Assembly (NCBI RefSeq): GCF_001421565.1
Contig: NZ_LMKQ01000001.1
Span: 867,651 to 931,650, forward strand
Length of the DNA stretch: 64,000 nt
Reading direction: 5' to 3'
Source: Agromyces sp. Leaf222
Lineage (GTDB): Bacteria > Actinomycetota > Actinomycetes > Actinomycetales > Microbacteriaceae
The position numbers were made by a program, and so were the translations under genes. The first letter of the stretch is position 1. Each line of letters opens with the position of its first letter. This document shows, piece after piece, positions 1-64,000 of this stretch. The notes under the pieces are model-generated. The model ran no database searches. It had not been told where the DNA came from and saw only the letters and a list, made by a program, of their open reading frames with translations.

Positions 1-1
1 G

Positions 2-529
2 ACGACGGCCGGGCCGTTCTCGTCGCTCTCGGTGCGGGTCGATGCGACCGACAACGCCGGCCTGCAGCGCATCGTGGCGAACGTCTACCGCGACGGCACG
101 CTCGTGAAGAGCACGCAGACCGCGGTGGCCGGCGGCGCGAAGACCGGCACCCACACGGCGACCGTGCAGCTGCCCGACGGCAACTACACGGTCAAGTACA
201 ACTCGCAGGACCGCGTGGGCAACATCTCGGCGACCTCGACGTTCGCGTTCACCATCGACGCGACGAAGCCGACGGCCACGGTCAAGGACGGCGCCTCGTT
301 CACCGTGGCGACGGGCGGGTCGTACGACCTCGTGAGCTACAAGCTGTACGACGCAGGCAAGGTCGACCGGGTCGTGATCAACGGCGTGGTCAAGGACCTG
401 ACCGACAACCAGTGGTCCGACGTGAACTTCCTCAAGCCGGGCGTCTTCGGCGCGGTGAAGGGGCAGAACACGATGGTCGTGCATGATGTCGCCGGCAACA
501 CGCAGACGCTGGTGTTCACGCTGAACTAG
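2..529 (+). CDS. C-terminal part of a secreted multidomain protein (Ig-like repeats), 5' end outside window
   Basis: The frame is open from base 2 to a TAG at 527-529, so only the last 175 residues are present. They contain threonine- and valine-rich beta-strand patterns with phrases such as 'DNAGLQ', 'DRVGNIS' and 'DVAGNTQT', typical of bacterial Ig-like modules that end secreted glycan-degrading enzymes or adhesins in Actinobacteria. No catalytic domain is visible. The protein is probably extracellular, but its activity cannot be told from this fragment. A strong terminator follows it. Confidence 0.75.
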   Translation, partial: TTAGPFSSLSVRVDATDNAGLQRIVANVYRDGTLVKSTQTAVAGGAKTGTHTATVQLPDGNYTVKYNSQDRVGNISATSTFAFTIDATKPTATVKDGASFTVATGGSYDLVSYKLYDAGKVDRVVINGVVKDLTDNQWSDVNFLKPGVFGAVKGQNTMVVHDVAGNTQTLVFTLN

Positions 530-553
530 CGCGGCGCACCGCACTTGCGAAAC

Positions 554-585
554 GATGAGGCCCCTCCGTCAGGAGGGGCCTCATC
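554..585. terminator. Bidirectional intrinsic terminator
   Basis: A perfect 14-bp inverted repeat (arm GATGAGGCCCCTCC) closes on a GTCA loop, between the converging secreted-protein gene and ectB. There is no clear T tract, which is usual in high-GC actinobacteria. Confidence 0.85.
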
Positions 586-628
586 ACGTCGGGCGTGGTG
601 CGCTGGTCTCGGTACGGCGCCGGCGCGC

Positions 629-1906
629 CTACTCGACCGGCGAGGCGAGTGCGGCCGCGAGGCTCTCGCGCACGATCGCGAGGCCGGCCAGCAGCTCGTC
701 TTCGGAGATCGTGAGCGCGGGCAGGAACTTCAGCACCTCGTCGTGGGCGCCGGAGGTCTCGATCACGAGGCCGCGCGTGAACGCCTGCTTCGAGATGCGG
801 GCCGCGAGGCCGCGGTCGGCGTCGCAGGCGAGGCCGTACATGAGTCCGCGGCCGCGCACCACGAAGCCGAGCTCGGGGTTCTCGGCGGCGATGCGCTCGA
901 GCTCGGTGCGCAGCAGCGCCGACTTGGTGGCGACGTCGTCGACGAGCGCCGTGTCGGCCCAGTAGTTCTCGAGGGCGGCGCGGGCGGAGACGAAGGCGAG
1001 GTTGTTGCCGCGGAAGGTGCCGGTGTGCGCGCCGGGCTTCCAGACGTCGACCTCGGGGCGCAGCAGCACGAGCGACATCGGCAGGCCCGAGCCCGAGATC
1101 GACTTCGACACGGTCACGATGTCGGGGACGATGCCCGAATCCTCGAACGCGAAGAACGCGCCGGTGCGGCCGACGCCCGCCTGGATCTCGTCGAGGATCA
1201 GCAGGATGCCGCGGTCGGCCGTGATCGCCCGCAGGCGCTGCAGCCACGCGGCGCTCGCGACGTTGATGCCGCCCTCGCCCTGCACGGCCTCGACGATGAC
1301 GGCGGCGGGCAGGTCGACGCCGGAGCCCGGGTCGTCGAGCATCTTCTCGAGCAGGTCGAGGGTGTCGACATCGGCCCCGAGGTAGCCGTCGTAGGGGAGG
1401 CGGGTGATGTTGTCGAGCGTGATGCCCGCTGCGCCGCGGTAGTGGCTGTTGCCGGTGGCGGCGAGGGCGCCGATGCTCAGGCCGTGGAACGCGTTCGTGA
1501 ACGCGACGACGTTGGTGCGGCCGGTCGCCTGGCGGGCGACCTTGAGGGCGGCCTCGACGGCGTTCGCCCCCGTCGGGCCGGTGAACTGCAGCTTGTGGTC
1601 GAGCCCGCGGGGTTCGAGCACGAGGCGCTCGAACGCCTCGATGAACGCCTTCTTGGCCGAGGTGGCCATGTCGAGGCCGTGGATGATGCCGTCGCGCTCG
1701 AGGTACTCGATGAGCGCGCGCGTGAAGAGCGGGTTGTTGTGCCCGTAGTTGAGCACGCCGGCGCCGGCGAAGAAGTCGAGGTACTCGCGGCCGTCTTCGC
1801 CCACCAGGGTCGAGCCGACGGCGCGATCGAACACGACCGGGAAGGCGCGCACGTACCCGCGCACCTCGGATTCACGGCGGTCGAAGACTTCGAGTGCGTC
1901 GCTCAT
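629..1906 (-). CDS. ectB: Diaminobutyrate--2-oxoglutarate transaminase (EctB family), solitary
   Basis: This 425-residue PLP-dependent class III aminotransferase makes L-2,4-diaminobutyrate from aspartate semialdehyde and glutamate. The family's N-terminal pattern 'FFAGAGVLNYGHNNP' is present, as are the PLP-phosphate loop near 'GPTGANAVEAA', Asp239 ('LILDEIQAG') and the Schiff-base lysine Lys268 ('TVSKSISG'). Length is normal for EctB. ATG at 1906 is preceded by AGAGG at good spacing. No ectA or ectC lies beside it, so ectoine synthesis is not indicated here. In Microbacteriaceae with B2-gamma peptidoglycan, diaminobutyrate is a wall amino acid, so a wall-precursor role is likely (inference). 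Confidence 0.9.
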   Translation of the reverse strand: MSDALEVFDRRESEVRGYVRAFPVVFDRAVGSTLVGEDGREYLDFFAGAGVLNYGHNNPLFTRALIEYLERDGIIHGLDMATSAKKAFIEAFERLVLEPRGLDHKLQFTGPTGANAVEAALKVARQATGRTNVVAFTNAFHGLSIGALAATGNSHYRGAAGITLDNITRLPYDGYLGADVDTLDLLEKMLDDPGSGVDLPAAVIVEAVQGEGGINVASAAWLQRLRAITADRGILLILDEIQAGVGRTGAFFAFEDSGIVPDIVTVSKSISGSGLPMSLVLLRPEVDVWKPGAHTGTFRGNNLAFVSARAALENYWADTALVDDVATKSALLRTELERIAAENPELGFVVRGRGLMYGLACDADRGLAARISKQAFTRGLVIETSGAHDEVLKFLPALTISEDELLAGLAIVRESLAAALASPVE

Positions 1907-1970
1907 GGCAGGCAGGACCTCTTTCTGTTCGGCGTCGGCGGTGAGAGAAGCCTAAGCCTCCCGGCTGGGC

Positions 1971-2000
1971 GTCGGCGCCGAGGCAGTCGGCGCCGAGGCA
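1971..2000. repeat. Tandem 15-bp duplication upstream of ectB
   Basis: Two exact adjacent copies of GTCGGCGCCGAGGCA lie in the 133-bp spacer between sufU and ectB. No function is evident; it looks like a small slippage duplication. Confidence 0.7.
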
Positions 2001-2039
2001 TCCGTCGCCGCCTGCAGGCCACCGCACCCGCGCCGGTCG

Positions 2040-2489
2040 CTACGAGCGAGCCTCGGCCTCGACGAGGCACGCCTCGAGGGCGACCCACGAGAGCATCGCG
2101 CACTTCACGCGCATGACGTACTTCGAGACGCCGTGGAAGGCGATCGCGTCGCCGAGCAGGTCTTCATCGGGCTCGCCGGCACCCTGCGAGCGCAGCATGG
2201 CGCGGAATCCGTCGATGAGCTCGCGCACGTGCGCCGTGTCGGAGCCGACGACGAGCTCGGTGAGCGCCGACGCCGAGGCCATCGAGATGCTGCATCCGTC
2301 GCCCTCCCAGCCGAGGGCCTCGACCGTCGTGCCGGATGCGTCGAGGCGGATGCCGAGCGTGATCTCGTCGCCGCAGGTGGGGTTCAGCTCGTGATGCGAG
2401 GCCTGCGGGTCGGCGAGGGCGCCATCGCCGACGCGACGCTTCGAGTGGTCGAGGATCAGCTCCTGGTAGAGCCCGGAGAGGTCGCTCAT
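2040..2489 (-). CDS. sufU: Iron-sulfur cluster assembly protein SufU
   Basis: SufU is the zinc-containing sulfur-transfer partner of the cysteine desulfurase SufS. The 149-residue protein has the conserved ligands Cys39-Gly-Asp41 ('PTCGDEI'), Cys66 ('GDGCSIS') and Cys130 ('RVKCAML'). It accepts persulfide sulfur for SufBCD scaffold assembly in the cytosol. Its ATG overlaps the TGA of sufS (ATGA), so the two are translationally coupled. The sufBCD genes are not in the window. Confidence 0.93.
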   Translation of the reverse strand: MSDLSGLYQELILDHSKRRVGDGALADPQASHHELNPTCGDEITLGIRLDASGTTVEALGWEGDGCSISMASASALTELVVGSDTAHVRELIDGFRAMLRSQGAGEPDEDLLGDAIAFHGVSKYVMRVKCAMLSWVALEACLVEAEARS

Positions 2490-3790
2490 GCGCCGGCTCC
2501 GGTCACTCCGAAGAACGCGCGCACCTCGGCGAGGGCGGCGGTGAAGCGGCGAACCTCGTCGGCGGTCGTGTACACGTAGGCGCTCGCGCGGGTCGTGGCG
2601 CGCAGGCCGAGGCGGCGGTGCAGCGGTTGGGCGCAGTGATGCCCGACGCGAACGGCGATGCCCCGTGAGTCGAGGAACTGGCCGACGTCGTGCGCGTGCA
2701 CGCCGGGCACGTCGACGCTCGCGAGGGCGCCGCGCTCGACGCCGGCCGCGCTGCCGACCAGGCGGATGCCGGGGATGCGCGAGACCTCGTCGACCAGCAG
2801 CTCGGCGAGCTCGACCTCGTGCTCGTGCACGCGGCGCATGTCGAGCCGCTCGAGGTAGCGCACGGCCTCGGCGAGGGCGACGGCCTGCGACACCGGCTGG
2901 GTGCCCGCCTCGAAGCGCTGCGGCGACGGCAGGAACTGCGCCGACTCCATGGTCACGGTCGTGATCGTCGATCCACCGGTGCGGGCGGGCGGCAGTGCGT
3001 CGAGCAGGTGCTCGCGGCCGTAGAGCACGCCGATGCCATTGGGGCCCAGCATCTTGTGCGCCGAGAAGGCGGCGAAGTCCACGCCGAGCGCGGCGAAGTC
3101 GGTCGGACGGTGCGGCACCGACTGGCAGGCGTCGAGCAGGACGAGTGCGCCGTGGCGGTGGGCGAGCTCGACGACGTCGGTCACGGGCGCGATGTGGCCG
3201 GTCACGTTCGAGACGTGGGCGAACGCGACGAGCTTCGTCTTCGGGCCGATGACGGATGCCGCGTCGTCGATGTTCCACGTGCCGTCGTCGTGCACCGGAA
3301 TCCACCGCAGCGTCGCACCGGTCTTCGCGGCGAGGCGCTGCCACGGGATGAGGTCGGCGTGATGCTCGGCCTCGGTCACCACGATCTCGTCGCCCGCGCC
3401 GAGCCGGAACACGTCGGCTTCGGGGCTGCCCAGGCCGGCTGCGGCATCCGCCATGCCGAGCGCGACGATGTTGATCGCGTCGGTCGCGTTCTCGGCCCAG
3501 ACGATCTCGCGCTCGCCGGCGCCGACGAAGGCCGCGACGGTCGCCCGAGCGCCCTCGAAGGCGGTCGTCGAGGTGCCCACGAGCGTGGAGGCACCGCGGT
3601 GCACGGCCGCGTTCGCGTGCTCGAGGAACGCGCGTTCGGCGTCGAGCACCTGCACGGGCCGTTGGGCGGTCGCGCCGGAGTCGAGGTACGCGAGCGGGAA
3701 GCCGTTGAGCTCCTGCGCGAGGTACGGGAAGTCGCTGCGGATGCTCGCGAGGTCGAGCGGCTCGGACGTCGTCATGGATTCGAAGGTCAC
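2486..3790 (-). CDS. sufS: Cysteine desulfurase SufS
   Basis: A 434-residue class V aminotransferase-fold PLP enzyme that removes sulfur from L-cysteine as an enzyme persulfide and hands it to SufU. Visible motifs are the PLP lysine Lys246 ('AFSAHKMLGP'), the HHAD segment ('EAEHHADLIPW') and the nucleophilic Cys386 ('RVGHHCAQPL'), the SufS-type C-terminal signature. I chose the GTG at 3790 because AGGAG lies five bases upstream. An internal ATG at 3775 has no good ribosome binding site. It is first in a two-gene operon with sufU. Confidence 0.93.
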   Translation of the reverse strand: MTFESMTTSEPLDLASIRSDFPYLAQELNGFPLAYLDSGATAQRPVQVLDAERAFLEHANAAVHRGASTLVGTSTTAFEGARATVAAFVGAGEREIVWAENATDAINIVALGMADAAAGLGSPEADVFRLGAGDEIVVTEAEHHADLIPWQRLAAKTGATLRWIPVHDDGTWNIDDAASVIGPKTKLVAFAHVSNVTGHIAPVTDVVELAHRHGALVLLDACQSVPHRPTDFAALGVDFAAFSAHKMLGPNGIGVLYGREHLLDALPPARTGGSTITTVTMESAQFLPSPQRFEAGTQPVSQAVALAEAVRYLERLDMRRVHEHEVELAELLVDEVSRIPGIRLVGSAAGVERGALASVDVPGVHAHDVGQFLDSRGIAVRVGHHCAQPLHRRLGLRATTRASAYVYTTADEVRRFTAALAEVRAFFGVTGAGA

Positions 3791-3912
3791 GTGGTCTCCT
3801 GCACCTGATCGGTCGCGTGGGTTCGCGTGCGCGGTGCACCTCAATTGTCTCGCACTTCGGCCGGGTGTCGCCCGGATCGAGCCAGACCGTCCCGGACGCC
3901 CTCTCCGCGGCA

Positions 3913-3968
3913 TGATGTCGCGCGAACGGTCGTGACAGCGCGTCACCGCGACGATTCGCGCGACATCA
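3913..3968. terminator. Nested inverted repeat at the end of the SGNH hydrolase gene
   Basis: Arms TGATGTCGCGCGAA (3913-3926) and its complement (3955-3968) are perfect over 14 bp. A second small stem (3932-3936/3942-3946) sits in the loop. The inner arm overlaps the hydrolase stop codon. The element is probably a terminator for the leftward SGNH-hydrolase operon, and it also lies in the promoter-side spacer of sufS. Confidence 0.6.
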
Positions 3969-4775
3969 CGGCAGGGGAGGCAGGCGAGCCGGCTCGCGGG
4001 AGGCGCCGTCGAGCTGCTCCAGCCGCGCCTCGACGGCCGGGCGGAACACGTCGGCCCAGATGCGGTATCCGCGGTCGTTCGGGTGGAACAGGTCGCCGGC
4101 GAACTGCGTCGTGACGCCCCACATGCCCTGCCGGTTCGTGCGGGCGAAGAGCGGGACGACCGTGAGACCCCGTTCGGCCGCCGCCGCCCGGAGCAGGCGG
4201 TTCGCGGCCCGCACCTTCGCCTGCGCCGGCGGGAAGTAGAAGCTCGGAAGGTCGGCCACGATCGCGTGGTCGGGCAGCGCCGCGAGCAGCTCGCGGACCT
4301 CGCGGTCGAACCGCGCCGGGTCGAAGTCCGCGATGTCGTTGGCGCCGATGCACACGGTCAGCACGTCGGGCCGGAGCCTGGCGAGCACCGGCAGCTCGTC
4401 GTCGAGCGCGATGCGCAGCGTCGCCCCCGAGATGCCGAGGTTCACGGTCCTCACGCGCCGAGCGGATGCCGCGGCCATCGTCCGCGCGATGAATCCGACG
4501 TAGCTGTGGCCCGGCCGGCTCGCCCCGATGCCCTGGGCGGCCGAGTCGCCGACCGCGACGTAGAGCAGCTCGCCGGGGCCGGCCCGCTGCTCGCGCCAGT
4601 ACGCGGAGTTCACCGGGATCGCTTCAGCCAGCGCGGTGCTCCAGTGGTGCCGGCGCCGGGCGAGCCACCGCCACCACAGGGTGATCGCACCGGCGGCGCC
4701 CGCAATGCCGAGGGCCGCGAGGCCGACGGCGCGGGCACGACTGCGCCGCGTCGGCACGACGTTCGCCGGTCGCAC
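3966..4775 (-). CDS. SGNH/GDSL-family hydrolase, membrane-anchored
   Basis: The 269-residue protein carries the SGNH esterase/lipase blocks: nucleophile Ser78 in 'VAVGDSAAQG', the block III asparagine in 'IGANDIADF' and the Asp228/His231 pair in 'DLFHPNDRGY'. An N-terminal hydrophobic segment (about residues 16-36) after an arginine-rich start suggests a membrane anchor facing outward or a signal peptide. The family hydrolyses carboxyl esters of lipids or glycans; the substrate here is unknown. GTG at 4775 lies three bases after the stop of the upstream gene, so the two are co-transcribed. Confidence 0.85.
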   Translation of the reverse strand: MRPANVVPTRRSRARAVGLAALGIAGAAGAITLWWRWLARRRHHWSTALAEAIPVNSAYWREQRAGPGELLYVAVGDSAAQGIGASRPGHSYVGFIARTMAAASARRVRTVNLGISGATLRIALDDELPVLARLRPDVLTVCIGANDIADFDPARFDREVRELLAALPDHAIVADLPSFYFPPAQAKVRAANRLLRAAAAERGLTVVPLFARTNRQGMWGVTTQFAGDLFHPNDRGYRIWADVFRPAVEARLEQLDGASREPARLPPLP

Positions 4776-4778
4776 GCG

Positions 4779-5747
4779 CTACGCGGTCGTCGGCCGGTCG
4801 CCGCCCCCGGGCCTGGCCCACTCGAGCACGCGCAACGCCCGCAGCGTGTTCCACGGGCTCGGAGACCCGGCCGGGGCGTCGATCGCGAAGAACACGGCGC
4901 CGTTCCACGGGTCGCCGGCGTTCCAGCGGCCGTCGGCGCCACGATGCTCGAGCAGCAGGTCGACGGCGGGCGCGAGGCGCGGGTCGGGCGCCGTGCCGGC
5001 GGCGAGCCCAGCGGCCCGGAAGTGGTCGAGCGAGCGCAGCACGTCGTACACCCAGTACGGAGGGAAGATGAAGTTCTCGTAGCGCTCGCGCACGATGCCG
5101 CCGGTCGACTTGCGGCGGTAGAGGTTGCGTTCGAGCAGGTACTCCTCGCCGCGGTGGCGGGCCTCGATCACCGCCGCATCGGTCGCCTCGCCCACGGCGA
5201 GCTCGTAGGCGAGCAGCCCCTCGAGCACGCAGAGCGTCGAGTCGAACGACGAACGGCTCGACTCCTCGGGCGGCTCGCAGTTCCACCCGCCGTCGTCGAG
5301 CTGCCCGTCGAGGAGGAGCCCGATCATGCGGTCGGCGCCGTCGCCGAGCACGCCGAAGTATGCGGACGCCGCGAGCACCCCGCCGTTCACGCACGCCTCG
5401 ACCTCGCCGTCGAAGAACGACAGGCGCTCGTCGAAGCCGCGGAACTCGACGCCGTCGCGAACGCGCGCGATGGCGGTGCGCACGGCCGCGGCATCCGGGT
5501 CGACGCCGAAGAAGCGGAGCGCCTGCAGGGTCCACATCACGCTGCGGCGGTCGCCGTTCTGGCCGTACTCCTCGCCGCCCCAGTAGCCGTCGGTGGTCTG
5601 CAGGTCGAGCAGCCGGGCACCGTCGCCCTCGACGGCGACGCGGGCGCGCTCGGCCGCCACGGCCTCAGCGGGCTCGCCGGTCAGGTCGCGCAAGACCTGC
5701 CAGCGCACGGAGGGGTCGGACTCGAGCAGCCAGTCGGTGACATCCAT
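4779..5747 (-). CDS. Squalene-cyclase/prenyltransferase-fold repeat protein
   Basis: A 322-residue protein of alpha/alpha-barrel type. Repeats such as 'LLDLQTTDGYWGG', 'GQLDDGGWNCE' and 'HRGADGRWNAG' resemble QW-type repeats of the terpenoid cyclase/prenyltransferase fold. The DXDD protonation motif of squalene-hopene cyclases is absent and the chain is about half their length, so cyclase activity is unlikely. Similar actinobacterial proteins are annotated only as prenyltransferase-like. It is cytosolic, with no signal peptide. It heads the two-gene operon with the SGNH hydrolase. Confidence 0.7.
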   Translation of the reverse strand: MDVTDWLLESDPSVRWQVLRDLTGEPAEAVAAERARVAVEGDGARLLDLQTTDGYWGGEEYGQNGDRRSVMWTLQALRFFGVDPDAAAVRTAIARVRDGVEFRGFDERLSFFDGEVEACVNGGVLAASAYFGVLGDGADRMIGLLLDGQLDDGGWNCEPPEESSRSSFDSTLCVLEGLLAYELAVGEATDAAVIEARHRGEEYLLERNLYRRKSTGGIVRERYENFIFPPYWVYDVLRSLDHFRAAGLAAGTAPDPRLAPAVDLLLEHRGADGRWNAGDPWNGAVFFAIDAPAGSPSPWNTLRALRVLEWARPGGGDRPTTA

Positions 5748-5808
5748 GGGTCAATGCTGTCGCTCGCGGATGCCGCTGCCAAGGGGTTGCGACGGCAGAC
5801 TGGAACGC

Positions 5809-6348
5809 ATGCTGACATCGCTCGACCTGCCCGCCGCCCTCGACGCGCGCCTCGGAACGGTGGAGCTGCGGCGCGCGACCGTCGCCGACCTGGACTCGCT
5901 CATGGCCCTGCTCTCGGACGACCCGATCAGCGCCTCGCGCGGCGACGTGGCCTCGGCCGACGACGCACCCGCGTACGCCGGCGCCCTCGAGGAGATCCTC
6001 GGCGACCCGGGCAACGACCTGCTCGTCGTGGTCGACCCCGAAGGGAGGCTCGTCGGCACGATGCAACTCACCCGCATTCCGGGCATGGCGCGGCGCGGCA
6101 GCACGCGCCTGCTCGTCGAGGCGGTGCGGGTGCGCAGCGACCTGCGCTCGTCGGGCATCGGCGGGGCGATGATGCGCTGGGTGATGGAGGTCGCTGCGCC
6201 GGAGCTCGGGTCGAGCCTGGTGCAGCTGACCTCGGATGCCGCGCGCGTCGACGCGCACCGCTTCTACGAGCGCCTCGGCTTCGCCGCCTCGCACGTGGGG
6301 TTCAAGGTTCGAGTGCCAGGCGCATCAGCACGCGCGGAAAGCCGTTGA
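5809..6348 (+). CDS. GNAT-family N-acetyltransferase
   Basis: The 179-residue protein has the GNAT layout. The acetyl-CoA loop is 'VRSDLRSSGIGGAMM' (R/Q-x-x-G-x-G type) and the C-terminal motif is 'AHRFYERLGF'. The substrate is unknown. I start at ATG 5809, which leaves a short divergent spacer to the gene on the minus strand. Its last 47 bases overlap the 3' end of the converging GNAT gene, so the final 15 residues lie outside the usual GNAT core. Confidence 0.85.
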   Translation: MLTSLDLPAALDARLGTVELRRATVADLDSLMALLSDDPISASRGDVASADDAPAYAGALEEILGDPGNDLLVVVDPEGRLVGTMQLTRIPGMARRGSTRLLVEAVRVRSDLRSSGIGGAMMRWVMEVAAPELGSSLVQLTSDAARVDAHRFYERLGFAASHVGFKVRVPGASARAESR

Positions 6349-6877
6349 GCACCGACGTCGTGTCGGCCGCCTTGCGGAACCCGGCCTTCTGGAACAGCGA
6401 GCGCGTGCCCACGTAGGCCATCGTCAGGTCGACCTTCTCGCCCTCGTTGTCGACCGGATAGCCCTCGATCGCCGGGGCGCCGCGCTCGCGGGCGAACTCG
6501 ACGGCGCCCTCGAGCAGGCGATGCGAGATGCCCTCGCCGCGGTGGCCGGGGCGCACGCGGATGCACCACACCGACCAGACGTCGAGGTCGTCGACGTGGG
6601 GGATCCTGCGGTTGCGGGCGAAGCTCGTGTCGGCCCGCGGATGCACGGCCGCCCACCCGACGACCTCGTCGCCGTCGTAGGCGAGCACGCCCGGCGGCGG
6701 GTCTTCGGCGCAGAGTTCTCGCACACGATCGCCGCGGGCCGTGCCGGCGAGCGCCAGGTTCTCTTTCGAGCTCACGCGATAGCTCAGGCAGAAGCACACG
6801 TTCGCATCGGGCCGCTTCGGCCCCACCATCGTGGCGACGTCGTCGAACACGGATGCCGGTCGTACCTCGATCCCCAT
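6302..6877 (-). CDS. GNAT-family N-acetyltransferase
   Basis: The 191-residue acetyltransferase has 'VWCIRVRPGHRGEGISHRL' as the acetyl-CoA binding segment and a C-terminal 'LFQKAGFRK' motif. The 'VCFCLSYR' stretch near the N-terminus belongs to a subgroup common in Actinobacteria. The substrate is not predictable. It converges on and overlaps the neighbouring GNAT gene by 47 bp with no terminator between them. The two proteins are not close copies, so this is not a recent tandem duplication. Confidence 0.85.
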   Translation of the reverse strand: MGIEVRPASVFDDVATMVGPKRPDANVCFCLSYRVSSKENLALAGTARGDRVRELCAEDPPPGVLAYDGDEVVGWAAVHPRADTSFARNRRIPHVDDLDVWSVWCIRVRPGHRGEGISHRLLEGAVEFARERGAPAIEGYPVDNEGEKVDLTMAYVGTRSLFQKAGFRKAADTTSVLNGFPRVLMRLALEP

Positions 6878-6945
6878 GGGGCCACGATTCCACCGCCGAC
6901 CGACATCCGGAAGGCGCCGCCCGCCCGGGTGCCTCGCGCGTGGCG

Positions 6946-7236
6946 CTACCGGTCGGGGTTCGTCGCGACGCCGTCGAGCCAGAGCATGTTGCTCGGGTCG
7001 CTGTGCGCGGTGCCGGTGCCGACGTGCTTGTCGCTGATCTGCGGACCCTTCGTGATGACGTGCACGAGCGCCATCGCGTGCCCCTGGCCGAGGCCGTAGT
7101 CGGCCTTCAGCCACGCGACGATCGGCGCGGACTTGGTGGTCTCGTCGAAGCCCTGCTCGTGTGCGAGTTCGATGAACTTCCTCGGCGTGATGCCGGTCTT
7201 CGCCTCGATGTTGTCGAGATATGCCTGGAACGTCAT
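6946..7236 (-). CDS. DUF4287 domain protein
   Basis: A 96-residue protein that is almost entirely a DUF4287 domain ('MTFQAYLDNIEAKTG', 'GLGQGHAMALVHVI'). These small proteins often occur alone or fused to DUF5655; the function is unknown. It is cytosolic. It is probably in one unit with the upstream cupin gene, from which 58 bp separate it. Confidence 0.85.
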   Translation of the reverse strand: MTFQAYLDNIEAKTGITPRKFIELAHEQGFDETTKSAPIVAWLKADYGLGQGHAMALVHVITKGPQISDKHVGTGTAHSDPSNMLWLDGVATNPDR

Positions 7237-7294
7237 GTTCTTCCTTCGGTGTCTGGACGGTGCGGGGTTTCGGTGGCTCGCGACGGCGCGACGC

Positions 7295-7696
7295 TCAGTC
7301 GGCCCACGTCTGGATGATGACGGGGGAGGCGTGGATGCACAAGACCTTGAGCCGCGCCTCGCCCGCGTTCGTGAATCGGTGCCACACGCCCGTCGGCACG
7401 GTGGCCGTGTCGCCGACGCCCGCCGCGACCTGCCGGTCGCCGATGCTGAGCGTCGCCACGCCCTCGAGCACGATCCAGGTCTCGGGGTACGGGTGCCAGT
7501 GCAGGTCGGTGCCCTGCCCCGTCTCGTAGTCGACGAAGAAGTACGAGACGCCCGATCCGTGCTCGGCGCCGACGAACCGGCGGGTGCGGCTCGTCGCGGT
7601 GATGAGCAGGTCGGCCGCGTGCACGAGATCGGGCACGCCGGACGAGTCGGTCGTCGGCGTGAGCGTGAGCTCGGCCGGAGTCGATGACGTGATCAT
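7295..7696 (-). CDS. Cupin-domain protein
   Basis: The 133-residue single-domain cupin has metal-ligand motif 1 around 'TDLHWHPYPETWIVLEG' (two His and one Glu) and motif 2 around 'VPTGVWHRFTNAG'. Such proteins bind a metal and act as small isomerases, dioxygenases or sensors; nothing specifies which here. ATG 7696 gives the compact domain. It is divergent from the helix-turn-helix gene at 7779, which may regulate it. Confidence 0.85.
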   Translation of the reverse strand: MITSSTPAELTLTPTTDSSGVPDLVHAADLLITATSRTRRFVGAEHGSGVSYFFVDYETGQGTDLHWHPYPETWIVLEGVATLSIGDRQVAAGVGDTATVPTGVWHRFTNAGEARLKVLCIHASPVIIQTWAD

Positions 7697-7778
7697 GGGA
7701 TGCCTCCTGGTTCGCCGGTGTCGGCTGGTGTTGGGAACAGGCTCCTCCCGGGACATCCGTCGGCGTTAGCATTTCGAT

Positions 7779-8768
7779 GTGGATCGAAACTTCGTCGACT
7801 TCCGACTCGCGCCGGGCGACGTGTCGGCGATCAGGTTCGGCGTGTCGCCCGGGCACGAACTCTGCAACGCCGTGCGCGTGCTGCAACGGCCCGAGGAGCA
7901 TCCGCTCCAGTGGGGGTGGCTTCGCAACGTGAGGGGCCGGATGCCGCGGCAGCCGTTCGAGCTGCTCACGACCGTCATCGGCCCGGAGGGGTACTTCCCC
8001 GACTTCTTCACCACGACGCCCACCTGGGACATGCAGCCGGCCGACGAGTTCGCCCGCCTGCGGGAGGTGCCGCCGGAGCTCATGCGGGTCGACCTCGCCA
8101 AGGTGGTGATCCGGTCGACGGGGGCCAGGCGCCGAGCCGTGCAGCACCTGCTCGACGATCCGCTGCGCGCCCGGGCGCTGCTCGCCGACGCCTTCGAGGC
8201 GATGTGGGAGGCCGTACTCTCGCCGGTATGGGTGCAGCTGGAGCGCATCCTCCGCGCCGACATCGCCGTGCGCGCCCGCCGCATCACGACCGATGGACTC
8301 GGCGGCATGGTCGGCTCGCTGCACCGCACCGTGGAGTGGGGCGACGACGCGGTGCGCGTCGAGCTGCGGCTGCACCGCGAGGCGCTGGACTGCCGCGGCA
8401 GCGGACTCGTGCTCGTGCCGTCGGTGATGACCTCGCACGGCTGCTCGGTGCTCACCGAACCGCCGGCGCAACCCACGATCTTCTACCCCGCGCAGGGCGT
8501 GACCGAGACCTGGGCGCGCGATCCCGGCTCCGCCGCCGCGGCGCTCGGCGCGCTGCTCGGACCGGCTCGCGCGGGCATCCTGCTGGCCGCGCACGCGGAG
8601 CGCACGACGTCGCAGGTGGCGTCGGACGCGGGCCTCGCGATCTCGACGGCGTCGCACCACCTCGGCGTGCTTCGCGAGAGCGGCCTCGTCGCCAGCCGGC
8701 GCGACGGCGCGCGGGTGCTGCACCTGCGCACGCCCCTGGGTGAGGCGGTGATCGGGGCGGCGCTGTAG
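7779..8768 (+). CDS. ArsR-like transcriptional regulator with long N-terminal domain
   Basis: In this 329-residue protein a winged helix-turn-helix fills the last 80 residues or so ('SQVASDAGLAISTASHHLGVLRESGLV', cited as its flanks). Recognition-helix serines and the 'HHLGVLRE' helix are typical of ArsR/DUF5937-type regulators. The first 230 residues form a non-catalytic actinobacterial domain, perhaps for ligand sensing. GTG at 7779 is used; a nearby ATG is out of frame. The divergent cupin/DUF4287 unit is the likeliest target (inference). Confidence 0.8.
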   Translation: MDRNFVDFRLAPGDVSAIRFGVSPGHELCNAVRVLQRPEEHPLQWGWLRNVRGRMPRQPFELLTTVIGPEGYFPDFFTTTPTWDMQPADEFARLREVPPELMRVDLAKVVIRSTGARRRAVQHLLDDPLRARALLADAFEAMWEAVLSPVWVQLERILRADIAVRARRITTDGLGGMVGSLHRTVEWGDDAVRVELRLHREALDCRGSGLVLVPSVMTSHGCSVLTEPPAQPTIFYPAQGVTETWARDPGSAAAALGALLGPARAGILLAAHAERTTSQVASDAGLAISTASHHLGVLRESGLVASRRDGARVLHLRTPLGEAVIGAAL

Positions 8769-8777
8769 CGACCGAAA

Positions 8778-8820
8778 GGCCGAGTCTGGTCACGGAGCGA
8801 GGTCGCGTGCCAGACTGGCC
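8778..8820 (+). terminator. Hairpin between regulator gene and SipW-type operon
   Basis: Arms GGCC(G)AGTCTGG and CCAGACTGGCC pair with one bulged G. The hairpin lies 10 bp after the regulator's stop and 21 bp before the next start. It could be a terminator for the regulator or an attenuator in the leader of the following operon. Confidence 0.5.
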
Positions 8821-8840
8821 TGAAATCCCGGGGCGGGGGC

Positions 8841-9458
8841 GTGATGGGTGCGAGCAGGCGTACACGCATCGCAGGATCGAGGCGGCTCACGGCTTCGTTC
8901 GCGATCGGCGCGGTGCTGCTCGCCGTCGCAGGCACGGCGGCCACGGCAGCCGCATGGACCGACGCCGACGAGTTCGGCGTCGATGCCGGAGTCTCCGACG
9001 GCTTCGACGTGCAGGCGCGTGTGCCCACCTCGTTCAGTCGCGAAGACGCCGTGATCGAGTGGGGCCCGTGGCAGGACCTCGGCCTCCCCGGCGATCCCGA
9101 CACCGACATCGTCGGAAACGAGCTGATCGCGCTGCCGGTCGTGGGCGTGCAGCCGGGCCTGAACTACGCGGAACCCATCTCGCTCTGCAATGCCGGGGCG
9201 GTCGACGTCGAGATCTTCGACGCTGAGATCGCCACGGATGGCGTTCTCGTGGATGCCGCCGACGTCCTGGCCGAGGCGATCGACATCGGCTCGATCATCC
9301 CGGCCGATTCCTGCCGGGACGGCGTCGGAGCGCCCCAGCCACTGAACGGCCTCATCCAATTCACGACGAAGGCCGCATGGGTCGATGACGACCCTCTGTC
9401 CAATCCCGAAGATCAGATCAGGATCCGGATCTTCTGCCGGGAGGTGGTGGTGCCGTGA
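8841..9458 (+). CDS. Secreted protein with SipW/TasA-type signal segment
   Basis: The 205-residue protein has a basic start, a hydrophobic stretch (about residues 18-37) and then 'AAAWTDADEF', the pattern of signal peptides processed by SipW-type signal peptidases. That peptidase is encoded three genes downstream. The mature part is acidic and beta-rich, with three cysteines ('SLCNAG', 'DSCRDG', 'IFCREV'). By analogy with TasA-like families it may form surface fibres or matrix; that is inference. GTG 8841 and ATG 8844 are both possible starts. It is the first gene of a five-gene coupled operon. Confidence 0.8.
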   Translation: MMGASRRTRIAGSRRLTASFAIGAVLLAVAGTAATAAAWTDADEFGVDAGVSDGFDVQARVPTSFSREDAVIEWGPWQDLGLPGDPDTDIVGNELIALPVVGVQPGLNYAEPISLCNAGAVDVEIFDAEIATDGVLVDAADVLAEAIDIGSIIPADSCRDGVGAPQPLNGLIQFTTKAAWVDDDPLSNPEDQIRIRIFCREVVVP

Positions 9459-10393
9459 GCCGCCCCGAGGACACGCCGCGCGGAGTTCGTCATCGACTCG
9501 CCCGCGCGGTCCGTGCGGTGGCGGGAGTCCTCGGCGCCGTGGCCTTGGTGGCGGTGGCTGCGACCGCGTCCCCGACGGCTGCCGTGTGGGAGGACCGCGG
9601 CCGCACCGTGCTGCCCGTGAGCGCTGGTGATCCCGCGCCTGAATCGGAGGCGGTCGTGCCGATCACGTCCGGCGCGAACACCGTGTTCCAGGTCGACGAG
9701 AACGATCCTGAGACCTGGGCGTGGACCAACAACACGGGTACCCCCTGGCCGGCGGCGCAGGACTTCTGCATCACGTTGCCCGTCAGGACCGACACCACCG
9801 AACTCTCCGCCTGGGAACTCGAGTTGCACTTCCCGTTGTCGCCGTGGGACTGGGACGCGCCGTTCAACGCGCAGATGACGTCGCAGATCTACTACAGCGC
9901 GAACTACAGCCTGACCCCGGCCGACGACTACGAGACCTCCGGCCTCGTCTACATGCGGCCCGACACGGACATGGGCGAATGGGCGTCGTCAACGGTGACG
10001 TACACCGTCGCCTTCTGTGCGCAGACCGGCGAGCCGGCGTACTTTCCGCCCGGGCCGGACACCTACGAGATCACGAGCCTCAGCGTCGCCGATTCGGGAG
10101 GCCAGGCGAGGGTGACGCTCGTCGTCACGGGCGTCACCTGGTACTTCATCGGCTACACGGCGACGTTCAACCTGAAGGACCTGTTGGACCAGTCCCTCGC
10201 CGACGGTGAGATCACGCAGGCGCAGTACGACGCGTGGTTGCCGACCAAGATCTGGTACGGCCCGGGAGCCTCCGGTGCCACGGGGGCGGACTACAACGTA
10301 ACGGTCACGCCGTACAACGTGTTCAACACCTACATCAACGAACACGTGCCGATCCTGCTCCAAGTGACCGGAAGCCAGTACGCCGTCGAATGA
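9455..10393 (+). CDS. Exported protein of the SipW-type operon
   Basis: A 312-residue protein whose GTG start overlaps the previous stop (GTGA). The N-terminus has a hydrophobic segment ending in 'ASPTAAVWEDRGR', close to the AAWTD-type junction of its neighbours. The mature region is rich in tyrosine, tryptophan and threonine (for example 'WYFIGYTATFN'), has two cysteines, and looks like an extracellular beta protein. I do not recognise a family. Position and signal junction argue that the operon's dedicated peptidase processes it. Confidence 0.7.
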   Translation: MSRPEDTPRGVRHRLARAVRAVAGVLGAVALVAVAATASPTAAVWEDRGRTVLPVSAGDPAPESEAVVPITSGANTVFQVDENDPETWAWTNNTGTPWPAAQDFCITLPVRTDTTELSAWELELHFPLSPWDWDAPFNAQMTSQIYYSANYSLTPADDYETSGLVYMRPDTDMGEWASSTVTYTVAFCAQTGEPAYFPPGPDTYEITSLSVADSGGQARVTLVVTGVTWYFIGYTATFNLKDLLDQSLADGEITQAQYDAWLPTKIWYGPGASGATGADYNVTVTPYNVFNTYINEHVPILLQVTGSQYAVE

Positions 10394-10427
10394 CCATGCG
10401 ATCGATGAGAAACAGGGGGAACAAGCA

Positions 10428-11003
10428 ATGAGTACGAACACGAACACGAACACGAACACCGGGCCCGGGCGACGCACACGCGTCATCAAGATCGCGATCG
10501 CCGGCCTCGCCGTCATCGGCATCGGTGCGGCGATCACGACGGCGGCCTGGACGGACGACGTCTTCTTCGGGGCGGATGCCACGGCGTCGAGCTTCGACCT
10601 TCAGGGCGCCGCGAATCCGGCGGGGATCGCGTGCGACGACACGCTCGCCTACGGAGATGTCGGGCTGCCCGGCGACGAGGCCGAGATCGACATCTCGACG
10701 GCCGATCTCGACGCACTTTCGCCCGACGAGTCGGTCGAGGTGCCCTTCTGCCTCTTCAACGACGGCTCGCTCGGCGGGACGCTCACCGGGCCTGCGCTCG
10801 CGGACATCGTCGTCACGGGAACGCTCTTCGACGGAGGATTCCTCGCGCCGGCCGACATCGACGTCGCCCTCGACGCCACGACCATCACGGCCGGCGGGTA
10901 CGTCGCCGGCACGATGACCGTCAACACCCCCGCTGACTGGACCGAGGCCGCATTCGGACTCGAAGCGCACATCGCGTTCGTCGTGACGGGCACGTCGGAC
11001 TGA
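10428..11003 (+). CDS. Secreted SipW-dependent protein with (Asn-Thr) repeat N-terminus
   Basis: The 191-residue protein begins with four Thr-Asn units, then a basic patch, a hydrophobic stretch (about residues 25-41) and 'TTAAWTDDVFFGA', the SipW-type cleavage region. The mature part is acidic, has two cysteines and shares the pattern 'YGDVGLPGDEAEI' with 'WQDLGLPGDPDTDI' of the first protein in the operon, so the two are related. ATG 10428 is preceded by AGGGGGA at 10413-10420. It is probably a surface or fibre subunit. Confidence 0.8.
   Translation: MSTNTNTNTNTGPGRRTRVIKIAIAGLAVIGIGAAITTAAWTDDVFFGADATASSFDLQGAANPAGIACDDTLAYGDVGLPGDEAEIDISTADLDALSPDESVEVPFCLFNDGSLGGTLTGPALADIVVTGTLFDGGFLAPADIDVALDATTITAGGYVAGTMTVNTPADWTEAAFGLEAHIAFVVTGTSD
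10434..10457 (+). repeat. Hexanucleotide tandem repeat, 4 x ACGAAC
   Basis: Four exact ACGAAC units encode the alternating Thr-Asn stretch at the N-terminus of a secreted protein. Length changes would stay in frame and alter only the number of dipeptides before the signal segment. Confidence 0.9.
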
Positions 11004-11028
11004 GCCGGGTCTCGCTGGACGAGGCGAG

Positions 11029-11636
<608 letters not shown>

Positions 11637-11640
<4 letters not shown>

Positions 11641-12278
11641 GCGCGGCACGCAGGACCCGAACGGCGCCGGTGCGCATGCTGCTCCTCGGCCTGCTGGCGC
11701 TCGGCGGCGCGGGCCTCGGGATGCCGCCGCCCGCCGTCGCGGCCGAGCCGCCGCCGTTCGCCTTCGAGCTCCACTTCGCGGACCTCGCACCCGGGGTGCC
11801 TCAGACGGAATCGGCGCAGTTCACCCTGCAGCGGGCCGGAGACCTCGTGGCGCTCGAATGGGAGCAGCGATCGGGTGTCTTCACCGTCCTCGGCCTCGGC
11901 ACCGAGGTGTGCGACGCGACCGGCGCCTGCACCGATCCAGAGGGTGATGCCGTTCCGGTGCCCTTTCCCGCCGGCGCCGTGACCGTGACCGTCACGGCGA
12001 CGATGAGCGGCGCGGGAGGCGACACGACCGGCACCGCGGTCGGTCGCCTGACGTTCACCGGTCAGGATCCCGCGTCGGGCCCGGGCTCGGGTGCGTTGGG
12101 CGGCACCGGTGTGGAGGGCTGGGCCGCGGCGGCATGGGCGGTGGCACTGCTCGCGGTCGGGGCCCTCGCGCTCCGCTCCCGTCGTCGAGGACCGAGTGCC
12201 TCACGCGGCGCCGAACCCAGGGATGGAAGCGCGTCCCGGTCGGTACCGAGGGCCGCCGACCCCCGCGAATCGGGTTGA
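11637..12278 (+). CDS. Surface protein with signal peptide and C-terminal membrane anchor
   Basis: The 213-residue protein has an ordinary signal peptide (cleavage near 'AVAAEPPP', about residue 36) and a beta-rich exposed domain with a Cys pair ('VCDATGAC'). Then come 'ALGGTGVEG', a hydrophobic helix and a 'RSRRRG' tail. The LGGTG-helix-arginine layout resembles a divergent sortase sorting signal, though it may be only a membrane anchor. Its start overlaps the peptidase stop (GTGA). It could tether the operon's fibre proteins to the envelope (inference). Confidence 0.75.
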
Positions 12279-12309
12279 GGCGCGAGCCTCCCGGAGGTAT
12301 CGAAGGGGG

Positions 12310-12338
12310 TTGACGCTGCGCCGTGGGAAGCATATATT
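12310..12338 (+). promoter_or_regulatory. Sigma-70-type promoter of the ArsR operon (predicted leaderless)
   Basis: TTGACG (12310-12315), a 17-bp spacer and TATATT (12333-12338) form a near-consensus promoter. The expected +1 at about 12345-12346 coincides with the ATG of the ArsR gene, predicting a leaderless mRNA. No Shine-Dalgarno sequence is present. Confidence 0.8.
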
Positions 12339-12357
12339 CACCCACATGGGTGAATAT
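12334..12357. promoter_or_regulatory. ArsR operator palindrome over -10 and start codon
   Basis: Perfect 11-bp arms (ATATTCACCCA and its complement) are separated by CA. The palindrome covers the -10 box, the predicted +1 and the start codon of the ArsR gene, as expected for an autorepressed operon. Confidence 0.85.
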
Positions 12358-12720
12358 CAACTGGACGCCGTGCTGGGCGCCGTCGCCGACCCCACGAGGC
12401 GGGCGATCCTCGACCGCCTCCTCGTGGGCGACGCGAGGGTCACTGACCTCGCGAGCGCGTTCCCGATCTCGCTGAACTCGACGAGCAAGCACATCAAGGT
12501 GCTCGAGCGCGCCGAACTCGTGCGCCGTGAGGTGCGCGGGCGCGATCACGTGCTCTCGCTGCGCGCCGAGGCGCTCGGCGACGCGGTCGCCTGGATGGAG
12601 CAGTACCGGGCGTTCTGGGAGGAGCGGCTCGCCGCACTCGAGGCGTTCGTGCTGTCGGATGCCGCGATCGGCGATGTCGCCGACGACGACGAGCCCGTCG
12701 ACGGCGGTGATGCCCGATGA
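12346..12720 (+). CDS. ArsR-family transcriptional repressor
   Basis: A 124-residue winged helix-turn-helix protein ('VADPTRRAILDRL', 'DLASAFPISLNSTSKHIKVLERA') of the ArsR subgroup paired with AHSA1/SRPBCC genes. It lacks the classical metal-binding ELCVCDL motif, so metal sensing is unlikely. A partner-protein or small-molecule signal is more probable. The start ATG 12346 sits inside a perfect palindrome and at the expected transcription start. Its stop overlaps the next gene (ATGA). Confidence 0.9.
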   Translation: MGEYQLDAVLGAVADPTRRAILDRLLVGDARVTDLASAFPISLNSTSKHIKVLERAELVRREVRGRDHVLSLRAEALGDAVAWMEQYRAFWEERLAALEAFVLSDAAIGDVADDDEPVDGGDAR

Positions 12721-13151
12721 GCGCCGTCGTCACCGTGAGTCGGCGGATCGCGGCATCCGCCGACCGGCTCTTCGACGCCTGGCTCGACCCGCAGGCGCTC
12801 GCCGTGTGGATGCGACGCGACGGGAGCGCGGCGTCGACCGCCGTCGCCGACCCGCGCGTCGGCGGGTCGTTCTCGATCACGATGCACGACCCGTCGGGCG
12901 AGTTCGTGCACGCCGGGACCTACCTCGTGATCGACCGCCCGCGCACGCTCGAGTTCACCTGGCGCTCGCATGCGACGCATCGCGTCGACTCAGTCGTTCG
13001 GGTCAGCTTCGAGCCCGACGGCGACGCGACGCTCGTCGAGGTGCGCCACGAACGACTTCCGGATGCCGAGGCGGTGCGCCTGCACGCCGAGGGCTGGACC
13101 GAGATCATGTCCCGATTCGCGGGGCTCTACACGGAAGGGGAGGCGGCCTGA
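12717..13151 (+). CDS. SRPBCC (AHSA1-type) domain protein
   Basis: The 144-residue protein has the helix-grip fold signature of the AHSA1/START-like superfamily ('ASADRLFDAWLDPQALAVWM', cited in part; 'RVGGSFSI', 'GWTEIMSRFAG'). Such proteins bind hydrophobic ligands in a deep cavity and regularly accompany ArsR repressors, possibly as ligand binders or toxicity modifiers. It overlaps both neighbours by one to four bases, so the three genes form one translationally coupled unit. Confidence 0.87.
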   Translation: MSAVVTVSRRIAASADRLFDAWLDPQALAVWMRRDGSAASTAVADPRVGGSFSITMHDPSGEFVHAGTYLVIDRPRTLEFTWRSHATHRVDSVVRVSFEPDGDATLVEVRHERLPDAEAVRLHAEGWTEIMSRFAGLYTEGEAA

Positions 13152-13942
13152 TGCTGCTCGAGGGGAAGGTCGCCGTGATCCACGGCGGCGGAGGATCGAT
13201 CGGGGCGGCCGCGGCGCGCGTGTTCGCCCGCGAGGGCGCGCGGCTGCACCTGGCGGGGCGCAGCCTGCCGAGGCTCGAGGGCGCGGCATCCGTGGTTCGC
13301 GAGCTCGGCGGCACCGTCGACATCGACGTGGTCGACGCGATGGACCAGGAGGCCGTCGACGCCCATGTCGACGCGGTCGCCATGCGAGAGGGACGCATCG
13401 ACATCGCGCTGAACGCCGTCGGGTTCGACCACGTGCAGGGGCTCGCGATCGCCGACACGTCGCTCGAGGCCTACCTGCACCCGGTCACCGGGTACCTGCA
13501 GACCAACTTCGTGACCGCGAAGGCCGTGTCGCGCGTCATGGTCGGGCAGGGGAGCGGCGTCATCCTCACGATCTCGACGCCGGGTGCCCGGCTCAGCGGT
13601 CGCGGCCTCATCGGCAACGCTGCGCAGAGCGCCGGGCTCGAGGGGTTCTCCCGCGCGCTCGCCGGGGAGCTCGGTCCGGCCGGTGTGCGCGTGGTGTGCG
13701 TCCGGCCGCACGCGCTGTCGGACGCCTCGTCGTCGTACACCGCCGGCATGTTCGGACGCATCGCCGACTCGAGCGGCATCACGATCGGCGACTGGTGGGA
13801 GTCGCTCGCGAGCACCACGCTGCTCGGGCGCCTGCCAGAGCTCGACGAGGTCGCGGAATACCTCGCGTTCGCGGCATCCGATCGCGCCGCCTCGCTCACC
13901 GGGGTCGTGTCGAACCTGACCGCGGGGGCGCTCGTCGACTGA
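13151..13942 (+). CDS. SDR-fold protein lacking the catalytic Tyr and Lys
   Basis: The 263-residue Rossmann-fold protein is of short-chain dehydrogenase type. The nucleotide-binding glycine motif 'HGGGGSIG' and Ser142 are present. In place of the YxxxK pair it has Asn156 and Ser160 ('GNAAQSAGLEGF'). It therefore probably does not catalyse ordinary hydride transfer; it may bind cofactor only or use another mechanism. ATG 13151 shares its A with the SRPBCC stop codon. Third gene of the ArsR operon. Confidence 0.8.
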   Translation: MLLEGKVAVIHGGGGSIGAAAARVFAREGARLHLAGRSLPRLEGAASVVRELGGTVDIDVVDAMDQEAVDAHVDAVAMREGRIDIALNAVGFDHVQGLAIADTSLEAYLHPVTGYLQTNFVTAKAVSRVMVGQGSGVILTISTPGARLSGRGLIGNAAQSAGLEGFSRALAGELGPAGVRVVCVRPHALSDASSSYTAGMFGRIADSSGITIGDWWESLASTTLLGRLPELDEVAEYLAFAASDRAASLTGVVSNLTAGALVD

Positions 13943-13963
13943 TCCGCGAACCGCGCGCGGGAT

Positions 13964-14008
13964 GCGCGAGACGGCCCGGGTGGATGCTCCGCCCGGGCCG
14001 TCTCGCGC
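13964..14008 (+). terminator. Strong intrinsic terminator of the ArsR operon
   Basis: Arms GCGCGAGACGGCCCGGG (13964-13980) and its perfect complement (13992-14008) make a 17-bp GC-rich stem with an 11-nt loop, 21 bp after the SDR stop codon. Confidence 0.9.
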
Positions 14009-14120
14009 GTTCGGTGCGCGTTCGGTGCGCGATCCGGCGCGTCGCCCGCGATTCCGCGGATGGTCGCGCTCCCACGACGATCATCAGACGACTCTCGTGT
14101 TGCACATGCTGCACAGGGGG

Positions 14121-14167
14121 TTGACGGCCCCCGAACGGGGCACTTAGCCTCACAATTCGTATGATGT
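14121..14167 (+). promoter_or_regulatory. Promoter and putative FCD-regulator site of the beta-helix enzyme
   Basis: TTGACG (14121-14126) is followed after 18 bp by TAGCCT (14145-14150). CGTATGATGT at 14158-14167 falls at the expected start of transcription. The same word occurs in the gntR/transporter spacer near 17.1 kb, suggesting repression by the FCD regulator encoded at 16315. Promoter and operator assignments are inferred. Confidence 0.6.
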
Positions 14168-14195
14168 CATTCGACACATGATCGAGGAGAAATCA

Positions 14196-16244
14196 ATGAG
14201 GATACTCACTCAGGCGCGCCTTGCCGCAGTCACGGCCGCCGCAGTGGCGATCGTCGGCGCGGTCGCCGTCGCCCCGGCCGCGTACGCCGGGAACGGCAAC
14301 GGCAACGGCAACGGTCACGGCGCCGACCGATCGCTGACCGTGGTCGTCGCACCGCACGGCAAGCACGGCGCGCCCAAGGGCGACATCGTCGTGAAGTCGA
14401 TCGACGCCGCCAAGAGCGTCGTGAAGAACAAGGGCAAGAAGCAGGACGTCACGGTGCTGCTCGACGGCGGCCGCTACGAGCTGCAGCAGCCGCTCGAGTT
14501 CGGGCCGCAGGACGCCGGTGCGAACGGGCACACGGTCACCTGGGCGAGCGCGCCGGGCGAGCAGGCCGTGCTCTCGGGCGGCAGTGCCGTCGGCGGCTGG
14601 AAGCTGCACGACGCCGAACGCAACATCTGGGTCGCGAACGTGAAGCCCGGCACCGAGTCACGGCAGCTCTACGTCGACGGCACGCCCGCCAAGCGCACGC
14701 AGCTGCAGCTCGGCGCCGACAAGAACGACCGCGCTCACCTGACCTGGACCGAGCAGGGGCTGACCCTGAACGACGACCGATTCGGCGACCTCAGCGCGCT
14801 CGGCAACCAGTCGGACCTCGAGATCGTGAGCATGGGCTCGTTCACCGACCGGATCTCGCCCGTCGAGTCCATCGCGGGCAACGAGATCACCATGGTGCAG
14901 CCCGCCTGGCAGAACAACAACTTCGGCTACGACACCCTGAAGTCGCCCTACAACCGGGGTGCGATCTTCCTCGCGAACGCCTACGAGTTCTTCCAGAACC
15001 CGGGAGAGTGGTACCTCGACTCTCCGAAGGGCAAGGTCTACTACGAGGCCGAGCCGGGCGCGACCATGCAGGGCGTCGACGTGCGCCTGCCGCGGCTCGA
15101 GACGCTCGTCGAGATCGGCGGCACCTACGACCGCCCCGTCACCGGGCTCACCTTCACCGGCATCCGCTTCGCCGACACGACCTGGCTGCGACCGAGCAGC
15201 GAGCAGGGCTACGCCGATCAGCAGAGCGGCGCCCACATGGTCGGCCAGTATGCGCCGCCCGCCGACTACCTCGACACCTGCCAGGACGGCTGCCCCGAGT
15301 TCGAGGCCTCGCGCAACGAATGGTGGCAGATCCCGGCGGCCGTGCAGGTCTCCGCGGCATCCGGCGTCGCCTTCGAGGGCAACGAGTTCGGGCAGCTCGG
15401 CTCGGTCGGCCTCGGCATCGGCATGGACCCCAACGCCCACGCGACGGGCGTCGGCTACGGGGCATCCGACATCGACGTGCTCGGCAACACGTTCAGCGAC
15501 CTCGCCGGATCGGGCGTCGTCGTCGGCGGCATCCAGCCCGATGCGCACCACCCGAGCGACCCGCGCATGACCGTGCAGGACATCACGATCGAGGACAACA
15601 CGATCACGCGCATCGGCCAGGGCTACCGCGACAGCGCCGGCGTGCTCTCGACCTACGTGACGCGCGCCGAGATCTCGCACAACACGCTCACCGACCTGCC
15701 CTACGACGGCATCGACATCGGGTGGGGCTGGGGCATCAACGACCCGGGCGGCAACCAGTACTACAAGGACGCCGGCCTCTTCGAGTACCAGCCCGTGTAC
15801 GACACGCCCACCACGTTCCGCGACAACCACGTGGCGTACAACCGCATCTACGACACGAAGAACGAGATGCACGACGGCGGCAGCATCTACACGCTGTCGG
15901 CGAGCCCGGGCACGGTCATCGAGCGCAACTACATCTCCGACAGTCGTGAGACCTTCGGCATGCTCATCGACCAGGGTTCGCGATACATCGAGGTGCGCGA
16001 GAACGTGATCCTCGACTCGAGCCGCTACATGTACGTGAACGCCGACACGAACGGTCCCGCGATCTTCAACACCCTCGACCTGACGTTCACGAGCAACTGG
16101 TGGACCGGCGGACGCGAGCGCTACGTGCGGTTCCCCGAGTACTTCACGACGTGGACCGACAACGTCGAGCTGAACGGCGTGCCCCAGGAGCAGTGGCCGG
16201 ATGCCGCGAAGCAGGTGATGGCCGAGGCCGGCGCCCGCGGCTGA
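14196..16244 (+). CDS. Secreted right-handed beta-helix glycan enzyme (GH141-like)
   Basis: The 682-residue protein has a signal peptide (cleavage after 'PAAYA', about residue 31) and a Gly-Asn linker ('GNGNGNGNGHG'). The body is a parallel beta-helix with many 'xxITIEDNTITRI'-like coils. The segment 'LLDGGRYELQQPLEF' followed by 'HTVTWASAPGEQAVLSGG' matches beta-helix hydrolases of the GH141 type, whose known members are alpha-L-fucosidases or xylanases. The family call is from pattern memory, not a search. ATG 14196 has GAGGAG at 14184-14189. Setting next to a sugar importer and fucose genes supports a role in releasing deoxy-sugars from plant polymers. Confidence 0.75.
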   Translation: MRILTQARLAAVTAAAVAIVGAVAVAPAAYAGNGNGNGNGHGADRSLTVVVAPHGKHGAPKGDIVVKSIDAAKSVVKNKGKKQDVTVLLDGGRYELQQPLEFGPQDAGANGHTVTWASAPGEQAVLSGGSAVGGWKLHDAERNIWVANVKPGTESRQLYVDGTPAKRTQLQLGADKNDRAHLTWTEQGLTLNDDRFGDLSALGNQSDLEIVSMGSFTDRISPVESIAGNEITMVQPAWQNNNFGYDTLKSPYNRGAIFLANAYEFFQNPGEWYLDSPKGKVYYEAEPGATMQGVDVRLPRLETLVEIGGTYDRPVTGLTFTGIRFADTTWLRPSSEQGYADQQSGAHMVGQYAPPADYLDTCQDGCPEFEASRNEWWQIPAAVQVSAASGVAFEGNEFGQLGSVGLGIGMDPNAHATGVGYGASDIDVLGNTFSDLAGSGVVVGGIQPDAHHPSDPRMTVQDITIEDNTITRIGQGYRDSAGVLSTYVTRAEISHNTLTDLPYDGIDIGWGWGINDPGGNQYYKDAGLFEYQPVYDTPTTFRDNHVAYNRIYDTKNEMHDGGSIYTLSASPGTVIERNYISDSRETFGMLIDQGSRYIEVRENVILDSSRYMYVNADTNGPAIFNTLDLTFTSNWWTGGRERYVRFPEYFTTWTDNVELNGVPQEQWPDAAKQVMAEAGARG

Positions 16245-16265
16245 CGCCGCCCGACCGAGGAACGG

Positions 16266-16299
16266 CGAACGGCCCTGGAGGAGACTCCCGGGCCGTTCG
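16266..16299. terminator. Bidirectional terminator
   Basis: CGAACGGCCC (16266-16275) pairs with GGGCCGTTCG (16290-16299), with a further GGAG/CTCC inner stem, between the converging beta-helix and gntR genes. Confidence 0.85.
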
Positions 16300-16314
16300 T
16301 CATGTCGGTCGAGC

Positions 16315-17067
16315 TCAGCGCCGCGGGCTCGGCGGCCGGCGCCGCTCCCACGCGTCGATGATGTGGGCGCGCATCGCGGACTCGGCGGCCTCGGGGTCGC
16401 CGGCCTCGATCGCGGTGAACACGAGCTCGTGCTCCTGGAGCGTGAGGTCGAGCTGGCTGTGCAGGTGGAAGCGCGCGCTCTCGCGGGCCTGCGCGAACAG
16501 GGTACGCACGAGGCTGTCGGCGAGCCGGTTCGAGGTGATCTCGCCGACGACCGCGTGGAACACGACATCCGCCTCATTGAACCGGGGCTCGTCGCCGATG
16601 GTCTCGCGCATGAGGATCAGGGCCTCGCGCAGGCGCTCGAGCTGCTCGTCGGTGCGGCGCAGGGCGGCGTCGCGGGCGATGACCGCTTCGAGGGCCGCAC
16701 GCACGACGCTGAGCTCGTCGAGGATGCCGAGGGTCGCGTCGTTCGCGACGAGCGCGGAGAGCACGGTGGCGTCGATCATGCTCCACGAGGTGGGCGGCAG
16801 CACCTGGGTGCCCCGCCCCTGGGCGACGGTGACGAGGCCCTTCTCCTCGAGGCGCTTGACCGACTCGCGGATGACGGTGCGGCTGACGCCGAACTGCTCG
16901 CAGAGCACGGCCTCGGGCGGAAGTGACGACCCCGACGGCAGGTCGCCGCGGACGATCGCGTCGACGAGGGCGCCGACGACCGTCACGCCGAGGCGTGGTG
17001 CACGGACGCGCGCGGCGATCGTGGGGTACTCGGCTGCCGCGGTCGGTGCGGCCATCGGTTCGGACAT
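16315..17067 (-). CDS. GntR-family (FadR/FCD) transcriptional regulator
   Basis: In the 250-residue regulator an N-terminal winged helix-turn-helix ('PPEAVLCEQFGVSRTVIRESVKRLEEKGLV', cited in part) is followed by an all-helical FCD ligand domain. Its metal-binding histidines lie around 'NEADVVFHAVV' and 'AMRAHIIDAW'. FCD regulators usually respond to sugar acids or other carboxylates and repress in their absence. It is divergent from the sugar importer operon and converges on the beta-helix gene. Both targets carry a TATGATGT-type word upstream, making it the probable repressor of this locus. Confidence 0.9.
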   Translation of the reverse strand: MSEPMAAPTAAAEYPTIAARVRAPRLGVTVVGALVDAIVRGDLPSGSSLPPEAVLCEQFGVSRTVIRESVKRLEEKGLVTVAQGRGTQVLPPTSWSMIDATVLSALVANDATLGILDELSVVRAALEAVIARDAALRRTDEQLERLREALILMRETIGDEPRFNEADVVFHAVVGEITSNRLADSLVRTLFAQARESARFHLHSQLDLTLQEHELVFTAIEAGDPEAAESAMRAHIIDAWERRRPPSPRR

Positions 17068-17101
17068 GGGTCACAGCATACCGATCAGGATTCGTAATAC
17101 C

Positions 17102-17142
17102 TATGATGTCCCTTGCGAACTTGATAAGACGTATGATGTAAT
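17102..17142 (+). promoter_or_regulatory. Two TATGATGT-type sites in the gntR/importer spacer
   Basis: TATGATGT occurs at 17102-17109 and CGTATGATGT at 17130-17139, centres 29 bp apart. A possible promoter (TTGCGA at 17113-17118, TGTAAT at 17137-17142) overlaps the second site. The word is shared with the beta-helix promoter. These are likely FCD-regulator operators. Confidence 0.6.
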
Positions 17143-17204
17143 CACTTCTGCCCCCGCCCCTGGGTGCATTGTCGTCAGAGACGCCGACCAGAACAGGATG
17201 CGAA

Positions 17205-18575
17205 ATGTCACAGCACTCGTCCTCCCGCCGCCGCGCGGCCCGGTTCCTCACGGTGGCCGCCGCGGCCACCGCAGGGCTCCTCGCGCTCAGCGGTTGCTCC
17301 GCAGATGCATCGGGCGGTGGTGACTCCTCGTTGGGCTTCACCCAGGCCGAGCAGGTCGCCGACAGCCCGATCACCGTCTGGGTCGACGCATCGCGCGAGC
17401 CGGCGGTCACCGCCTTCCAGGCGAAGTACCCCGACATCGAGGTGAACCTCGAGACCTACGACGGCAATGCCGGCGGCAGCGGCTCGTTCCAGAGCAAGAT
17501 CTCGCTCATGGACCAGGCCGGCGAGGGATGGCCCGACGTCGTCTTCTCCACGCAGCAGAACGACGCGATCTGGGCGTCCAAGCAGACCACCACCGGTGAG
17601 CAGGGCTTCGCGGCGCCGCTCAACAAGGGCTTCATCGAGCAGGACTTCCTCGACGGCTTCGCCCAGGGATCGCTCGACTACACGACGATCGACGGCACCG
17701 TCTACGGCCTGCGCAACGACCTCGCGCAGACCGTCTTCTACTCCAACCAGAAGCTCCTCGACGAGTTCGGCTACGAGACGCCGACGACCTGGGAGGAGTA
17801 CGCCGAGCTCGGCGACAAGCTCGCCGCAGAGCACCCCGGCTACATCCTCGGCAGCATGGGCGACAGCTTCATGACCTACGTCTACTACGGCGGGTCGGAG
17901 TCGCCGGTGTTCCAGTCGCCCGAGGCGAACGTGTTCCACTCCGACACGAGCGACGCGAACTCCGAGAAGATCTCGAAGATCATCGACGGCATGCTCGCCA
18001 ACGGCACGCTCGTGCAGGACAGCTTCTTCAGCGCCGACTTCGCGTCGAAGTACGCCGACAAGCTCGTCGGCGTGCCCGGTCCGGTCTGGTACACGGGCGC
18101 GATCTTCCAGGGCGGCCTCGCGGTTCCGGCCGGTGAGATCAGCGTCAGCGCCCCGCTCACGTGGGAGGGCGGCGACGTCGCGGCCGGCAACGTCGGCGGC
18201 GGCGTCTGGTACGCCTCGAGCCACTCGAAGAACCTCGACGCGGTCAAGACGTTCCTCGAGTTCGTCACGAGCGCCGACGAGTTCCAGGTCGACGCGTCGT
18301 CGGGGTACCCGGCGTACACCGAGGCCGCCGGCAAGTGGCTCGACAAGCAGGCCGAGGCCGGGTACTTCGTCAACGACGACTTCAAGACCGTGATGTCGGA
18401 TGCCGCGGGCCAGGTCTGGTCGGGCTGGAACGTCACCTCGTGGAGCCCCGAGTCCGCCTGGGCCAAGATCGTGATCCCCGGCATCGCCGACGGCAAGACC
18501 ATCGAGTCGCTGCTGCCCGCCTGGCAGGAGGAACTCGAGAACGAGGCCACCGTCAACGGCTACTCGGTCGAGTAA
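17205..18575 (+). CDS. ABC sugar importer, substrate-binding lipoprotein (CUT1 type)
   Basis: The 456-residue extracellular solute-binding protein has a lipobox 'LALSGC' with Cys31 as the lipidated residue, then a MalE-like bilobed body ('DVVFSTQQNDAIWA', 'TTWEEYAELGDKLA'). It captures an oligosaccharide or monosaccharide for the two permeases that follow. ATG 17205 has AGGA six bases upstream. It is first in the large operon downstream of the FCD-type sites. The substrate is unknown; context favours a product of fucosylated or pectic glycans. Confidence 0.9.
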   Translation: MSQHSSSRRRAARFLTVAAAATAGLLALSGCSADASGGGDSSLGFTQAEQVADSPITVWVDASREPAVTAFQAKYPDIEVNLETYDGNAGGSGSFQSKISLMDQAGEGWPDVVFSTQQNDAIWASKQTTTGEQGFAAPLNKGFIEQDFLDGFAQGSLDYTTIDGTVYGLRNDLAQTVFYSNQKLLDEFGYETPTTWEEYAELGDKLAAEHPGYILGSMGDSFMTYVYYGGSESPVFQSPEANVFHSDTSDANSEKISKIIDGMLANGTLVQDSFFSADFASKYADKLVGVPGPVWYTGAIFQGGLAVPAGEISVSAPLTWEGGDVAAGNVGGGVWYASSHSKNLDAVKTFLEFVTSADEFQVDASSGYPAYTEAAGKWLDKQAEAGYFVNDDFKTVMSDAAGQVWSGWNVTSWSPESAWAKIVIPGIADGKTIESLLPAWQEELENEATVNGYSVE

Positions 18576-18576
18576 C

Positions 18577-19521
18577 GTGACCGTCACCGCACCTCCGGTT
18601 CCGGTCGACGCCGTCCCCTCGGGGCGGCGTCGGCCGGAGGGCCGGCGCGCGTCTCGCGTGAACGCGGGGCAGTCGCGCTTCGGCTTCGTCTTCGTCAGCG
18701 GGTACACCCTGCTGCTGCTGGCCTTCGGCCTGCTTCCCACGCTCTACGCGCTCTACCTCTCGTTCACGCGCAACGGCGCCTTCGTCGGCTTCGACAACTT
18801 CGCCCGCGTGATGGGGGACTACCGGTTCCTGCCGGCCGTCGGGCACGTCGCCCTCTACGTGCTGTACTGGCTGGTCAGCCTCATCGTGCTGGTCGTCGTG
18901 CTCGCGATCGTCGTGCACGGCATCCGGGTGCGCTGGCTCGGAAACACGGCCCGCTTCCTCTTCTACATCCCGGGCGCCATCGCAGGTGCCTCGAGCGTGC
19001 TGCTCTGGCTGTTCGTGCTCGACCCGTCGGTCAGCCCGGTGTCGGCACTGCTGCACGCCATGGGCTACGAGTCGCTCGTCAACGTGGTCGCGGTCGGCAA
19101 CCTGCCGGTCGTCTTCACGGTCATCGCCTTCTGGGCCGGAGCCGGCTCCTGGATCGTCATCATGTACGGGGCGCTCAACAACATCCCCGTCGAGGTCATG
19201 GAGGCCGCCCGCATCGACGGCGCCGGCCCGGTGCAGACGGCGTGGTACATCCAGCTGCCGATGCTCACCAAGTGGATCAGCTACATGGGCGTCATGTCGC
19301 TCGCCGCAGGCACCCAGCTCTTCGTCGAGCCGAAGATCCTCGCGCAGGCGACCAAGAACGTCGTGCCCGAGGACTACTCGCTCAACCAGCTCGCCTACCT
19401 CTACGCCTTCCGACAGGGCGACTTCTCGGGCTCGGCGGCCATCTCGGTGCTGCTGCTCGTGGTCGCACTGGGGCTCTCGGCGATCTTCATCTTCCGCGGA
19501 AAGTTGTTCGAACGTGACTGA
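18577..19521 (+). CDS. ABC sugar importer permease (MalF-like)
   Basis: A 314-residue inner-membrane protein with six predicted helices and the cytoplasmic ATPase-contact loop 'EAARIDGAGPVQTAWYIQLP'. It forms the translocation pore with the next gene's product. GTG 18577 lies one base after the binding-protein stop, closer than usual. No ABC ATPase is encoded in this operon, so a shared MsiK-type ATPase elsewhere must energise it (inference from family knowledge). Confidence 0.92.
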   Translation: MTVTAPPVPVDAVPSGRRRPEGRRASRVNAGQSRFGFVFVSGYTLLLLAFGLLPTLYALYLSFTRNGAFVGFDNFARVMGDYRFLPAVGHVALYVLYWLVSLIVLVVVLAIVVHGIRVRWLGNTARFLFYIPGAIAGASSVLLWLFVLDPSVSPVSALLHAMGYESLVNVVAVGNLPVVFTVIAFWAGAGSWIVIMYGALNNIPVEVMEAARIDGAGPVQTAWYIQLPMLTKWISYMGVMSLAAGTQLFVEPKILAQATKNVVPEDYSLNQLAYLYAFRQGDFSGSAAISVLLLVVALGLSAIFIFRGKLFERD

Positions 19522-19522
19522 C

Positions 19523-20449
19523 ATGACCACCCGCACCATCGTGACCAACGGCGCCCCGCGGCGCCGGGAGCGCCACGCACTCTCACCGGGCCAGTGGATC
19601 GGCCGTGCGGTCGTCGTGCTGGTGCTGCTCGTGGTCGCGGCATTCTTCGTGCTGCCGATCATCTGGCTCCTGCTCGCCCCGACCAAGACGAACGACCAGC
19701 TCCTGCTCGACGGACCGTTCGCGTTCGGCTCCTTCGAGCAGCTGGCCGCGAACTGGAACGAGCTGTTCGCCTTCGGCAGCGGCGTCTTCACCACCTGGAT
19801 GGGCAACTCGGCGTTCTACTCGTTCGCCGCGCTCGCGATCACGCTCCTCGTGAGCATCCCGGCGGGGTACGCGCTCGCGCTCATCGAGTTCCGCGGTCGC
19901 CGGTTGCTGCTCGTGACCACGCTCATCGTGATGCTCATCCCGAACACGGCGCTGGTGCTCCCGATCTTCCTCGAGCTGAGCGCGGCGAAGCTCATCGGCA
20001 GCCCGCTCGCGGTGATCCTGCCGTTCTCGTTCTTCCCGTTCGGCGTGTACCTGACCTACATCTACTTCTCGACGGCCGTGTCGCGCGACCTGCTGAATGC
20101 CGCACGCATCGACGGCGCGGGCGAGCTGCGGGTGTTCGCGCAGGTGGCCATGCCGCTCGCGACACCGGTCATCGCGCTCGTCGGCTTCTTCAGCTTCGTG
20201 GCGAACTGGAACAACTACTTCCTGCCGTTCCTCGTCGTCGGCGGAACGAAGATCCCCGTGCAGGTCGGCCTCGCGAACCTGCTGGCCAACGTGCCGGCCT
20301 TCAACCCGACGACCGCATCGAGCATCGTGATCCAGCTGCCGACGCTGGCACTGGCGACGCTCATCTCGGTCGCCCCCATCCTGTTGATCTTCCTGTTCGC
20401 GCAGCGGTTCCTCGTCGAGGGCATGACCGCCGGCGGAACCAAGGAATGA
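19523..20449 (+). CDS. ABC sugar importer permease (MalG-like)
   Basis: The 308-residue partner permease has about six helices, the contact loop 'NAARIDGAGELRVFAQVAMP' and the MalG-type C-terminal 'QRFLVEGMTAGGTKE', which is characteristic of CUT1 importers. I chose ATG 19523; an in-frame GTG at 19514 overlapping the previous gene is an alternative. Confidence 0.92.
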   Translation: MTTRTIVTNGAPRRRERHALSPGQWIGRAVVVLVLLVVAAFFVLPIIWLLLAPTKTNDQLLLDGPFAFGSFEQLAANWNELFAFGSGVFTTWMGNSAFYSFAALAITLLVSIPAGYALALIEFRGRRLLLVTTLIVMLIPNTALVLPIFLELSAAKLIGSPLAVILPFSFFPFGVYLTYIYFSTAVSRDLLNAARIDGAGELRVFAQVAMPLATPVIALVGFFSFVANWNNYFLPFLVVGGTKIPVQVGLANLLANVPAFNPTTASSIVIQLPTLALATLISVAPILLIFLFAQRFLVEGMTAGGTKE

Positions 20450-20462
20450 GCGCGAGGCTGTC

Positions 20463-21614
20463 ATGAAGATCACCGGATACCGCACGCTGACCGCCCAGCA
20501 CCACTGGAAGCGCTCGATCGGCGACGCCAACGGGCACATCCCCGAGGCCGTCACCGAGGTGCCCATCGTCATCCTCGAGACCGACATCGGCCTCGAGGGC
20601 GTCGGGATCGGCTCGCACGCCGATCTCGAGCGGCTGTTCCCCGCGCTCGAGGGGGAAGATCCGCGGGGAGCAGCCGCCCTCTTCGACCGCATGCTCGCCC
20701 AGGTGTTCAAGAGCGGGCACGCCGGAGCGACCTACGGCGGCGTCGCCACCTTCGATGCCGCCGTCTGGGACCTCAAGGCGAAGGCCGCCGAAGAGCCGCT
20801 CTGGCGCCTGCTCGGCGGACGCGACCGCTTCGTGCCCGGCTACGCCTCAGGGCTGGACATCGCGCTCGACGACGAGGAGCTCGTCGCCTTCTACGCGGAG
20901 TTCGCCGAGCGCGGGTTCGTCGCGGGCAAGCTCAAGGGCGGCATCGACTTCGACGCCGACCTGCGTCGCCTCGGCATCCTCGCCGACGCCCTGCGCGGGA
21001 ACACCAGCCGTCCCGGACTCATGCTCGACGCCAACGAGTCGTGGCAGGTCAAGCAGGCCGTGCGCTACGTGACCGCGCTCGAGGAGCACGTCGACCTGCT
21101 CTGGGTCGAGGAGCCGCTCCGGCGATGGGATGCCACCGGGCACGCCCGGCTCAGCAACGGCATCAGGGCCGCGGTCGCGACCGGAGAGAACCTCACCGGC
21201 GTCGACCAGTTCCGGCCCCTGTTCGACGCCGGGGCGCCCGACGTGGTGCAGGCGGGCGCGATCTGGGGCGTCTCGCACATCCACCGGCTCGCGCTCGCCG
21301 CGGCCGCCCGCGACCTGCCGATCAGCCCGGTCGGCTACAACGCCAACCCGGCGGTCGCACACGTGATGACGGCCGTGCCGAACCACCTGACGACCGAGGT
21401 GCAGGACGTGCGCTTCGCCGACGGCGTGCTCGTCGACCACGAGTTCGCCGACGGCGGCATCGTGCTGAGCGATGCGCCCGGCAGCGGCATCCGCATCGAC
21501 GAGGCGCTCATCACCGAGCAGCGCGACGGCGGCGGCTGGGCCGACCCCGCCGGGCCGCACATGCGGCCGATGCGCGCGGGCCTGCGCGTCGTGCTCGACG
21601 GCGTCGAGCGCTGA
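20463..21614 (+). CDS. Enolase-superfamily sugar-acid dehydratase-like enzyme
   Basis: The 383-residue protein of the mandelate racemase/muconate lactonising group has base pair Lys156-x-Lys158 ('AGKLKGG') and metal ligands Asp189 ('LDANES'), Glu216 ('WVEEPL') and Glu242 ('TGENL'). The histidine of the usual Asp-His dyad is not at its expected place: the segment reads 'ISPVGYNANPAVAH'. It may therefore be a one-base dehydratase or have a changed specificity. It is the only candidate in the window for the L-fuconate/D-arabinonate dehydratase step needed by the surrounding genes. It starts the enzyme part of the operon, 13 bp after the permease. Confidence 0.8.
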   Translation: MKITGYRTLTAQHHWKRSIGDANGHIPEAVTEVPIVILETDIGLEGVGIGSHADLERLFPALEGEDPRGAAALFDRMLAQVFKSGHAGATYGGVATFDAAVWDLKAKAAEEPLWRLLGGRDRFVPGYASGLDIALDDEELVAFYAEFAERGFVAGKLKGGIDFDADLRRLGILADALRGNTSRPGLMLDANESWQVKQAVRYVTALEEHVDLLWVEEPLRRWDATGHARLSNGIRAAVATGENLTGVDQFRPLFDAGAPDVVQAGAIWGVSHIHRLALAAAARDLPISPVGYNANPAVAHVMTAVPNHLTTEVQDVRFADGVLVDHEFADGGIVLSDAPGSGIRIDEALITEQRDGGGWADPAGPHMRPMRAGLRVVLDGVER

Positions 21615-21631
21615 GAAGGAGAACGGACACG

Positions 21632-22594
21632 ATGGAACTCCGACCCGGCCTGCACCGGATCCAGGCCCCGCTCGGCGAGCGCTTCGTCGCGCTCTACCTG
21701 CTCGAGGGCGACGACGCCGCCCTGCTCGTGGACACCGGGGTGCGTGAGAGCGTCACCGACACGTTGCTGCCGTACCTCGATGCCGCCGGCATCCCGCGCG
21801 AGAAGCTGCGGTGGGCGGTCGACACGCACTGCGACTTCGACCACACGGGCGGCAACGGCGCGCTGAAGGCGGCGATCCCCGGCGTGCAGATCGTCGCGCA
21901 CGAGCTCGACGCCCCGCTCGTCGAAGACGTGCAGCGACTCATCGACGAGCGCTACGGCGAGTTCCGCGACACCGACGGGTTCGACGACCCGCCCGAGACG
22001 ACGGCGTACCTGCGGAGCGTCTCCGACCTCGTGCCGGTCGACGTGCGCGTCTCCGGCGGCGAGGAGTTCGACCTCGGCGGACGCCGCGTGCGCGTGCTCC
22101 ACGTGCCGGGCCACAGCCCGGGCCACGTCGCCATCCACGACGCCGAGAACCGTGCGCTGCTCATCGGCGACGCCACGCTCGGCACGACCGTGCCCTTCGC
22201 CGACGGCCGCGCCGCGTTCCCGCCGACCTACCGCGACGTCGATCCGTACGTCGAGAGCCTGCGGGCGTTCCGCGCGCTCGACGCCGACCTGCTGCTCACC
22301 GCGCACTACCCGGTCTACGAGGGCGACGGCGTCGCCGCCTTCCTCGACGGGAGCGAGGCCTACACGCAGCGCATCGACGAGGTCGTCTCCGCGCTGCTCG
22401 CCGAGCGCACGGAGCCGGCGACCACCCTCGAGCTCGTGCGCGCCGCGGGCGCCGAGCTCGGCCCATGGGGCCCGGATGCGCTCGACTACGCCGTGTTCCC
22501 CGTGACGGGCAACCTCGAGCGGCTCGAACGACGCGGACTCGCGACATCCGCCATCGAAGCCGACGGACGACGCACCTGGCGGTGGGTTCGATGA
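21632..22594 (+). CDS. Metallo-beta-lactamase-fold hydrolase
   Basis: The 320-residue MBL protein has a metal-binding motif of HxDxDH form ('THCDFDHTGG'), further ligands in 'HVPGHSPGHV', 'IGDATLG' and 'TAHYP', and a C-terminal winged region as in glyoxalase II/RNase Z-like hydrolases. A thioesterase role on a CoA thioester, or lactone hydrolysis, would fit the neighbouring CoA-transferase, but this is inference. AAGGAGAA precedes ATG 21632. Its stop overlaps the next start (ATGA). Confidence 0.85.
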   Translation: MELRPGLHRIQAPLGERFVALYLLEGDDAALLVDTGVRESVTDTLLPYLDAAGIPREKLRWAVDTHCDFDHTGGNGALKAAIPGVQIVAHELDAPLVEDVQRLIDERYGEFRDTDGFDDPPETTAYLRSVSDLVPVDVRVSGGEEFDLGGRRVRVLHVPGHSPGHVAIHDAENRALLIGDATLGTTVPFADGRAAFPPTYRDVDPYVESLRAFRALDADLLLTAHYPVYEGDGVAAFLDGSEAYTQRIDEVVSALLAERTEPATTLELVRAAGAELGPWGPDALDYAVFPVTGNLERLERRGLATSAIEADGRRTWRWVR

Positions 22595-23664
22595 GCGCCC
22601 GGGTGCGCCTCGGCGCCGTCGGCGCCGGCTGGTGGGCGACGAGCAACCACTTCCCGATCTTCGCCGCGCGCGACGATGTCGACCTCGTCGGGGTCTGCGG
22701 CATCGGCCCCGAGCTCGAGACCGTGCGCGAGCAGTTCGGGTTCGGCATGGCGACGACCGACTACGACGAACTGCTCGACCAGGAGCTCGACGCGATGGTC
22801 GTCTCGACGCCGCACGACCTGCACCACCCGCAGGCCGTCGCCGCGATCGAGCGGGGGCTGCACGTACTCGTCGAGAAGCCCGTGACGCTGCGCGCGGCGC
22901 AGGGCTGGGACCTCGCGGCCAGGGTGCGCGAGCACGGCGTGCACTTCCTTGCGCCCTACGGATGGAACTACAAGCCGTTCATCGTCGAGGCCAAGCGCCT
23001 CGTCGAGGCCGGGCACCTCGGCGAGATCCAGCACGTGACGTGCAACATGGCCTCGCCGACCCGCGGCCTCTTCGCCGGCGACACGAACCACATCCGCGCG
23101 CTCTGGGACTCCGAGACGAGCGGCCCAGAGCCGAGCACGTGGCAGTCGCCCGCGCGCGGCGGCGGCTACGCCCACGGTCAGGTCACCCACTCGAGCGCCC
23201 TGCTGTTCTGGCTGAGCGACCTGCGCGCGGCATCCGTCATGGCGAAGGTCTCGAACGGCGGTGCCGCGGTCGACCTCTTCAACGCGGCCGTCATCACCTT
23301 CGACGGCGGCGCGCTCGGGTCGCTCTCGGGTGCCGCGACCGTGCCCGACGGCGACCCGTACCAGGTCGACATCCGGATCTTCGGCACCGAGGGGGTGCTC
23401 ATGCTCGACACCGAGCGCGAGCGCGCCTGGGTGCATCGCTACGACGGAACGCGCTTCGACATCGAGGTCGAGCCGGGCGCCGGCGCGTACGAGTGCATCG
23501 TGCCGCCGAACCGGTTCATCGACCTCGTCACGGGTGCGAGCACCGAGAACAACTCCGACGTCGAGGTGGCGGCCCGCTCGGTGGAACTGATCGACGCCAT
23601 GCTGCGCAGCGCTGCTGCGGGAGGGACCGACGTGAACGTGCACGACGAGGAGCAGGCCGCATGA
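22591..23664 (+). CDS. Gfo/Idh/MocA-family oxidoreductase
   Basis: The 357-residue two-domain NAD(P)-dependent oxidoreductase has an N-terminal Rossmann fold ('LGAVGAGWWATSNH'), the family lysine in 'VLVEKPVTL' and a C-terminal alpha/beta domain. Members oxidise or reduce sugars, inositols or sugar-derived ketones. The substrate is not evident. It is translationally coupled on both sides (ATGA overlaps). Confidence 0.88.
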   Translation: MSARVRLGAVGAGWWATSNHFPIFAARDDVDLVGVCGIGPELETVREQFGFGMATTDYDELLDQELDAMVVSTPHDLHHPQAVAAIERGLHVLVEKPVTLRAAQGWDLAARVREHGVHFLAPYGWNYKPFIVEAKRLVEAGHLGEIQHVTCNMASPTRGLFAGDTNHIRALWDSETSGPEPSTWQSPARGGGYAHGQVTHSSALLFWLSDLRAASVMAKVSNGGAAVDLFNAAVITFDGGALGSLSGAATVPDGDPYQVDIRIFGTEGVLMLDTERERAWVHRYDGTRFDIEVEPGAGAYECIVPPNRFIDLVTGASTENNSDVEVAARSVELIDAMLRSAAAGGTDVNVHDEEQAA

Positions 23665-24881
23665 CCCAGGGAGTGCTCGCCGGATACCGCGTCATCGACT
23701 GCTCGATCGCCATGGCCGGCCCGTTCGCGGCCCAGCGCCTCGGCGATCTCGGGGCCGATGTCATCAAGGTCGAGCCGACGACCGGCGAGTGGCAGCGCCA
23801 CGCCGCAGCCGGCGGTGCCGCCGGCAACGAGATCAACGTCTCGTTCCTCTCGCTGAACCGCAACAAGCGGTCGATCGCGCTCGACCTCAAGGCCGACGAC
23901 GGCAAGGCGGCCCTGCGCGAGCTCATCGCCGGCGCCGACGCGTTCCTGCAGAACTACCGGCCGGGCGTCGCCGCGAGGCTCGGCGTCGACTACGAGTCGC
24001 TGCGGGAGATCAACCCGTCGATCGTCTACGTCTCGATCTCGGGCTACGGCGAGGACGGCCCGTACCGCGACCGCCCCGGCCAGGACCTGCTACTGCAGGC
24101 GATGTCCGGCGCGATGTACTCCGCGGGCCGCGACGGCGACGAGCCGTCGCCCGCCGGCCAGTACCTCGCCGACGCGATCACCGCGTCGACCGCGTTCGAG
24201 GGCGTGCTCGCCGCGCTCCTGCACCGCGAGCGCACGGGCGAGGGCCAACTCGTGACCGTCAACATGCTCGACGCGCTCACGACGCTGCAGATGCAGGAGC
24301 TCTCGGTCTTCACGGTGGGCCGCAAGGCCCAGCAGCGTTCGGCCCAGCCGCACGCGCACGTCTACATCCGCGCGCCCTACGGCGTCTTCGAGACGAGCGA
24401 CGGGTACGTCGCGCTCGCCTTCGCCGACCTGCACGAGCTCGGCCGCCTCATCGGCGAGCCCGCGTTCGAGGGCTGGTCGAGCGAGGTCGAGGGCTGGACC
24501 CGTCGCGACGAGATCCACTCCCGCACGGCGACGAAGCTGCGCGAGAACACCGCGGCGCACTGGATCGCGGCCCTCGGCGCCGCCGGCATGTGGATCGGGC
24601 CGGTGAACGACTACGCGCAGCTCGTCGACGACCCGCAGATCCGGCACAACGGCACGTTCATCGAGTACGAGCACCCGACCGAGGGGCGCGTGAAGACCCC
24701 GGGGTTCCCCTACCGCTTCTCGGCGACGCCGCCGCAGCTCTACCGCGGCGCACCGCTCGTCGGCGAGCACACGCGCGAGGTGCTGGCCGAGGCGGGGTAC
24801 GACGCCGACCGTATCGACGCGATCCTCGCCTCGGGTGCGGCACGGGCGACGGATGCCGCGCCCGCCGTCGCCGGCGCCTGA
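23661..24881 (+). CDS. Class III (CaiB/Frc) CoA-transferase
   Basis: The 406-residue protein has the CaiB/BaiF fold, with N-terminal 'YRVIDCSIAMAGPFAAQRLGDLGADVIKVE' (cited in part), 'NRNKRSIALDLK' and the catalytic aspartate Asp142 in 'RPGQDLLLQAMSG'. It moves CoA between carboxylic acids. A CoA-transferase inside a sugar-type operon with an enoyl-CoA hydratase two genes on is unusual. It implies that a carboxylate intermediate is activated as a CoA thioester. Coupled to both neighbours. Confidence 0.9.
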   Translation: MTQGVLAGYRVIDCSIAMAGPFAAQRLGDLGADVIKVEPTTGEWQRHAAAGGAAGNEINVSFLSLNRNKRSIALDLKADDGKAALRELIAGADAFLQNYRPGVAARLGVDYESLREINPSIVYVSISGYGEDGPYRDRPGQDLLLQAMSGAMYSAGRDGDEPSPAGQYLADAITASTAFEGVLAALLHRERTGEGQLVTVNMLDALTTLQMQELSVFTVGRKAQQRSAQPHAHVYIRAPYGVFETSDGYVALAFADLHELGRLIGEPAFEGWSSEVEGWTRRDEIHSRTATKLRENTAAHWIAALGAAGMWIGPVNDYAQLVDDPQIRHNGTFIEYEHPTEGRVKTPGFPYRFSATPPQLYRGAPLVGEHTREVLAEAGYDADRIDAILASGAARATDAAPAVAGA

Positions 24882-26041
24882 TGACCGGGTACCTCGGCCT
24901 CACGTGGGACCACCCGCGCGGACGGCACGCACTCGAGGCCGCGGCTGCGGCGACGACGGATGCCGCGGGCAGGCCGCTCATCGAGTGGCACGTGCACTCG
25001 CTCGAGGGGTTCGAGTCCGCGCCGATCGGCGAGCTCGCCGAACGCTACGACGTGATCGTGCTCGACCACCCGCACCTCGGCGACGCGCTCGCCGCCGGAG
25101 CGCTGCGCCCGGTCGACGAGCTGTTCCCGGCCGAACTCGTCGCGCGCCTGCGCGCCGACACGGTCGGCCCGAGCGCCGCGTCGTACACGGTGGACGGCTC
25201 GCTCTGGGCGCTGCCCCTCGACGCCGCGACGCAGGTGTCGGTGCGGGTGCCCGAACTGCTCGACGCCGCACCCGCCACCTGGCACGAGGTCGCGGCGCTC
25301 GCCGAAGCCGGTGTCGCGCGCGTCGCCCTGAGCCTCGCCGGGCCGCACGCGCTGCTCACCCTCATGTCGGTCTGCGCGGCGTTCGGCCATGAGCCGGCGA
25401 CCGAGCCCGGCACCGGCCTCCTCGACGCCGAGGCGGGTGCGGCCGCGTTCGAGCTGCTCGCCGGCATCGCCCGTCGTGCGCCCGCCGACACCGCCGAGCT
25501 CAACCCGATCGACCTGCTCGAACGCATGCGCAGCCGACGTGACCTCGCGTACGTGCCGCTTGTCTACGGCTACGTGAACTCCGCCTCGGGGCCGGGCGCG
25601 CTCGCGTTCGACGACGCGCCGGCCGCGACCGCGGGCGGGCGCCCCGGCTCGACGATCGGCGGCACCGGCATCGCGATCACCACCCGCAGCACGCCCGACC
25701 GCGCGCTGCTCGACCACCTGGCCGGGCTCTTCGACCCCGCCGCGCAGGCGGGGTTCATCCCCGAGCACGACGGCCAGCCGAGCCTCCGCAGCGCCTGGAC
25801 CGACGACGCCGTGAACGCGGCATCCGGCGACTTCTACCGCCGCACGCTCACGACCATCGAGGGGTCGTGGGTGCGGCCGCGCGTCGCGGGGTACACCGCC
25901 TTCCAGTCCGAGGCGTCCGCGATCCTGCGCGACGCCTTGCTCGGCGACGCCCCGCCGGCCGCTGCCGGGGTCGACGCCATCGACGCCGTCAACGCCCGCT
26001 TCGACGCCCTCGCGTCCCTGACCGAACGGAGTCACGCATGA
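24881..26041 (+). CDS. Leaderless solute-binding-protein-like protein, cytosolic
   Basis: The 386-residue protein resembles bacterial extracellular solute-binding proteins over its length ('ALPLDAATQVSVRV', 'ATWHEVAALAEAGV', 'SRRDLAYVPLVYGYVN'). It begins directly with 'MTGYLGLTWDHPRG' and has no signal peptide, lipobox or membrane segment. It probably works in the cytosol, perhaps as a ligand-binding sensor or substrate chaperone for the CoA-transferase and hydratase beside it. This is inference; such genes co-occur with class III CoA-transferases elsewhere. Its start shares a base with the previous stop. Confidence 0.75.
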   Translation: MTGYLGLTWDHPRGRHALEAAAAATTDAAGRPLIEWHVHSLEGFESAPIGELAERYDVIVLDHPHLGDALAAGALRPVDELFPAELVARLRADTVGPSAASYTVDGSLWALPLDAATQVSVRVPELLDAAPATWHEVAALAEAGVARVALSLAGPHALLTLMSVCAAFGHEPATEPGTGLLDAEAGAAAFELLAGIARRAPADTAELNPIDLLERMRSRRDLAYVPLVYGYVNSASGPGALAFDDAPAATAGGRPGSTIGGTGIAITTRSTPDRALLDHLAGLFDPAAQAGFIPEHDGQPSLRSAWTDDAVNAASGDFYRRTLTTIEGSWVRPRVAGYTAFQSEASAILRDALLGDAPPAAAGVDAIDAVNARFDALASLTERSHA

Positions 26042-26832
26042 CCGACCTCCAGTACCCGCACGACCACGAGCACCTGCGCGTCGAGGTGGAGGGTGCCGTC
26101 GTCACCATCACGCTCGCACGGCCCGAGAAGCTGAACTCCGTCACGCAGCAGATGTCCAAGGCGCTCGTGCACGTCATCGAATGGGCGGATGCCGCAGACG
26201 AGGTCCGCGCCATCGTGCTCACGGGCGACGGCGACCGTGCGTTCTGCGCGGGCTCCGACATCCGCACCCTCGATGCCTACGCGACGCCGTGGGAGTTCCG
26301 CAACCGCGCGGACTACTGCGACGCGATCCGCGCCGCCCGCAAGCCCGTGATCGCCGCCGTCAACGGCTACGCGTTCGGCGGCGGCCTCGAGACGGCGCTG
26401 AGCTGCGACATCCGTCTCGCCTCGACGACCGCGAGCTTCGCCGCACCCGAGATCAAGCTCGGCTGGATCGGCGGCGGTGGCATGAGCACGTTCCTCGCGC
26501 ACTCGGTCGGTCCGTCGAACGCCGCCGTCATGCTCATGACCGGCGACCCGATCGACGCCGACACCGCCCTGCGGTGGGGCCTCGTCACCGAACTCGTCGA
26601 GCCGGCCCGACTCGTCGCCCGGGCACAGGAGCTCGCCGCCGTCATCGCGAGCCGCCCGCCGATCGCCGCCGAGACCGCCAAGGCGAACCTGCGCGCGGCG
26701 TTCAACATGACGCAGGATGAGTCCATCCGCTACGAACGCGACCTGCAGACGATCACCTTCGCCACCGCCGACGCCGACGAGGGCCGCGCCGCGTTCGCCG
26801 AGAAGCGCCAGGCGACCTTCCACCGCCGATGA
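26038..26832 (+). CDS. Enoyl-CoA hydratase/isomerase family protein
   Basis: A 264-residue crotonase-fold enzyme with oxyanion-hole segments 'RAFCAGSDIRTL' and 'NGYAFGGGLETALSCD' and the family motif 'EIKLGWIGGGG'. It acts on an acyl-CoA thioester (hydration, dehydration or isomerisation). Together with the CoA-transferase it indicates a CoA-dependent branch inside the operon. ATG 26038 overlaps the previous stop. Confidence 0.9.
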   Translation: MTDLQYPHDHEHLRVEVEGAVVTITLARPEKLNSVTQQMSKALVHVIEWADAADEVRAIVLTGDGDRAFCAGSDIRTLDAYATPWEFRNRADYCDAIRAARKPVIAAVNGYAFGGGLETALSCDIRLASTTASFAAPEIKLGWIGGGGMSTFLAHSVGPSNAAVMLMTGDPIDADTALRWGLVTELVEPARLVARAQELAAVIASRPPIAAETAKANLRAAFNMTQDESIRYERDLQTITFATADADEGRAAFAEKRQATFHRR

Positions 26833-26875
26833 CCGGGCGAGCCGCCACAGCCGCCGACCACGAGGAGCACCACCG

Positions 26876-28084
26876 ATGACCTGGCCCGAAGCACGAGACC
26901 TCCTGCCCGTCGACGCCGACCGCGCGACCCTGGTCGGCCGCGCCTGGCTGCCCGCCGCCCCCGGCGCAGACGCGGCCGCCGCCGGCCCCGCCGTGGTCGC
27001 CCTGCGCGGCGATGACCTGCTCGACGTGTCGACCGCGTTCCCGACGATGCGAGCCCTGACCGAGGCTGCCGACCCGGCCGCCGTGCTGGCCGAGGCGCTC
27101 GCGGCCGGCGCAGGGCGGCACATCGGCAGCCTCGCCGAGGTCGTCGCGAACACCCCGCCCGAGACGAGGGATGTCGCGCGGCCGTGGCTGCTCTCGCCGA
27201 TCGACCTGCACGTGGTGAAGGCCGCCGGCGTGACGTTCCCCGTGTCCATGCTCGAACGCGTCATCGAGGAGCGGGCGCGCGGCGACCAGGACGCGGCGGC
27301 CGTGATCCGCCGCGAGATCCTCGACACGATCGGCGGCAGCCTCGACGACCTGAAGCCCGGATCCGACGAGGCGGCGGCGCTCAAGGCGCTGCTGCTCGAG
27401 CGCGGATGGTGGAGCCAGTACCTCGAGGTCGGCATCGGACCAGACGCCGAGGTGTTCACCAAGGCGCCCGTGCTCGCGACGGTCGGCACGAGCGTGGATG
27501 TCGGCGTGCACCCGGCGTCGCAGTGGAACAACCCGGAGCCCGAGGTCGTGCTCGTCGTCAGCTCCGACGGCCGCATCGTCGGCGCGAGCCTCGGCAACGA
27601 CGTGAACCTGCGCGACGTCGAGGGCCGCAGCGCACTGCTGCTCGGCAAGGCGAAGGACAACAACGCCTCGGCCTCGGTCGGCCCGTTCATCCGCCTGTTC
27701 GATGACGGGTACGCGCTCGACGACCTGCGGCAGGCGGTCGTGTCGCTCACGATCGACGGCGTCGACGGCTACCGCCTCGACGGCACGAGCGAGCTCGCGC
27801 GCATCAGCCGCGACCCCGCCGATCTCGTCTCGCAGGTCGTCGGCGAGCACCACCGGTACCCGGACGGGTTCGTGCTCTACCTCGGCACGATGTTCGCCCC
27901 CGTCGACGACCGCGACCTGCCCGGCCGCGGCTTCACCCACCACGACGGCGACCTCGTGCGCATTGCGGAGCCGCGCCTCGGCGCACTCGTGAACCGCGTG
28001 CGCTCGACCGCGGACGCCGAGCCGTGGACGTTCGGCATCGACGCCCTCTACCGTTCCCTCGCCGCGCGCGGCCTGCTGCGCTGA
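26876..28084 (+). CDS. 2-keto-3-deoxy-sugar-acid dehydratase, FAH superfamily (XylX/KdaD-like)
   Basis: The 402-residue enzyme of the long fumarylacetoacetate-hydrolase-like family has 'NNPEPEVVLVV', 'LGNDVNLRDVEGRSALLLGKAKDNN' (cited in part) and 'YLGTMFAP', typical of 2-keto-3-deoxy-pentonate dehydratases. These convert 2-keto-3-deoxy-xylonate or -arabinonate to 2-oxoglutarate semialdehyde in the Weimberg-type route. Metal ligands Glu and Asp lie in the 'PEPEV...GNDV' stretch. The adjacent semialdehyde dehydrogenase completes the route to 2-oxoglutarate. GAGGAG lies upstream of ATG 26876. Confidence 0.82.
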   Translation: MTWPEARDLLPVDADRATLVGRAWLPAAPGADAAAAGPAVVALRGDDLLDVSTAFPTMRALTEAADPAAVLAEALAAGAGRHIGSLAEVVANTPPETRDVARPWLLSPIDLHVVKAAGVTFPVSMLERVIEERARGDQDAAAVIRREILDTIGGSLDDLKPGSDEAAALKALLLERGWWSQYLEVGIGPDAEVFTKAPVLATVGTSVDVGVHPASQWNNPEPEVVLVVSSDGRIVGASLGNDVNLRDVEGRSALLLGKAKDNNASASVGPFIRLFDDGYALDDLRQAVVSLTIDGVDGYRLDGTSELARISRDPADLVSQVVGEHHRYPDGFVLYLGTMFAPVDDRDLPGRGFTHHDGDLVRIAEPRLGALVNRVRSTADAEPWTFGIDALYRSLAARGLLR

Positions 28085-28098
28085 CCCCGGAGACCCGA

Positions 28099-29616
28099 AT
28101 GCTGAACACCACCGATCCCCGCACCGGGGCCGTCACGCCCACCGGGCTCGACGCGACCGCGCCCGAGCAGGCCGACACGATCGTGCGCGCCGCCCAGGCC
28201 GCCTTCGCCGACGTCGCCGGCCGTGACCGCGCGTGGCGTGCCGGACTCCTGCACGCACTCGCCGACGCCCTCGAGGCCGATCGCGCCGGGCTCGTCGCCG
28301 TCGCCGACCGCGAGACCGGCCTCGGCGCCGCCCGCCTCGACGGAGAGGTCTCTCGGAGCGCGTTCCAGTTCCGCCTCTTCGCCGAGGCCGTGCGCGAGGG
28401 CGGGTACCTCGAGGTCGCGATCGACCACGCGGGCCAGACCGCGCTCGGGCCCGCGCCCGAGCTGCGTCGCATGCTCATCCCGATCGGGCCGGTGGCGGTG
28501 TTCGGCTCGAGCAACTTCCCGTTCGCGTTCTCGGTGGCCGGCGGCGACACCGCCTCCGCGCTCGCCGGCGGCAACGCCGTGGTGCTGAAGGCGCACTCCT
28601 CGCACCTCGAGACCTCCGCGCGCTCGTTCGCGGTGCTCTCGGAAGCGGCCGGCGCATACGGCGCCCCCGATGGCCTCCTCGGCATCGTCTACGGCACCGC
28701 CGCCGGTGCCGCGCTCGTCGCGCATCCGCTCGTTCGCGCGGTCGGCTTCACCGGCTCGCTGCACGGCGGGCAGGCGCTCATGGACATCATCGCCGGCCGC
28801 GACGAGCCGATCCCGTTCTACGGCGAGCTCTCGAGCCTCAACCCGCTCGTGATCACGCCGGGCGCCGCCGCCGCGCGTGCGACCGAGATCGCCGACGGCC
28901 TGTACGGATCGTTCACGCTCGGCTCCGGGCAGTTCTGCACGAAGCCCGGCGTCGCGTTCGTGCCGGCCGGCGCCGACGGCGACGCGCTCGTCGCACGGCT
29001 CGTCGAGCGGGCGACGGATGCCGCGGCATCCGTACTGCTCAACGAGCGCATCGCGACCTCGTTCGACGACATCCGTGCGCGACTCGTCGCCGCGGGCGCG
29101 GTCGACGTGCTCGCCCGCGGAACGGAGGGGGCCGGTACGGACGGGGGAGCGGGGTTCACGGCCGCGCCCACCGTGCTCGGCGTCGAGGCGACCGCGCTCA
29201 CGGCCGAGATCGCCGAGGAGGCGTTCGGTCCGCTCATCGTGGTCGCCCGGTATGCCGACGACGGCGAGATCCTCGCGGCGCTCGACGCCGTGCCCGACTC
29301 GCTGACCGCGACCGTGCACAGCGAGCCCGCCGAGGTCGAGGCCGTCACAGGCCTCGTCGCCGCGCTCGCACCGCGCGTCGGCCGCATCGTATTCGACGGC
29401 TACCCCACGGGCGTACGCGTGTCGTGGGCGCAGCACCACGGCGGCCCGTGGCCCGCGACGAACTCGCAGCACACCTCGGTCGGCGTGAGCGCGATCCGCC
29501 GGTTCCTGCGCCCGCTCGCGTACCAGGACGCGCCGGAGGCCGTGCTGCCCGCAGAGCTGCGCGACGGGTATCGCGGCATCCCGCGCCGCGTCGACGGACG
29601 CCTGCAGCTGGACTGA
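28099..29616 (+). CDS. 2-oxoglutarate-semialdehyde dehydrogenase (NADP-type aldehyde dehydrogenase)
   Basis: The 505-residue aldehyde dehydrogenase has catalytic Cys280 ('GSGQFCTKPG') and general base Glu243 ('FYGELSSLNP'). The 'GSSNFPFAFSVAGGDTASALAGG' segment (cited in part) is characteristic of 2,5-dioxovalerate dehydrogenases. It would oxidise the product of the preceding dehydratase to 2-oxoglutarate, feeding the TCA cycle. Last gene of the 12.4-kb operon, followed by a 268-bp spacer containing a dyad repeat. Confidence 0.88.
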   Translation: MLNTTDPRTGAVTPTGLDATAPEQADTIVRAAQAAFADVAGRDRAWRAGLLHALADALEADRAGLVAVADRETGLGAARLDGEVSRSAFQFRLFAEAVREGGYLEVAIDHAGQTALGPAPELRRMLIPIGPVAVFGSSNFPFAFSVAGGDTASALAGGNAVVLKAHSSHLETSARSFAVLSEAAGAYGAPDGLLGIVYGTAAGAALVAHPLVRAVGFTGSLHGGQALMDIIAGRDEPIPFYGELSSLNPLVITPGAAAARATEIADGLYGSFTLGSGQFCTKPGVAFVPAGADGDALVARLVERATDAAASVLLNERIATSFDDIRARLVAAGAVDVLARGTEGAGTDGGAGFTAAPTVLGVEATALTAEIAEEAFGPLIVVARYADDGEILAALDAVPDSLTATVHSEPAEVEAVTGLVAALAPRVGRIVFDGYPTGVRVSWAQHHGGPWPATNSQHTSVGVSAIRRFLRPLAYQDAPEAVLPAELRDGYRGIPRRVDGRLQLD

Positions 29617-29727
29617 CCCGCCGCGGCGGTCGCCACTCGTCGCCGCAGTCGCCGCTCGTGCGACGTGTCCGGCGCGGCGCGCTCACGCCACGCCGGGCCT
29701 TGCGCCACGCCGCGCTGCGCGCGCGAG

Positions 29728-29777
29728 TGGTCACGTTCTGCGGGAATCTGAGGCCCGGAAGCAGCAGAACGTGACCA
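29728..29777. repeat. Dispersed dyad repeat, copy 1
   Basis: A perfect 14-bp inverted repeat (arm TGGTCACGTTCTGC) encloses exactly 22 nt. The same design with near-identical arms occurs at 52033-52088. It sits downstream of the aldehyde dehydrogenase, between converging genes, and could also terminate both. It is probably an intergenic repeat family of this genome. Confidence 0.8.
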
Positions 29778-29884
29778 GTCGCGGATGCCCCACCGTGCGC
29801 CGCGTCGGGGTGGGCCGGACGCCGGACCCCCCTCCCCGAGCGCGCTGCGCCCGACGGAGGCGGCAGGCGCAGCGCGGCGGGTGC

Positions 29885-30643
29885 TCAGCGCCCGAGCCAC
29901 CCGCCGTCGACGGGCAGGATCACGCCGGAGACGTAGTCGGAGGCGGGCGAGGCGAGGAACACCGTCGCCCCGGCGATGTCGTCGGCCCGACCCCAGCGGC
30001 CGGCGGGGATGCGGTCGAGGATCGCCTTCGAGCGCTCGGGGTCGTCGCGAAGGTTCCGGGTGTTGTCGGTGGCGATGTAGCCGGGCGCGATGCCGTTGAC
30101 GGTCACGCCGCGCGCGGTCCACTCGTTGGCGAGGGCCTTCACGAGGCCGGAGATGCCCGATTTCGCGGCCGCGTAGCCCGGCACGTTGATGCCGCCCTGG
30201 AAGCTCAGCAGACTCGCCGTGAAGATCACCTTGCCGCGGCCGTGCGCGAGCATGCCGGCGCCCACCGCCTGCGTGAGCACGAACTGGCTCGACAGGTTCA
30301 CCTCGACGACGCGGTCCCACCACTCGAGCGGATGCTCCGCGGCCGGGGCCCGCTCGATGGTGCCCGCGTTGTTCACGAGGATGTCGATCTCGCGTTCGCG
30401 CAGCTCGGCGCCGAGCGCGATCACGGCGTCTCGGTCGGCGAAGTCCACCGCCCTGGCCTCGAAACGGCGACCGTGCGCCTCGACGGCGGCGGCGATCGCG
30501 CTGCCCTCGGCCTCGATCGTTGCGCTCACGCCGATGATGTCGGCGCCGGCCTCGGCGAGGGCCTCGGCCATCGCGAAGCCGATGCCGCGCTTGGCACCGG
30601 TGACCACGGCGGTCGTGCCGGTGAGGTCGAACGAGACGCTCAT
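29885..30643 (-). CDS. SDR-family sugar-acid dehydrogenase (KduD-like)
   Basis: The 252-residue classical SDR has 'TGAKRGIGFAMA' (cofactor loop), 'NNAGTIERAP', catalytic Ser in 'TASLLSFQ', and Tyr and Lys in 'YAAAKSG'. It is closest in pattern to 2-dehydro-3-deoxy-gluconate 5-dehydrogenase (KduD), which acts in uronate and pectin catabolism. It may oxidise a keto-deoxy acid or a hydroxyl of the transported sugar. Its ATG overlaps the stop of the upstream zinc dehydrogenase (ATGA). Confidence 0.87.
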   Translation of the reverse strand: MSVSFDLTGTTAVVTGAKRGIGFAMAEALAEAGADIIGVSATIEAEGSAIAAAVEAHGRRFEARAVDFADRDAVIALGAELREREIDILVNNAGTIERAPAAEHPLEWWDRVVEVNLSSQFVLTQAVGAGMLAHGRGKVIFTASLLSFQGGINVPGYAAAKSGISGLVKALANEWTARGVTVNGIAPGYIATDNTRNLRDDPERSKAILDRIPAGRWGRADDIAGATVFLASPASDYVSGVILPVDGGWLGR

Positions 30644-31710
30644 GCGGATGCCCCCTGGTGCTGCTGCTCGGGCCGCCTCTGCTGCTCGGGCTGCCCGGCC
30701 TGCACGTCGACGAGCACCTTCATGGCCCGTCCCGCCTCGAGGTCGTCGAACGCTGCGCGGGTCTCGGCGAGCGGCACGATCTTCGTGATGAGCACGTCGG
30801 CCGGGATCGTGCCGTCGGCGACGAGCTCGACGGCCCGCTCGAAGTCGGTGCGCTGGTAGACCCGGGCGCCGAGGATGCGCAGCTCGCGCCAGAACACGCG
30901 CTGCAGGTCGATCTCGCGCGGGGTGGGGTGGATCGCGACGACGACGAGCGTGCCGCGCACCTTGGCGAGGGCGGTGGCCCCGAGCACGGCCTGAGCGGCG
31001 CCCGAGACCTCGAAGACGACGTCGGCGCCGGCTCCGCCCGTCCATTCCTCGACCCAGGCGACCTGGTCGACCTCGCGCGGGTCGAGCGTCGGGAAGCCGA
31101 GCCCGGCGATCTGCCCGCGGCGGTTGGCGTCGAGCTCGATGACGGCGACCTCGGCGCCGAACGCGCGGGCGACGGTGGCGATGAGCACGCCGATGGGGCC
31201 GCCGCCGATCACGACGGCGCGTTCGCCGCCCGCGATCTCGGCACGGCGCACGTCGTGCACGGCCACGGCGACGGGCTCGACGAGCGCGGCGGCGTCGAGT
31301 GCGATGCCGTCGGGCAGGGCGACCAGCACGTCGGCCGGCACGTTCCAGGTCGCCTGCAGCGCGCCGGGGGAATCGATGCCGATGAAGTCGAGGTTCTGGC
31401 AGATGTGCTCGTTCCCCGCGAGACACGCGGGGCAGGTGCCGTCCCATGCGAGCGGCATCACGGTGACCTGCTGCCCTTCGCTCCAGCCCTCGACGCCCTC
31501 GCCGACGGCGTCGATCGTGCCGCTCATCTCGTGTCCGAACACGAGCGGGGTCTGCACGCGGGCGTCCATGCTGCCGTGCAGGATGTGCAGGTCGGTGCCG
31601 CAGAGGCCGACGTAGGCGACGCGAAGGCGCACCTGCCCTGGTGCCGGCTGCTGCGGATCGGCCTCGGCGATGGCGATGGTGCGGTCGCCGGTGTAGGTGG
31701 CGGTCAGCAT
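30640..31710 (-). CDS. Zinc-type medium-chain alcohol/polyol dehydrogenase
   Basis: The 356-residue MDR enzyme has catalytic zinc ligands in 'GLCGTDLH' and 'FGHEMSG' and a Rossmann motif 'IGGGPIGVL'. The structural-zinc loop reads 'DGTCPACLAGNEHIC', with Asp in place of the first of four cysteines. Such enzymes oxidise sugar alcohols or sugar acids (L-threonine/sorbitol dehydrogenase-like). The C-terminus ends in a Gln-rich tail. ATG 31710 has GGAGG upstream. It is divergent from the aldose dehydrogenase gene, with a 137-bp shared regulatory spacer. Confidence 0.88.
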   Translation of the reverse strand: MLTATYTGDRTIAIAEADPQQPAPGQVRLRVAYVGLCGTDLHILHGSMDARVQTPLVFGHEMSGTIDAVGEGVEGWSEGQQVTVMPLAWDGTCPACLAGNEHICQNLDFIGIDSPGALQATWNVPADVLVALPDGIALDAAALVEPVAVAVHDVRRAEIAGGERAVVIGGGPIGVLIATVARAFGAEVAVIELDANRRGQIAGLGFPTLDPREVDQVAWVEEWTGGAGADVVFEVSGAAQAVLGATALAKVRGTLVVVAIHPTPREIDLQRVFWRELRILGARVYQRTDFERAVELVADGTIPADVLITKIVPLAETRAAFDDLEAGRAMKVLVDVQAGQPEQQRRPEQQHQGASA

Positions 31711-31802
31711 TGATCCTCCAGATCGATGTTCGGGCGGATTGAGGAGACCAATCGGCCCGTATCGCTCCGATTATGCCAGACGAATAGCGTCCTTCCTTGA
31801 AA

Positions 31803-31818
31803 TCATCTAACCTTTAGG
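31803..31818 (+). promoter_or_regulatory. Candidate operator of the fucose-type cluster, site A
   Basis: TCATCTAACCTTTAGG at 31803-31818 resembles TCATCAGATCTTTGGA at 33665-33680 (11 of 15 aligned bases, position-matched). One lies before the aldose dehydrogenase gene, the other before the lactonase gene. They may be sites for the FCD regulator encoded between them. Confidence 0.4.
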
Positions 31819-31847
31819 AACCCCGTTCTCATGCCTGGAGGAACTCG

Positions 31848-32822
31848 ATGAAGAGTCGCACGCTGCGATCCGGTCTGTCGCCGACCGAACTCGGCTTCGG
31901 CGCCGCGCAACTCGGCAACCTCGCCCGTGCCACCACCGACGACGAGGCCGCCGCCGCCGTCGCGACCGCGTACGACCGCGGCATCCGGTACTTCGACACC
32001 GCCCCGCACTACGGTCTCGGCCTCTCCGAGCGTCGGCTCGGGGCGGCGTTGGCCGCCTACCCGCGCGACGAGTTCGTGCTCTCGACGAAGGTCGGCCGAC
32101 TCATCGTGCCGAACGAGGCCTACGACGGCAGCGCGCGCGACGACGAGGGCTTCGACGTGCCCGCCGACCTTCGGCGGCGGTTCGACCTCAGCCGCGACGG
32201 CATCCGTCGCTCGATCGACGAGAGCCTCGAGCGGCTCGGCCTCGATCGCATCGACATCGCCTACCTGCACGACCCCGACGCGTACGGGGTGGAGGCCCAC
32301 GCCGAGGCGATCCCCGCGCTCATCGAACTGAGGGACGAGGGCGTCGTGCGCGCCGTCGGAGCCGGCATGAACCAGTCGGCGATGCCGACCGAGTTCGTGT
32401 TGCGGCACGACATCGACCTGATCATGCTGGCCGGGCGCTACACGCTGCTCGAGCAGGGGGCGCTCGACGACCTGCTGCCGGCCGCCGCCGAGCGCGGCGT
32501 CGGCATCGTCGCAGCCGGCGTCTACAACTCGGGACTGCTCTCGCGCCCGCGCCCGCCGGCCGATGCGCGCTACGACTACGCCCAGGCGCCGGCCGAGATC
32601 CTCGCCAGGGCGAACGCGATCGCCGACGTGTGCGAGGCGCTCGGCGTCACGCTGCCCGAGGCCGCCCTCGCGTTCGCACTGCGGCATCCGAGCGTCGTCT
32701 CGGTCGTGGTGGGCATGCGCACGGCCGACCAGGTCGAGCAGACCATCGAGCGGTACGCCGTCGAGGTGCCCGACGAGCTCTGGTCGACGCTGGCCGAGCG
32801 CGGGCTGCTGCGCGATGCGTGA
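31848..32822 (+). CDS. Aldo/keto reductase, L-fucose (D-threo-aldose) 1-dehydrogenase-like
   Basis: The 324-residue AKR has the catalytic tetrad Asp50 ('YFDTAPHYG'), Tyr55, Lys81 ('STKVGRL') and His141 ('AYLHDPDA'). The pattern fits aldose 1-dehydrogenases that oxidise L-fucose, L-galactose or D-arabinose to the lactone. That would be the first step of the non-phosphorylative fucose route whose later enzymes follow. GGAGGA precedes ATG 31848. Confidence 0.85.
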   Translation: MKSRTLRSGLSPTELGFGAAQLGNLARATTDDEAAAAVATAYDRGIRYFDTAPHYGLGLSERRLGAALAAYPRDEFVLSTKVGRLIVPNEAYDGSARDDEGFDVPADLRRRFDLSRDGIRRSIDESLERLGLDRIDIAYLHDPDAYGVEAHAEAIPALIELRDEGVVRAVGAGMNQSAMPTEFVLRHDIDLIMLAGRYTLLEQGALDDLLPAAAERGVGIVAAGVYNSGLLSRPRPPADARYDYAQAPAEILARANAIADVCEALGVTLPEAALAFALRHPSVVSVVVGMRTADQVEQTIERYAVEVPDELWSTLAERGLLRDA

Positions 32823-32841
32823 CGAGCGGATGCCGCGACGA

Positions 32842-33624
32842 TCAGTCGCCGGGCACATCCGCGACGGGCGCCCCGCCGTCGACGATCTCGGGAGCCGACT
32901 CCTCGAGGTGGGCGGCGGTGTACTCCTCGACGCCGAGCACGTGCACCATCATGCGGATGCGGGCCCGGTCGGGGTCGCGCGCCACGAGGGCGTTGAGGAT
33001 GGCGCGGTGCTCCTGCTGCGTCGAGTGCACGGCGTCGTGCTGGTGGATCGCGCGCCACAGGCGGGCGCGGGCCGTGCGGCTCACGAGCGCGTCGATGATG
33101 GCGGCGAACGCCGGATTGCCGCTCGCGTTCGCGATGAGCCGGTGGAAGTCGGTGTCGACGTCGATCGTCGCCTCGAGGTCGATGCGCTCGTCGGTGAGCA
33201 GCGCCTCACCGCGATCGAGGATGCGCGCGGCCTCGGCCAGGTCGTCGTCGCTGATGCGCATCGCCGCATGCGCGGCGGCCTCGGGCTCGAGCACGCGACG
33301 TACGCCGAGCAGGTGCACGTTGTTCTCGGGGCTCTGCAGTTCGGCGAGCATGCCGAGCGGCTCGAAGAGCCGGCCCGGCTCGAGCGAGGTCACGTAGGTG
33401 CCGTCGCCCTGCCGGGTCTCGAGGATGCCGAGGATCACGAGCGCGCGCACGCCCTCGCGGAGCGGCCCCCGCGAGACGCCGAGCCTCGCCCCGAGCTCGC
33501 GCTCGACGGGCAGACGGGAGCCCGCGACGAGCTCTCCGCTCGTGATCATCTGACGGATGCCGTCGATCACGACCTGGGCGCGGGATCGCGCCGGGCCGGC
33601 CTCGGGGGTGTTCTCGCTCGTCAT
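32842..33624 (-). CDS. GntR-family (FadR/FCD) regulator of the fucose-type cluster
   Basis: The 260-residue regulator has helix-turn-helix 'RELGARLGVSRGPLREGVRAL' (cited in part) and an FCD domain with His ligands around 'VDTDFHRLI', 'QEHRAILNAL' and 'MMVHVLG'. FCD proteins bind sugar-acid-like carboxylates. It sits inside the cluster, converging on the aldose dehydrogenase gene and divergent from the lactonase operon, and probably controls both. ATG 33624 is used; GTG 33630 is also in frame. Confidence 0.9.
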   Translation of the reverse strand: MTSENTPEAGPARSRAQVVIDGIRQMITSGELVAGSRLPVERELGARLGVSRGPLREGVRALVILGILETRQGDGTYVTSLEPGRLFEPLGMLAELQSPENNVHLLGVRRVLEPEAAAHAAMRISDDDLAEAARILDRGEALLTDERIDLEATIDVDTDFHRLIANASGNPAFAAIIDALVSRTARARLWRAIHQHDAVHSTQQEHRAILNALVARDPDRARIRMMVHVLGVEEYTAAHLEESAPEIVDGGAPVADVPGD

Positions 33625-33664
33625 GGGCACAGCCTAGGTCACCACCCGCGCACCACTCGTGAAT

Positions 33665-33680
33665 TCATCAGATCTTTGGA
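33665..33680 (+). promoter_or_regulatory. Candidate operator of the fucose-type cluster, site B
   Basis: TCATCAGATCTTTGGA matches site A before the aldose dehydrogenase gene in most positions and abuts the ribosome binding site of the lactonase gene. A regulator bound here would block the lactonase-to-mutarotase operon. Confidence 0.4.
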
Positions 33681-33689
33681 GGAGGCCGC

Positions 33690-34565
33690 ATGACCGGGGT
33701 CATCGACGCCCATCAGCACGTGTGGGATCTCGAGCGGGCCGAGTACTCGTGGCTCACGCCCGAGGCCGGAGTGCTGCACCGCACCATCGAGATGGGCGAG
33801 GTGCTGTCCGAATTCGCCGCGGCCGGCGTCACGGGCAGCGTGCTCGTGCAGTCCGCCGACAACGACGACGACACCGACCACATGTTCGAGGTGGCCGCCC
33901 GCAATCCGGTCGTGCTCGGCGTCGTCGGCTACGTGCCGCTGCACGAGCCCGCCCGTGCTGCGGAGCGCCTCGCCGAACTGCAGCGGCGACCGGGCTTCAG
34001 CGGCGTGCGCAACCTGATCCACGACCGGCCCGACCCGAACTGGCTGCGCCGGCCCGACGTCGACGAGAGCCTCGGCCTGCTGGCCGCCGCCGGAGTGCCC
34101 TTCGACGTGGTCGGCGTGCTGCCCGAGCACCTCGAGGCCGTGCTCGCGATCTCGGAGCGGCATCCCGAACTCGACCTCGTGCTCGACCACCTGAACAAGC
34201 CGCCGATCGGGGCGGAGACGAGCGATGCCCGGAAACCGTGGGCCTCGCTCATCGCCCGCGTCGCCGAGAACCCGCGCGTGCACGGCAAGGTCTCCGGCCT
34301 CTACGCCACGACGGGCGACCCGGCCGGCTGGACGGTCGACGCGATCCGCCCCGTCTTCGACCACGCGCTCGAGGTCTTCGGACCCGACCGGCTCATGTAC
34401 GGCGGCGACTGGCCCGTCTCGCTCATCGCGGGCGGCTACACCCGCGTCTGGCAGGGGCTCTCCGAGCTTCTCGCCGACCTCACCGACGCCGAGCGCGCCG
34501 GCATCCTCGCGGGCACCGCCCGCAGGTTCTACACCCTCCCTGGATCGGAGCCCTTCGATGACTGA
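33690..34565 (+). CDS. Amidohydrolase-family lactonase (L-fucono-1,5-lactonase-like)
   Basis: The 291-residue TIM-barrel hydrolase of the COG3618 group has the 'DAHQHVWD' metal motif at residues 6-13, 'VLDHLNKPP' and 'YGGDWPVS', the pattern of 2-pyrone/aldonolactone hydrolases. It would open the L-fuconolactone (or related lactone) made by the aldose dehydrogenase. GGAGGAGG precedes ATG 33690. It overlaps the next gene by 8 bp. First of four coupled genes. Confidence 0.88.
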   Translation: MTGVIDAHQHVWDLERAEYSWLTPEAGVLHRTIEMGEVLSEFAAAGVTGSVLVQSADNDDDTDHMFEVAARNPVVLGVVGYVPLHEPARAAERLAELQRRPGFSGVRNLIHDRPDPNWLRRPDVDESLGLLAAAGVPFDVVGVLPEHLEAVLAISERHPELDLVLDHLNKPPIGAETSDARKPWASLIARVAENPRVHGKVSGLYATTGDPAGWTVDAIRPVFDHALEVFGPDRLMYGGDWPVSLIAGGYTRVWQGLSELLADLTDAERAGILAGTARRFYTLPGSEPFDD

Positions 34566-35412
34566 ACCCTTCACCCTCGCCCGACTCGGCGACGTCGGCC
34601 GTGAGGTGCCCGTCGTGCGGGTCGGTGCCCGCACGCTCGACGCGAGCTCGCTCACGACCGACTTCGACGGCGCCTTCTTCGCCGCCGACGGCATCGCCCG
34701 CATCGCCGCGGCGCTCGACACGCTCCCCGCCATCGACCCGACCGGGCTGCGCGTCGGCGCACCCATCGCCGCCCCCGGCAAGGTCGTCTGCATCGGCCTG
34801 AACTACCGCGACCACGCCGAGGAGACCGGAGCCGCGCTCCCGGCCGAGCCTGTGATCTTCATGAAGGACCCCTCGACCGTCGTGGGGCCGTTCGACGACG
34901 TGCTGATCCCGCGCAACTCGACGAAGACCGACTGGGAGGTCGAGCTCGGCGTCGTCATCGGCACCACCGCCCGCTACCTCGCGTCGCCCGACGAGGCCCT
35001 CGCCCACGTCGCTGGCTATGCGGTCTCGCACGACGTGTCGGAGCGCGAGTTCCAGCTCGAGCGCGGCGGACAGTGGGACAAGGGCAAGAGCTGCGAGACG
35101 TTCAACCCGCTCGGCCCGGTGCTCGTGCCGGCCGCCGACGTCGCCGACCCGCAGGCCCTCGGCCTGCGGCTCTGGGTCAACGGCGAGATCCGCCAGAACG
35201 GCACGAGCGCCGACATGCTCTTCTCCGTCGCGCACGTCATCTGGTACCTCAGCCAGTTCATGGTGCTGCGCCCCGGCGACCTCATCAACACGGGCACCCC
35301 CGCCGGCGTCGCGCTCGGCATCGAGGGCAACCCGTACCTCCGTGCCGGCGACACCGTCGAGCTCGAGATCGACGGCCTCGGCCGGGCGAGCCAGAACCTG
35401 GTGCAGGCATGA
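34558..35412 (+). CDS. Fumarylacetoacetate-hydrolase-family 2,4-diketo-3-deoxy-L-fuconate hydrolase-like
   Basis: The 284-residue FAH-superfamily enzyme has 'CIGLNYRDHAEE', metal ligands in 'DWEVELGVVI' and 'HDVSEREFQ', and 'NTGTPAGVALG'. In the fucose route this family splits 2,4-diketo-3-deoxy-L-fuconate into pyruvate and L-lactate. It is shorter than, and different from, the XylX-like FAH protein at 26876. The gene is embedded between the lactonase and the dehydrogenase that would make its substrate. Confidence 0.87.
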   Translation: MTEPFTLARLGDVGREVPVVRVGARTLDASSLTTDFDGAFFAADGIARIAAALDTLPAIDPTGLRVGAPIAAPGKVVCIGLNYRDHAEETGAALPAEPVIFMKDPSTVVGPFDDVLIPRNSTKTDWEVELGVVIGTTARYLASPDEALAHVAGYAVSHDVSEREFQLERGGQWDKGKSCETFNPLGPVLVPAADVADPQALGLRLWVNGEIRQNGTSADMLFSVAHVIWYLSQFMVLRPGDLINTGTPAGVALGIEGNPYLRAGDTVELEIDGLGRASQNLVQA

Positions 35413-36176
35413 GCGCCCGCGAGTTCGACGGCCTCGTCGCGATCGTCACGGGCGGGGCGTCCGGCATCGGCCTGGCCACCGCGAAGGAGCTCGTCGAGCG
35501 CGGCGCCACGGTGGCCGTGCTCGACCGCAACCTCGACGGCCTGCCCGACCCGCTCATCGGGTTCACGGCGGATGTCACCGACCGGGCCTCCATCGACGCG
35601 GCCGTCGCCGAGGTCGCCGAGCGGCTCGGCGGCATCGACGTCGTCGTGAACAACGCCGGCATCAGCGCCGTCGGCACCGTCGCCGAGAACGACGACGCCG
35701 AGTGGGCGCGCGTGCTCGACGTCAACGTCATCGGCATGGCCAGGGTGACCAGCGCGGCGCTGCCGTGGCTGCGACGTTCCGACGCGGCATCCGTCGTGAA
35801 CGTCAGCTCCATCGCCGCGCTCAACGGCCTGCCGCAGCGCGCGCTCTACTCCGCCTCGAAGGGGGCGGTGCTGGCGCTCACCTACGCGATGGCCACCGAC
35901 CACGTCGCCGAGGGCATCCGCGTCAACTGCGTCTGCCCAGGCACGGTGCACACGCCCTTCGTCGATCGGATGCTGCAGGGCTTCGCCGATCCCGTCGCCG
36001 AACGTGCGGCGCTCGACGCCCGACAGGCGACCGGCAGGATGGTGGCGCCCGACGAGGTCGCGGCCGCGATCGCCTACCTCGCGAGCCCGCGCTCGGTCTC
36101 GACCACGGGCACCGCGCTCGACGTCGACGGCGGCGTCTCGCACCTGCGCGTGCGCCCCGCGGGAGCGCGCTCGTGA
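35409..36176 (+). CDS. SDR-family 2-keto-3-deoxy-L-fuconate dehydrogenase-like
   Basis: The 255-residue classical SDR has 'TGGASGIGLATA', 'NNAGISAVG' and the catalytic Tyr147-x-x-x-Lys151 ('YSASKGA'). Proteins of this type oxidise the C4 hydroxyl of 2-keto-3-deoxy-L-fuconate to the diketo acid that the preceding gene's product cleaves. Both ends overlap neighbours by four bases. Confidence 0.87.
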   Translation: MSAREFDGLVAIVTGGASGIGLATAKELVERGATVAVLDRNLDGLPDPLIGFTADVTDRASIDAAVAEVAERLGGIDVVVNNAGISAVGTVAENDDAEWARVLDVNVIGMARVTSAALPWLRRSDAASVVNVSSIAALNGLPQRALYSASKGAVLALTYAMATDHVAEGIRVNCVCPGTVHTPFVDRMLQGFADPVAERAALDARQATGRMVAPDEVAAAIAYLASPRSVSTTGTALDVDGGVSHLRVRPAGARS

Positions 36177-36496
36177 AACGCCTCGCCTCGGTCATCGGCA
36201 TGCCGGCCGAGAACCGCGAGGAGTACGAGCGCCTGCATGCCGAGGTCTGGCCGGCCGTGCTCGAGCGACTCACCGCGAGCAACATCCGCAACTACTCGAT
36301 CTACCGGCACGGCGAGGTGCTGTTCGCGTACATGGAGTACGTCGGCGACGATCTCGAGGCCGACATGGCCGCGATCGCCGCCGACCCCGAGACGCAGCGC
36401 TGGTGGTCGGTGTGCGAGCCGTTGCAGCGCCCGTTCCCCGAGCGGGCCGAGGGCGAGTGGTGGATGGAGCTCCCAGAGGTCTTCCACCTCGACTGA
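36173..36496 (+). CDS. L-rhamnose/L-fucose mutarotase (COG3254 family)
   Basis: The 107-residue protein of the dimeric alpha-beta-barrel mutarotase family has a conserved His in 'YERLHAEVWPAV', then 'NYSIYRHGEVLFAYMEY' and the C-terminal 'EVFHLD'. It interconverts the alpha and beta anomers of L-fucose or L-rhamnose, supplying the form used by the aldose dehydrogenase. GTG 36173 overlaps the SDR stop. Last gene of the cluster. Confidence 0.92.
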   Translation: MKRLASVIGMPAENREEYERLHAEVWPAVLERLTASNIRNYSIYRHGEVLFAYMEYVGDDLEADMAAIAADPETQRWWSVCEPLQRPFPERAEGEWWMELPEVFHLD

Positions 36497-36547
36497 GCGG
36501 ATGTCGCGGGGCCGGCCGTGCCGACGTCGCGCGGGCCGGCGGCGGCA

Positions 36548-36620
36548 GAACTCCGGAGTTCCGGGGCGACGCGCCGCGTTCGCCGGCGGTGACGCGGCGA
36601 GGCGAGCGAGATCTCCGGAG
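36548..36620. promoter_or_regulatory. Two CTCCGGAG-core palindromes upstream of an alpha/beta hydrolase
   Basis: GAACTCCGGAGTTC (36548-36561) is a perfect 14-bp palindrome. A second CTCCGGAG core, with TCTCCGGAGA palindromic, sits at 36612-36621. The two cores are 62 bp apart, close to six helical turns. They may be operators for the hydrolase at 36661 by an unidentified regulator. Confidence 0.5.
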
Positions 36621-36660
36621 AACGGCCGGCCGAGGGATGCCGGCACGGCATGATGTCGGT

Positions 36661-37458
36661 ATGGCCCCAGACATCCCCGGCATGATCGGCATGCCAGCCC
36701 CGCAGTTCGTCATGAGCACCAACGGGCGCCGTATCGCGACGTACTCGTGGGGCGACGACGAGGCGCAGACGGTGCTGCTCGTGCACGGATTCGCGTCGAG
36801 CGCGCGCGACAACTGGGTGAACACGGGCTGGGTGCGAGACCTCACGCGAGCCGGATACCGCGTGCTCGCGATCGACCAGCGCGGCCACGGCGCCAGCGAC
36901 AAGCCCTACCTCGACCGCGCTTACGTGATGGACCTCTTCGTCGAGGACGTCGTCACCGTGCTCGACGACCACCTGCTGCAGAGCGTGCACTACGTCGGCT
37001 ACTCGCTCGGCGCCCGCGTGGGCTGGCAGGTCGCCGTCGCGCACCCCGAGCGCGTCGACCGTGCGGTGCTCGGCGGCATCCCCGACGGGCGTCCGCTCGC
37101 GCGCCTGCAGATCGACCAGGCCCGCGCCTACCTCGAGCACGGCACCCCGGTCGAAGACCAGGTGACCCGCAACTACGTGACACTCACCGAACGCGTGCCC
37201 GGCAACGACCTCGGCGCCCTCATCGCGCTCGCCGAGGGCATGCGCCTCGGCGATGCGGATCCGGATGTCTCGAACCCGCCGCCGCAGCCGGTGCTCTTCG
37301 CCACCGGCAGCGAGGACGCGATCCTCGAGCGCTCGCGCCTGCTTGCCGCGGCCACGCCGGGCAGCACCTTCCTCGAACTGCCGGGGCGCCACCACTTCAA
37401 CGCGCCCGTGTCGCGGGAGTTCCGCCACGGCGCCGTCGCGTTCCTCGGCGAGGGCTGA
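36661..37458 (+). CDS. Alpha/beta-fold hydrolase
   Basis: The 265-residue single-domain hydrolase has oxyanion segment 'LLVHGFASSARDNW', nucleophile Ser115 in 'VGYSLGAR' and C-terminal histidine in 'LPGRHHFNAP'. There is no signal peptide. The substrate (ester, lactone or other) is unknown. It does not appear to be in the fucose operon: 164 bp with two palindromes separate them. Confidence 0.85.
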   Translation: MAPDIPGMIGMPAPQFVMSTNGRRIATYSWGDDEAQTVLLVHGFASSARDNWVNTGWVRDLTRAGYRVLAIDQRGHGASDKPYLDRAYVMDLFVEDVVTVLDDHLLQSVHYVGYSLGARVGWQVAVAHPERVDRAVLGGIPDGRPLARLQIDQARAYLEHGTPVEDQVTRNYVTLTERVPGNDLGALIALAEGMRLGDADPDVSNPPPQPVLFATGSEDAILERSRLLAAATPGSTFLELPGRHHFNAPVSREFRHGAVAFLGEG

Positions 37459-37493
37459 GCCGCGACGGCGGAACGGCGCCCGCCTCAGCCCTC
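37450..37493. terminator. Hairpin between converging genes
   Basis: GAGGGCTGAG (37450-37459) pairs perfectly with CTCAGCCCTC (37484-37493). The stem includes both stop-codon regions of the converging hydrolase and DNA-glycosylase genes, so it can terminate in both directions. Confidence 0.7.
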
Positions 37494-38594
37494 GCGGCCC
37501 GGCTGCTCGACCTCGAGCCCGAGCCAGCCGGCGAGGCTGCCGATCTCGGCCTCGACCGCCGCCGTCGTCGCGCGGTCGAAGGCCATATCTTCATGGATCG
37601 CGTTGATCACGAGCACGCCCCGCTTGCGATCGGCGACGGCGTCGAGTTTGCCGACGAGGCGGTCGCCGTGCAGGATCGGCAGCGCGAAGTAGCCCCACCT
37701 GCGCTTCGCGGCGGGCTTGTACATCTCGAGCGTGTACTCGAAGCCGAAGAGCTGCAGGGCGCGCACCCGGTCGTAGGCCAGCCGATCGAACGGCGAGAGC
37801 AGCGCGGTGCGCCCGCTGAAGCCCGACCGCACCTCGTCGAGCAGGGCGGGGTGCACGCGCCATTCGCCCGGCACGCCCTCGACCACGGCAGACTCGCCGG
37901 CCTCGCCGACGTCGACGGGCTCGAGCGGCATCTTCGTCGACTTCGCCCGCGCGATGCCGAGCGCGGCGAGGCGGCGTTCGTCGCGCGCACGGGCCGCCTG
38001 CTCGAGCGTGGGTGATGCGGTCTCGGCCGGGTAGACGCGGTCGGCGATCGTGAAGAGTCGCTCGCGGCCGCGCCTGGCGGCGATCGCGATCTCGCCCTGG
38101 AGCACGAGGTACTCGAGCATGCGGCCGACGTTGCGGTTGTGGGTCCAGCCGGTCGACTGCCAGGGCACCACGCTGGTGTCCTCGATCTCGCGCGACGGCA
38201 GGGGCACCGATGAGGCTGCCAGCCGACGCAGGACGTCTCGCCGGAAGTCGGCGTTCTGCTCGAGCCAGGTGCGGGAACGCTCCCAGGTCGGCGAGGCCGC
38301 CATCTCCGCACGGAAGAGCGGCAGGTCGGCGATCGGCCGGATCAGGGCGTCGAGCTCGAACAGCGATCGCTCCTGCTCGAGCGCGTGCACGAGGTCGGCC
38401 GGCCGGTAGGCCGCGCCGAGCCGGCTGAAGGCGACGAGGTCGGCGTTCGGCGCGATGGCGGCGGTGGGGTCGACCTGCAGCAGCGTGAGGCGCTCGACCA
38501 TCGGCAGCAGCCCGGTCGGACGCTCGGCGTCGAGCATCTGCGCACGCACGGCGACACGACGAGCGGTCGCCGCGTCGAGCTGGTGCATGTTCAT
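37485..38594 (-). CDS. Winged-helix DNA glycosylase, YcaQ/AlkX family
   Basis: A 369-residue protein of the HTH_42/YcaQ family. The catalytic QxD motif is Gln40 and Asp42 ('LTLLQVDPTAA'), the form found in E. coli YcaQ, which unhooks interstrand cross-links, as opposed to QxQ in AlkZ proteins. 'WGYFALPILHGDRLVGKLD' (cited as a landmark) is the conserved C-terminal segment. It excises bulky alkylated bases and starts base-excision repair. ATG 38594, with a second in-frame ATG at 38588. Confidence 0.87.
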   Translation of the reverse strand: MNMHQLDAATARRVAVRAQMLDAERPTGLLPMVERLTLLQVDPTAAIAPNADLVAFSRLGAAYRPADLVHALEQERSLFELDALIRPIADLPLFRAEMAASPTWERSRTWLEQNADFRRDVLRRLAASSVPLPSREIEDTSVVPWQSTGWTHNRNVGRMLEYLVLQGEIAIAARRGRERLFTIADRVYPAETASPTLEQAARARDERRLAALGIARAKSTKMPLEPVDVGEAGESAVVEGVPGEWRVHPALLDEVRSGFSGRTALLSPFDRLAYDRVRALQLFGFEYTLEMYKPAAKRRWGYFALPILHGDRLVGKLDAVADRKRGVLVINAIHEDMAFDRATTAAVEAEIGSLAGWLGLEVEQPGREG

Positions 38595-38628
38595 GCCCGG
38601 ATCAACGGCGGACCGCCCGCACGGCCAT

Positions 38629-38670
38629 GGTCACGCCGGCCGGATCGCGCGGTCACGCCGGCCGGATCGC
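38629..38670. repeat. 20-bp direct repeat at a gene 3' end
   Basis: GGTCACGCCGGCCGGATCGC occurs at 38629-38648 and 38651-38670. The right copy contains the last codons and stop of the FAD-oxidoreductase gene; the left copy is a duplicated piece of the same sequence just beyond it. Confidence 0.85.
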
Positions 38671-40017
38671 CCGATTGCTGCGGATGAGCCCGCCCGGGTC
38701 GACCCGCTGCTTCACGGCGGCGAGCCGGTCGACCACGGCCGGCTCGTAGACGTCGGCGAGCGTGCCGGCGCCGAGCATCGACGGCACCCCGCCGAGCACG
38801 CCGTGGCGGTCCGCGAGATCGTGCAGTGGTTGCAGCGCGGCCACCGGGTCGATGTCGGGGCTCACCAGGAGCACGCCGGCGCTGAGCAGCAGTGGTGCGC
38901 GGATCGCTCCGACGGCCGAGAGCTCCGAGCCGAGTTCTTCGGCCGTCGCGCCCCCCATGGCGCGCAGACCGCAGCGCATGAGCCCGCGCTCGGCGCCGGC
39001 GAGGAAGGCCTCGACCAGCTCGGCGGCGAACGCGTCGTCGTCGCTGCCGATCGACGCACCGAAGTCGGCCGTTGGCATGGGGTCGGTCGGTTCGGCGGCC
39101 ACCGCGGCGAGCTGCCCGATCGTGAACGTCGTGAGCGAGTTCGCGATGGGCTCGGCGACGGCCAGCAGGCGGTCGGCGTATGCACGACCCGTCGCCTCGT
39201 CGCCGAGGTGCACGAGCCCGATGGAGGCGACGACGCGACCGCGGAGGTGCGGCGGCATCACGGGCAGGTCGGGGAACTTCATCATGCCGATGTCGAGACC
39301 GAGTTCGGGCACCTCGCGGGCCAGCGCGAATGCGGCCGAGATCACGGGAACGGCCGCCTCGGACGGGAACACCAGGCTGCCGCCGAAGATCGCGTCGGCC
39401 GGGAAGAGCTCGAGCTCGATGGCCGTGACGACGCCGAAGTGCCCGCCGCCGCCGCGCAGGGCCCAGATGAGCTCGGCGTCGTCGGTGTCGTCGACGCGTC
39501 GCACCGTGCCGGAGGCCTCGACGAGGTCGACGGCCACGATCGACCTGGCCGTGAGCCCGTGGCGGCGGCTGAACATGGAGTGCCCGCCGTTCAGCGCCAG
39601 GCCGACGACGTTGACCTCTGGGTTCGACCCGGCGAGCCCGATGAGGCCCGTGCCGTCGAGCGCCTGGAGTGCCGGCCCCCAGTTGACGCCCGCGCCGACG
39701 CGGAGCGTGCGGCCCTCGACGTCGACGGTGATCTCGTCGAACGCCGACGGGCGGATCAGGACGACCCCTTCGAGGTCGTCGGTCGCCCCGTGCCCGTTGG
39801 GCTGGGTCGTGACGCCGAGCCCGGCCGCGGTGGCAGCGGCGAGGATCGCCTGCACGTCGGCGACGTCGGCCGGCGTCGCGACGGCGGCAGGGCGTTGGTC
39901 GACGCTGAGGTTCCACGGCGATCTCGCCGTGTCGTACTCGGGCTCGCCCGGCAGCACGAGCGTGCCGGTGAGGTTCGATCGGAGGTCTTCGAGCGCAGTC
40001 GCGCGGGCGTCGGTCAT
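38653..40017 (-). CDS. FAD-linked oxidoreductase, berberine-bridge-enzyme-like
   Basis: The 454-residue flavoprotein has a PCMH-type FAD domain ('RPAAVATPADVADVQAIL', 'TTQPNGHGATDD', 'GLALNGGHSMFSRRHG') and the C-terminal BBE-type substrate domain. These enzymes oxidise sugars, alkaloids or other hydroxyl compounds with O2. The second conserved Cys of bicovalent flavin attachment is not obvious. ATG 40017 has GAGGGG eight bases upstream. It may oxidise a released sugar in this glycan region, but the substrate is unknown. Confidence 0.85.
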   Translation of the reverse strand: MTDARATALEDLRSNLTGTLVLPGEPEYDTARSPWNLSVDQRPAAVATPADVADVQAILAAATAAGLGVTTQPNGHGATDDLEGVVLIRPSAFDEITVDVEGRTLRVGAGVNWGPALQALDGTGLIGLAGSNPEVNVVGLALNGGHSMFSRRHGLTARSIVAVDLVEASGTVRRVDDTDDAELIWALRGGGGHFGVVTAIELELFPADAIFGGSLVFPSEAAVPVISAAFALAREVPELGLDIGMMKFPDLPVMPPHLRGRVVASIGLVHLGDEATGRAYADRLLAVAEPIANSLTTFTIGQLAAVAAEPTDPMPTADFGASIGSDDDAFAAELVEAFLAGAERGLMRCGLRAMGGATAEELGSELSAVGAIRAPLLLSAGVLLVSPDIDPVAALQPLHDLADRHGVLGGVPSMLGAGTLADVYEPAVVDRLAAVKQRVDPGGLIRSNRAIRPA

Positions 40018-40094
40018 CGGTGGAGCCCCTCTCATCCGCCGCACACGTTACTCCCGGCGACCGACACCGTCACGGGTCGGTCGCGTCCGCGTGG

Positions 40095-40128
40095 GGGCCG
40101 GCTCCGCGGGATCCCGCGGAGCCGGCCC
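40095..40128 (-). terminator. 34-bp perfect palindrome terminating the GH95 gene
   Basis: Arm GGGCCGGCTCCGCGGGA (40095-40111) is followed immediately by its perfect complement (40112-40128), nine bases beyond the GH95 stop. In RNA it gives a very stable stem with a GAUC-type tip. It also insulates the FAD-oxidoreductase gene. Confidence 0.85.
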
Positions 40129-40136
40129 GGGCGCGG

Positions 40137-43100
40137 TCAGGCGCCTGCCGCCTCGTACGCCACGTCGCGCACCGTCGTGAGGGGTGCGCCGCCGACGGTG
40201 CCGGTGGCCGTGACCCGAACGGAGCCCGCCGGGATCGCCGCGAGCCGGGTGGAGAACGAGTGGAGCGCGTTCTTCCCGGCCTTGACCGAGGCGATGGCCT
40301 TGATGCCGTAGGGCGTCTCGAACTCGTACGACACCGGGACATCCATCTCGTTGGTCGCCTTGACGACCAGTTGCCGCTTGCCGGCGATGAGGCGGGTCGT
40401 CACGTCGACCGAGAACGCCAGGGCCACGGCCGGCCCCAGGTCCTGCATGGGCTGACCGGTCGAGGGGTTCGCGGGGCGCACCCGCCGGTCCTCGCCGTTG
40501 ACCCGCACGATGACCGGGTTCGCGTTCGGCGCGCGATCGGCGACGATGTCGTACGAGGTCACCACCCCGTCGGCCCAGGTCGCGCTGACGCCGTACCCGC
40601 CGCGGGCGCGAAGACCGGCGAAGGACCCGGTCGCCCAGTCGTCGGGCGTGGCGGGCAGCAGGTTGATGAGGCCGCCGTGGCTCTGCAGCAGCATCTCGAT
40701 GACGCCGCCCGGGATGCCGAAGTTGCCGTCGAGCTGGAAGGGCGGGTGGTTGCAGAACAGGTTCTCGAGCGTGTTGTAGGTGAGCAGGCCCCGCAGCATG
40801 ACCTGCGCGCGCGTCGCGTCGCCGAGGCGCGCGAACAGGGCGGTGCGCCATGGCCAGGTCCACGATCGGCGGCTGTCACCCGTGACGGTGCCTGCCGTGA
40901 ACGGCACCCCCTCCTTCTCGCCGCAGCGGGCCTTGAGCGACACGAGCGCCGCCGCCGCGAGCTCGGGCGTCTCGGGGGTGATCTGTCGACCGGGGTACAC
41001 CGCGAAGAGGTGCGAGGTGTGCCGGTGCAGGTCGTTCGGGTCGTCGCGGTCGGCCTGCCACTCCTGGAGCTGGCCCCAGCTGCCGATCTTGTTCGGTGCG
41101 AGTCGCGACTGCAGGTCGGTGATGCGCGCCCGGTATGCGGGGTCGACGTCGAGCGCCGCGGCGCATTCGCGGTAGTTCTCGAAGAGGTCCCAGATCATCT
41201 GCTGGTCGTGCATGACGCCGTCCTCCCGAGGGCCGTGCTCGGGCGACCACCCGTTCGGCGCCACGAGGGTGCCGTTCGGCAGCTCCTTCAGCTCGTGCTC
41301 CCAGAACTGGCAGATCTCCTTGATCATCGGGTAGGCGAGGGTCTCGAGGTAGGCGCGGTCCTGCGTGAACGCCCAGTGCTCGTAGAGGTGCAGCGCGTAC
41401 CAGGCGCTCGAGACGGTGTTCCACTCCCATCCGTTGCCGCCGAAGATCGACTGCGAGGTGCGCGCGGTCCACCCCGGCGTGTCCTGGCCGAACGCGTTGC
41501 GGGTCGCGACCCGGCTCGGCACGGCGACCTGCTCGATGAACCGGGCGAGGCCGAGGTGCGAATCGCTCAGGTTGCCGGTCTCGGCCGCCCAGTAGTTCAT
41601 CTGGATGTTGATGTTCGTGTGGTAGTCGGAGCCCCACGCCGGCTGGTTCTGGTTGTTCCAGAGGCCCTGCAGATTCGCCGGCAGGCCGTCGGCCTTCGAC
41701 GAGCTCAGCAGCAGGTAGCGCCCGTAGTCGAACATCGCCTGCTCGAGCGTCGGGTCGGCGGCGCCGGACTGGTATCGGGCGAGCCGGTCGACCGTCGAGA
41801 GCTCGAGCACCGGCGCATCCGTGTCGCCCCAGTTGACGGCCGCGGCGGACATGAGTTCGTCGACCTGCGCGGTGTGCTCGTCGCGGAGGTCGTCGAAGGA
41901 TCGGGCGGATGCCGCGGCGAGCGCCGCATCGATCTTCGGCAGGGGCGCCTCGCCGCGCCATCCGTCGGCCGCGCTCATCTTGTAGTCGGTTCGCGCGTCG
42001 AGCAGGATCGTGAGGGTCGTCGCCCCGCTGACGGTCAAGGTCGTGGCGTTGCCGCCGACCTCGCCGTCGGTGTCGACGAGCTGGGCGACCGCCGCGTACC
42101 GGAGACCGTTGAGCAGTGCGCCCTCGAAGCCGATGCGGCGCTCGCCGGCGTTCGCGGCGACCGGCACGTTCGCCTGCCCGGACGCGATGGAGACGGCCCC
42201 CGAGAACCCGGCCGGGTCGTCGGTCGTGTAGCGGAGCACGACGAGGTCGGCGCCGCGGCTCGCGAACGCCTCGCGGAGCACGCGGCCGGTGCGCAGGGCG
42301 TACCGGGTGTGGTGCAGGCCGACCGCGGTGTCGAGCGAGCGCCGGTAGTCGGCGGCGATGCGTCGTGTGCGCGTGTCGAAGCCGCTTCCGGTGAACGCGA
42401 TGCCGGCGACCTGGAAGGCACCGGGTGCGGTGAACGTGAGGCGGTACCGCGAGTACGCGGTGGTGTTGGCGAAGGCGAACTCCTTCGCCTCGCCGCGGGA
42501 GGCGAACGCGGTGCCCGTGCGGGAGTCGAGCTGTTGCCAGGTCGCGCCGTCGTTCGAGGCCTCGAGCACCCAGTCCCGCGGGTCGGCCGCGGACGTGTCG
42601 GCGGCGCTCGTGATCACGTAGTTCGTCAGGGCGCGCTTCGCCGTGAGCTGGAGTTGCCAGCGGGCGCCGGGCCCTGCGTCCGCGACGCGCCACGCGGTCG
42701 CCGCATCACCGTCGATGCTGCGCGCGAGGTCGGCATCGCCGTCGCCGGAGTGGCCGCTCGGGGAGGTCGCGTACACGAGGTCGCCCTGCACCAGGTCGAC
42801 GCCGCCGAGGGCGATCTCCGAGACCTGGAAGTGGCTGACGCCGGCCTTGGGCACGATGTCGAGGCGGTACCGCGTGTACGGCGTCGTGTTCGCGAACGTG
42901 AAGGTCTTGGTCTGCTTGCGCTGCTCGAAGGGCGGGCCGGTCCGGGTGTCGAGCGCGACCCAGGCGACGCCGTCGTTCGAGCCCTGGAAGACCCAGTCCT
43001 GCGGATCGCGGGCCGGCACGTCGTTCGCGCTCGTGATGCTGTAGCTCGAGACGACGGCGGCCGAAGGAAGGTCGGCCTGCCAGAGCACGTGCGACGGCGG

Positions 43101-43613
43101 GCCGATGATGCACCACTTCGTGTTGGCGGTTCCGTCGATCGTGTTCAGCACGCCCTCGCCGCCCGAGATCGTGTAGGGGCCCCCGGGCGACGAGATCTCG
43201 GGCCCTGCCGCGAAGGTGATCTTCATCGCGCCGAAGTCGCGGTACGAGCCGAAGCCGGTCTCGCTCGTGTCGTACTCGCCGTCCCAGTCGTTGAGCCCGC
43301 CCCAGAAGCTGTTCTCGCTGAACGCCACGACCTCCTGGTCGGGGTTGCCGAACAGCATGGCGCCCATGCGCGCGTTGCCGATCGGGAGCGCCTGCGTCTC
43401 CCAGTTCGTCGCCGGCACGCCGTACCAGAGCGCCTTGCGCGAGATCTCGGGCAGGGCGAGCGCGGCGGCGGCGGCACGGGCGCCGCCCGCGTGCAGTGGC
43501 GACGCGGCCGCCGATGCGGTGCCGCCCGCGAAGAGGCCGGGCACGAACGGCGCGAGTGCGACGACGCTGCCGAGTTGCAGCATGCTGCGTCGGTCGAGTT
43601 GGTGATCGAGCAT
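40137..43613 (-). CDS. Secreted GH95 alpha-L-fucosidase/alpha-L-galactosidase with two inserted discoidin modules
   Basis: The 1158-residue enzyme has a twin-arginine signal ('LDRRSMLQLG') and an Ala-rich cleavage region near residue 36. It then has the GH95 N-terminal domain ('WYGVPATNWETQALPIGNARMG'). Two homologous F5/8-type C (CBM32-like) modules at about 150-271 and 285-409 interrupt that domain, which resumes at 'RIAADYRRSLDTAVG'. The (alpha/alpha)6 catalytic domain has Asn667/Asn669 ('TNINIQMNYW') and Glu792 ('GWSPEHGP'), matching the catalytic Asn and Glu of GH95. It hydrolyses terminal L-fucose or L-galactose; which one cannot be told here. ATG 43613 has GGAGG upstream. Confidence 0.88.
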   Translation of the reverse strand: MLDHQLDRRSMLQLGSVVALAPFVPGLFAGGTASAAASPLHAGGARAAAAALALPEISRKALWYGVPATNWETQALPIGNARMGAMLFGNPDQEVVAFSENSFWGGLNDWDGEYDTSETGFGSYRDFGAMKITFAAGPEISSPGGPYTISGGEGVLNTIDGTANTKWCIIGPPSHVLWQADLPSAAVVSSYSITSANDVPARDPQDWVFQGSNDGVAWVALDTRTGPPFEQRKQTKTFTFANTTPYTRYRLDIVPKAGVSHFQVSEIALGGVDLVQGDLVYATSPSGHSGDGDADLARSIDGDAATAWRVADAGPGARWQLQLTAKRALTNYVITSAADTSAADPRDWVLEASNDGATWQQLDSRTGTAFASRGEAKEFAFANTTAYSRYRLTFTAPGAFQVAGIAFTGSGFDTRTRRIAADYRRSLDTAVGLHHTRYALRTGRVLREAFASRGADLVVLRYTTDDPAGFSGAVSIASGQANVPVAANAGERRIGFEGALLNGLRYAAVAQLVDTDGEVGGNATTLTVSGATTLTILLDARTDYKMSAADGWRGEAPLPKIDAALAAASARSFDDLRDEHTAQVDELMSAAAVNWGDTDAPVLELSTVDRLARYQSGAADPTLEQAMFDYGRYLLLSSSKADGLPANLQGLWNNQNQPAWGSDYHTNINIQMNYWAAETGNLSDSHLGLARFIEQVAVPSRVATRNAFGQDTPGWTARTSQSIFGGNGWEWNTVSSAWYALHLYEHWAFTQDRAYLETLAYPMIKEICQFWEHELKELPNGTLVAPNGWSPEHGPREDGVMHDQQMIWDLFENYRECAAALDVDPAYRARITDLQSRLAPNKIGSWGQLQEWQADRDDPNDLHRHTSHLFAVYPGRQITPETPELAAAALVSLKARCGEKEGVPFTAGTVTGDSRRSWTWPWRTALFARLGDATRAQVMLRGLLTYNTLENLFCNHPPFQLDGNFGIPGGVIEMLLQSHGGLINLLPATPDDWATGSFAGLRARGGYGVSATWADGVVTSYDIVADRAPNANPVIVRVNGEDRRVRPANPSTGQPMQDLGPAVALAFSVDVTTRLIAGKRQLVVKATNEMDVPVSYEFETPYGIKAIASVKAGKNALHSFSTRLAAIPAGSVRVTATGTVGGAPLTTVRDVAYEAAGA

Positions 43614-43712
43614 CTGAGAAGAACCTCCAGGACGTCTTTGGTCTGGTGTCTCGGTCGCATCAACGGTACGTTTGCCGTGAATAGCCGATTCTGAGTCATC
43701 CTTTCGCATTAA

Positions 43713-43735
43713 ACATCGGATGTATAGCCCGATGT
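43713..43735. promoter_or_regulatory. Inverted repeat upstream of the GH95 gene
   Basis: ACATCGG and CCGATGT (perfect complement) are separated by 9 nt in an AT-richer patch about 100 bp before the GH95 start. The size suits a dimeric repressor. The regulator is unknown; the FCD proteins of the locus are candidates. Confidence 0.5.
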
Positions 43736-43882
43736 GATGCCGGGCGTCGGAGCCCGTGCATCCGCGCGGCGACCCCGCGCACGCGCCGACGCGGCCGGAG
43801 CGCTCAGACGGGAGACGTACGCTTGGGGGCGCCAGACCCCGGCACGCGGCATCCGCTCGACGTGCCCACCGAGAGGACCCCA

Positions 43883-45475
43883 GTGAGCCTGATCCGCCTG
43901 AACGACGTGAGCATCGAGTTCGACGGGCGACCCGTGCTGAAGGAGGCGTTCCTGAAGCTCAAGGCGGGCGACCGCGTCGGCCTCATCGGCAAGAACGGCA
44001 CCGGCAAGACGAGCCTCCTCGAGGTCGTGCTCGGGCGCCGTGAGCCGTCCAGCGGCACGCGCGACGTCACGCTCGGCACCACGATCGGGTACTTCTCGCA
44101 GTTCTCGGAGCTCGATGGCGAGCAGAGCATCGAGCAGACGCTGAGCGCGCATTTCGCGCAGGTGCACGAGACGCAGGCGCGCATCGACGAGATCGGCCTC
44201 GCGCTCGCCGAGCCGATGGGCGACGACGAGATGACGCGACTGCTCAGCGAGCAGGGCGAGCTCTTCGAGCGCATGGACCACATCGGCGGCTGGACCTACG
44301 AGACCACCATCGACACCGTGCTCACGCGCCTCGGCTTCGACGCCGAGCGCCGTGACCTGCCGGTCGGGCGGCTGTCGGGCGGATGGCGCAACCGGGCCGC
44401 GCTCGCACAGATCCTGGTGCAGTCGCCCGACGTGCTGCTGCTCGACGAGCCGACGAACTTCCTCGACCTCGACGGCGTGAAGTGGATCGAGAACTGGCTC
44501 GCCTCCTTCGCGGGTGCCGTGCTCGTCGTCTCGCACGACCGCCAGTTCCTCGACGGCGTCGTCGACCGCATCATCGAGCTCGAGAACTACCGACTGCAGG
44601 AGTACGAGGGCGACTACTCGGCCTACGTGCACGCGAAGCAGTCGCGCCTGAAGATGCTCGAGAAGCAGTTCGCGCATGAAGAGGAGCTGCTGGCCTACGA
44701 GCAGACCGCCTCGGCCGCCCGCCGTGAGGCGGCACGCAATCCGTCGAACGCGGTCGCACGGCGCCTCGCCGACATCAAGAAACGTCAGGCACCGCGCCCG
44801 ATCGACCAGATCATCACGGGCATCTACGAGGGCCTGCGCGTCAGCAACGACCTGCTCACCGTCACCGGGCTCGCGAAGGGCTTCAACGGCTCGCCGTTGT
44901 TCGAGGGCGTCTCGTTCGACCTGCATCGCGGCGACCGCGTCGCGGTGCTCGGCTCCAACGGCTCGGGCAAGTCGACGCTGCTCGACGTGCTCACGGGCGA
45001 GACCGAGGCGGATGCCGGCAGCGTGCGCTGGGCGAAGGGGGCCAGGTTCGTGTCGTACAACCGGCTCTACGCCGAGCTCGACCTCGAGGACACCGTCGGG
45101 CATGCCGTGAACGCCTACCCCGACTCGCTCGCGTTCACCGCGACGAAGAAGTCCGTGAACCGGTTCCTCGCGATGCTGCAGTTCTCGGAGGCCGACCTGA
45201 AGCAGAAGGTCGGCACGCTCTCGGGCGGGCAGCGTGCCCGTGTCGCGATCGCGCAGTGCCTGCTCTCTGGCGCCGCGGTGATCGTGCTCGACGAGCCGAC
45301 GAACCACCTCGACATCACGTCGACCCAGGTCATGGAGCGCGCGCTCACGCACTTCCCCGGCGCCGTCGTCGTGGTCTCGCACGACCGGTTCTTCGTCGAC
45401 AAGCTCGCAGACCGGCTGCTCGTCTTCGAGGGTGGCGGGCGCGTTCGCGAGACGCCGGCGACCGGTGCGCTGTAG
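43883..45475 (+). CDS. ABC-F family ATPase (duplicated ABC domains)
   Basis: A 530-residue soluble protein with two ABC cassettes and no membrane segments. Walker A motifs are 'GKNGTGKTS' and 'GSNGSGKST', signatures 'LSGGWRNRAAL' and 'LSGGQRARVAI', and Walker B 'LLLDEPTNFLD' and 'IVLDEPTNHLD'. The inter-domain linker ('AKQSRLKMLEKQFAHEEELLAYEQ', cited in part) is charged and helical. ABC-F proteins act on the ribosome: translation factors of Uup/EttA type or antibiotic target protection. Resistance cannot be inferred from sequence alone. GTG 43883 follows GAGAGG. Confidence 0.9.
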   Translation: MSLIRLNDVSIEFDGRPVLKEAFLKLKAGDRVGLIGKNGTGKTSLLEVVLGRREPSSGTRDVTLGTTIGYFSQFSELDGEQSIEQTLSAHFAQVHETQARIDEIGLALAEPMGDDEMTRLLSEQGELFERMDHIGGWTYETTIDTVLTRLGFDAERRDLPVGRLSGGWRNRAALAQILVQSPDVLLLDEPTNFLDLDGVKWIENWLASFAGAVLVVSHDRQFLDGVVDRIIELENYRLQEYEGDYSAYVHAKQSRLKMLEKQFAHEEELLAYEQTASAARREAARNPSNAVARRLADIKKRQAPRPIDQIITGIYEGLRVSNDLLTVTGLAKGFNGSPLFEGVSFDLHRGDRVAVLGSNGSGKSTLLDVLTGETEADAGSVRWAKGARFVSYNRLYAELDLEDTVGHAVNAYPDSLAFTATKKSVNRFLAMLQFSEADLKQKVGTLSGGQRARVAIAQCLLSGAAVIVLDEPTNHLDITSTQVMERALTHFPGAVVVVSHDRFFVDKLADRLLVFEGGGRVRETPATGAL

Positions 45476-45524
45476 CCCGGACTCGGCGGGCCTGCGGAAA
45501 GGCTCCTCAGGTCAGCCGCAACGG

Positions 45525-45553
45525 TTGACGTGAACTTGGAAAGCGATTACCGT
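45525..45553 (+). promoter_or_regulatory. Promoter of the PL9 lyase gene
   Basis: TTGACG (45525-45530), 17-bp spacer, TACCGT (45548-45553). The first LacI-type site lies between the two boxes and the second just after the expected transcription start. Confidence 0.7.
45538..45551. promoter_or_regulatory. LacI-type operator 1 (imperfect)
   Basis: GGAAAGCGATTACC; the right half matches the complement of the left in 5 of 7 positions. It occupies the promoter spacer and -10 region of the PL9 lyase gene. Confidence 0.65.
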
Positions 45554-45571
45554 GCGAATCGAGCATCCGCA

Positions 45572-45585
45572 AGAAAGCGCTTTCT
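45572..45585. promoter_or_regulatory. LacI-type operator 2 (perfect palindrome)
   Basis: AGAAAGCGCTTTCT is a perfect 14-bp palindrome with the AAAGCGCTTT core typical of LacI/GalR-family sites. Its centre is 34 bp (about three helical turns) from operator 1. Confidence 0.8.
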
Positions 45586-45628
45586 CGGCCAATCGACGCG
45601 GAACGACACGATCTCGACGAGGAGACCC

Positions 45629-48600
45629 ATGCCCCAGCTGTCGCGCGCCCTCCGAACCTCGCTGGCGGCCTTTGCCGCCACGACCCTCGCCCTGACGGGC
45701 GCCGTGGGCGCGACCGCGCTCGGTCCATCCACCGCCTTGAACGCGGGGGACCTCCCCACCGCCGATCTGGTCGCGATCACCCCGACCGGCAGCGACTTCA
45801 CGGTCTACGCCGCACCCGGCAAGAACGTGACGGTCGACGCCCACGACCGCATCTCCGACCGCGGCGAGACGTTCGCCAAGCGCATCAAGCTGAACGGGTC
45901 GGGTGCCGAGGCGTCGCGCTCGCTGCACTTCGCCGTCGCCGAGGCGGACGTGCCCACGGAGGTCTTCGTCGCCGCCCGGAGCGGCAGCGCGACCGCGGAC
46001 CGCGCCGTCGCCCTCTACAACGCGACCGGCGAGGTCGGCCGAGCGCCGGCGCCCGCCGACGTCGACTCGCAGGCGGTGACCACCGAGCGCATCGCGATCA
46101 CCTCGCCCGGCGAGTACTGGCTCGCGTCGCCGAGCTCCGGCGTCAACGTCTACTTCGCGCAGCTCGGACCGTTCGATCCGCAGACGCGTGCAGCCTGGGC
46201 CGACGTCGCGACGCCGGTCGTGACCTCGGTCGAACCGGACCCCGCGAACCCCGCGAACCTGCTCGTCTCCTACGAGGGCCTGCTCGGTGACGACGGCGGC
46301 GACGTGGTCTACGCCACCCTCTCCGCCGCCGACGGTGCCGTCGTCGACCAGACGCTCGGGGCGACCGACGGCATCGCCGGCACCCTCGCGTTGACGCCGC
46401 CGGCCTCGGGATCGTACGAGGTCGAGGTGCGCCTCACCCGTGCGGGCGAGGCATCCGCCCTCACCTCCGCCCGTGCCGCGGTCGACGGCTTCTCGCTCCC
46501 GCTCACCGGGCCCACCGTGACCGGCGCCCTGACGAGCGGCATCGTCGGCGGCAGGGCCACCGTGACGCTCTCGTGGTCGGCGACCGCCGAAGCCGACTCG
46601 TACTCCGTCGAGGCGAGCTCCGGCGGCGCGCCGTTCACCACCGTCGCCTCGAACCTGACCGGCACCACGGCCGACGTTCCGGGGTTCACGCCGGGCGCGA
46701 GCCACCAGGTGCGCATCGTCGCCCACCGCGGTGCCGAGTCCGCGACCGGAGTGGAGACGACCGTCGAGGTGGCCGGCGAGGTCGAGCGCTGGCAGATCGC
46801 CGACATCGGGTCGAACGCGGGGTCGGGTGGCTCGGTGCTCGAGCACGACGACGGATCCATCACCTTCGACGCGAAGGCCAGCTCGACCAAGCTCGCCAAC
46901 AGCGAGGACGGCTTCCAGTACTTCTACACGCAGGTGGACCCCGCGACCGAGAACTACACGCTGACCGCGACGTTCCGCGTCGACGACGCGACCGCGAAGG
47001 ACGCCCAGTCCGGGTTCGGCGTGCTCGCCGTCGACGACCTCGTGCCCGGCGTTTCGGCGGCGAGGTACTTCAACTCCGCCGGCGCGCTGCTCACCCGCTA
47101 CCCCTTCGGCACCGGCGCCGGCGAGTGGCAGGACGGCACGCCGGGCGCACGCTTCGTGCACGGATACACGGGCGCGACCACCGACAACACGGCCGGCGCA
47201 CGTGACATGAGTGACTCCGAGGCGTTCGACTGGGAGTACCGCCCCGACGCGGTCGGCCCGAAGTTCGCCGCAGGCGACGAGTACGAGCTGACGCTGCGCA
47301 AGTCCAACACCGGGTACCACGCCATCTGGCACCGCGACGGACAGGACCTCGAGGTCATCCAGTACGACCCGGAGATGCTCGACGTGCAGAACGCGGGTGC
47401 GTCGTTCGTCGGACTCGCGGTCGCCCGCAAGATCCAGGTGACCGTCACCGACTGGGAGTTCACGACCGTCCTGCCCGCCGACGACGATCCGAGGCAGGAT
47501 CCGCCCACCGAGTACGTCCCGGCTACCCTCTCGGTCGACGTGACGCGCACGACCCCCGAGTCGAGCCTCGACGTGCCGCTCGTCGCGAACATGTACGGCA
47601 CCGGCCGGATCCTCGACGCCTCGGGCGAGGTCGTCGGCGGCGACGTGCCGCTGACGCCCGGCGAACGCGTGCTCGTGCCCGTCGCGCTCGAGTCCGGCGT
47701 GAACGAGCTCACGGCCCGGTTCCTGCCCGCGGCCGAGCAGCCGCACCTCGGGGAGCACGAGCAGGTCGAGTCGACCGACCCGGTCGACGTGCCCCTCACC
47801 GTCACGGTCGACGCGTTCGGCGAGCCCGGCCAGTCGATCCGCGTCGCACCCGACGGCATGCCCGAGGGCGACGGCACGTCGGAGTCCCCGCTGGACCTGC
47901 CCACCGCCGTCGCCTTCGCGCAGGCCGGGCAGCAGATCGTGCTCGAGGGCGGCACCTACGCGCTGCCTCGCAAGGTCGTCGCCGAGCGGGGACGCGACGG
48001 CACCGCCGAGGCCCCGATCACGCTCATGTCGGAGCCCGGTACTCGAGCGGTGCTCGACCTCTCGGACTCGCCCGACGGCGGCCTCGTGCTCCGCGGCGAC
48101 TGGTGGCACGTGTACGACCTGGAGATCACCGGCTCCGCCGACAAGCGGAAGCCGATGCTCATCCAGGGCCACCACAACATCGTCGAGCGGGTCGAGTCGC
48201 ACCACAACATGGACACCGGCATCCAGATCTCCGGATCCGAGGCGGAGCCGCCCGCGTTGTGGCCGACCGACAACCTGGTCGTCTCGTCGGTGTCGCACGA
48301 CAACGCCGACCTCGGCGGCAACGACGCCGACGGCTTCGCAGCGAAGCTCAGCGTGGGCGAGGGCAACGTGTTCCGCTCGAACATCGCGTACAACAACATC
48401 GATGACGGCTGGGACCTCTATGCCAAGTCGACGACCGGCCCGATCGGCACCGTCGTCGTCGAGGACTCGGTCGCCTACGACAACGGATGGCTGCAGGCCG
48501 ACCCGAGCCGAACCGGCGAGGGCAACGGGTTCAAGCTCGGCGGGGAGTCCATGCCCGGCGACCACCTGCTGCGCAACTCGGTCAGCTTCGGCAACCTCGC

Positions 48601-49363
48601 CACCGGCGTCACCTCGAACTCCGGGCCAGACATCCGCCTCGACGGGGTCACCTCGGTCGGCAACGACCGCGGCGTCCGGCTCGAGACGAACGCGGCAGCG
48701 ACCGACTACCGCGCCTCGGGCGTGCTCTCCTGGCAGTCGCCGCAGACCGATGTGCTCGCGTTGAAGCAGGCCGATACCTCGCTGCTCACCGATCCGACGA
48801 ACCTCTGGAACACGGGAGTCGTGTCGCCGGTGACGGCCGACTGGTTCGAGTCCGTCGACCTCGACGGCGTGCGCCCCGAGATCGCGGCCGACGGTTCGGT
48901 CGACATGCACGGCCTGCTCGAGTTGACGGATGTCGCGCCCGCCGCCTCGGGCGCCCGGTTGGGGCCGATCGCCGAACCGACCGAGATCACGGTGCTCCCC
49001 GAGGTCACGGTGCCGTTGGCCAACCTCACCGCTCCGTCGATCGCCGGGAACCCGGTCAAGGGGGATACCCTCACGGCCGACCCCGGCACCTGGTCCCACG
49101 GCGAGGCGACCATCGCCTACCAGTGGCTGAGCGACGGGGAGCCGATCCCCGGCCGCAAGGGCACCGAGGCGACGTACAAGGTCCGCGGCGGCGACGTCGG
49201 CCACGACCTGTCGGTCGCCGTCACCGCGACGGTCGACGGTCAGGCGCCGGTGACGGTGAACTCGACCGCGGTGACCGTGGTCAACGACCGCCCGGGGCCC
49301 GCGCAGGTGATCGCGCAGATCGTGCAGGCGCTCCTCGACTGGCTGCGGAGGCTGTTCGGCTGA
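45629..49363 (+). CDS. Secreted PL9-type pectate lyase with fibronectin-like and C-terminal Ig-like domains
   Basis: The 1244-residue secreted protein has a signal peptide (cleavage near 'GAVGATALG', about residue 30). A Fn3-like module ('GRATVTLSWSATAEADSYSVEA', cited in part) is followed by a lectin-like beta-sandwich around 'GFQYFYTQVDP'. The catalytic right-handed beta-helix runs from about residue 740 to 1110, with PL9 landmarks 'APDGMPEGDGTSESP', 'VLEGGTYALP' and 'NDADGFAAKLSVGEGN'. Lys906 is the candidate Bronsted base, and 'NNIDDGWDLY' is also conserved. A last Ig-like module ('YQWLSDGEPIPG') ends the chain. It cleaves polygalacturonate by beta-elimination. GAGGAG precedes ATG 45629. 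Confidence 0.85.
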   Translation: MPQLSRALRTSLAAFAATTLALTGAVGATALGPSTALNAGDLPTADLVAITPTGSDFTVYAAPGKNVTVDAHDRISDRGETFAKRIKLNGSGAEASRSLHFAVAEADVPTEVFVAARSGSATADRAVALYNATGEVGRAPAPADVDSQAVTTERIAITSPGEYWLASPSSGVNVYFAQLGPFDPQTRAAWADVATPVVTSVEPDPANPANLLVSYEGLLGDDGGDVVYATLSAADGAVVDQTLGATDGIAGTLALTPPASGSYEVEVRLTRAGEASALTSARAAVDGFSLPLTGPTVTGALTSGIVGGRATVTLSWSATAEADSYSVEASSGGAPFTTVASNLTGTTADVPGFTPGASHQVRIVAHRGAESATGVETTVEVAGEVERWQIADIGSNAGSGGSVLEHDDGSITFDAKASSTKLANSEDGFQYFYTQVDPATENYTLTATFRVDDATAKDAQSGFGVLAVDDLVPGVSAARYFNSAGALLTRYPFGTGAGEWQDGTPGARFVHGYTGATTDNTAGARDMSDSEAFDWEYRPDAVGPKFAAGDEYELTLRKSNTGYHAIWHRDGQDLEVIQYDPEMLDVQNAGASFVGLAVARKIQVTVTDWEFTTVLPADDDPRQDPPTEYVPATLSVDVTRTTPESSLDVPLVANMYGTGRILDASGEVVGGDVPLTPGERVLVPVALESGVNELTARFLPAAEQPHLGEHEQVESTDPVDVPLTVTVDAFGEPGQSIRVAPDGMPEGDGTSESPLDLPTAVAFAQAGQQIVLEGGTYALPRKVVAERGRDGTAEAPITLMSEPGTRAVLDLSDSPDGGLVLRGDWWHVYDLEITGSADKRKPMLIQGHHNIVERVESHHNMDTGIQISGSEAEPPALWPTDNLVVSSVSHDNADLGGNDADGFAAKLSVGEGNVFRSNIAYNNIDDGWDLYAKSTTGPIGTVVVEDSVAYDNGWLQADPSRTGEGNGFKLGGESMPGDHLLRNSVSFGNLATGVTSNSGPDIRLDGVTSVGNDRGVRLETNAAATDYRASGVLSWQSPQTDVLALKQADTSLLTDPTNLWNTGVVSPVTADWFESVDLDGVRPEIAADGSVDMHGLLELTDVAPAASGARLGPIAEPTEITVLPEVTVPLANLTAPSIAGNPVKGDTLTADPGTWSHGEATIAYQWLSDGEPIPGRKGTEATYKVRGGDVGHDLSVAVTATVDGQAPVTVNSTAVTVVNDRPGPAQVIAQIVQALLDWLRRLFG

Positions 49364-49380
49364 GCGCTGATCGGCTGAGC

Positions 49381-49438
49381 GTTTCCGTTCGTGCCCGTCG
49401 TCGCCGCTGGAGCGGACACGCCGGGCACGACGGGAAAC
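49381..49438 (+). terminator. Long stem-loop after the PL9 gene
   Basis: GTTTCC and TCGTGCCCG (49381-49397) pair with CGGGCACGA and GGAAAC (49422-49438), with a 2-nt internal mismatch and a further CCGCT/AGCGG stem inside. Confidence 0.75.
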
Positions 49439-49507
49439 CCTCGCCGAGACCCCCGGCCCGAACGGGGACCTCGACGCGCCGGCACCGCGTGCCCTAGTGT
49501 CACGGGC

Positions 49508-50320
49508 ATGAAGCTGACGCGCATCGGCGGCCCGACCGTGCTCGTCGAACTCGACGGATGGCGCCTGCTCGTCGATCCGACGTTCGATCCGGCCGGCCGG
49601 CACTACGCGTTCGGGTGGGGCACGGGATCGACGAAGACGGCCGATCCGGCGATCGACGTCGGCGACATCGGACCGATCGACGTCGTCCTCGTCAGCCACG
49701 ACCACCATGCCGACAACCTCGACGACGCCGGTCGCGCGATGCTGCCGTCGGCCGGCGCCGTGGTGACCACCGCGAGCGGGGCCCGTCGGCTTGCGCAGGC
49801 GCCGCCCGGCGAGCGCGTGCCCGCCGAGCGCCTGCACGGGCTCGACGACAGCGGCTCGGTCACGCTGCCGGCCCCTCGCCCCGGCCTGCCGACGCTCGTG
49901 ATCTCGGCGACCCCGTGCCGGCACGGGCCGCCGCTCACGCGCCCGATCGTCGGCGACGTGGTCGGCTTCGCGGTGCGCCGCCGGGGCGAGGAGCAGGTGG
50001 CCCTCTGGGTCACGGGCGACACCGTGCTCTTCGAGCCGCTGCGTCGGACCGCTGAAGAGCTCTCGATCGACGTCATGCTCGCCAACGTCGGGGGTGTGAG
50101 GTTCGGCGTCACCGGGCCGCTGCGCTTCACGATGACGGGCCGCGATGCCGTCGAGCTCGTCGGCATCGCCGCACCGCGCGTGGCGACGTTCGCGCACTAC
50201 GACGGCTGGTCGCATTTCGTCGACGGCGAGGAGGGGCTGCGCGACGCGATCGACGCGTCGGCGGCATCCGTGCACGATCGCGCCGTGTGGCTCGTCGACG
50301 GGGTCGCGGTCGAGGTCTGA
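49508..50320 (+). CDS. UlaG-like metallo-beta-lactamase-fold hydrolase
   Basis: The 270-residue MBL protein of the lactonase/UlaG-like branch has metal motif 'SHDHHADNLD' (HxHxDN), then 'TPCRHGPP', 'WVTGDTVLFEPL' and 'FAHYDGWSHF'. It is cytosolic. The substrate is unknown; related proteins hydrolyse lactones or phosphodiesters. It is probably a separate unit from PL9, from which a stem-loop divides it. Confidence 0.85.
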   Translation: MKLTRIGGPTVLVELDGWRLLVDPTFDPAGRHYAFGWGTGSTKTADPAIDVGDIGPIDVVLVSHDHHADNLDDAGRAMLPSAGAVVTTASGARRLAQAPPGERVPAERLHGLDDSGSVTLPAPRPGLPTLVISATPCRHGPPLTRPIVGDVVGFAVRRRGEEQVALWVTGDTVLFEPLRRTAEELSIDVMLANVGGVRFGVTGPLRFTMTGRDAVELVGIAAPRVATFAHYDGWSHFVDGEEGLRDAIDASAASVHDRAVWLVDGVAVEV

Positions 50321-50363
50321 GCCGCGTTACCTGGCCGACTCACGCGGGTGTGAGAATCATCCG

Positions 50364-50840
50364 GTGCCAGAACTCGTGATCGCCCCCGGAGACCTCGCCG
50401 ACCCGCGCGTGCTGCGCCTGCTCGAGGACCACCTCGCCGACATGCACGCCACTTCGCCCGCCGAGAGCGTGCACGCGCTCGACGTCTCGGGCCTCGCCGA
50501 TCCCGCGGTCAGCTTCTGGGCCATCGCCGACGGCGACGAGGTGCTCGGCTGCGTCGCCCTGAAGCAGCTGTCGCCCGAGCACGGCGAGCTCAAGTCGATG
50601 CGAGCGGATGCCGCGGCGCGCGGCCGCGGCCTCGGTCGCCGCCTGCTCGAACACGTGCTCGACGAGGCCCGCCGCCGTGGCTACGCGCGCATCAGCCTCG
50701 AGACGGGCACCGAGCCGTTCTTCGCGCCCGCCCGATCGCTCTACGAGAAGGCCGGATTCGTCGAGTGCCCGCCTTTCGGCTCGTACGCGCTCGACCCCAA
50801 CAGCGTCTTCTACACGCTCGAGCTCGACGCGCGCGCCTGA
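50364..50840 (+). CDS. GNAT-family N-acetyltransferase
   Basis: The 158-residue acetyltransferase has 'LKSMRADAAARGRGLGRRLLEHV' as motif A (R-G-x-G-L-G) and 'ARSLYEKAGFVECPPFGSY' at the end, as in the YhbS/ElaA-like group of small GNATs. The substrate is unknown. It starts at GTG 50364, 43 bp after the metallo-hydrolase, with which it may be co-transcribed. Confidence 0.87.
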   Translation: MPELVIAPGDLADPRVLRLLEDHLADMHATSPAESVHALDVSGLADPAVSFWAIADGDEVLGCVALKQLSPEHGELKSMRADAAARGRGLGRRLLEHVLDEARRRGYARISLETGTEPFFAPARSLYEKAGFVECPPFGSYALDPNSVFYTLELDARA

Positions 50841-50889
50841 CCCGGGCTGCCGCGGTCGCGGCGCCTCGTGCGCGACACCCGGGCGCGCG
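50830..50889 (+). terminator. GC-rich hairpin after the GNAT gene
   Basis: CGCGCGCC (50830-50837) pairs with GGCGCGCG (50882-50889). Inside, CCCGGG pairs again and the region is almost wholly G/C. It overlaps the GNAT stop. Probable terminator; moderate certainty. Confidence 0.5.
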
Positions 50890-50902
50890 ACATGATGGGG
50901 CG

Positions 50903-51814
50903 ATGAACGTCGAGCGTTCCGAGTCGTCCGAGTCGTCCGAGTCGTCCGAGGCATCCAACGCCCCGCCCGTGCACGACCTCCGCGGTGAACGGCTCGCGGA
51001 AGCGCGGGATGCCGCGGCCCGCCGTCGCCCCGCGCAGTTGCTCGCCCAGTGGGCCGACGACGGCCTCGTCGCGCCGTCGCCCGTCGACCTGCGCGCGAGC
51101 GTGGCGCTCGACGCGCTCGCGCTCGCCGCAGCCCCCGATCACGACGCCCTGCTGCTCTCACCGGTCGCGCCGCTGGGGGCGACGTCGGTGCTCGGCCCGA
51201 CCTCGCAGGATCGCGTGCTGTCGACCATCCGTCCGGTCGAGGTGGTGTCCGATCCGACGAACGTGCTCGCCCTCGAGGCGGCCCGACGGCTGCGGGCCGC
51301 GACCGACGACGTCGTGCGCCTCTGCACGGTGCACCAGACCCTGCGCATGCAGCCGGCGCCCGCCGGCCGCGGGCGCACGCGGCACTTCCGCATGTTCGCC
51401 CTCGCCGATGCCGGCCGGGCCCGCGCCGACGACGGCTTCGAGGTCGACGCCGTGCTCGGGCAGCTCGCCGCGTTCCGGCGGCTGCTCGACGCGGCGGCCG
51501 CGGCGGGATTCGGCGCGGGCGTCGGTGCGCGCGCGATCGTGCGGGCCGACGCCGGGCGCACGGTACTCGGCGACCGCGTCGCGGCCGCCATCGCCGCCGA
51601 GTGGGCCGAGGTCGACGTGGTGCGCGAGGAGCTCGTCAACGCGTACTACGGCGGACTGCGCGTCGGGTACGGCGTGCACGGCCGAGACGGTGCATTCGTC
51701 GAGCTGGTCGACCTCGGCTGCTTCGACTGGGTCGCGCAGCTCACCGCCGACCGTCGCAATCGCTTCGTGGCCGGTGCGATCGGCATCCAGCTGCTGCCGC
51801 TGCTCTTCGCATGA
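50903..51814 (+). CDS. Orphan protein resembling class II aminoacyl-tRNA synthetase core
   Basis: A 303-residue cytosolic protein. After a low-complexity 'SESSESSESSEAS' start it has 'LLLSPVAPLGATSVLG' and 'VEVVSDPTNVLALEAA'. A stretch 'HQTLRMQPAP...RTRHFRMFALAD' resembles motif 2 of class II aminoacyl-tRNA synthetases, and a C-terminal Gly/Arg-containing segment could be motif 3. I recognise it as a conserved hypothetical family without known function; a synthetase-derived fold is inference. No anticodon-binding domain is present, so it is not a full synthetase. Confidence 0.65.
   Translation: MNVERSESSESSESSEASNAPPVHDLRGERLAEARDAAARRRPAQLLAQWADDGLVAPSPVDLRASVALDALALAAAPDHDALLLSPVAPLGATSVLGPTSQDRVLSTIRPVEVVSDPTNVLALEAARRLRAATDDVVRLCTVHQTLRMQPAPAGRGRTRHFRMFALADAGRARADDGFEVDAVLGQLAAFRRLLDAAAAAGFGAGVGARAIVRADAGRTVLGDRVAAAIAAEWAEVDVVREELVNAYYGGLRVGYGVHGRDGAFVELVDLGCFDWVAQLTADRRNRFVAGAIGIQLLPLLFA
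50921..50947 (+). repeat. 9-bp tandem repeat, 3 x GAGTCGTCC
   Basis: Three exact units encode a Glu-Ser-Ser repeat at the N-terminus of the orphan protein. The in-frame microsatellite is likely variable between strains. Confidence 0.85.
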
Positions 51815-51830
51815 CCTGACCGAACCTCAG

Positions 51831-51846
51831 AATTGTCTTGACAAAT
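51831..51846. promoter_or_regulatory. TTGTC-TT-GACAA palindrome
   Basis: Arms around TTGTC and GACAA, extending to AATTGTC/GACAAAT with one mismatch. An isolated operator-like site and a TTGACA box overlap here, but no -10 follows at proper distance. It may be a relic of a regulated gene now lost. Confidence 0.4.
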
Positions 51847-51924
51847 ATGCACCACCTCTTCGGTGCGGATGCCGCGGCCGAGGCCGAGGCCTGGCGCGCC
51901 TGGGTGGCGGCGACCGCCCGCTGA
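51847..51924 (+). pseudogene. Possible 25-codon gene remnant
   Basis: The frame 'MHHLFGADAAAEAEAWRAWVAATAR' (25 residues, read here as two parts: MHHLFGADAAAE and AEAWRAWVAATAR) ends at TGA 51922-51924. It looks like the C-terminal end of a larger helical protein. It lies right after a palindrome. Either a true small peptide or, more likely, a leftover of a deleted gene. Confidence 0.25.
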
Positions 51925-52032
51925 CCCGCCCCGGGCGGCTGTGCGGTACGGCTGTGCTCTGCTGCTGCCGCTGCTGCCCCTGCTGCTGCCCCTCTGCCGT
52001 GGCGCGGGCGCGACGCGCCGTGGCGCACGGTC

Positions 52033-52088
52033 GAGCGGTCACGTTCTGCGGCATCCGGAGTGCGGGATGCAGCAGATCGTGACCGCTC
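52033..52088. repeat. Dispersed dyad repeat, copy 2
   Basis: GAGCGGTCACGTTCTGC (52033-52049) faces its complement with one mismatch (52072-52088) across a 22-nt loop. Arms and loop length match the copy at 29728-29777, and the loop has its own GCATCC/GGATGC stem. It lies downstream of the epoxide hydrolase gene. Confidence 0.8.
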
Positions 52089-52179
52089 GTGAGCCCGGGC
52101 CGGCGTGTCGCGGCAAGGAGCGAGCCGGGGCCGGCGAGGCACGAGGCCACGGCAGGGCCGGCCGGGCCGGCCCTGCGCG

Positions 52180-53322
52180 TCAGCGCCGCGAGGCGAAGAA
52201 CGCCGCGATGTCGCCCGCGAGCACGTCGGGCACCTCGAGCGAGGCGAAGTGCCCACCCTCGGGGAACCGGCTCCAGTGCACGATCGCGTCGTTGTCGCGC
52301 TCGGCGAACACCCTGATCGTCTGGAAGTCGTCAGCGAACACGGCGACGCCGGTCGGCGCGTGGTTCACGGCCGGCTTCGGCTCGACCTGCGCGTTCTCGT
52401 AGTACGCCCGGCTCATGCCTGCGGCCGAGTTGGTGAACCAGATGATGCTCACCGCGGTGAGGATGGCATCGAGCGGCACCTTCGACGTGCCGTTGCCGAA
52501 CGACTCGAAGAGCTCGCTGTAGGCGAGCAGGCCGACGGGGGAGTCGCTCAGCGCTGCGGCGATCGTCTGCGGGCGCGACGCGTTCATGGTGTTGTAGCCG
52601 CCGACCTTCTGGAACCACTGCATGTGCTCGAGGCCCGCGTAATCGGCCGGCTCGAGCCGCTCGAACTCGCTCGGGTCTCCCGACGGGAACGAGAACAGCT
52701 GCAGCACGTGCAGTCCGAGGAAGCCCTCGGGCTCGAGCAGACCGAGCTCGCGGGCGACCATCGCGCCGTTGTCGGAGCCGTGCACGCCGTAGCGCTCGTA
52801 GCCGAGGCGACGCATGAGCGTGTCGTAGGCGCGGGCGACCCTCGCGATGGTCCAGCCTGACTCGTGCACCGGGTTCGAGAACCCGAAGCCCGGGGCATCC
52901 GGGATCACGACCGTGAAGGCGTCTTCGGCGCGACCGCCGTGCGCCACGGGGTCGACGAGGCGCTCGATGAGGTCGAGGTAATCGGCCGACGAGCCGGGGT
53001 AGGTGTGCGCGAGGAGCAGCGGCGTCGCCTCGGGGTGCGGCGAGACGACGTGGATGAAGTGGATCGGCTGCCCGTCGACCTCGGTGATGAAGTGGGGCAC
53101 AGCGTTGATGCGGGCCTCGACGGCGCGCCAGTCGAACGTCTTCCACTGCTCGACGGCGTCGCGCAGGTAGTGGTTCGGGGTGCCGGTGGTCCAGTCGTCG
53201 CCGGGCGCGGCCTGGGGCAGGCGCGTGCGGGCGAGGCGGTCGGCGAGGTCGTCGAGGTCGGCCTGGGGCACGTCGACGATGAACGGGCGGATGTCGGTCG
53301 CGGTTGCGGTGGCGATGTTCAT
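52180..53322 (-). CDS. Epoxide hydrolase (EHN-type, alpha/beta fold)
   Basis: The 380-residue protein has the N-terminal EHN domain ('PFIVDVPQADLDDLADRLARTRLP', cited in part) followed by an alpha/beta-hydrolase. The HGxP-like turn is 'HTYPGS', the nucleophile Asp184 is in 'VHGSDNGAM' and the base histidine is in 'EGGHFASLE'. Members open epoxides to diols. ATG 53322 is chosen where the EHN homology begins. It is divergent from the WYL regulator, its probable controller. Confidence 0.88.
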   Translation of the reverse strand: MNIATATATDIRPFIVDVPQADLDDLADRLARTRLPQAAPGDDWTTGTPNHYLRDAVEQWKTFDWRAVEARINAVPHFITEVDGQPIHFIHVVSPHPEATPLLLAHTYPGSSADYLDLIERLVDPVAHGGRAEDAFTVVIPDAPGFGFSNPVHESGWTIARVARAYDTLMRRLGYERYGVHGSDNGAMVARELGLLEPEGFLGLHVLQLFSFPSGDPSEFERLEPADYAGLEHMQWFQKVGGYNTMNASRPQTIAAALSDSPVGLLAYSELFESFGNGTSKVPLDAILTAVSIIWFTNSAAGMSRAYYENAQVEPKPAVNHAPTGVAVFADDFQTIRVFAERDNDAIVHWSRFPEGGHFASLEVPDVLAGDIAAFFASRR

Positions 53323-53350
53323 GTCTTCGACGGTACGGTCGATAGCGGAA

Positions 53351-53362
53351 AGGATCGTTCCT
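53351..53362. promoter_or_regulatory. Near-palindrome between epoxide hydrolase and WYL regulator
   Basis: AGGATCGTTCCT matches its own complement at 10 of 12 positions in a 67-bp divergent spacer. A candidate operator for the WYL regulator. Confidence 0.45.
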
Positions 53363-53389
53363 GTTGGCTGATTTTCGTCGGAGAACGCC

Positions 53390-54376
53390 GTGACCGAGAC
53401 CGCGGGCCGCCTGCTCGCGCTGCTCGGGCTGCTGCAGTCGCGTCCGTCATGGTCCGGACCCGAGCTCGCCGAGCGGCTCGCGGTCACCACGCGCACGATC
53501 CGCAACGACGTCGAGCGGCTCCGCGCCCTCGACTATCCCGTCGAGGCGACCCGCGGCTCGATCGGCGGCTACCGGCTCGGCGCGGGCGGCCGGCTGCCGC
53601 CGCTGCTCCTCGACGACGAGGAGGCGGTCGCCGTGGCCATCGGCCTGCGCGCGGCCACCGGTGTCGCGGGCGTCGGCGAGTCGAGCCGCCGCGCGCTGGC
53701 CAAGCTCGAGCAGGTGCTGCCGCCGAGGCTCCGCCCCCTGGTCGAGGCCGTCGCGAGCGTCATCGACCGGGCGCCCGAGAACAACGACACCGACGCGCCG
53801 GACCCCGAGGTCGACCCCGAGGTACTGCGCGCGATCGCGACGGCGATCCGGTCGGTCGAGTGGCTGCGCTTCGACTACGCCCACGATTCCGGTGCCCACG
53901 ACGGCGTGCCGCGACTCGTGGAGCCCTACCGGCTGCTCTCCTGGCTGCGGCGGTGGTACCTCGTCGCGCGCGATCCGGAGTCGGGGGAGTGGGACGTCTT
54001 CCGCGCCGACCGCGTGCGCCCGCGCCTGCCGACGCGTCGCTCCTTCGAGCCGCGGCTCGTGCCCGGCGGCGACTACACGGCCTTCACGATGCGGCAGGTC
54101 GCGGTGAGCGGATGGAACGTGCACGCCCGCCTGCGCGTCGCGGCCGCGGCATCCGCCGTGCTCGATCGCATCCACCCCGCCGTCGGCATCGTCGAGGAGG
54201 TCTCGGCCGACGAGTCGGTACTGCTCACCGGTGCCGACAGCCTCGACACGATCGCGGCCTACATCGGCATGCTCGGCATGGACTTCACGGTCGAGTCGCC
54301 GCCGGAGCTGCGCGACCTGCTGCGCGTCTACGCCGACCGGTATCGCAGGTCGGCCGACGCGGCATCCGGCACCTGA
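53390..54376 (+). CDS. YafY-type transcriptional regulator with WYL domain
   Basis: The 328-residue regulator has an HTH_11 DNA-binding domain at residues 1-60 ('PELAERLAVTTRTIRNDVERLRAL', cited in part) and a WYL domain ('VEWLRFDYAH', 'VEPYRLLSWLRRWYLVA'). A C-terminal WCX extension follows. WYL domains bind nucleic acid or small ligands. GTG 53390 begins it. It is divergently placed to the epoxide hydrolase and probably represses or activates it. Confidence 0.9.
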   Translation: MTETAGRLLALLGLLQSRPSWSGPELAERLAVTTRTIRNDVERLRALDYPVEATRGSIGGYRLGAGGRLPPLLLDDEEAVAVAIGLRAATGVAGVGESSRRALAKLEQVLPPRLRPLVEAVASVIDRAPENNDTDAPDPEVDPEVLRAIATAIRSVEWLRFDYAHDSGAHDGVPRLVEPYRLLSWLRRWYLVARDPESGEWDVFRADRVRPRLPTRRSFEPRLVPGGDYTAFTMRQVAVSGWNVHARLRVAAAASAVLDRIHPAVGIVEEVSADESVLLTGADSLDTIAAYIGMLGMDFTVESPPELRDLLRVYADRYRRSADAASGT

Positions 54377-54410
54377 ACTTCGCGTTCCCGGTACAGCCCG
54401 GCGTAGCCCG

Positions 54411-54983
54411 TCAGGGGAGTGCCGCGAGCAGCCGCTCGGCGGTCGCGCGCGCGGCGGCGGTGCCTGTGGCGGCCGAGACGATGTCGCTGAGGAACACGTT
54501 GTGCAGCGCGATGGCGACGATGCCGTAGGCCGTGCTCGCGCAAGCGTCGGCGTCGGCGCCGGGGTGCTCGGCGGCGATGAGGCGCGCGAGGAGGTCATGC
54601 GTGCCCCGGTAGGCGTCGACGATGAGCTCGGCGAGGGCCGGGTCGGTGCGCGCGGCCTCGACGAACCCGAGCACGACGGCGTTCTCGCGGCCGGGGGCGG
54701 CGAACTCGTCACCGAAGAGGTGGTCGAGGGCGGATGCCACGGTGACGGTGCCCGCGGGCAGGATCGACGTTCCCTCGGTGCCGTCGTAGTAGAACCGGCG
54801 GGCGCTCACGCGGAGCAGTTGCTCGCGGTTGCCGACGAAATGGCGCACGTGGCCGCGCGACATGCCGGCCTCCTCGGCGATGCGGTCGAGGCTCGCTCCG
54901 GTGATGCCGTGTGTGCCGATGGCCCGGATGGTCGCCTCGACGATCTGCGTCGTGCGTTCATCGGCCACTGATGGTCGCGCCAT
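54411..54983 (-). CDS. TetR-family transcriptional regulator
   Basis: A 190-residue protein with an N-terminal TetR helix-turn-helix ('IGTHGITGASLDRIAEEAGMSRGHVRHFVGN', cited in part) and a helical ligand domain. It is divergent from the CocE/transporter operon, with a dyad in the shared spacer, which makes it the likely local repressor. It converges on the WYL gene after 34 bp. Confidence 0.9.
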   Translation of the reverse strand: MARPSVADERTTQIVEATIRAIGTHGITGASLDRIAEEAGMSRGHVRHFVGNREQLLRVSARRFYYDGTEGTSILPAGTVTVASALDHLFGDEFAAPGRENAVVLGFVEAARTDPALAELIVDAYRGTHDLLARLIAAEHPGADADACASTAYGIVAIALHNVFLSDIVSAATGTAAARATAERLLAALP

Positions 54984-55050
54984 GTGTCTCCTCCTCCTCG
55001 CACGATATCGGCCGTGCGGTCGTGGTGCGGGACGCCCGTCATTTATTTTC

Positions 55051-55066
55051 TAGTCGGACTTGACTA
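55051..55066. promoter_or_regulatory. TAGTC-N6-GACTA dyad, probable TetR operator
   Basis: Arms TAGTC (55051-55055) and GACTA (55062-55066) lie in an AT-rich island between the TetR gene and the CocE operon. They overlap the -35 box of the rightward promoter. Confidence 0.6.
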
Positions 55067-55089
55067 ATAACCCTATCCGAATCTACCGT
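55060..55089 (+). promoter_or_regulatory. Promoter of the CocE/transporter operon
   Basis: TTGACT (55060-55065), 18-bp spacer, TACCGT (55084-55089). The same -10 hexamer is used by the PL9 promoter. The overlapping dyad would let TetR block polymerase. Confidence 0.55.
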
Positions 55090-55129
55090 GGCATCCACCC
55101 GAACCACGAGAGAGGCGAGCGAGGAACCC

Positions 55130-56836
55130 ATGCAGCACATCGAGCACGTCGGCCCAGGGCCCGTCAGCCCGCTCGCCCGCGAGGAGTTCGTCCGCATGCG
55201 CGACGGCATCCGACTGGCGACCGACGTCTACCTGCCCGGTGCGCCGACGACGCCGGATGCCGCACCGGGCGAGACCGTGCTCATCCGCCTGCCCTATGAC
55301 AAGAGCGGCGCCTACACGTACATCCCGCTCATCGCCGAGGAGTTCACGAAGCGCGGATACCGCGTGGTCGCCCAGGACGTGCGCGGCAAGTTCCGCTCCG
55401 AGGGCGAGGCGCTGCTCTTCGTCAACGAGGCCGACGACGGGTACGACACGATCGAGTGGATCGTCAACCAGGCGTGGTCGAACGGACGCGTGGCCATGTG
55501 GGGCGACAGCTACTACGGGTACACGCAGTGGGCCGCGGCGTCGTCGCAGCATCCGGCGCTCAAGGCGATCGCGCCGCGCGTGACCGGCACGCAGCTCGGC
55601 GAACCCGTGCGAGCCGAGCCCGGCGCCCGCACCCGCGGCGTCGAGTGGGGCATCACCTACCTCTACCCGCTCACGTACTTCCACTCGCGCGACGCCTACT
55701 TCTGGGAGCTCGACCCCGAGCGTCGCCCCTACAGCGCGCAGGTCGAGGCCGTGCTCGAACAGCTCGGCTCGCGCTCGATCTCGTACGACCAGTGGTACCC
55801 GCGGCCCGTGCACCTGCCGCGCTTCCCGAACGGCGACCCGTTCGACGCGCGGCCCGTGCCCACATTGCACACCATCGGCTGGTGGGACAACTGCGCGCCG
55901 CTCTCGTGGGCGGATGTCGCGCGCATCGAGCAGCGGCCGGCGTGGGCGTTGAACCACTTCCTGCGCATCGAGTCGATGGACCACGAGTCGTACTACCTCG
56001 ACGACGCAGACGCCGATCGCGTGGAGGAGCGCTCGCACGAACAACTGCTCGCCGGCCTGCCGCGCATGCTCGAACCGTCGCTGGCGTTCTTCGAGGTGTT
56101 CGTGCGCGGCAACGGCGCGCCGACCGACATCCCGCGCGTCGCCTGGAACCTGGCGGGCACGCCGGGCATGCGGGCGAGCGACACCTGGCCGCCGGCCGGC
56201 GCCGCACCGCTCGAGCTCTTCGCCCACCCGGACGGCGCGCTCTCGGACGAGCGCCCAGCCGGGGCATCCGACCTCGAATGGGTGCACGACCCGGCCGACC
56301 CGGTGCCCTCGAGCGTGGCGAACGCGTTCGCGTTCCTGCTCGACGCGCCCGACGAGGCCGCGCTCGCCGACCGCGCCGATGTCATCGCCTTCACGACCGA
56401 ACCCGTCGCCGAAGACGTCGACCTGACGGGGCCCGTGCGGGCCGAGGCCGTGATCGCCTCCGACGGGCCGGTCATGGACCTGTTCGTGCGGCTGCTCGAC
56501 GTGGATGAGCGTGGCCGGGCGTTCCGCATCGCCCGCGGCCAGGTGCACCTGCGGGAGGCGAGGGATGCGGCCACCGTCGAGGTCGACCTCGGGCAGCTCG
56601 GCTACCGGCTGAAGGCGGGGCATCGACTGCGCGTGCACGTGTCGAGCAGCGACGCACCCGAGTTCATCCCGCAGCCCGGCACCGGTGAGGACCCGTGGGG
56701 CGCGACCGAGACCACCACCAACCGGCAGCGCCTCCAGCTCGGCGGCGACCGGCCGTTCCGCCTCATTGTCACGATCGCGTCGCCGGGCATCGCACCGGTC
56801 GCCGTGACCGAACCGAAAGGAACCCACCATGTCTGA
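55130..56836 (+). CDS. CocE/NonD family acyl hydrolase
   Basis: The 568-residue protein of X-Pro dipeptidyl-peptidase S15/CocE type has nucleophile Ser127 in 'WGDSYYGY', the Asp and His of the triad further on ('WWDNCAP...', 'ESMDHESYY') and the C-terminal jelly-roll domain ('LRVHVSSSDAPEF'). There is no signal peptide, so it acts in the cytosol. It cleaves esters or amino-acid esters/amides. ATG 55130 has GAGGAA upstream. It overlaps the next gene by 8 bp. With the peptide importer and amidase it suggests uptake and breakdown of an ester/amide compound. Confidence 0.9.
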   Translation: MQHIEHVGPGPVSPLAREEFVRMRDGIRLATDVYLPGAPTTPDAAPGETVLIRLPYDKSGAYTYIPLIAEEFTKRGYRVVAQDVRGKFRSEGEALLFVNEADDGYDTIEWIVNQAWSNGRVAMWGDSYYGYTQWAAASSQHPALKAIAPRVTGTQLGEPVRAEPGARTRGVEWGITYLYPLTYFHSRDAYFWELDPERRPYSAQVEAVLEQLGSRSISYDQWYPRPVHLPRFPNGDPFDARPVPTLHTIGWWDNCAPLSWADVARIEQRPAWALNHFLRIESMDHESYYLDDADADRVEERSHEQLLAGLPRMLEPSLAFFEVFVRGNGAPTDIPRVAWNLAGTPGMRASDTWPPAGAAPLELFAHPDGALSDERPAGASDLEWVHDPADPVPSSVANAFAFLLDAPDEAALADRADVIAFTTEPVAEDVDLTGPVRAEAVIASDGPVMDLFVRLLDVDERGRAFRIARGQVHLREARDAATVEVDLGQLGYRLKAGHRLRVHVSSSDAPEFIPQPGTGEDPWGATETTTNRQRLQLGGDRPFRLIVTIASPGIAPVAVTEPKGTHHV

Positions 56837-57284
56837 ACCCGTGCTCGAGTTCGCGTTCGAACTCCGCGTCGACTGCGACCCGCACCTGCGTATCGGCCGC
56901 AGCGCCGACGAGGAGCTCACGTTCACCCCGATCACCGGCGGCACCGTCGCGGGGCCGCTGCTGAACGGCGTCGTGCTCGCCGGCGGCGGCGACTGGGCCG
57001 TCGAGCGCAGCGGCACGTCGCAGCTCGAGGCGCGCTACCTGCTGCGTGCCGACGACGGCGCCGTCATCGACATCCTGAACCGCGGTTACTTCCGCGCGTC
57101 GGCCGAGGCCATCGCACTCCACGAGGCCGGCGAGCACGTCGACGAGGCCGAGATCTACTTCCGCACCGCGCCGGTGTTCCAGACGGATGCCCCGGCGCAC
57201 CGCTGGCTCGCCGAGCACCAGTTCGTCGGCCTCGCCCGCGACGAGGACGGCCAGGTCTGCGTGCGCGTCTTCGTCGTGCGCTGA
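56829..57284 (+). CDS. DUF3237 family protein
   Basis: The 151-residue protein has the family phrases 'ITGGTVAGPLLNGVVLAGGGDW', 'EARYLLRADDGAVIDILNRGY' (both cited in part) and 'YFRTAPVFQT'. The fold is a small beta barrel; the function is unknown, but members often sit in operons for catabolism of unusual esters or aromatics. Its start lies inside the end of the CocE gene. Confidence 0.9.
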   Translation: MSEPVLEFAFELRVDCDPHLRIGRSADEELTFTPITGGTVAGPLLNGVVLAGGGDWAVERSGTSQLEARYLLRADDGAVIDILNRGYFRASAEAIALHEAGEHVDEAEIYFRTAPVFQTDAPAHRWLAEHQFVGLARDEDGQVCVRVFVVR

Positions 57285-57439
57285 CGCCCGCCCCGCGGCG
57301 CGCCCCCGCGGCGCGCGCCCCGCGACGCCCGCCCCCGACATCCGCCCATCCCACCAATCGCATCACCTGACGCTCCACCGCCGAGGCGCACCGCCGACGC
57401 ACTGCACCGCCACCCCACAGCAGCACGAAAGGACCCGTC

Positions 57440-59077
57440 ATGAGAACCACACGCATCACCGCGGCCGCCGCCGGCGCCGTCGCAGCCCTGGTGTTCCTGA
57501 GCGGATGCACGGGTCGAGCCGACACGTCGCCGGTCACGTCTGAGCCCGTCGACTCCTCGAAGCTCGTGTCGTCGCTGCCCGCGGCGACCGGCGCGGTCGA
57601 CGAGGTGACCTGGGCGCTCGTCGAGGGCGAGCCGACGACGCTCGACCCCGCGGGCGACTACAGCCTGGCGATCCCCAACCTCTGCGAGAACCTGCTGACG
57701 ATCAGCCCCGACTTCACCGTCGAGCCCGGCGTCGCGACGAGCGCCGACTGGGTCGACCCGGTGACCTTCGTCATCGACCTGCGCGACGACGTGACCTTCT
57801 GGGACGGCACGTCGCTCACGGCCGACGACGTCGCCTTCAGCCTCGAGCGCAACCGCGTCGAGACCTCGGCCTGGTTCCCCGCGTTCGTGCTCGTCGACAC
57901 GATCGAGGTCACCGGCGACCTCCAGGTCACCGTGCACTTCACGGCACCCGACTCGACCTTCCGCGACGCCATCGCGGGCGCGGCGGGCGCCGTGCTCAGC
58001 AAGGCGTTCGTCGAGCAGGCGGGTGACGCGTTCGGCACCTCGACGGGCGGGGTCATGTGCACCGGCCCGTACGTGTTCGACGAGTGGACGCCGGGCACCG
58101 AGATCGTCACGAGCGCGAACCCCGACTACTGGGGCGGTGCGCCGCTCGTCGGCACCCTGACGTACACCTTCATCACCGACGGTGCGACGCTCGCCAACGC
58201 GCTGCTCGCGGGCGAGGTCGACGGCGCCTTCAACGTGCCGCCCGCCAGCCGCGACAACTTCGCCGGCTCCGACAGCGGACGCCTCGTGCTCGGCCCGTCG
58301 ACCGCGTCGTACTCGTTCGGCCCGACGAACTCGACCGGGGCCGGAGCCGACCCGCGGATCCGCCAGGCGCTCAGCCTCGCGATCGACCGCGAGCAGTTCA
58401 TCACCACGGTGCTGCACGGGCTCGGCGAACCGCAGTCGACCTTCACCCCGCCGTTCGCGTGGTCCGGCATGGAGGCAGCCGACCAGTACACCGAGGCGTA
58501 CGACGCGCTCGCGGCACCCGAACTCGACCTCGAACAGGCGAAGCAGCTCGTCGAGGAATCGGGCGTCGACACGTCGAAGCCGCTCGTCGTCGCGATTCCG
58601 GCCGGCGCGAAGGAGCTCTCGCAGACGGCCGCCATCATCCAGGCGGCCGGCGCCCAGATCGGACTCACGATCGAGATCGACGAGCGCCAGCCCACCGACT
58701 TCTCGCAGATCTTCTTCGACCCGGCCGCGCGCGAGTCCATCGACTTCGTCGCGACCGTCGGCTACCTCGACGCACCGGGGGTGCTCGGCTACGCCCAGCA
58801 GTTCCTGCTCCCCGCCGAGCTCGGCGGCTTCTTCAACTGGAGCGGCTACTCGAACGACGAGGTGACCGCCGACCTGCAGACCGCGCGCACGACGCTCGAC
58901 CCCGCGGCATCCGCCGATGCGTTCATCGCCGCGCAGGAGATCTTCGCGCCCGACCAGCTGCAGGTGACCCTCGCCTCGGCCTACCAGACGACGTTCCTGC
59001 AGAACGGGCTCACGGGCGTCACCACCTCGGTCGCGGTCTACAGCAGCCCCTGGGCGCTGCACCTCGGCAGCGAATGA
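57440..59077 (+). CDS. Oligopeptide-type ABC importer, substrate-binding lipoprotein (SBP_bac_5)
   Basis: The 545-residue lipoprotein has a signal peptide with lipobox 'LSGC' (Cys23) and a family 5 binding-protein body ('VEGEPTTLDPAGDY', 'LRDDVTFWDGTSLTADDVAFSLE', cited in part; 'ANPDYWGGAP'). It binds peptides, nickel or other oligomeric ligands. GAAAGGA precedes ATG 57440. A 155-bp GC-rich spacer without an obvious promoter precedes it, so it may still be read from the CocE promoter. Confidence 0.92.
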   Translation: MRTTRITAAAAGAVAALVFLSGCTGRADTSPVTSEPVDSSKLVSSLPAATGAVDEVTWALVEGEPTTLDPAGDYSLAIPNLCENLLTISPDFTVEPGVATSADWVDPVTFVIDLRDDVTFWDGTSLTADDVAFSLERNRVETSAWFPAFVLVDTIEVTGDLQVTVHFTAPDSTFRDAIAGAAGAVLSKAFVEQAGDAFGTSTGGVMCTGPYVFDEWTPGTEIVTSANPDYWGGAPLVGTLTYTFITDGATLANALLAGEVDGAFNVPPASRDNFAGSDSGRLVLGPSTASYSFGPTNSTGAGADPRIRQALSLAIDREQFITTVLHGLGEPQSTFTPPFAWSGMEAADQYTEAYDALAAPELDLEQAKQLVEESGVDTSKPLVVAIPAGAKELSQTAAIIQAAGAQIGLTIEIDERQPTDFSQIFFDPAARESIDFVATVGYLDAPGVLGYAQQFLLPAELGGFFNWSGYSNDEVTADLQTARTTLDPAASADAFIAAQEIFAPDQLQVTLASAYQTTFLQNGLTGVTTSVAVYSSPWALHLGSE

Positions 59078-59111
59078 GCACGGCGACGCTGGACAGGATC
59101 GGAGGCACCAC

Positions 59112-60071
59112 ATGAACGCGGGAGTCGTTCGCACCCTCGCCGGCAAGCTCGGCGAGCTCGCGCTCACCCTGTTCCTGGCCAGCGTCGTCATCTTCTCGGC
59201 CGTGCTGCTCACGCCGGGCGACCCGGTCTCGGCGCTCGCAGGCGGCATCCGCCCCACCCCCGAGCTCGTTGAGGCGATCCGTGCGCAGCACCACCTCGAC
59301 GACCCGGTCTGGCAGCAGTACCTGCACTGGGTGGGCGGAGTGCTCACGGGCGATCTCGGCACGTCGTTCGTCTACAAGACGGATGTCGGCGCGCTCATCG
59401 CGCCCCGCATCGGCGTGACCGTGATGCTCGTGCTCTACACGGCGGTGCTCATCGCGATCTTCGGCATCGGGTCGGGCGTGCTCGCCGCGACCCGGGGACC
59501 GAGGGCGGATCGCGCCGTGCTCATCGGCACCTCGATCGGCATGGCGATGCCCACGTTCGTCGTCTCGATCCTGCTGATCTGGGTGTTCGCGAGGGTGCTC
59601 GGGTGGTTCCCCGTCTACGGGGCGGGCGAGGGATTCGCGGACATGATCTCCCACCTCACCCTGCCGGCCATCTCGCTCTCGGTGCTCTACGTCGCGTTCT
59701 TCAGCCGCATCACGCGGGGCGCGGTCGTCGGCCAGCTGCACTCCGAGCACGTCGACACGGCGAGGGTGCGCGGCATCCCGCGCTCGCAGGTCTTCCGCCG
59801 GCACGTGTTCCTGAACGCCTCGCCGCAGATCCTCGCGGTCTCGGGCGTGACGGTCGCCGGGCTCTTCGCGACGTCGGCGATCGCCGAGCAGGCGTTCGGC
59901 ATCGGCGGACTCGGGTCGCTGCTCACCGAGGCCGCGGCGCGCAAGGACCTGCCCGTCGTGCAGGTCATCTCGCTGCTGCTCGTGGTGGTCTTCGTCGTGC
60001 TGAACGCAGTAGCCGACATCGCGATCGCCGTCATCGACCCCGACAGCGCCAAGCCCAGGAGGAACGCATGA
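59112..60071 (+). CDS. Oligopeptide-type ABC importer permease (DppB-like)
   Basis: The 319-residue permease has an N-terminal helix, a periplasmic loop ('LTPGDPVSALAGGIRPTPELVEAIR', cited in part) and a conserved contact loop ('EHVDTARVRGIPRSQVFRRHVF'). About six helices. GGAGG precedes ATG 59112. Partner of the next permease. Confidence 0.93.
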   Translation: MNAGVVRTLAGKLGELALTLFLASVVIFSAVLLTPGDPVSALAGGIRPTPELVEAIRAQHHLDDPVWQQYLHWVGGVLTGDLGTSFVYKTDVGALIAPRIGVTVMLVLYTAVLIAIFGIGSGVLAATRGPRADRAVLIGTSIGMAMPTFVVSILLIWVFARVLGWFPVYGAGEGFADMISHLTLPAISLSVLYVAFFSRITRGAVVGQLHSEHVDTARVRGIPRSQVFRRHVFLNASPQILAVSGVTVAGLFATSAIAEQAFGIGGLGSLLTEAAARKDLPVVQVISLLLVVVFVVLNAVADIAIAVIDPDSAKPRRNA

Positions 60072-60931
60072 GCGTCGCACAACTCGCCGGCGGCCGGGTC
60101 GCCGCCGTCGTGCGCCGGGCCGCCACGCGCGACCCGCTCGTCATCGCCGCCGTGGTGGTCGTGGTCGGCGTCGCCGTCATGGCCGTCTTCGGCCAGGCGC
60201 TCGCCCCGTACGATCCGAATGCGATCTACGTCGGACCGGTGTCGGCGGCGCCGAGCCTCGCGCACCCCTTCGGCACCGACGACCTCGGCCGCGACATCCT
60301 CTCCCGCGTGCTCGCGGGCACCGCGCCCAGCGTCATCGGTCCCGTGATCGTCGTGGCCGTCTCGAGCCTGCTCGGCGCCGCGCTCGGCATCACGGCGGCG
60401 TGGTTCGGCGGGGCGGTCGACGGCATCGCGTCGCGCGTGATCGAGCTGATCTTCGCGATCCCCGGCCTCGTGCTCGCCGTGCTCGCCGTCGCGATGTTCG
60501 GCAAGGGGCTGCTCGCGCCCACGCTCGCCCTCGCGATCGCCTACCTCCCGATCGTGGCCAGGCTGATCAGGGCCGGAGCCAGGCAGGAGCTCGGGCGGCC
60601 GTACATGGCGGCCCTGCGCATCCAGGGCGTCGGGTCGGCGGCGATCTGCTTCCGGCACCTCGTGCCCGCGCTGCTCCCGGCGCTCTTCGCGCAGACCACC
60701 ATCGGGTTCGGCTACGCGATGCTCGACCTCGCCGCGATCTCGTTCCTCGGTCTCGGCGCCCAGCCGCCGGCATCCGACTGGGGCGTCATGATCGCGGGCG
60801 GCCAACCGGCTCTCATCGCCGGCGCACCCGAGCAGTCGATGTTCCCTGCGCTGTTCGTCGTGATCACCGTGCTCGCCGTCAACGTGCTCGGCGCCAGAGT
60901 GACCGTGTGGGCCGAGAGGGGCGAACGATGA
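60068..60931 (+). CDS. Oligopeptide-type ABC importer permease (DppC-like)
   Basis: The 287-residue permease has 'HPFGTDDLGRDILSRVL', the DppC hallmark, and the ATPase-contact loop 'YMAALRIQGVGSAAICFRHLVP'. The C-terminal 'SFLGLGAQPPASDWGVMI' is also characteristic. It overlaps both neighbours by four bases. Confidence 0.93.
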   Translation: MSVAQLAGGRVAAVVRRAATRDPLVIAAVVVVVGVAVMAVFGQALAPYDPNAIYVGPVSAAPSLAHPFGTDDLGRDILSRVLAGTAPSVIGPVIVVAVSSLLGAALGITAAWFGGAVDGIASRVIELIFAIPGLVLAVLAVAMFGKGLLAPTLALAIAYLPIVARLIRAGARQELGRPYMAALRIQGVGSAAICFRHLVPALLPALFAQTTIGFGYAMLDLAAISFLGLGAQPPASDWGVMIAGGQPALIAGAPEQSMFPALFVVITVLAVNVLGARVTVWAERGER

Positions 60932-62634
60932 CCGAGACTCCGAGCGGGATCGTGCTCGAACTGGATCGCGTGTCCATCGCGACGTCGGCCGCGGCCGATG
61001 CTCGCACCCTCGTGCACGACTGCACGCTGCAGGTGCACGCCGGCGAGGCGCTCGGCCTCGTGGGGGAGTCGGGGTCGGGCAAGACGCTCTCGACCCGCGC
61101 GGTCGCCGGCCTGCTGCCCGAGGGGTTCGCGGTCGGCGGCACGATCCGCATCGACGGCGAGGACCTCTCGCTGCTGCCGCCCGCGCGACTCCGCGACGTG
61201 CGGGCTCGACGCCTCGGCATGGTGTTCCAGACGCCGCGCGCGCACCTCAACCCGTTCCGCACGATCGGCGACTTCATGACCGAGGCGCTCGTCTCGGTCG
61301 CGGGGGAGCGAGCGGATGCCGCGGCCGGGCGTGCCATCGACCTGCTCGACGAGGTCGGGGTGCCCGACCCCTCTCGGCGCATGCGCCAGCGGCCGGGCGA
61401 CCTCTCGGGCGGACTGCTGCAGCGCGTCATGATCGCCGCGACGCTCGCCATGGACCCGCGGATCCTGCTCGCCGACGAGATCACCACCGCCCTCGACGTC
61501 ACGACGCAGGAGGAGGTCATGGCGGTCATCGCCGACCTGCGCCGCCACCGCGACCTCGCGATGCTCTTCATCACGCACGACCTGCCGCTCGCCGGCGCGG
61601 TCTGCGATCGTGTCGTCGTGATGAACCAGGGCCGCACCGTCGAGACGCTTCCGGCGGCGGGCATGCGCGAGCGGGCGAGCGACCCGTACACGATACGGCT
61701 GCTGTCGGCGTCGATGCCCGCCGACGAGGTGCGCCCCACCGGCACGCCTGCCGAGCCGATCCTGCGCGTCGACGGGCTGCGCAAGACGTTCCGGGTGCGC
61801 GCCGCCCAGGGCTTCGGGCACGACGAGTTCGTCGCCGTCGACGACGTCGGCTTCGAGCTCGCCCCCGGCGGGTCGCTCGGCATCGTCGGCGAGAGCGGAT
61901 CGGGCAAGTCGACCACCGCGCGCATCATCTGCGGCCTCGAGTCGGCGGATGCCGGTTCGGTCACCGTCAAGGGCGAGGACTGGACGCGCCCGGCGCGCGG
62001 GGCGCGCGGCCGCCGCCGCCGAGCCCGCATCGCGCAGATGGTGTTCCAAGACCCGTACCAGTCGCTGGATCCGCGCCAGACCGTGCGCGGTTGCCTCACC
62101 GAGGCCGTCGCCCTGCACCGGCCGAAGGCAGGCCGCGTCGAGCTGACGGCCCGGGTCGACGAGTTGCTCGCGAACGTCGCACTCGATGCGGCGCTCGCCG
62201 ACCGGCATCCGCGCGCCCTCTCGGGTGGACAGCGGCAGCGCGTCACCATCGCGAGGTCGCTCGCCGCCGAGCCCGAGATCCTGGTGCTCGACGAGGCGGT
62301 CTCGGCGCTCGACGTCACCACCCAGGTCGAGGTGCTGACGCTGCTCGACGGCATCCGCCGCTCGACCGGGGTCGCGCTGCTCATGATCTCGCACGACCTG
62401 AACACCGTGCGACGCTTGTGCGACGAGGTCGTCGTCATGCGGTCGGGCCTCATCGTCGAGCAGGGTCCGATCGCCGACGTGCTCTACCGCCCCACGGCCG
62501 AGTACACGAGGATGCTGCTCGATTCGATCCCCCGCGAGGGATGGGTGCCGCGACGCCGGCGCCCCGCCCGAACCGGTGCCCTGCCCAGTGTCGCCACATC
62601 GACGACCGCCATCCCCCGAGGAGGAACCCCGTGA
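60928..62634 (+). CDS. Fused dual ATP-binding subunit of the oligopeptide-type importer (DppD-DppF)
   Basis: A 568-residue cytosolic protein with two complete ABC cassettes. The first has 'GESGSGKTL', signature 'LSGGLLQRVMIA' and Walker B 'LLADEITTALD', with Ile in place of the usual Pro. The second has 'GESGSGKST', 'LSGGQRQRVTIA' and 'LVLDEAVSALD'. It powers the DppBC-like permeases. An Arg/Pro-rich linker to the C-terminus follows the second cassette. Single-chain dual ATPases of this kind are common in actinobacterial Opp systems. Confidence 0.93.
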   Translation: MTETPSGIVLELDRVSIATSAAADARTLVHDCTLQVHAGEALGLVGESGSGKTLSTRAVAGLLPEGFAVGGTIRIDGEDLSLLPPARLRDVRARRLGMVFQTPRAHLNPFRTIGDFMTEALVSVAGERADAAAGRAIDLLDEVGVPDPSRRMRQRPGDLSGGLLQRVMIAATLAMDPRILLADEITTALDVTTQEEVMAVIADLRRHRDLAMLFITHDLPLAGAVCDRVVVMNQGRTVETLPAAGMRERASDPYTIRLLSASMPADEVRPTGTPAEPILRVDGLRKTFRVRAAQGFGHDEFVAVDDVGFELAPGGSLGIVGESGSGKSTTARIICGLESADAGSVTVKGEDWTRPARGARGRRRRARIAQMVFQDPYQSLDPRQTVRGCLTEAVALHRPKAGRVELTARVDELLANVALDAALADRHPRALSGGQRQRVTIARSLAAEPEILVLDEAVSALDVTTQVEVLTLLDGIRRSTGVALLMISHDLNTVRRLCDEVVVMRSGLIVEQGPIADVLYRPTAEYTRMLLDSIPREGWVPRRRRPARTGALPSVATSTTAIPRGGTP

Positions 62635-64000
62635 CCGAATCCCAGCTCCGGCAGCCCGCGTCCGCGCCCGCGTCCGCGCCTGACCCCGGGCAGCCCGAGC
62701 CCTGGAGGCTGGGTGCCCGCGAGCTCGCCCGGCGGGTGCGTTCTGGCGAGCTGACGGCCGTCGCCGTGATCGAGGCGCACCTCGCGCGCATCGACGCCGT
62801 GAACCCCGCGGTCGGCGCGGCCACGGTCGTCTTCGCCGACCGTGCGCGCGAGCTCGCCGCAGCGATCGACGCGCGCATCGCCGCGGGCGAGGAGGTCGGC
62901 CCGCTCGCCGGCGTGCCGATCAGCGTCAAGGAGAACATCGACCTCACCTGGTCGGCGTCCACGCAGGGCTGGACCTTCCTCGCCGGTGCGGTGCCGCCCG
63001 AGAACGCGACCTTCGTCGACCGCCTGCTCGCGGCCGGGGCGATCCCGATCGCGCGCGGCAACATGCCCGACTTCGGGCTGCGCTGGGACACCGTCAACGA
63101 CCTCTTCGGCCGCACGAACAACCCGTGGGACCCCGAGCGGGTGCCGGGCGGATCGAGCGGCGGCGACGCGGTCGCGGTCGCGACGGGCATGGCCGCGATC
63201 GGTCTCGGCAACGACTACGGCGGATCGCTGCGGCTGCCCGCGTATGCCGCGGGCGTCTGCGCACTGCGGCCATCGGCCGGCCGCGTGCCCGCGCCGTCGC
63301 TCGTCGTCGAGCCGCTGCCGCTCTCGCTGCAGATGTTCGCCGTGAACGGCCCGATCGCCAGGCACGTCGACGACCTCGACCTCGCGTTCTCGCTCATGCA
63401 CGGCGCCGACGGGCGCGACCCCCTCGTCGTGACCGTGCCGCACCCGTCGACCTACGAAGGGGTGCGCCGCGTCGCCGTCGTGCGCGATCCGCTCGGCTGG
63501 GGCGTGGAGCCGCAGGTCGCCGAGGCGATCGAGCGTGCGGCGTCGGCGCTCGCCGCAGCGGGCTGGGAGGTCGTCGACGCCGAGCCGCCCATGCTCGAGG
63601 ACGCGGCCGTGATGTGGCGCCAGCTGTCCGTCACCGAGATGGTGGGCGCGTTCCGACCCGGCGGCCTGCCGGCGCCGCTCAGCGACGGCGCGACGCGGTA
63701 CTTCCTCGACAACGCCTCCGAGACGCACGTGCTCGAGTCGGGCGACGAGTACGGCGGAGCCTGGGCGCAGCGCGTCGTCGTCGCGGCCGCGTGGGCGAGG
63801 TTCCAGTCCGAGCACCCGATCGTGCTCGGGCCGGTGTCGACGAGGCGGATGCCGCGCATCGGCGTCGATCTCTCAGGCCCCGCCGCGACGACCGAACTCT
63901 GGCGCGACCACCGCCTGCTCGTGGCCGTGAACTTCCTCGGCCTGCCCTCGGTCGCCGTGCCCACCGGACTCGACGACGAGGGCCTGCCGACGGGCGTGCA
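62631..64000 (+). CDS. Amidase-signature enzyme, 3' end outside window
   Basis: The frame is open from GTG 62631 to the window edge (456 codons seen), preceded by GAGGAGG. The Ser-cisSer-Lys triad of the amidase signature family is visible: Lys100 ('ISVKENID'), Ser175 ('GGSSGGD') and nucleophile Ser199 ('NDYGGSLRLPA'). It hydrolyses an amide, probably one imported by the upstream transporter. A short Ala-Ser-Pro repeat starts the protein. It overlaps the ATPase gene by four bases. Confidence 0.92.
   Translation, partial: MTESQLRQPASAPASAPDPGQPEPWRLGARELARRVRSGELTAVAVIEAHLARIDAVNPAVGAATVVFADRARELAAAIDARIAAGEEVGPLAGVPISVKENIDLTWSASTQGWTFLAGAVPPENATFVDRLLAAGAIPIARGNMPDFGLRWDTVNDLFGRTNNPWDPERVPGGSSGGDAVAVATGMAAIGLGNDYGGSLRLPAYAAGVCALRPSAGRVPAPSLVVEPLPLSLQMFAVNGPIARHVDDLDLAFSLMHGADGRDPLVVTVPHPSTYEGVRRVAVVRDPLGWGVEPQVAEAIERAASALAAAGWEVVDAEPPMLEDAAVMWRQLSVTEMVGAFRPGGLPAPLSDGATRYFLDNASETHVLESGDEYGGAWAQRVVVAAAWARFQSEHPIVLGPVSTRRMPRIGVDLSGPAATTELWRDHRLLVAVNFLGLPSVAVPTGLDDEGLPTGV

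What the first reader, a model, noticed from the sequence alone, without database searches (positions are those of the whole stretch)
20463..29616. CoA-dependent branch inside a sugar-acid operon: a possible undescribed catabolic pathway
Seen: one unbroken set of genes encodes an enolase-superfamily enzyme, MBL hydrolase, Gfo/Idh oxidoreductase, class III CoA-transferase, a signal-less solute-binding-protein homologue, enoyl-CoA hydratase, XylX-like dehydratase and 2-oxoglutarate-semialdehyde dehydrogenase, downstream of a sugar importer. Most junctions are overlaps of 1-4 bases. Known: the last two enzymes are the end of Weimberg-type pentose routes, which need no CoA. Inference: a carboxylate intermediate is activated to a CoA thioester, changed by the hydratase and released by the MBL enzyme, before or beside the classical steps. 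Unusual sugar acids or branched/methylated sugars of pectin are possible substrates.
Basis: partly seen in the sequence, partly recalled or inferred. Interest (0 to 1): 0.8.

Follow-up and report, generated by a model that had tools for sequence, protein, structure and literature searches.

The report
CoA-dependent sugar-acid module with binding protein
A three-gene set, found next to sugar-oxidising enzymes in many soil and plant bacteria, looks as if it attaches coenzyme A to a sugar acid to remove water from it, with the help of a sugar-binding protein that stays inside the cell; if true, this would be a new way to break down sugars.

Summary
In detail: eight genes, one strand, 4 of 7 junctions overlapping by 1-4 bases. 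The CoA genes are not a local oddity. CoA-transferase, SBP-like protein (SBPL) and enoyl-CoA hydratase stand in this order in 75 of 80 named loci from two phyla. Among 60 genomes searched, close relatives of the three occur in the same 12.

SBPL is a complete sugar-SBP fold without room for a signal peptide. XylX is 54% identical over 376 residues to a solved 2-keto-3-deoxy-D-xylonate dehydratase. All 75 triads have a dehydrogenase front end; 25 triad+XylX loci show no enolase or IlvD gene (18 with full flanks).

Best reading: a CaiB/CaiD-like, CoA-dependent aldonate dehydration feeding XylX. It is inferred; confidence 0.38.

Strongest counter-evidence: an enolase-superfamily gene is in the window and in 21 of the 23 loci of its own front-end type, so parallel inputs remain a close rival. 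Substrate unknown. All paper look-ups failed, so novelty in print is unchecked.

The parts
17205..18575 (+). Exported sugar SBP of the ABC importer (lipobox-like LSGC in the N-terminus, read by eye)
   Evidence: translation; gene call
18658..19521 (+). ABC permease A (start uncertain: 18577 or 18658)
19523..20449 (+). ABC permease B
20463..21614 (+). Enolase-superfamily protein (MR_MLE); KxK motif and metal-ligand stretches kept, His of the MR His-Asp pair not seen
21632..22594 (+). Metallo-beta-lactamase-fold hydrolase, probable lactonase partner of the Gfo/Idh gene
   Evidence: co-occurrence
22591..23664 (+). Gfo/Idh/MocA oxidoreductase, probable sugar dehydrogenase
23661..24881 (+). Class III CoA-transferase (triad gene 1)
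   Evidence: 358 bits; Asp171 kept in 71 of 71
24881..26041 (+). SBPL, cytoplasmic solute-binding-protein homologue (triad gene 2), signature GLTWDHPRG near the N-terminus
26038..26832 (+). Crotonase-family enoyl-CoA hydratase/dehydratase (triad gene 3)
   Evidence: both catalytic Glu kept in 69 of 69
26876..28084 (+). XylX-type 2-keto-3-deoxy-pentonate dehydratase (FAH fold)
28099..29616 (+). NADP-type aldehyde dehydrogenase, probable 2-oxoglutarate-semialdehyde dehydrogenase
   Evidence: Cys280 kept in 31 of 31
16315..17067 (-). FadR/GntR-family regulator (named from sequence), divergent from the importer operon
   Evidence: translation; neighbour of the operon in relatives

Best explanation
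The eight genes encode an oxidative, non-phosphorylating sugar pathway in which the CoA-transferase, the SBP-like protein and the crotonase form one unit that dehydrates a sugar acid by way of its CoA thioester. Proposed order: (1) the importer brings in a sugar (inferred); (2) Gfo/Idh oxidises it to a lactone and MBL opens the lactone to the aldonate (inferred from families and co-occurrence); (3) SBPL holds the aldonate in the cytoplasm and presents it, and the CoA-transferase makes aldonyl-CoA (inferred); (4) the crotonase takes the C2 proton, which the thioester makes acidic, and expels the C3 hydroxyl, giving 2-keto-3-deoxy-aldonyl-CoA, whose CoA is passed to the next aldonate as in carnitine metabolism (inferred); (5) XylX dehydrates 2-keto-3-deoxy-pentonate to 2-oxoglutarate semialdehyde (strong homology); (6) the aldehyde dehydrogenase yields 2-oxoglutarate (inferred). 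The conserved unit and its company of sugar-oxidising genes and XylX are shown; the chemistry of steps 3-4, the part played by the enolase-superfamily gene and the substrate are not.
Against: An enolase-superfamily gene is in 38 of 80 loci and in 21 of the 23 of the window's own MBL+Gfo type; of the other two, L060 has an IlvD gene at its edge and L074 is cut off at that side. So nearly all the enolase-free loci are of the SDR type, and in the window a dehydratase may already be present. It is also in 8 of the 9 second-type loci that I looked at (L042, L043, L044, L216, L231-L234; not L046). 7 of the 25 enolase-free loci are short on one side or both. 21 of 75 triads lack XylX in the stretch held, 16 of them with full flanks; in one, Bordetella L109, a XylX relative lies elsewhere. 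XylX relatives are often orphans. SBPL is not always in cis: Martelella has an aldose-1-epimerase-family gene, SDR, CoA-transferase, hydratase, ABC importer and FAH gene without it, beside a second-type set that has one; L219 and L225 have a CoA-transferase without SBPL. I know of no demonstration of aldonyl-CoA dehydration. No expression or biochemical data.
Confidence: 0.38

Rival explanations
1. Two parallel inputs: the enolase-superfamily protein is the aldonate dehydratase of a classical route, and the triad handles another, modified or differently configured sugar acid (for example one whose C2 hydroxyl is blocked) that joins at the XylX substrate.
For: Enolase in the window, in 38 of 80 loci and in 21 of 23 MBL+Gfo loci; its coming and going on the tree (10 changes for the close type) fits an optional extra input. 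Pectin-type neighbours (GH141-domain match; a KduD-like SDR, named from sequence) offer several sugars. Crotonase and MaoC types side by side in Martelella suggest different stereoisomers.
Against: Enolase and triad share one set of DH, hydrolase, XylX and dehydrogenase genes in the window. The KxK-only active site does not tell what the enolase does. 25 triad+XylX loci do without it.
Confidence: 0.3
2. CoA-dependent epimerisation: aldonyl-CoA is dehydrated and rehydrated, or racemised at C2, to give the epimer that the enolase or another dehydratase accepts.
For: Crotonases and MaoC proteins are reversible hydratases; the class III fold includes alpha-methylacyl-CoA racemases (matches). Explains why enolase and triad occur together.
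Against: 25 triad+XylX loci have no enolase or IlvD in the stretch. The CoA-transferase scores better against succinate-HMG CoA-transferase (3.4e-65) than against racemases (2.7e-32 at best).
Confidence: 0.12
3. Cleavage route: a dehydrogenase makes a 3-keto-aldonate, and its CoA ester is cleaved by the crotonase to glycolyl-CoA and a shorter sugar acid.
For: Twelve loci carry a gene of a D-2-hydroxyacid dehydrogenase cluster and ten one of a glycerate-kinase-like cluster (name read from sequence; the member tested has no Pfam hit).
Against: Both hydratase-type Glu are invariant, which suits hydration or dehydration; XylX needs a 2-keto-3-deoxy acid.
Confidence: 0.09
4. One reading: a carboxylate is activated, altered by the hydratase and freed by the MBL protein acting as thioesterase.
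For: MBL-fold proteins include thioesterases of the glyoxalase II type (weak NCBIfam match, 45 bits against a cut-off of 201).
Against: No MBL hit in 57 of 80 loci; where found it is always with Gfo.
Confidence: 0.05

Closest known systems
Carnitine dehydration, CaiB + CaiD (mechanism recalled)
   Same: Class III CoA-transferase plus crotonase dehydrate a hydroxy acid as its CoA ester; sequence matches to CaiB (1xa3, 1.4e-31) and to a chain named carnitinyl-CoA dehydratase (3r0o, 8.5e-39)
   Different: Nearest solved CoA-transferase is succinate-HMG CoA-transferase (9br6, 3.4e-65); sugar context; third component SBPL; neighbour XylX
Weimberg / oxidative pentose pathway and the Sulfolobus D-arabinose route (recalled)
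   Same: Dehydrogenase, hydrolase, XylX-type dehydratase (54% to 9kkv, 21% to KdaD 2q19), aldehyde dehydrogenase
   Different: CoA-transferase, SBPL and hydratase added; no IlvD hit in 79 of 80 loci
Sugar ABC-transporter SBPs of the trehalose/maltose/sulfoquinovose type
   Different: No signal peptide, encoded between CoA enzymes; 12-19% identity in the 50 rows
2-deoxyribonate oxidation through CoA esters (recalled; the paper could not be opened)
   Same: CoA thioesters in sugar-acid catabolism
   Different: As recalled it uses a beta-keto acid cleavage enzyme, not this triad

Membership tests
Oxidative (Weimberg-type) pentose pathway | 2-keto-3-deoxy-pentonate dehydratase of the XylX kind | tested here: met
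Oxidative (Weimberg-type) pentose pathway | 2-oxoglutarate-semialdehyde dehydrogenase | tested here: inconclusive
   NADP-type aldehyde dehydrogenase with Cys280; no NCBIfam cut-off reached in the rows shown
Oxidative (Weimberg-type) pentose pathway | IlvD/EDD-type aldonate dehydratase in the locus | tested here: not met
   tblastn with three IlvD proteins of this genome: 1 of 80 loci has a hit, L060; no IlvD gene among the window operon's genes
Oxidative (Weimberg-type) pentose pathway | Enolase-superfamily dehydratase as in the Sulfolobus D-arabinose route | tested here: inconclusive
   an enolase-superfamily gene is present, but it matches no dehydratase model above cut-off (rows shown) and its activity is unknown
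Oxidative (Weimberg-type) pentose pathway | Pentose as substrate | not testable with these tools
   needs growth or enzyme assays
CaiB/CaiD-like CoA-dependent dehydration | Class III CoA-transferase with catalytic Asp | tested here: met
   PF02515 358 bits; Asp171 in 71 of 71
CaiB/CaiD-like CoA-dependent dehydration | Crotonase with both acid/base Glu | tested here: met
   Glu118 and Glu138 in 69 of 69
CaiB/CaiD-like CoA-dependent dehydration | Carnitine operon (cai) context | tested here: not met
   sugar importer, sugar dehydrogenase and XylX neighbours instead
ABC-transporter solute-binding protein | Bilobal sugar-SBP fold | tested here: met
ABC-transporter solute-binding protein | Export signal or lipobox | tested here: not met
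   conserved core begins 0-22 residues after the nearest start codon in 80 of 80, 3-8 residues in 66; only L069, L106 and L108 show another start 25-60 residues upstream (a reading of start codons, not a prediction program)
Mandelate-racemase-type acid sugar dehydratase (the enolase-superfamily protein) | KxK base and metal ligands | tested here: met
   GKLKGG and the D, E, E stretches kept
Mandelate-racemase-type acid sugar dehydratase (the enolase-superfamily protein) | Catalytic His of the His-Asp pair | tested here: not met
   SPVGYNANP where the fuconate-dehydratase-like protein of L044 has CPHAGG (alignment only)

The most novel reading that the evidence does not exclude
A third chemical solution to aldonate dehydration, beside IlvD iron-sulphur and enolase-superfamily dehydratases: a CoA-thioester-dependent dehydratase made of a class III CoA-transferase, a crotonase (or MaoC, for the opposite C3 configuration) and a sugar-binding protein that was turned from transport receptor into a cytoplasmic enzyme component. 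It is spread over at least two phyla and serves sugars that the metal-dependent dehydratases cannot take.
Probability: 0.3. Interest if true: 0.82.

Novelty: new variant of a known kind. Interest (0 to 1): 0.6.

Why it matters
If right, a route found in many genomes (573 stretches confirmed in one capped scan; 145 plasmid records) is read by present annotation as transport plus fatty-acid enzymes, and a family called 'extracellular solute-binding protein' would be cytoplasmic and metabolic. It would give a CoA-based dehydratase for sugar acids, of use for pathway discovery in soil and plant-associated bacteria and for making 2-oxoglutarate from unusual sugars. It can be tested in harmless laboratory bacteria.

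Tried and rejected
Chance clustering: rejected (75 of 80 loci in order).

XylX as a marker of the pathway: rejected. In 190 genomes of the class of G060, 38 had XylX relatives. I fetched one locus from 36 of those 38 genomes; left out were G060, whose locus does hold the triad (it is the Azospirillum locus L087), and the weak G186 match. Two more came from G062 and G064, 38 stretches in all: 0 with SBPL, 7 with IlvD, 3 with weak CoA-transferase relatives of 30-36% (L176, L194, L206), most without sugar genes. My wish to show clean mutual exclusion of IlvD and triad on an unselected set therefore failed; the sample holds too few triads.

Enolase as L-fuconate dehydratase of the right-hand cluster: not needed, since the genome has a 60% relative of the fuconate-dehydratase-like protein of L044 elsewhere (L133), but not excluded. 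The protein picks for L133-L137 inside one search were wrong genes and were not used.

SBPL as a recent copy of the operon's own exported SBP: not supported (best stretch 31% over 70 residues).

Promoter and terminator scans: no promoter match (0.2 expected), 2 terminator-like sites against 3.0 expected; uninformative in such GC-rich DNA. No Rfam match and no tRNA in the window.

Limits: the 80 loci are the best of a capped scan ranked by likeness to the window's SBPL, so they are not a random sample; related strains are counted singly; 14 of 80 loci have under 8 kb on one side or both; gene calls came from a home-made caller tuned to high GC, which failed on L125 and missed SBPL in 11 of 80 loci, so the counts rest on tblastn, with loose thresholds for SDR, DUF4432 and enolase. 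Roles of DUF4432, the AP-endonuclease-like and the glycerate-kinase-like proteins are guesses.

Odds: after the recount (enolase in 21 of 23 loci of the window's type; 7 of 25 enolase-free loci with short flanks) I lowered the main reading from 0.42 to 0.38 and the novel case from 0.33 to 0.30, and raised the parallel-input rival from 0.27 to 0.30.

Literature: no paper could be searched or opened, so nothing is claimed about what is or is not in print.
Full report
WHAT IS THERE. The eight genes reported lie at 20463-29616 on the + strand. Junctions are gap 17, overlaps 4, 4, 1, 4, gaps 43 and 14. Upstream is an ABC sugar importer (17205-20449) and a divergent FadR-type regulator (16315-17067, named from sequence). 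The window lies in a 4.4 Mb genome; the best named hit in the scan is Agromyces terreus (74%).

THE MODULE IS CONSERVED. In 60 genomes (own included) SBPL has a match in 17; the close type (53% identity or more) is in 12. CoA-transferases of 71% or more and hydratases of 71% or more occur in the same 12. In 75 of 80 a CoA-transferase of at least 55% identity is just upstream and a hydratase of at least 55% just downstream; the five others (L106, L110, L112, L117, L125) hold relatives of both at other places or at lower identity. By the tree tool's ranks 45 rows are Actinomycetota and 35 Pseudomonadota. The plasmid collection gave 145 records, among them Sinorhizobium, Azospirillum, Streptomyces and Persicobacter.

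ITS SURROUNDINGS. Two front ends exist. MBL+Gfo, as in the window, is in 23 loci, all triads. An SDR (28% identity or more, within about 5 kb) is in 53 of the 75 triads, one of them overlapping with the 23, and SDR+DUF4432 in 48; MBL and SDR+DUF4432 never stand together, and no triad lacks both front ends. XylX is in 56 of 80 and just downstream in 51; an aldehyde dehydrogenase in 30; an enolase-superfamily gene in 38 (close type in 31); IlvD in one. On the SBPL tree the front end changes at least 4 times, the close enolase 10, any enolase or IlvD 12, XylX 13 and the dehydrogenase 11 times (quick tree, loci chosen by SBPL). Annotated records show the same order, for example Sinorhizobium meliloti LMB1: Gfo/Idh, sugar phosphate isomerase/epimerase, aldose-1-epimerase family, SDR, CoA transferase, 'carbohydrate ABC transporter substrate-binding protein', enoyl-CoA hydratase, ABC importer; Variovorax and Pseudosulfitobacter add the FAH gene.

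A SECOND TYPE. In L042, L044 and L046 a CoA-transferase+SBPL pair (SBPL 33-39% to the window's) is followed by a MaoC-like gene in place of the crotonase (Pfam tested for L044 only), with an amidohydrolase and a Gfo/Idh-like gene nearby in L042 and L046. Martelella carries this type (amidohydrolase, L-rhamnose mutarotase, Gfo, CoA-transferase, SBPL, MaoC) beside a crotonase-type operon that lacks SBPL. In Shinella and Qingshengfaniella the MaoC gene lies further along, and in Qingshengfaniella a dihydrodipicolinate-synthase-family gene and an NADP aldehyde dehydrogenase stand directly before CoA-transferase and SBPL. A third variant, L045, has an acyl-CoA-synthetase-like gene between SBPL and CoA-transferase (name read from sequence).

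HOW IT MOST LIKELY WORKS. The front ends should make an aldonate; XylX consumes a 2-keto-3-deoxy-pentonate; what lies between is one dehydration. In 25 triad+XylX loci no enolase or IlvD gene is seen, 18 of them with more than 8 kb on both sides, and 12 of the 25 also have the aldehyde dehydrogenase. Where XylX has an IlvD neighbour in this genus (L224, L226) there is no triad. Class III CoA-transferase plus crotonase is the known machinery of carnitine dehydration (recalled), and aldonyl-CoA would have the acidic C2 proton that such chemistry needs. Hence the reading that the triad is a CoA-dependent aldonate dehydratase, with SBPL as binding component. Steps beyond gene order and homology are inference.

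WHAT SPEAKS AGAINST IT. The window itself, 38 of 80 loci, 21 of the 23 MBL+Gfo loci, and 8 of 9 inspected second-type loci also have an enolase-superfamily gene. Of the two MBL+Gfo loci without it, L060 has an IlvD gene at its edge and L074 is cut off on that side. So the enolase-free loci are, L074 apart, of the SDR type, and in the window the triad and the enolase may serve two inputs. Some CoA-transferases have no SBPL in cis (L219, L225, Martelella). In G010 the window-like operon lacks SBPL, hydratase, XylX and dehydrogenase, while a second locus in the same genome has all of them. 21 of 75 triads have no XylX in the stretch held, and XylX relatives often stand alone. Parallel inputs or an epimerisation therefore remain open.

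NOVELTY. None of the NCBIfam rows shown for the eight proteins reaches its cut-off, and SBPL has no NCBIfam match at all; but no literature could be consulted, since all paper look-ups failed. I file it as a new variant of known kinds (oxidative sugar-acid pathway with a CaiB/CaiD-like step), with a real chance that it is a distinct kind of dehydratase.

Noticed in passing
window 31848-36496: Second cluster downstream: aldo/keto reductase, FadR-type regulator, fuconolactonase-like amidohydrolase, FAH-family protein, SDR and RhaM-like mutarotase, resembling the non-phosphorylating L-fucose route (names read from sequence); it travels with the operon in several Agromyces-type loci.
   Followed up: partly
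window 14178-16244: Beta-helix protein with an N-terminal signal-like stretch and a GH141 insertion-domain match; beta-helix relatives also lie near triads in other loci (two clusters, 13 and 8 loci), one of them tested and matching the same domain (L090).
   Followed up: partly
L231 8715-24949: Martelella plasmid with crotonase-type and MaoC-type CoA operons side by side, the first without SBPL.
   Followed up: partly
L225 5866-18388: A further CoA-transferase (43%) with enolase-superfamily, hydratase (46%) and MBL (42%) genes, no SBPL, beside a sugar-kinase-like and an aldolase-like gene (last two names read from sequence).
   Followed up: no
L224 9180-12181 and L226 7914-10821: XylX next to IlvD in a locus with an arabinofuranosidase-like gene (read from sequence) and an importer, without the triad.
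   Followed up: partly
L030 and L031: The same operon on two contigs of one assembly (G028:C8 and C12) with equal scores; perhaps a duplicated assembly segment.
   Followed up: no
L220, L221, L222: Orphan XylX relatives (67-69%) in species of the same genus without the close-type triad, with no obvious sugar genes nearby; their role is unclear.
   Followed up: no
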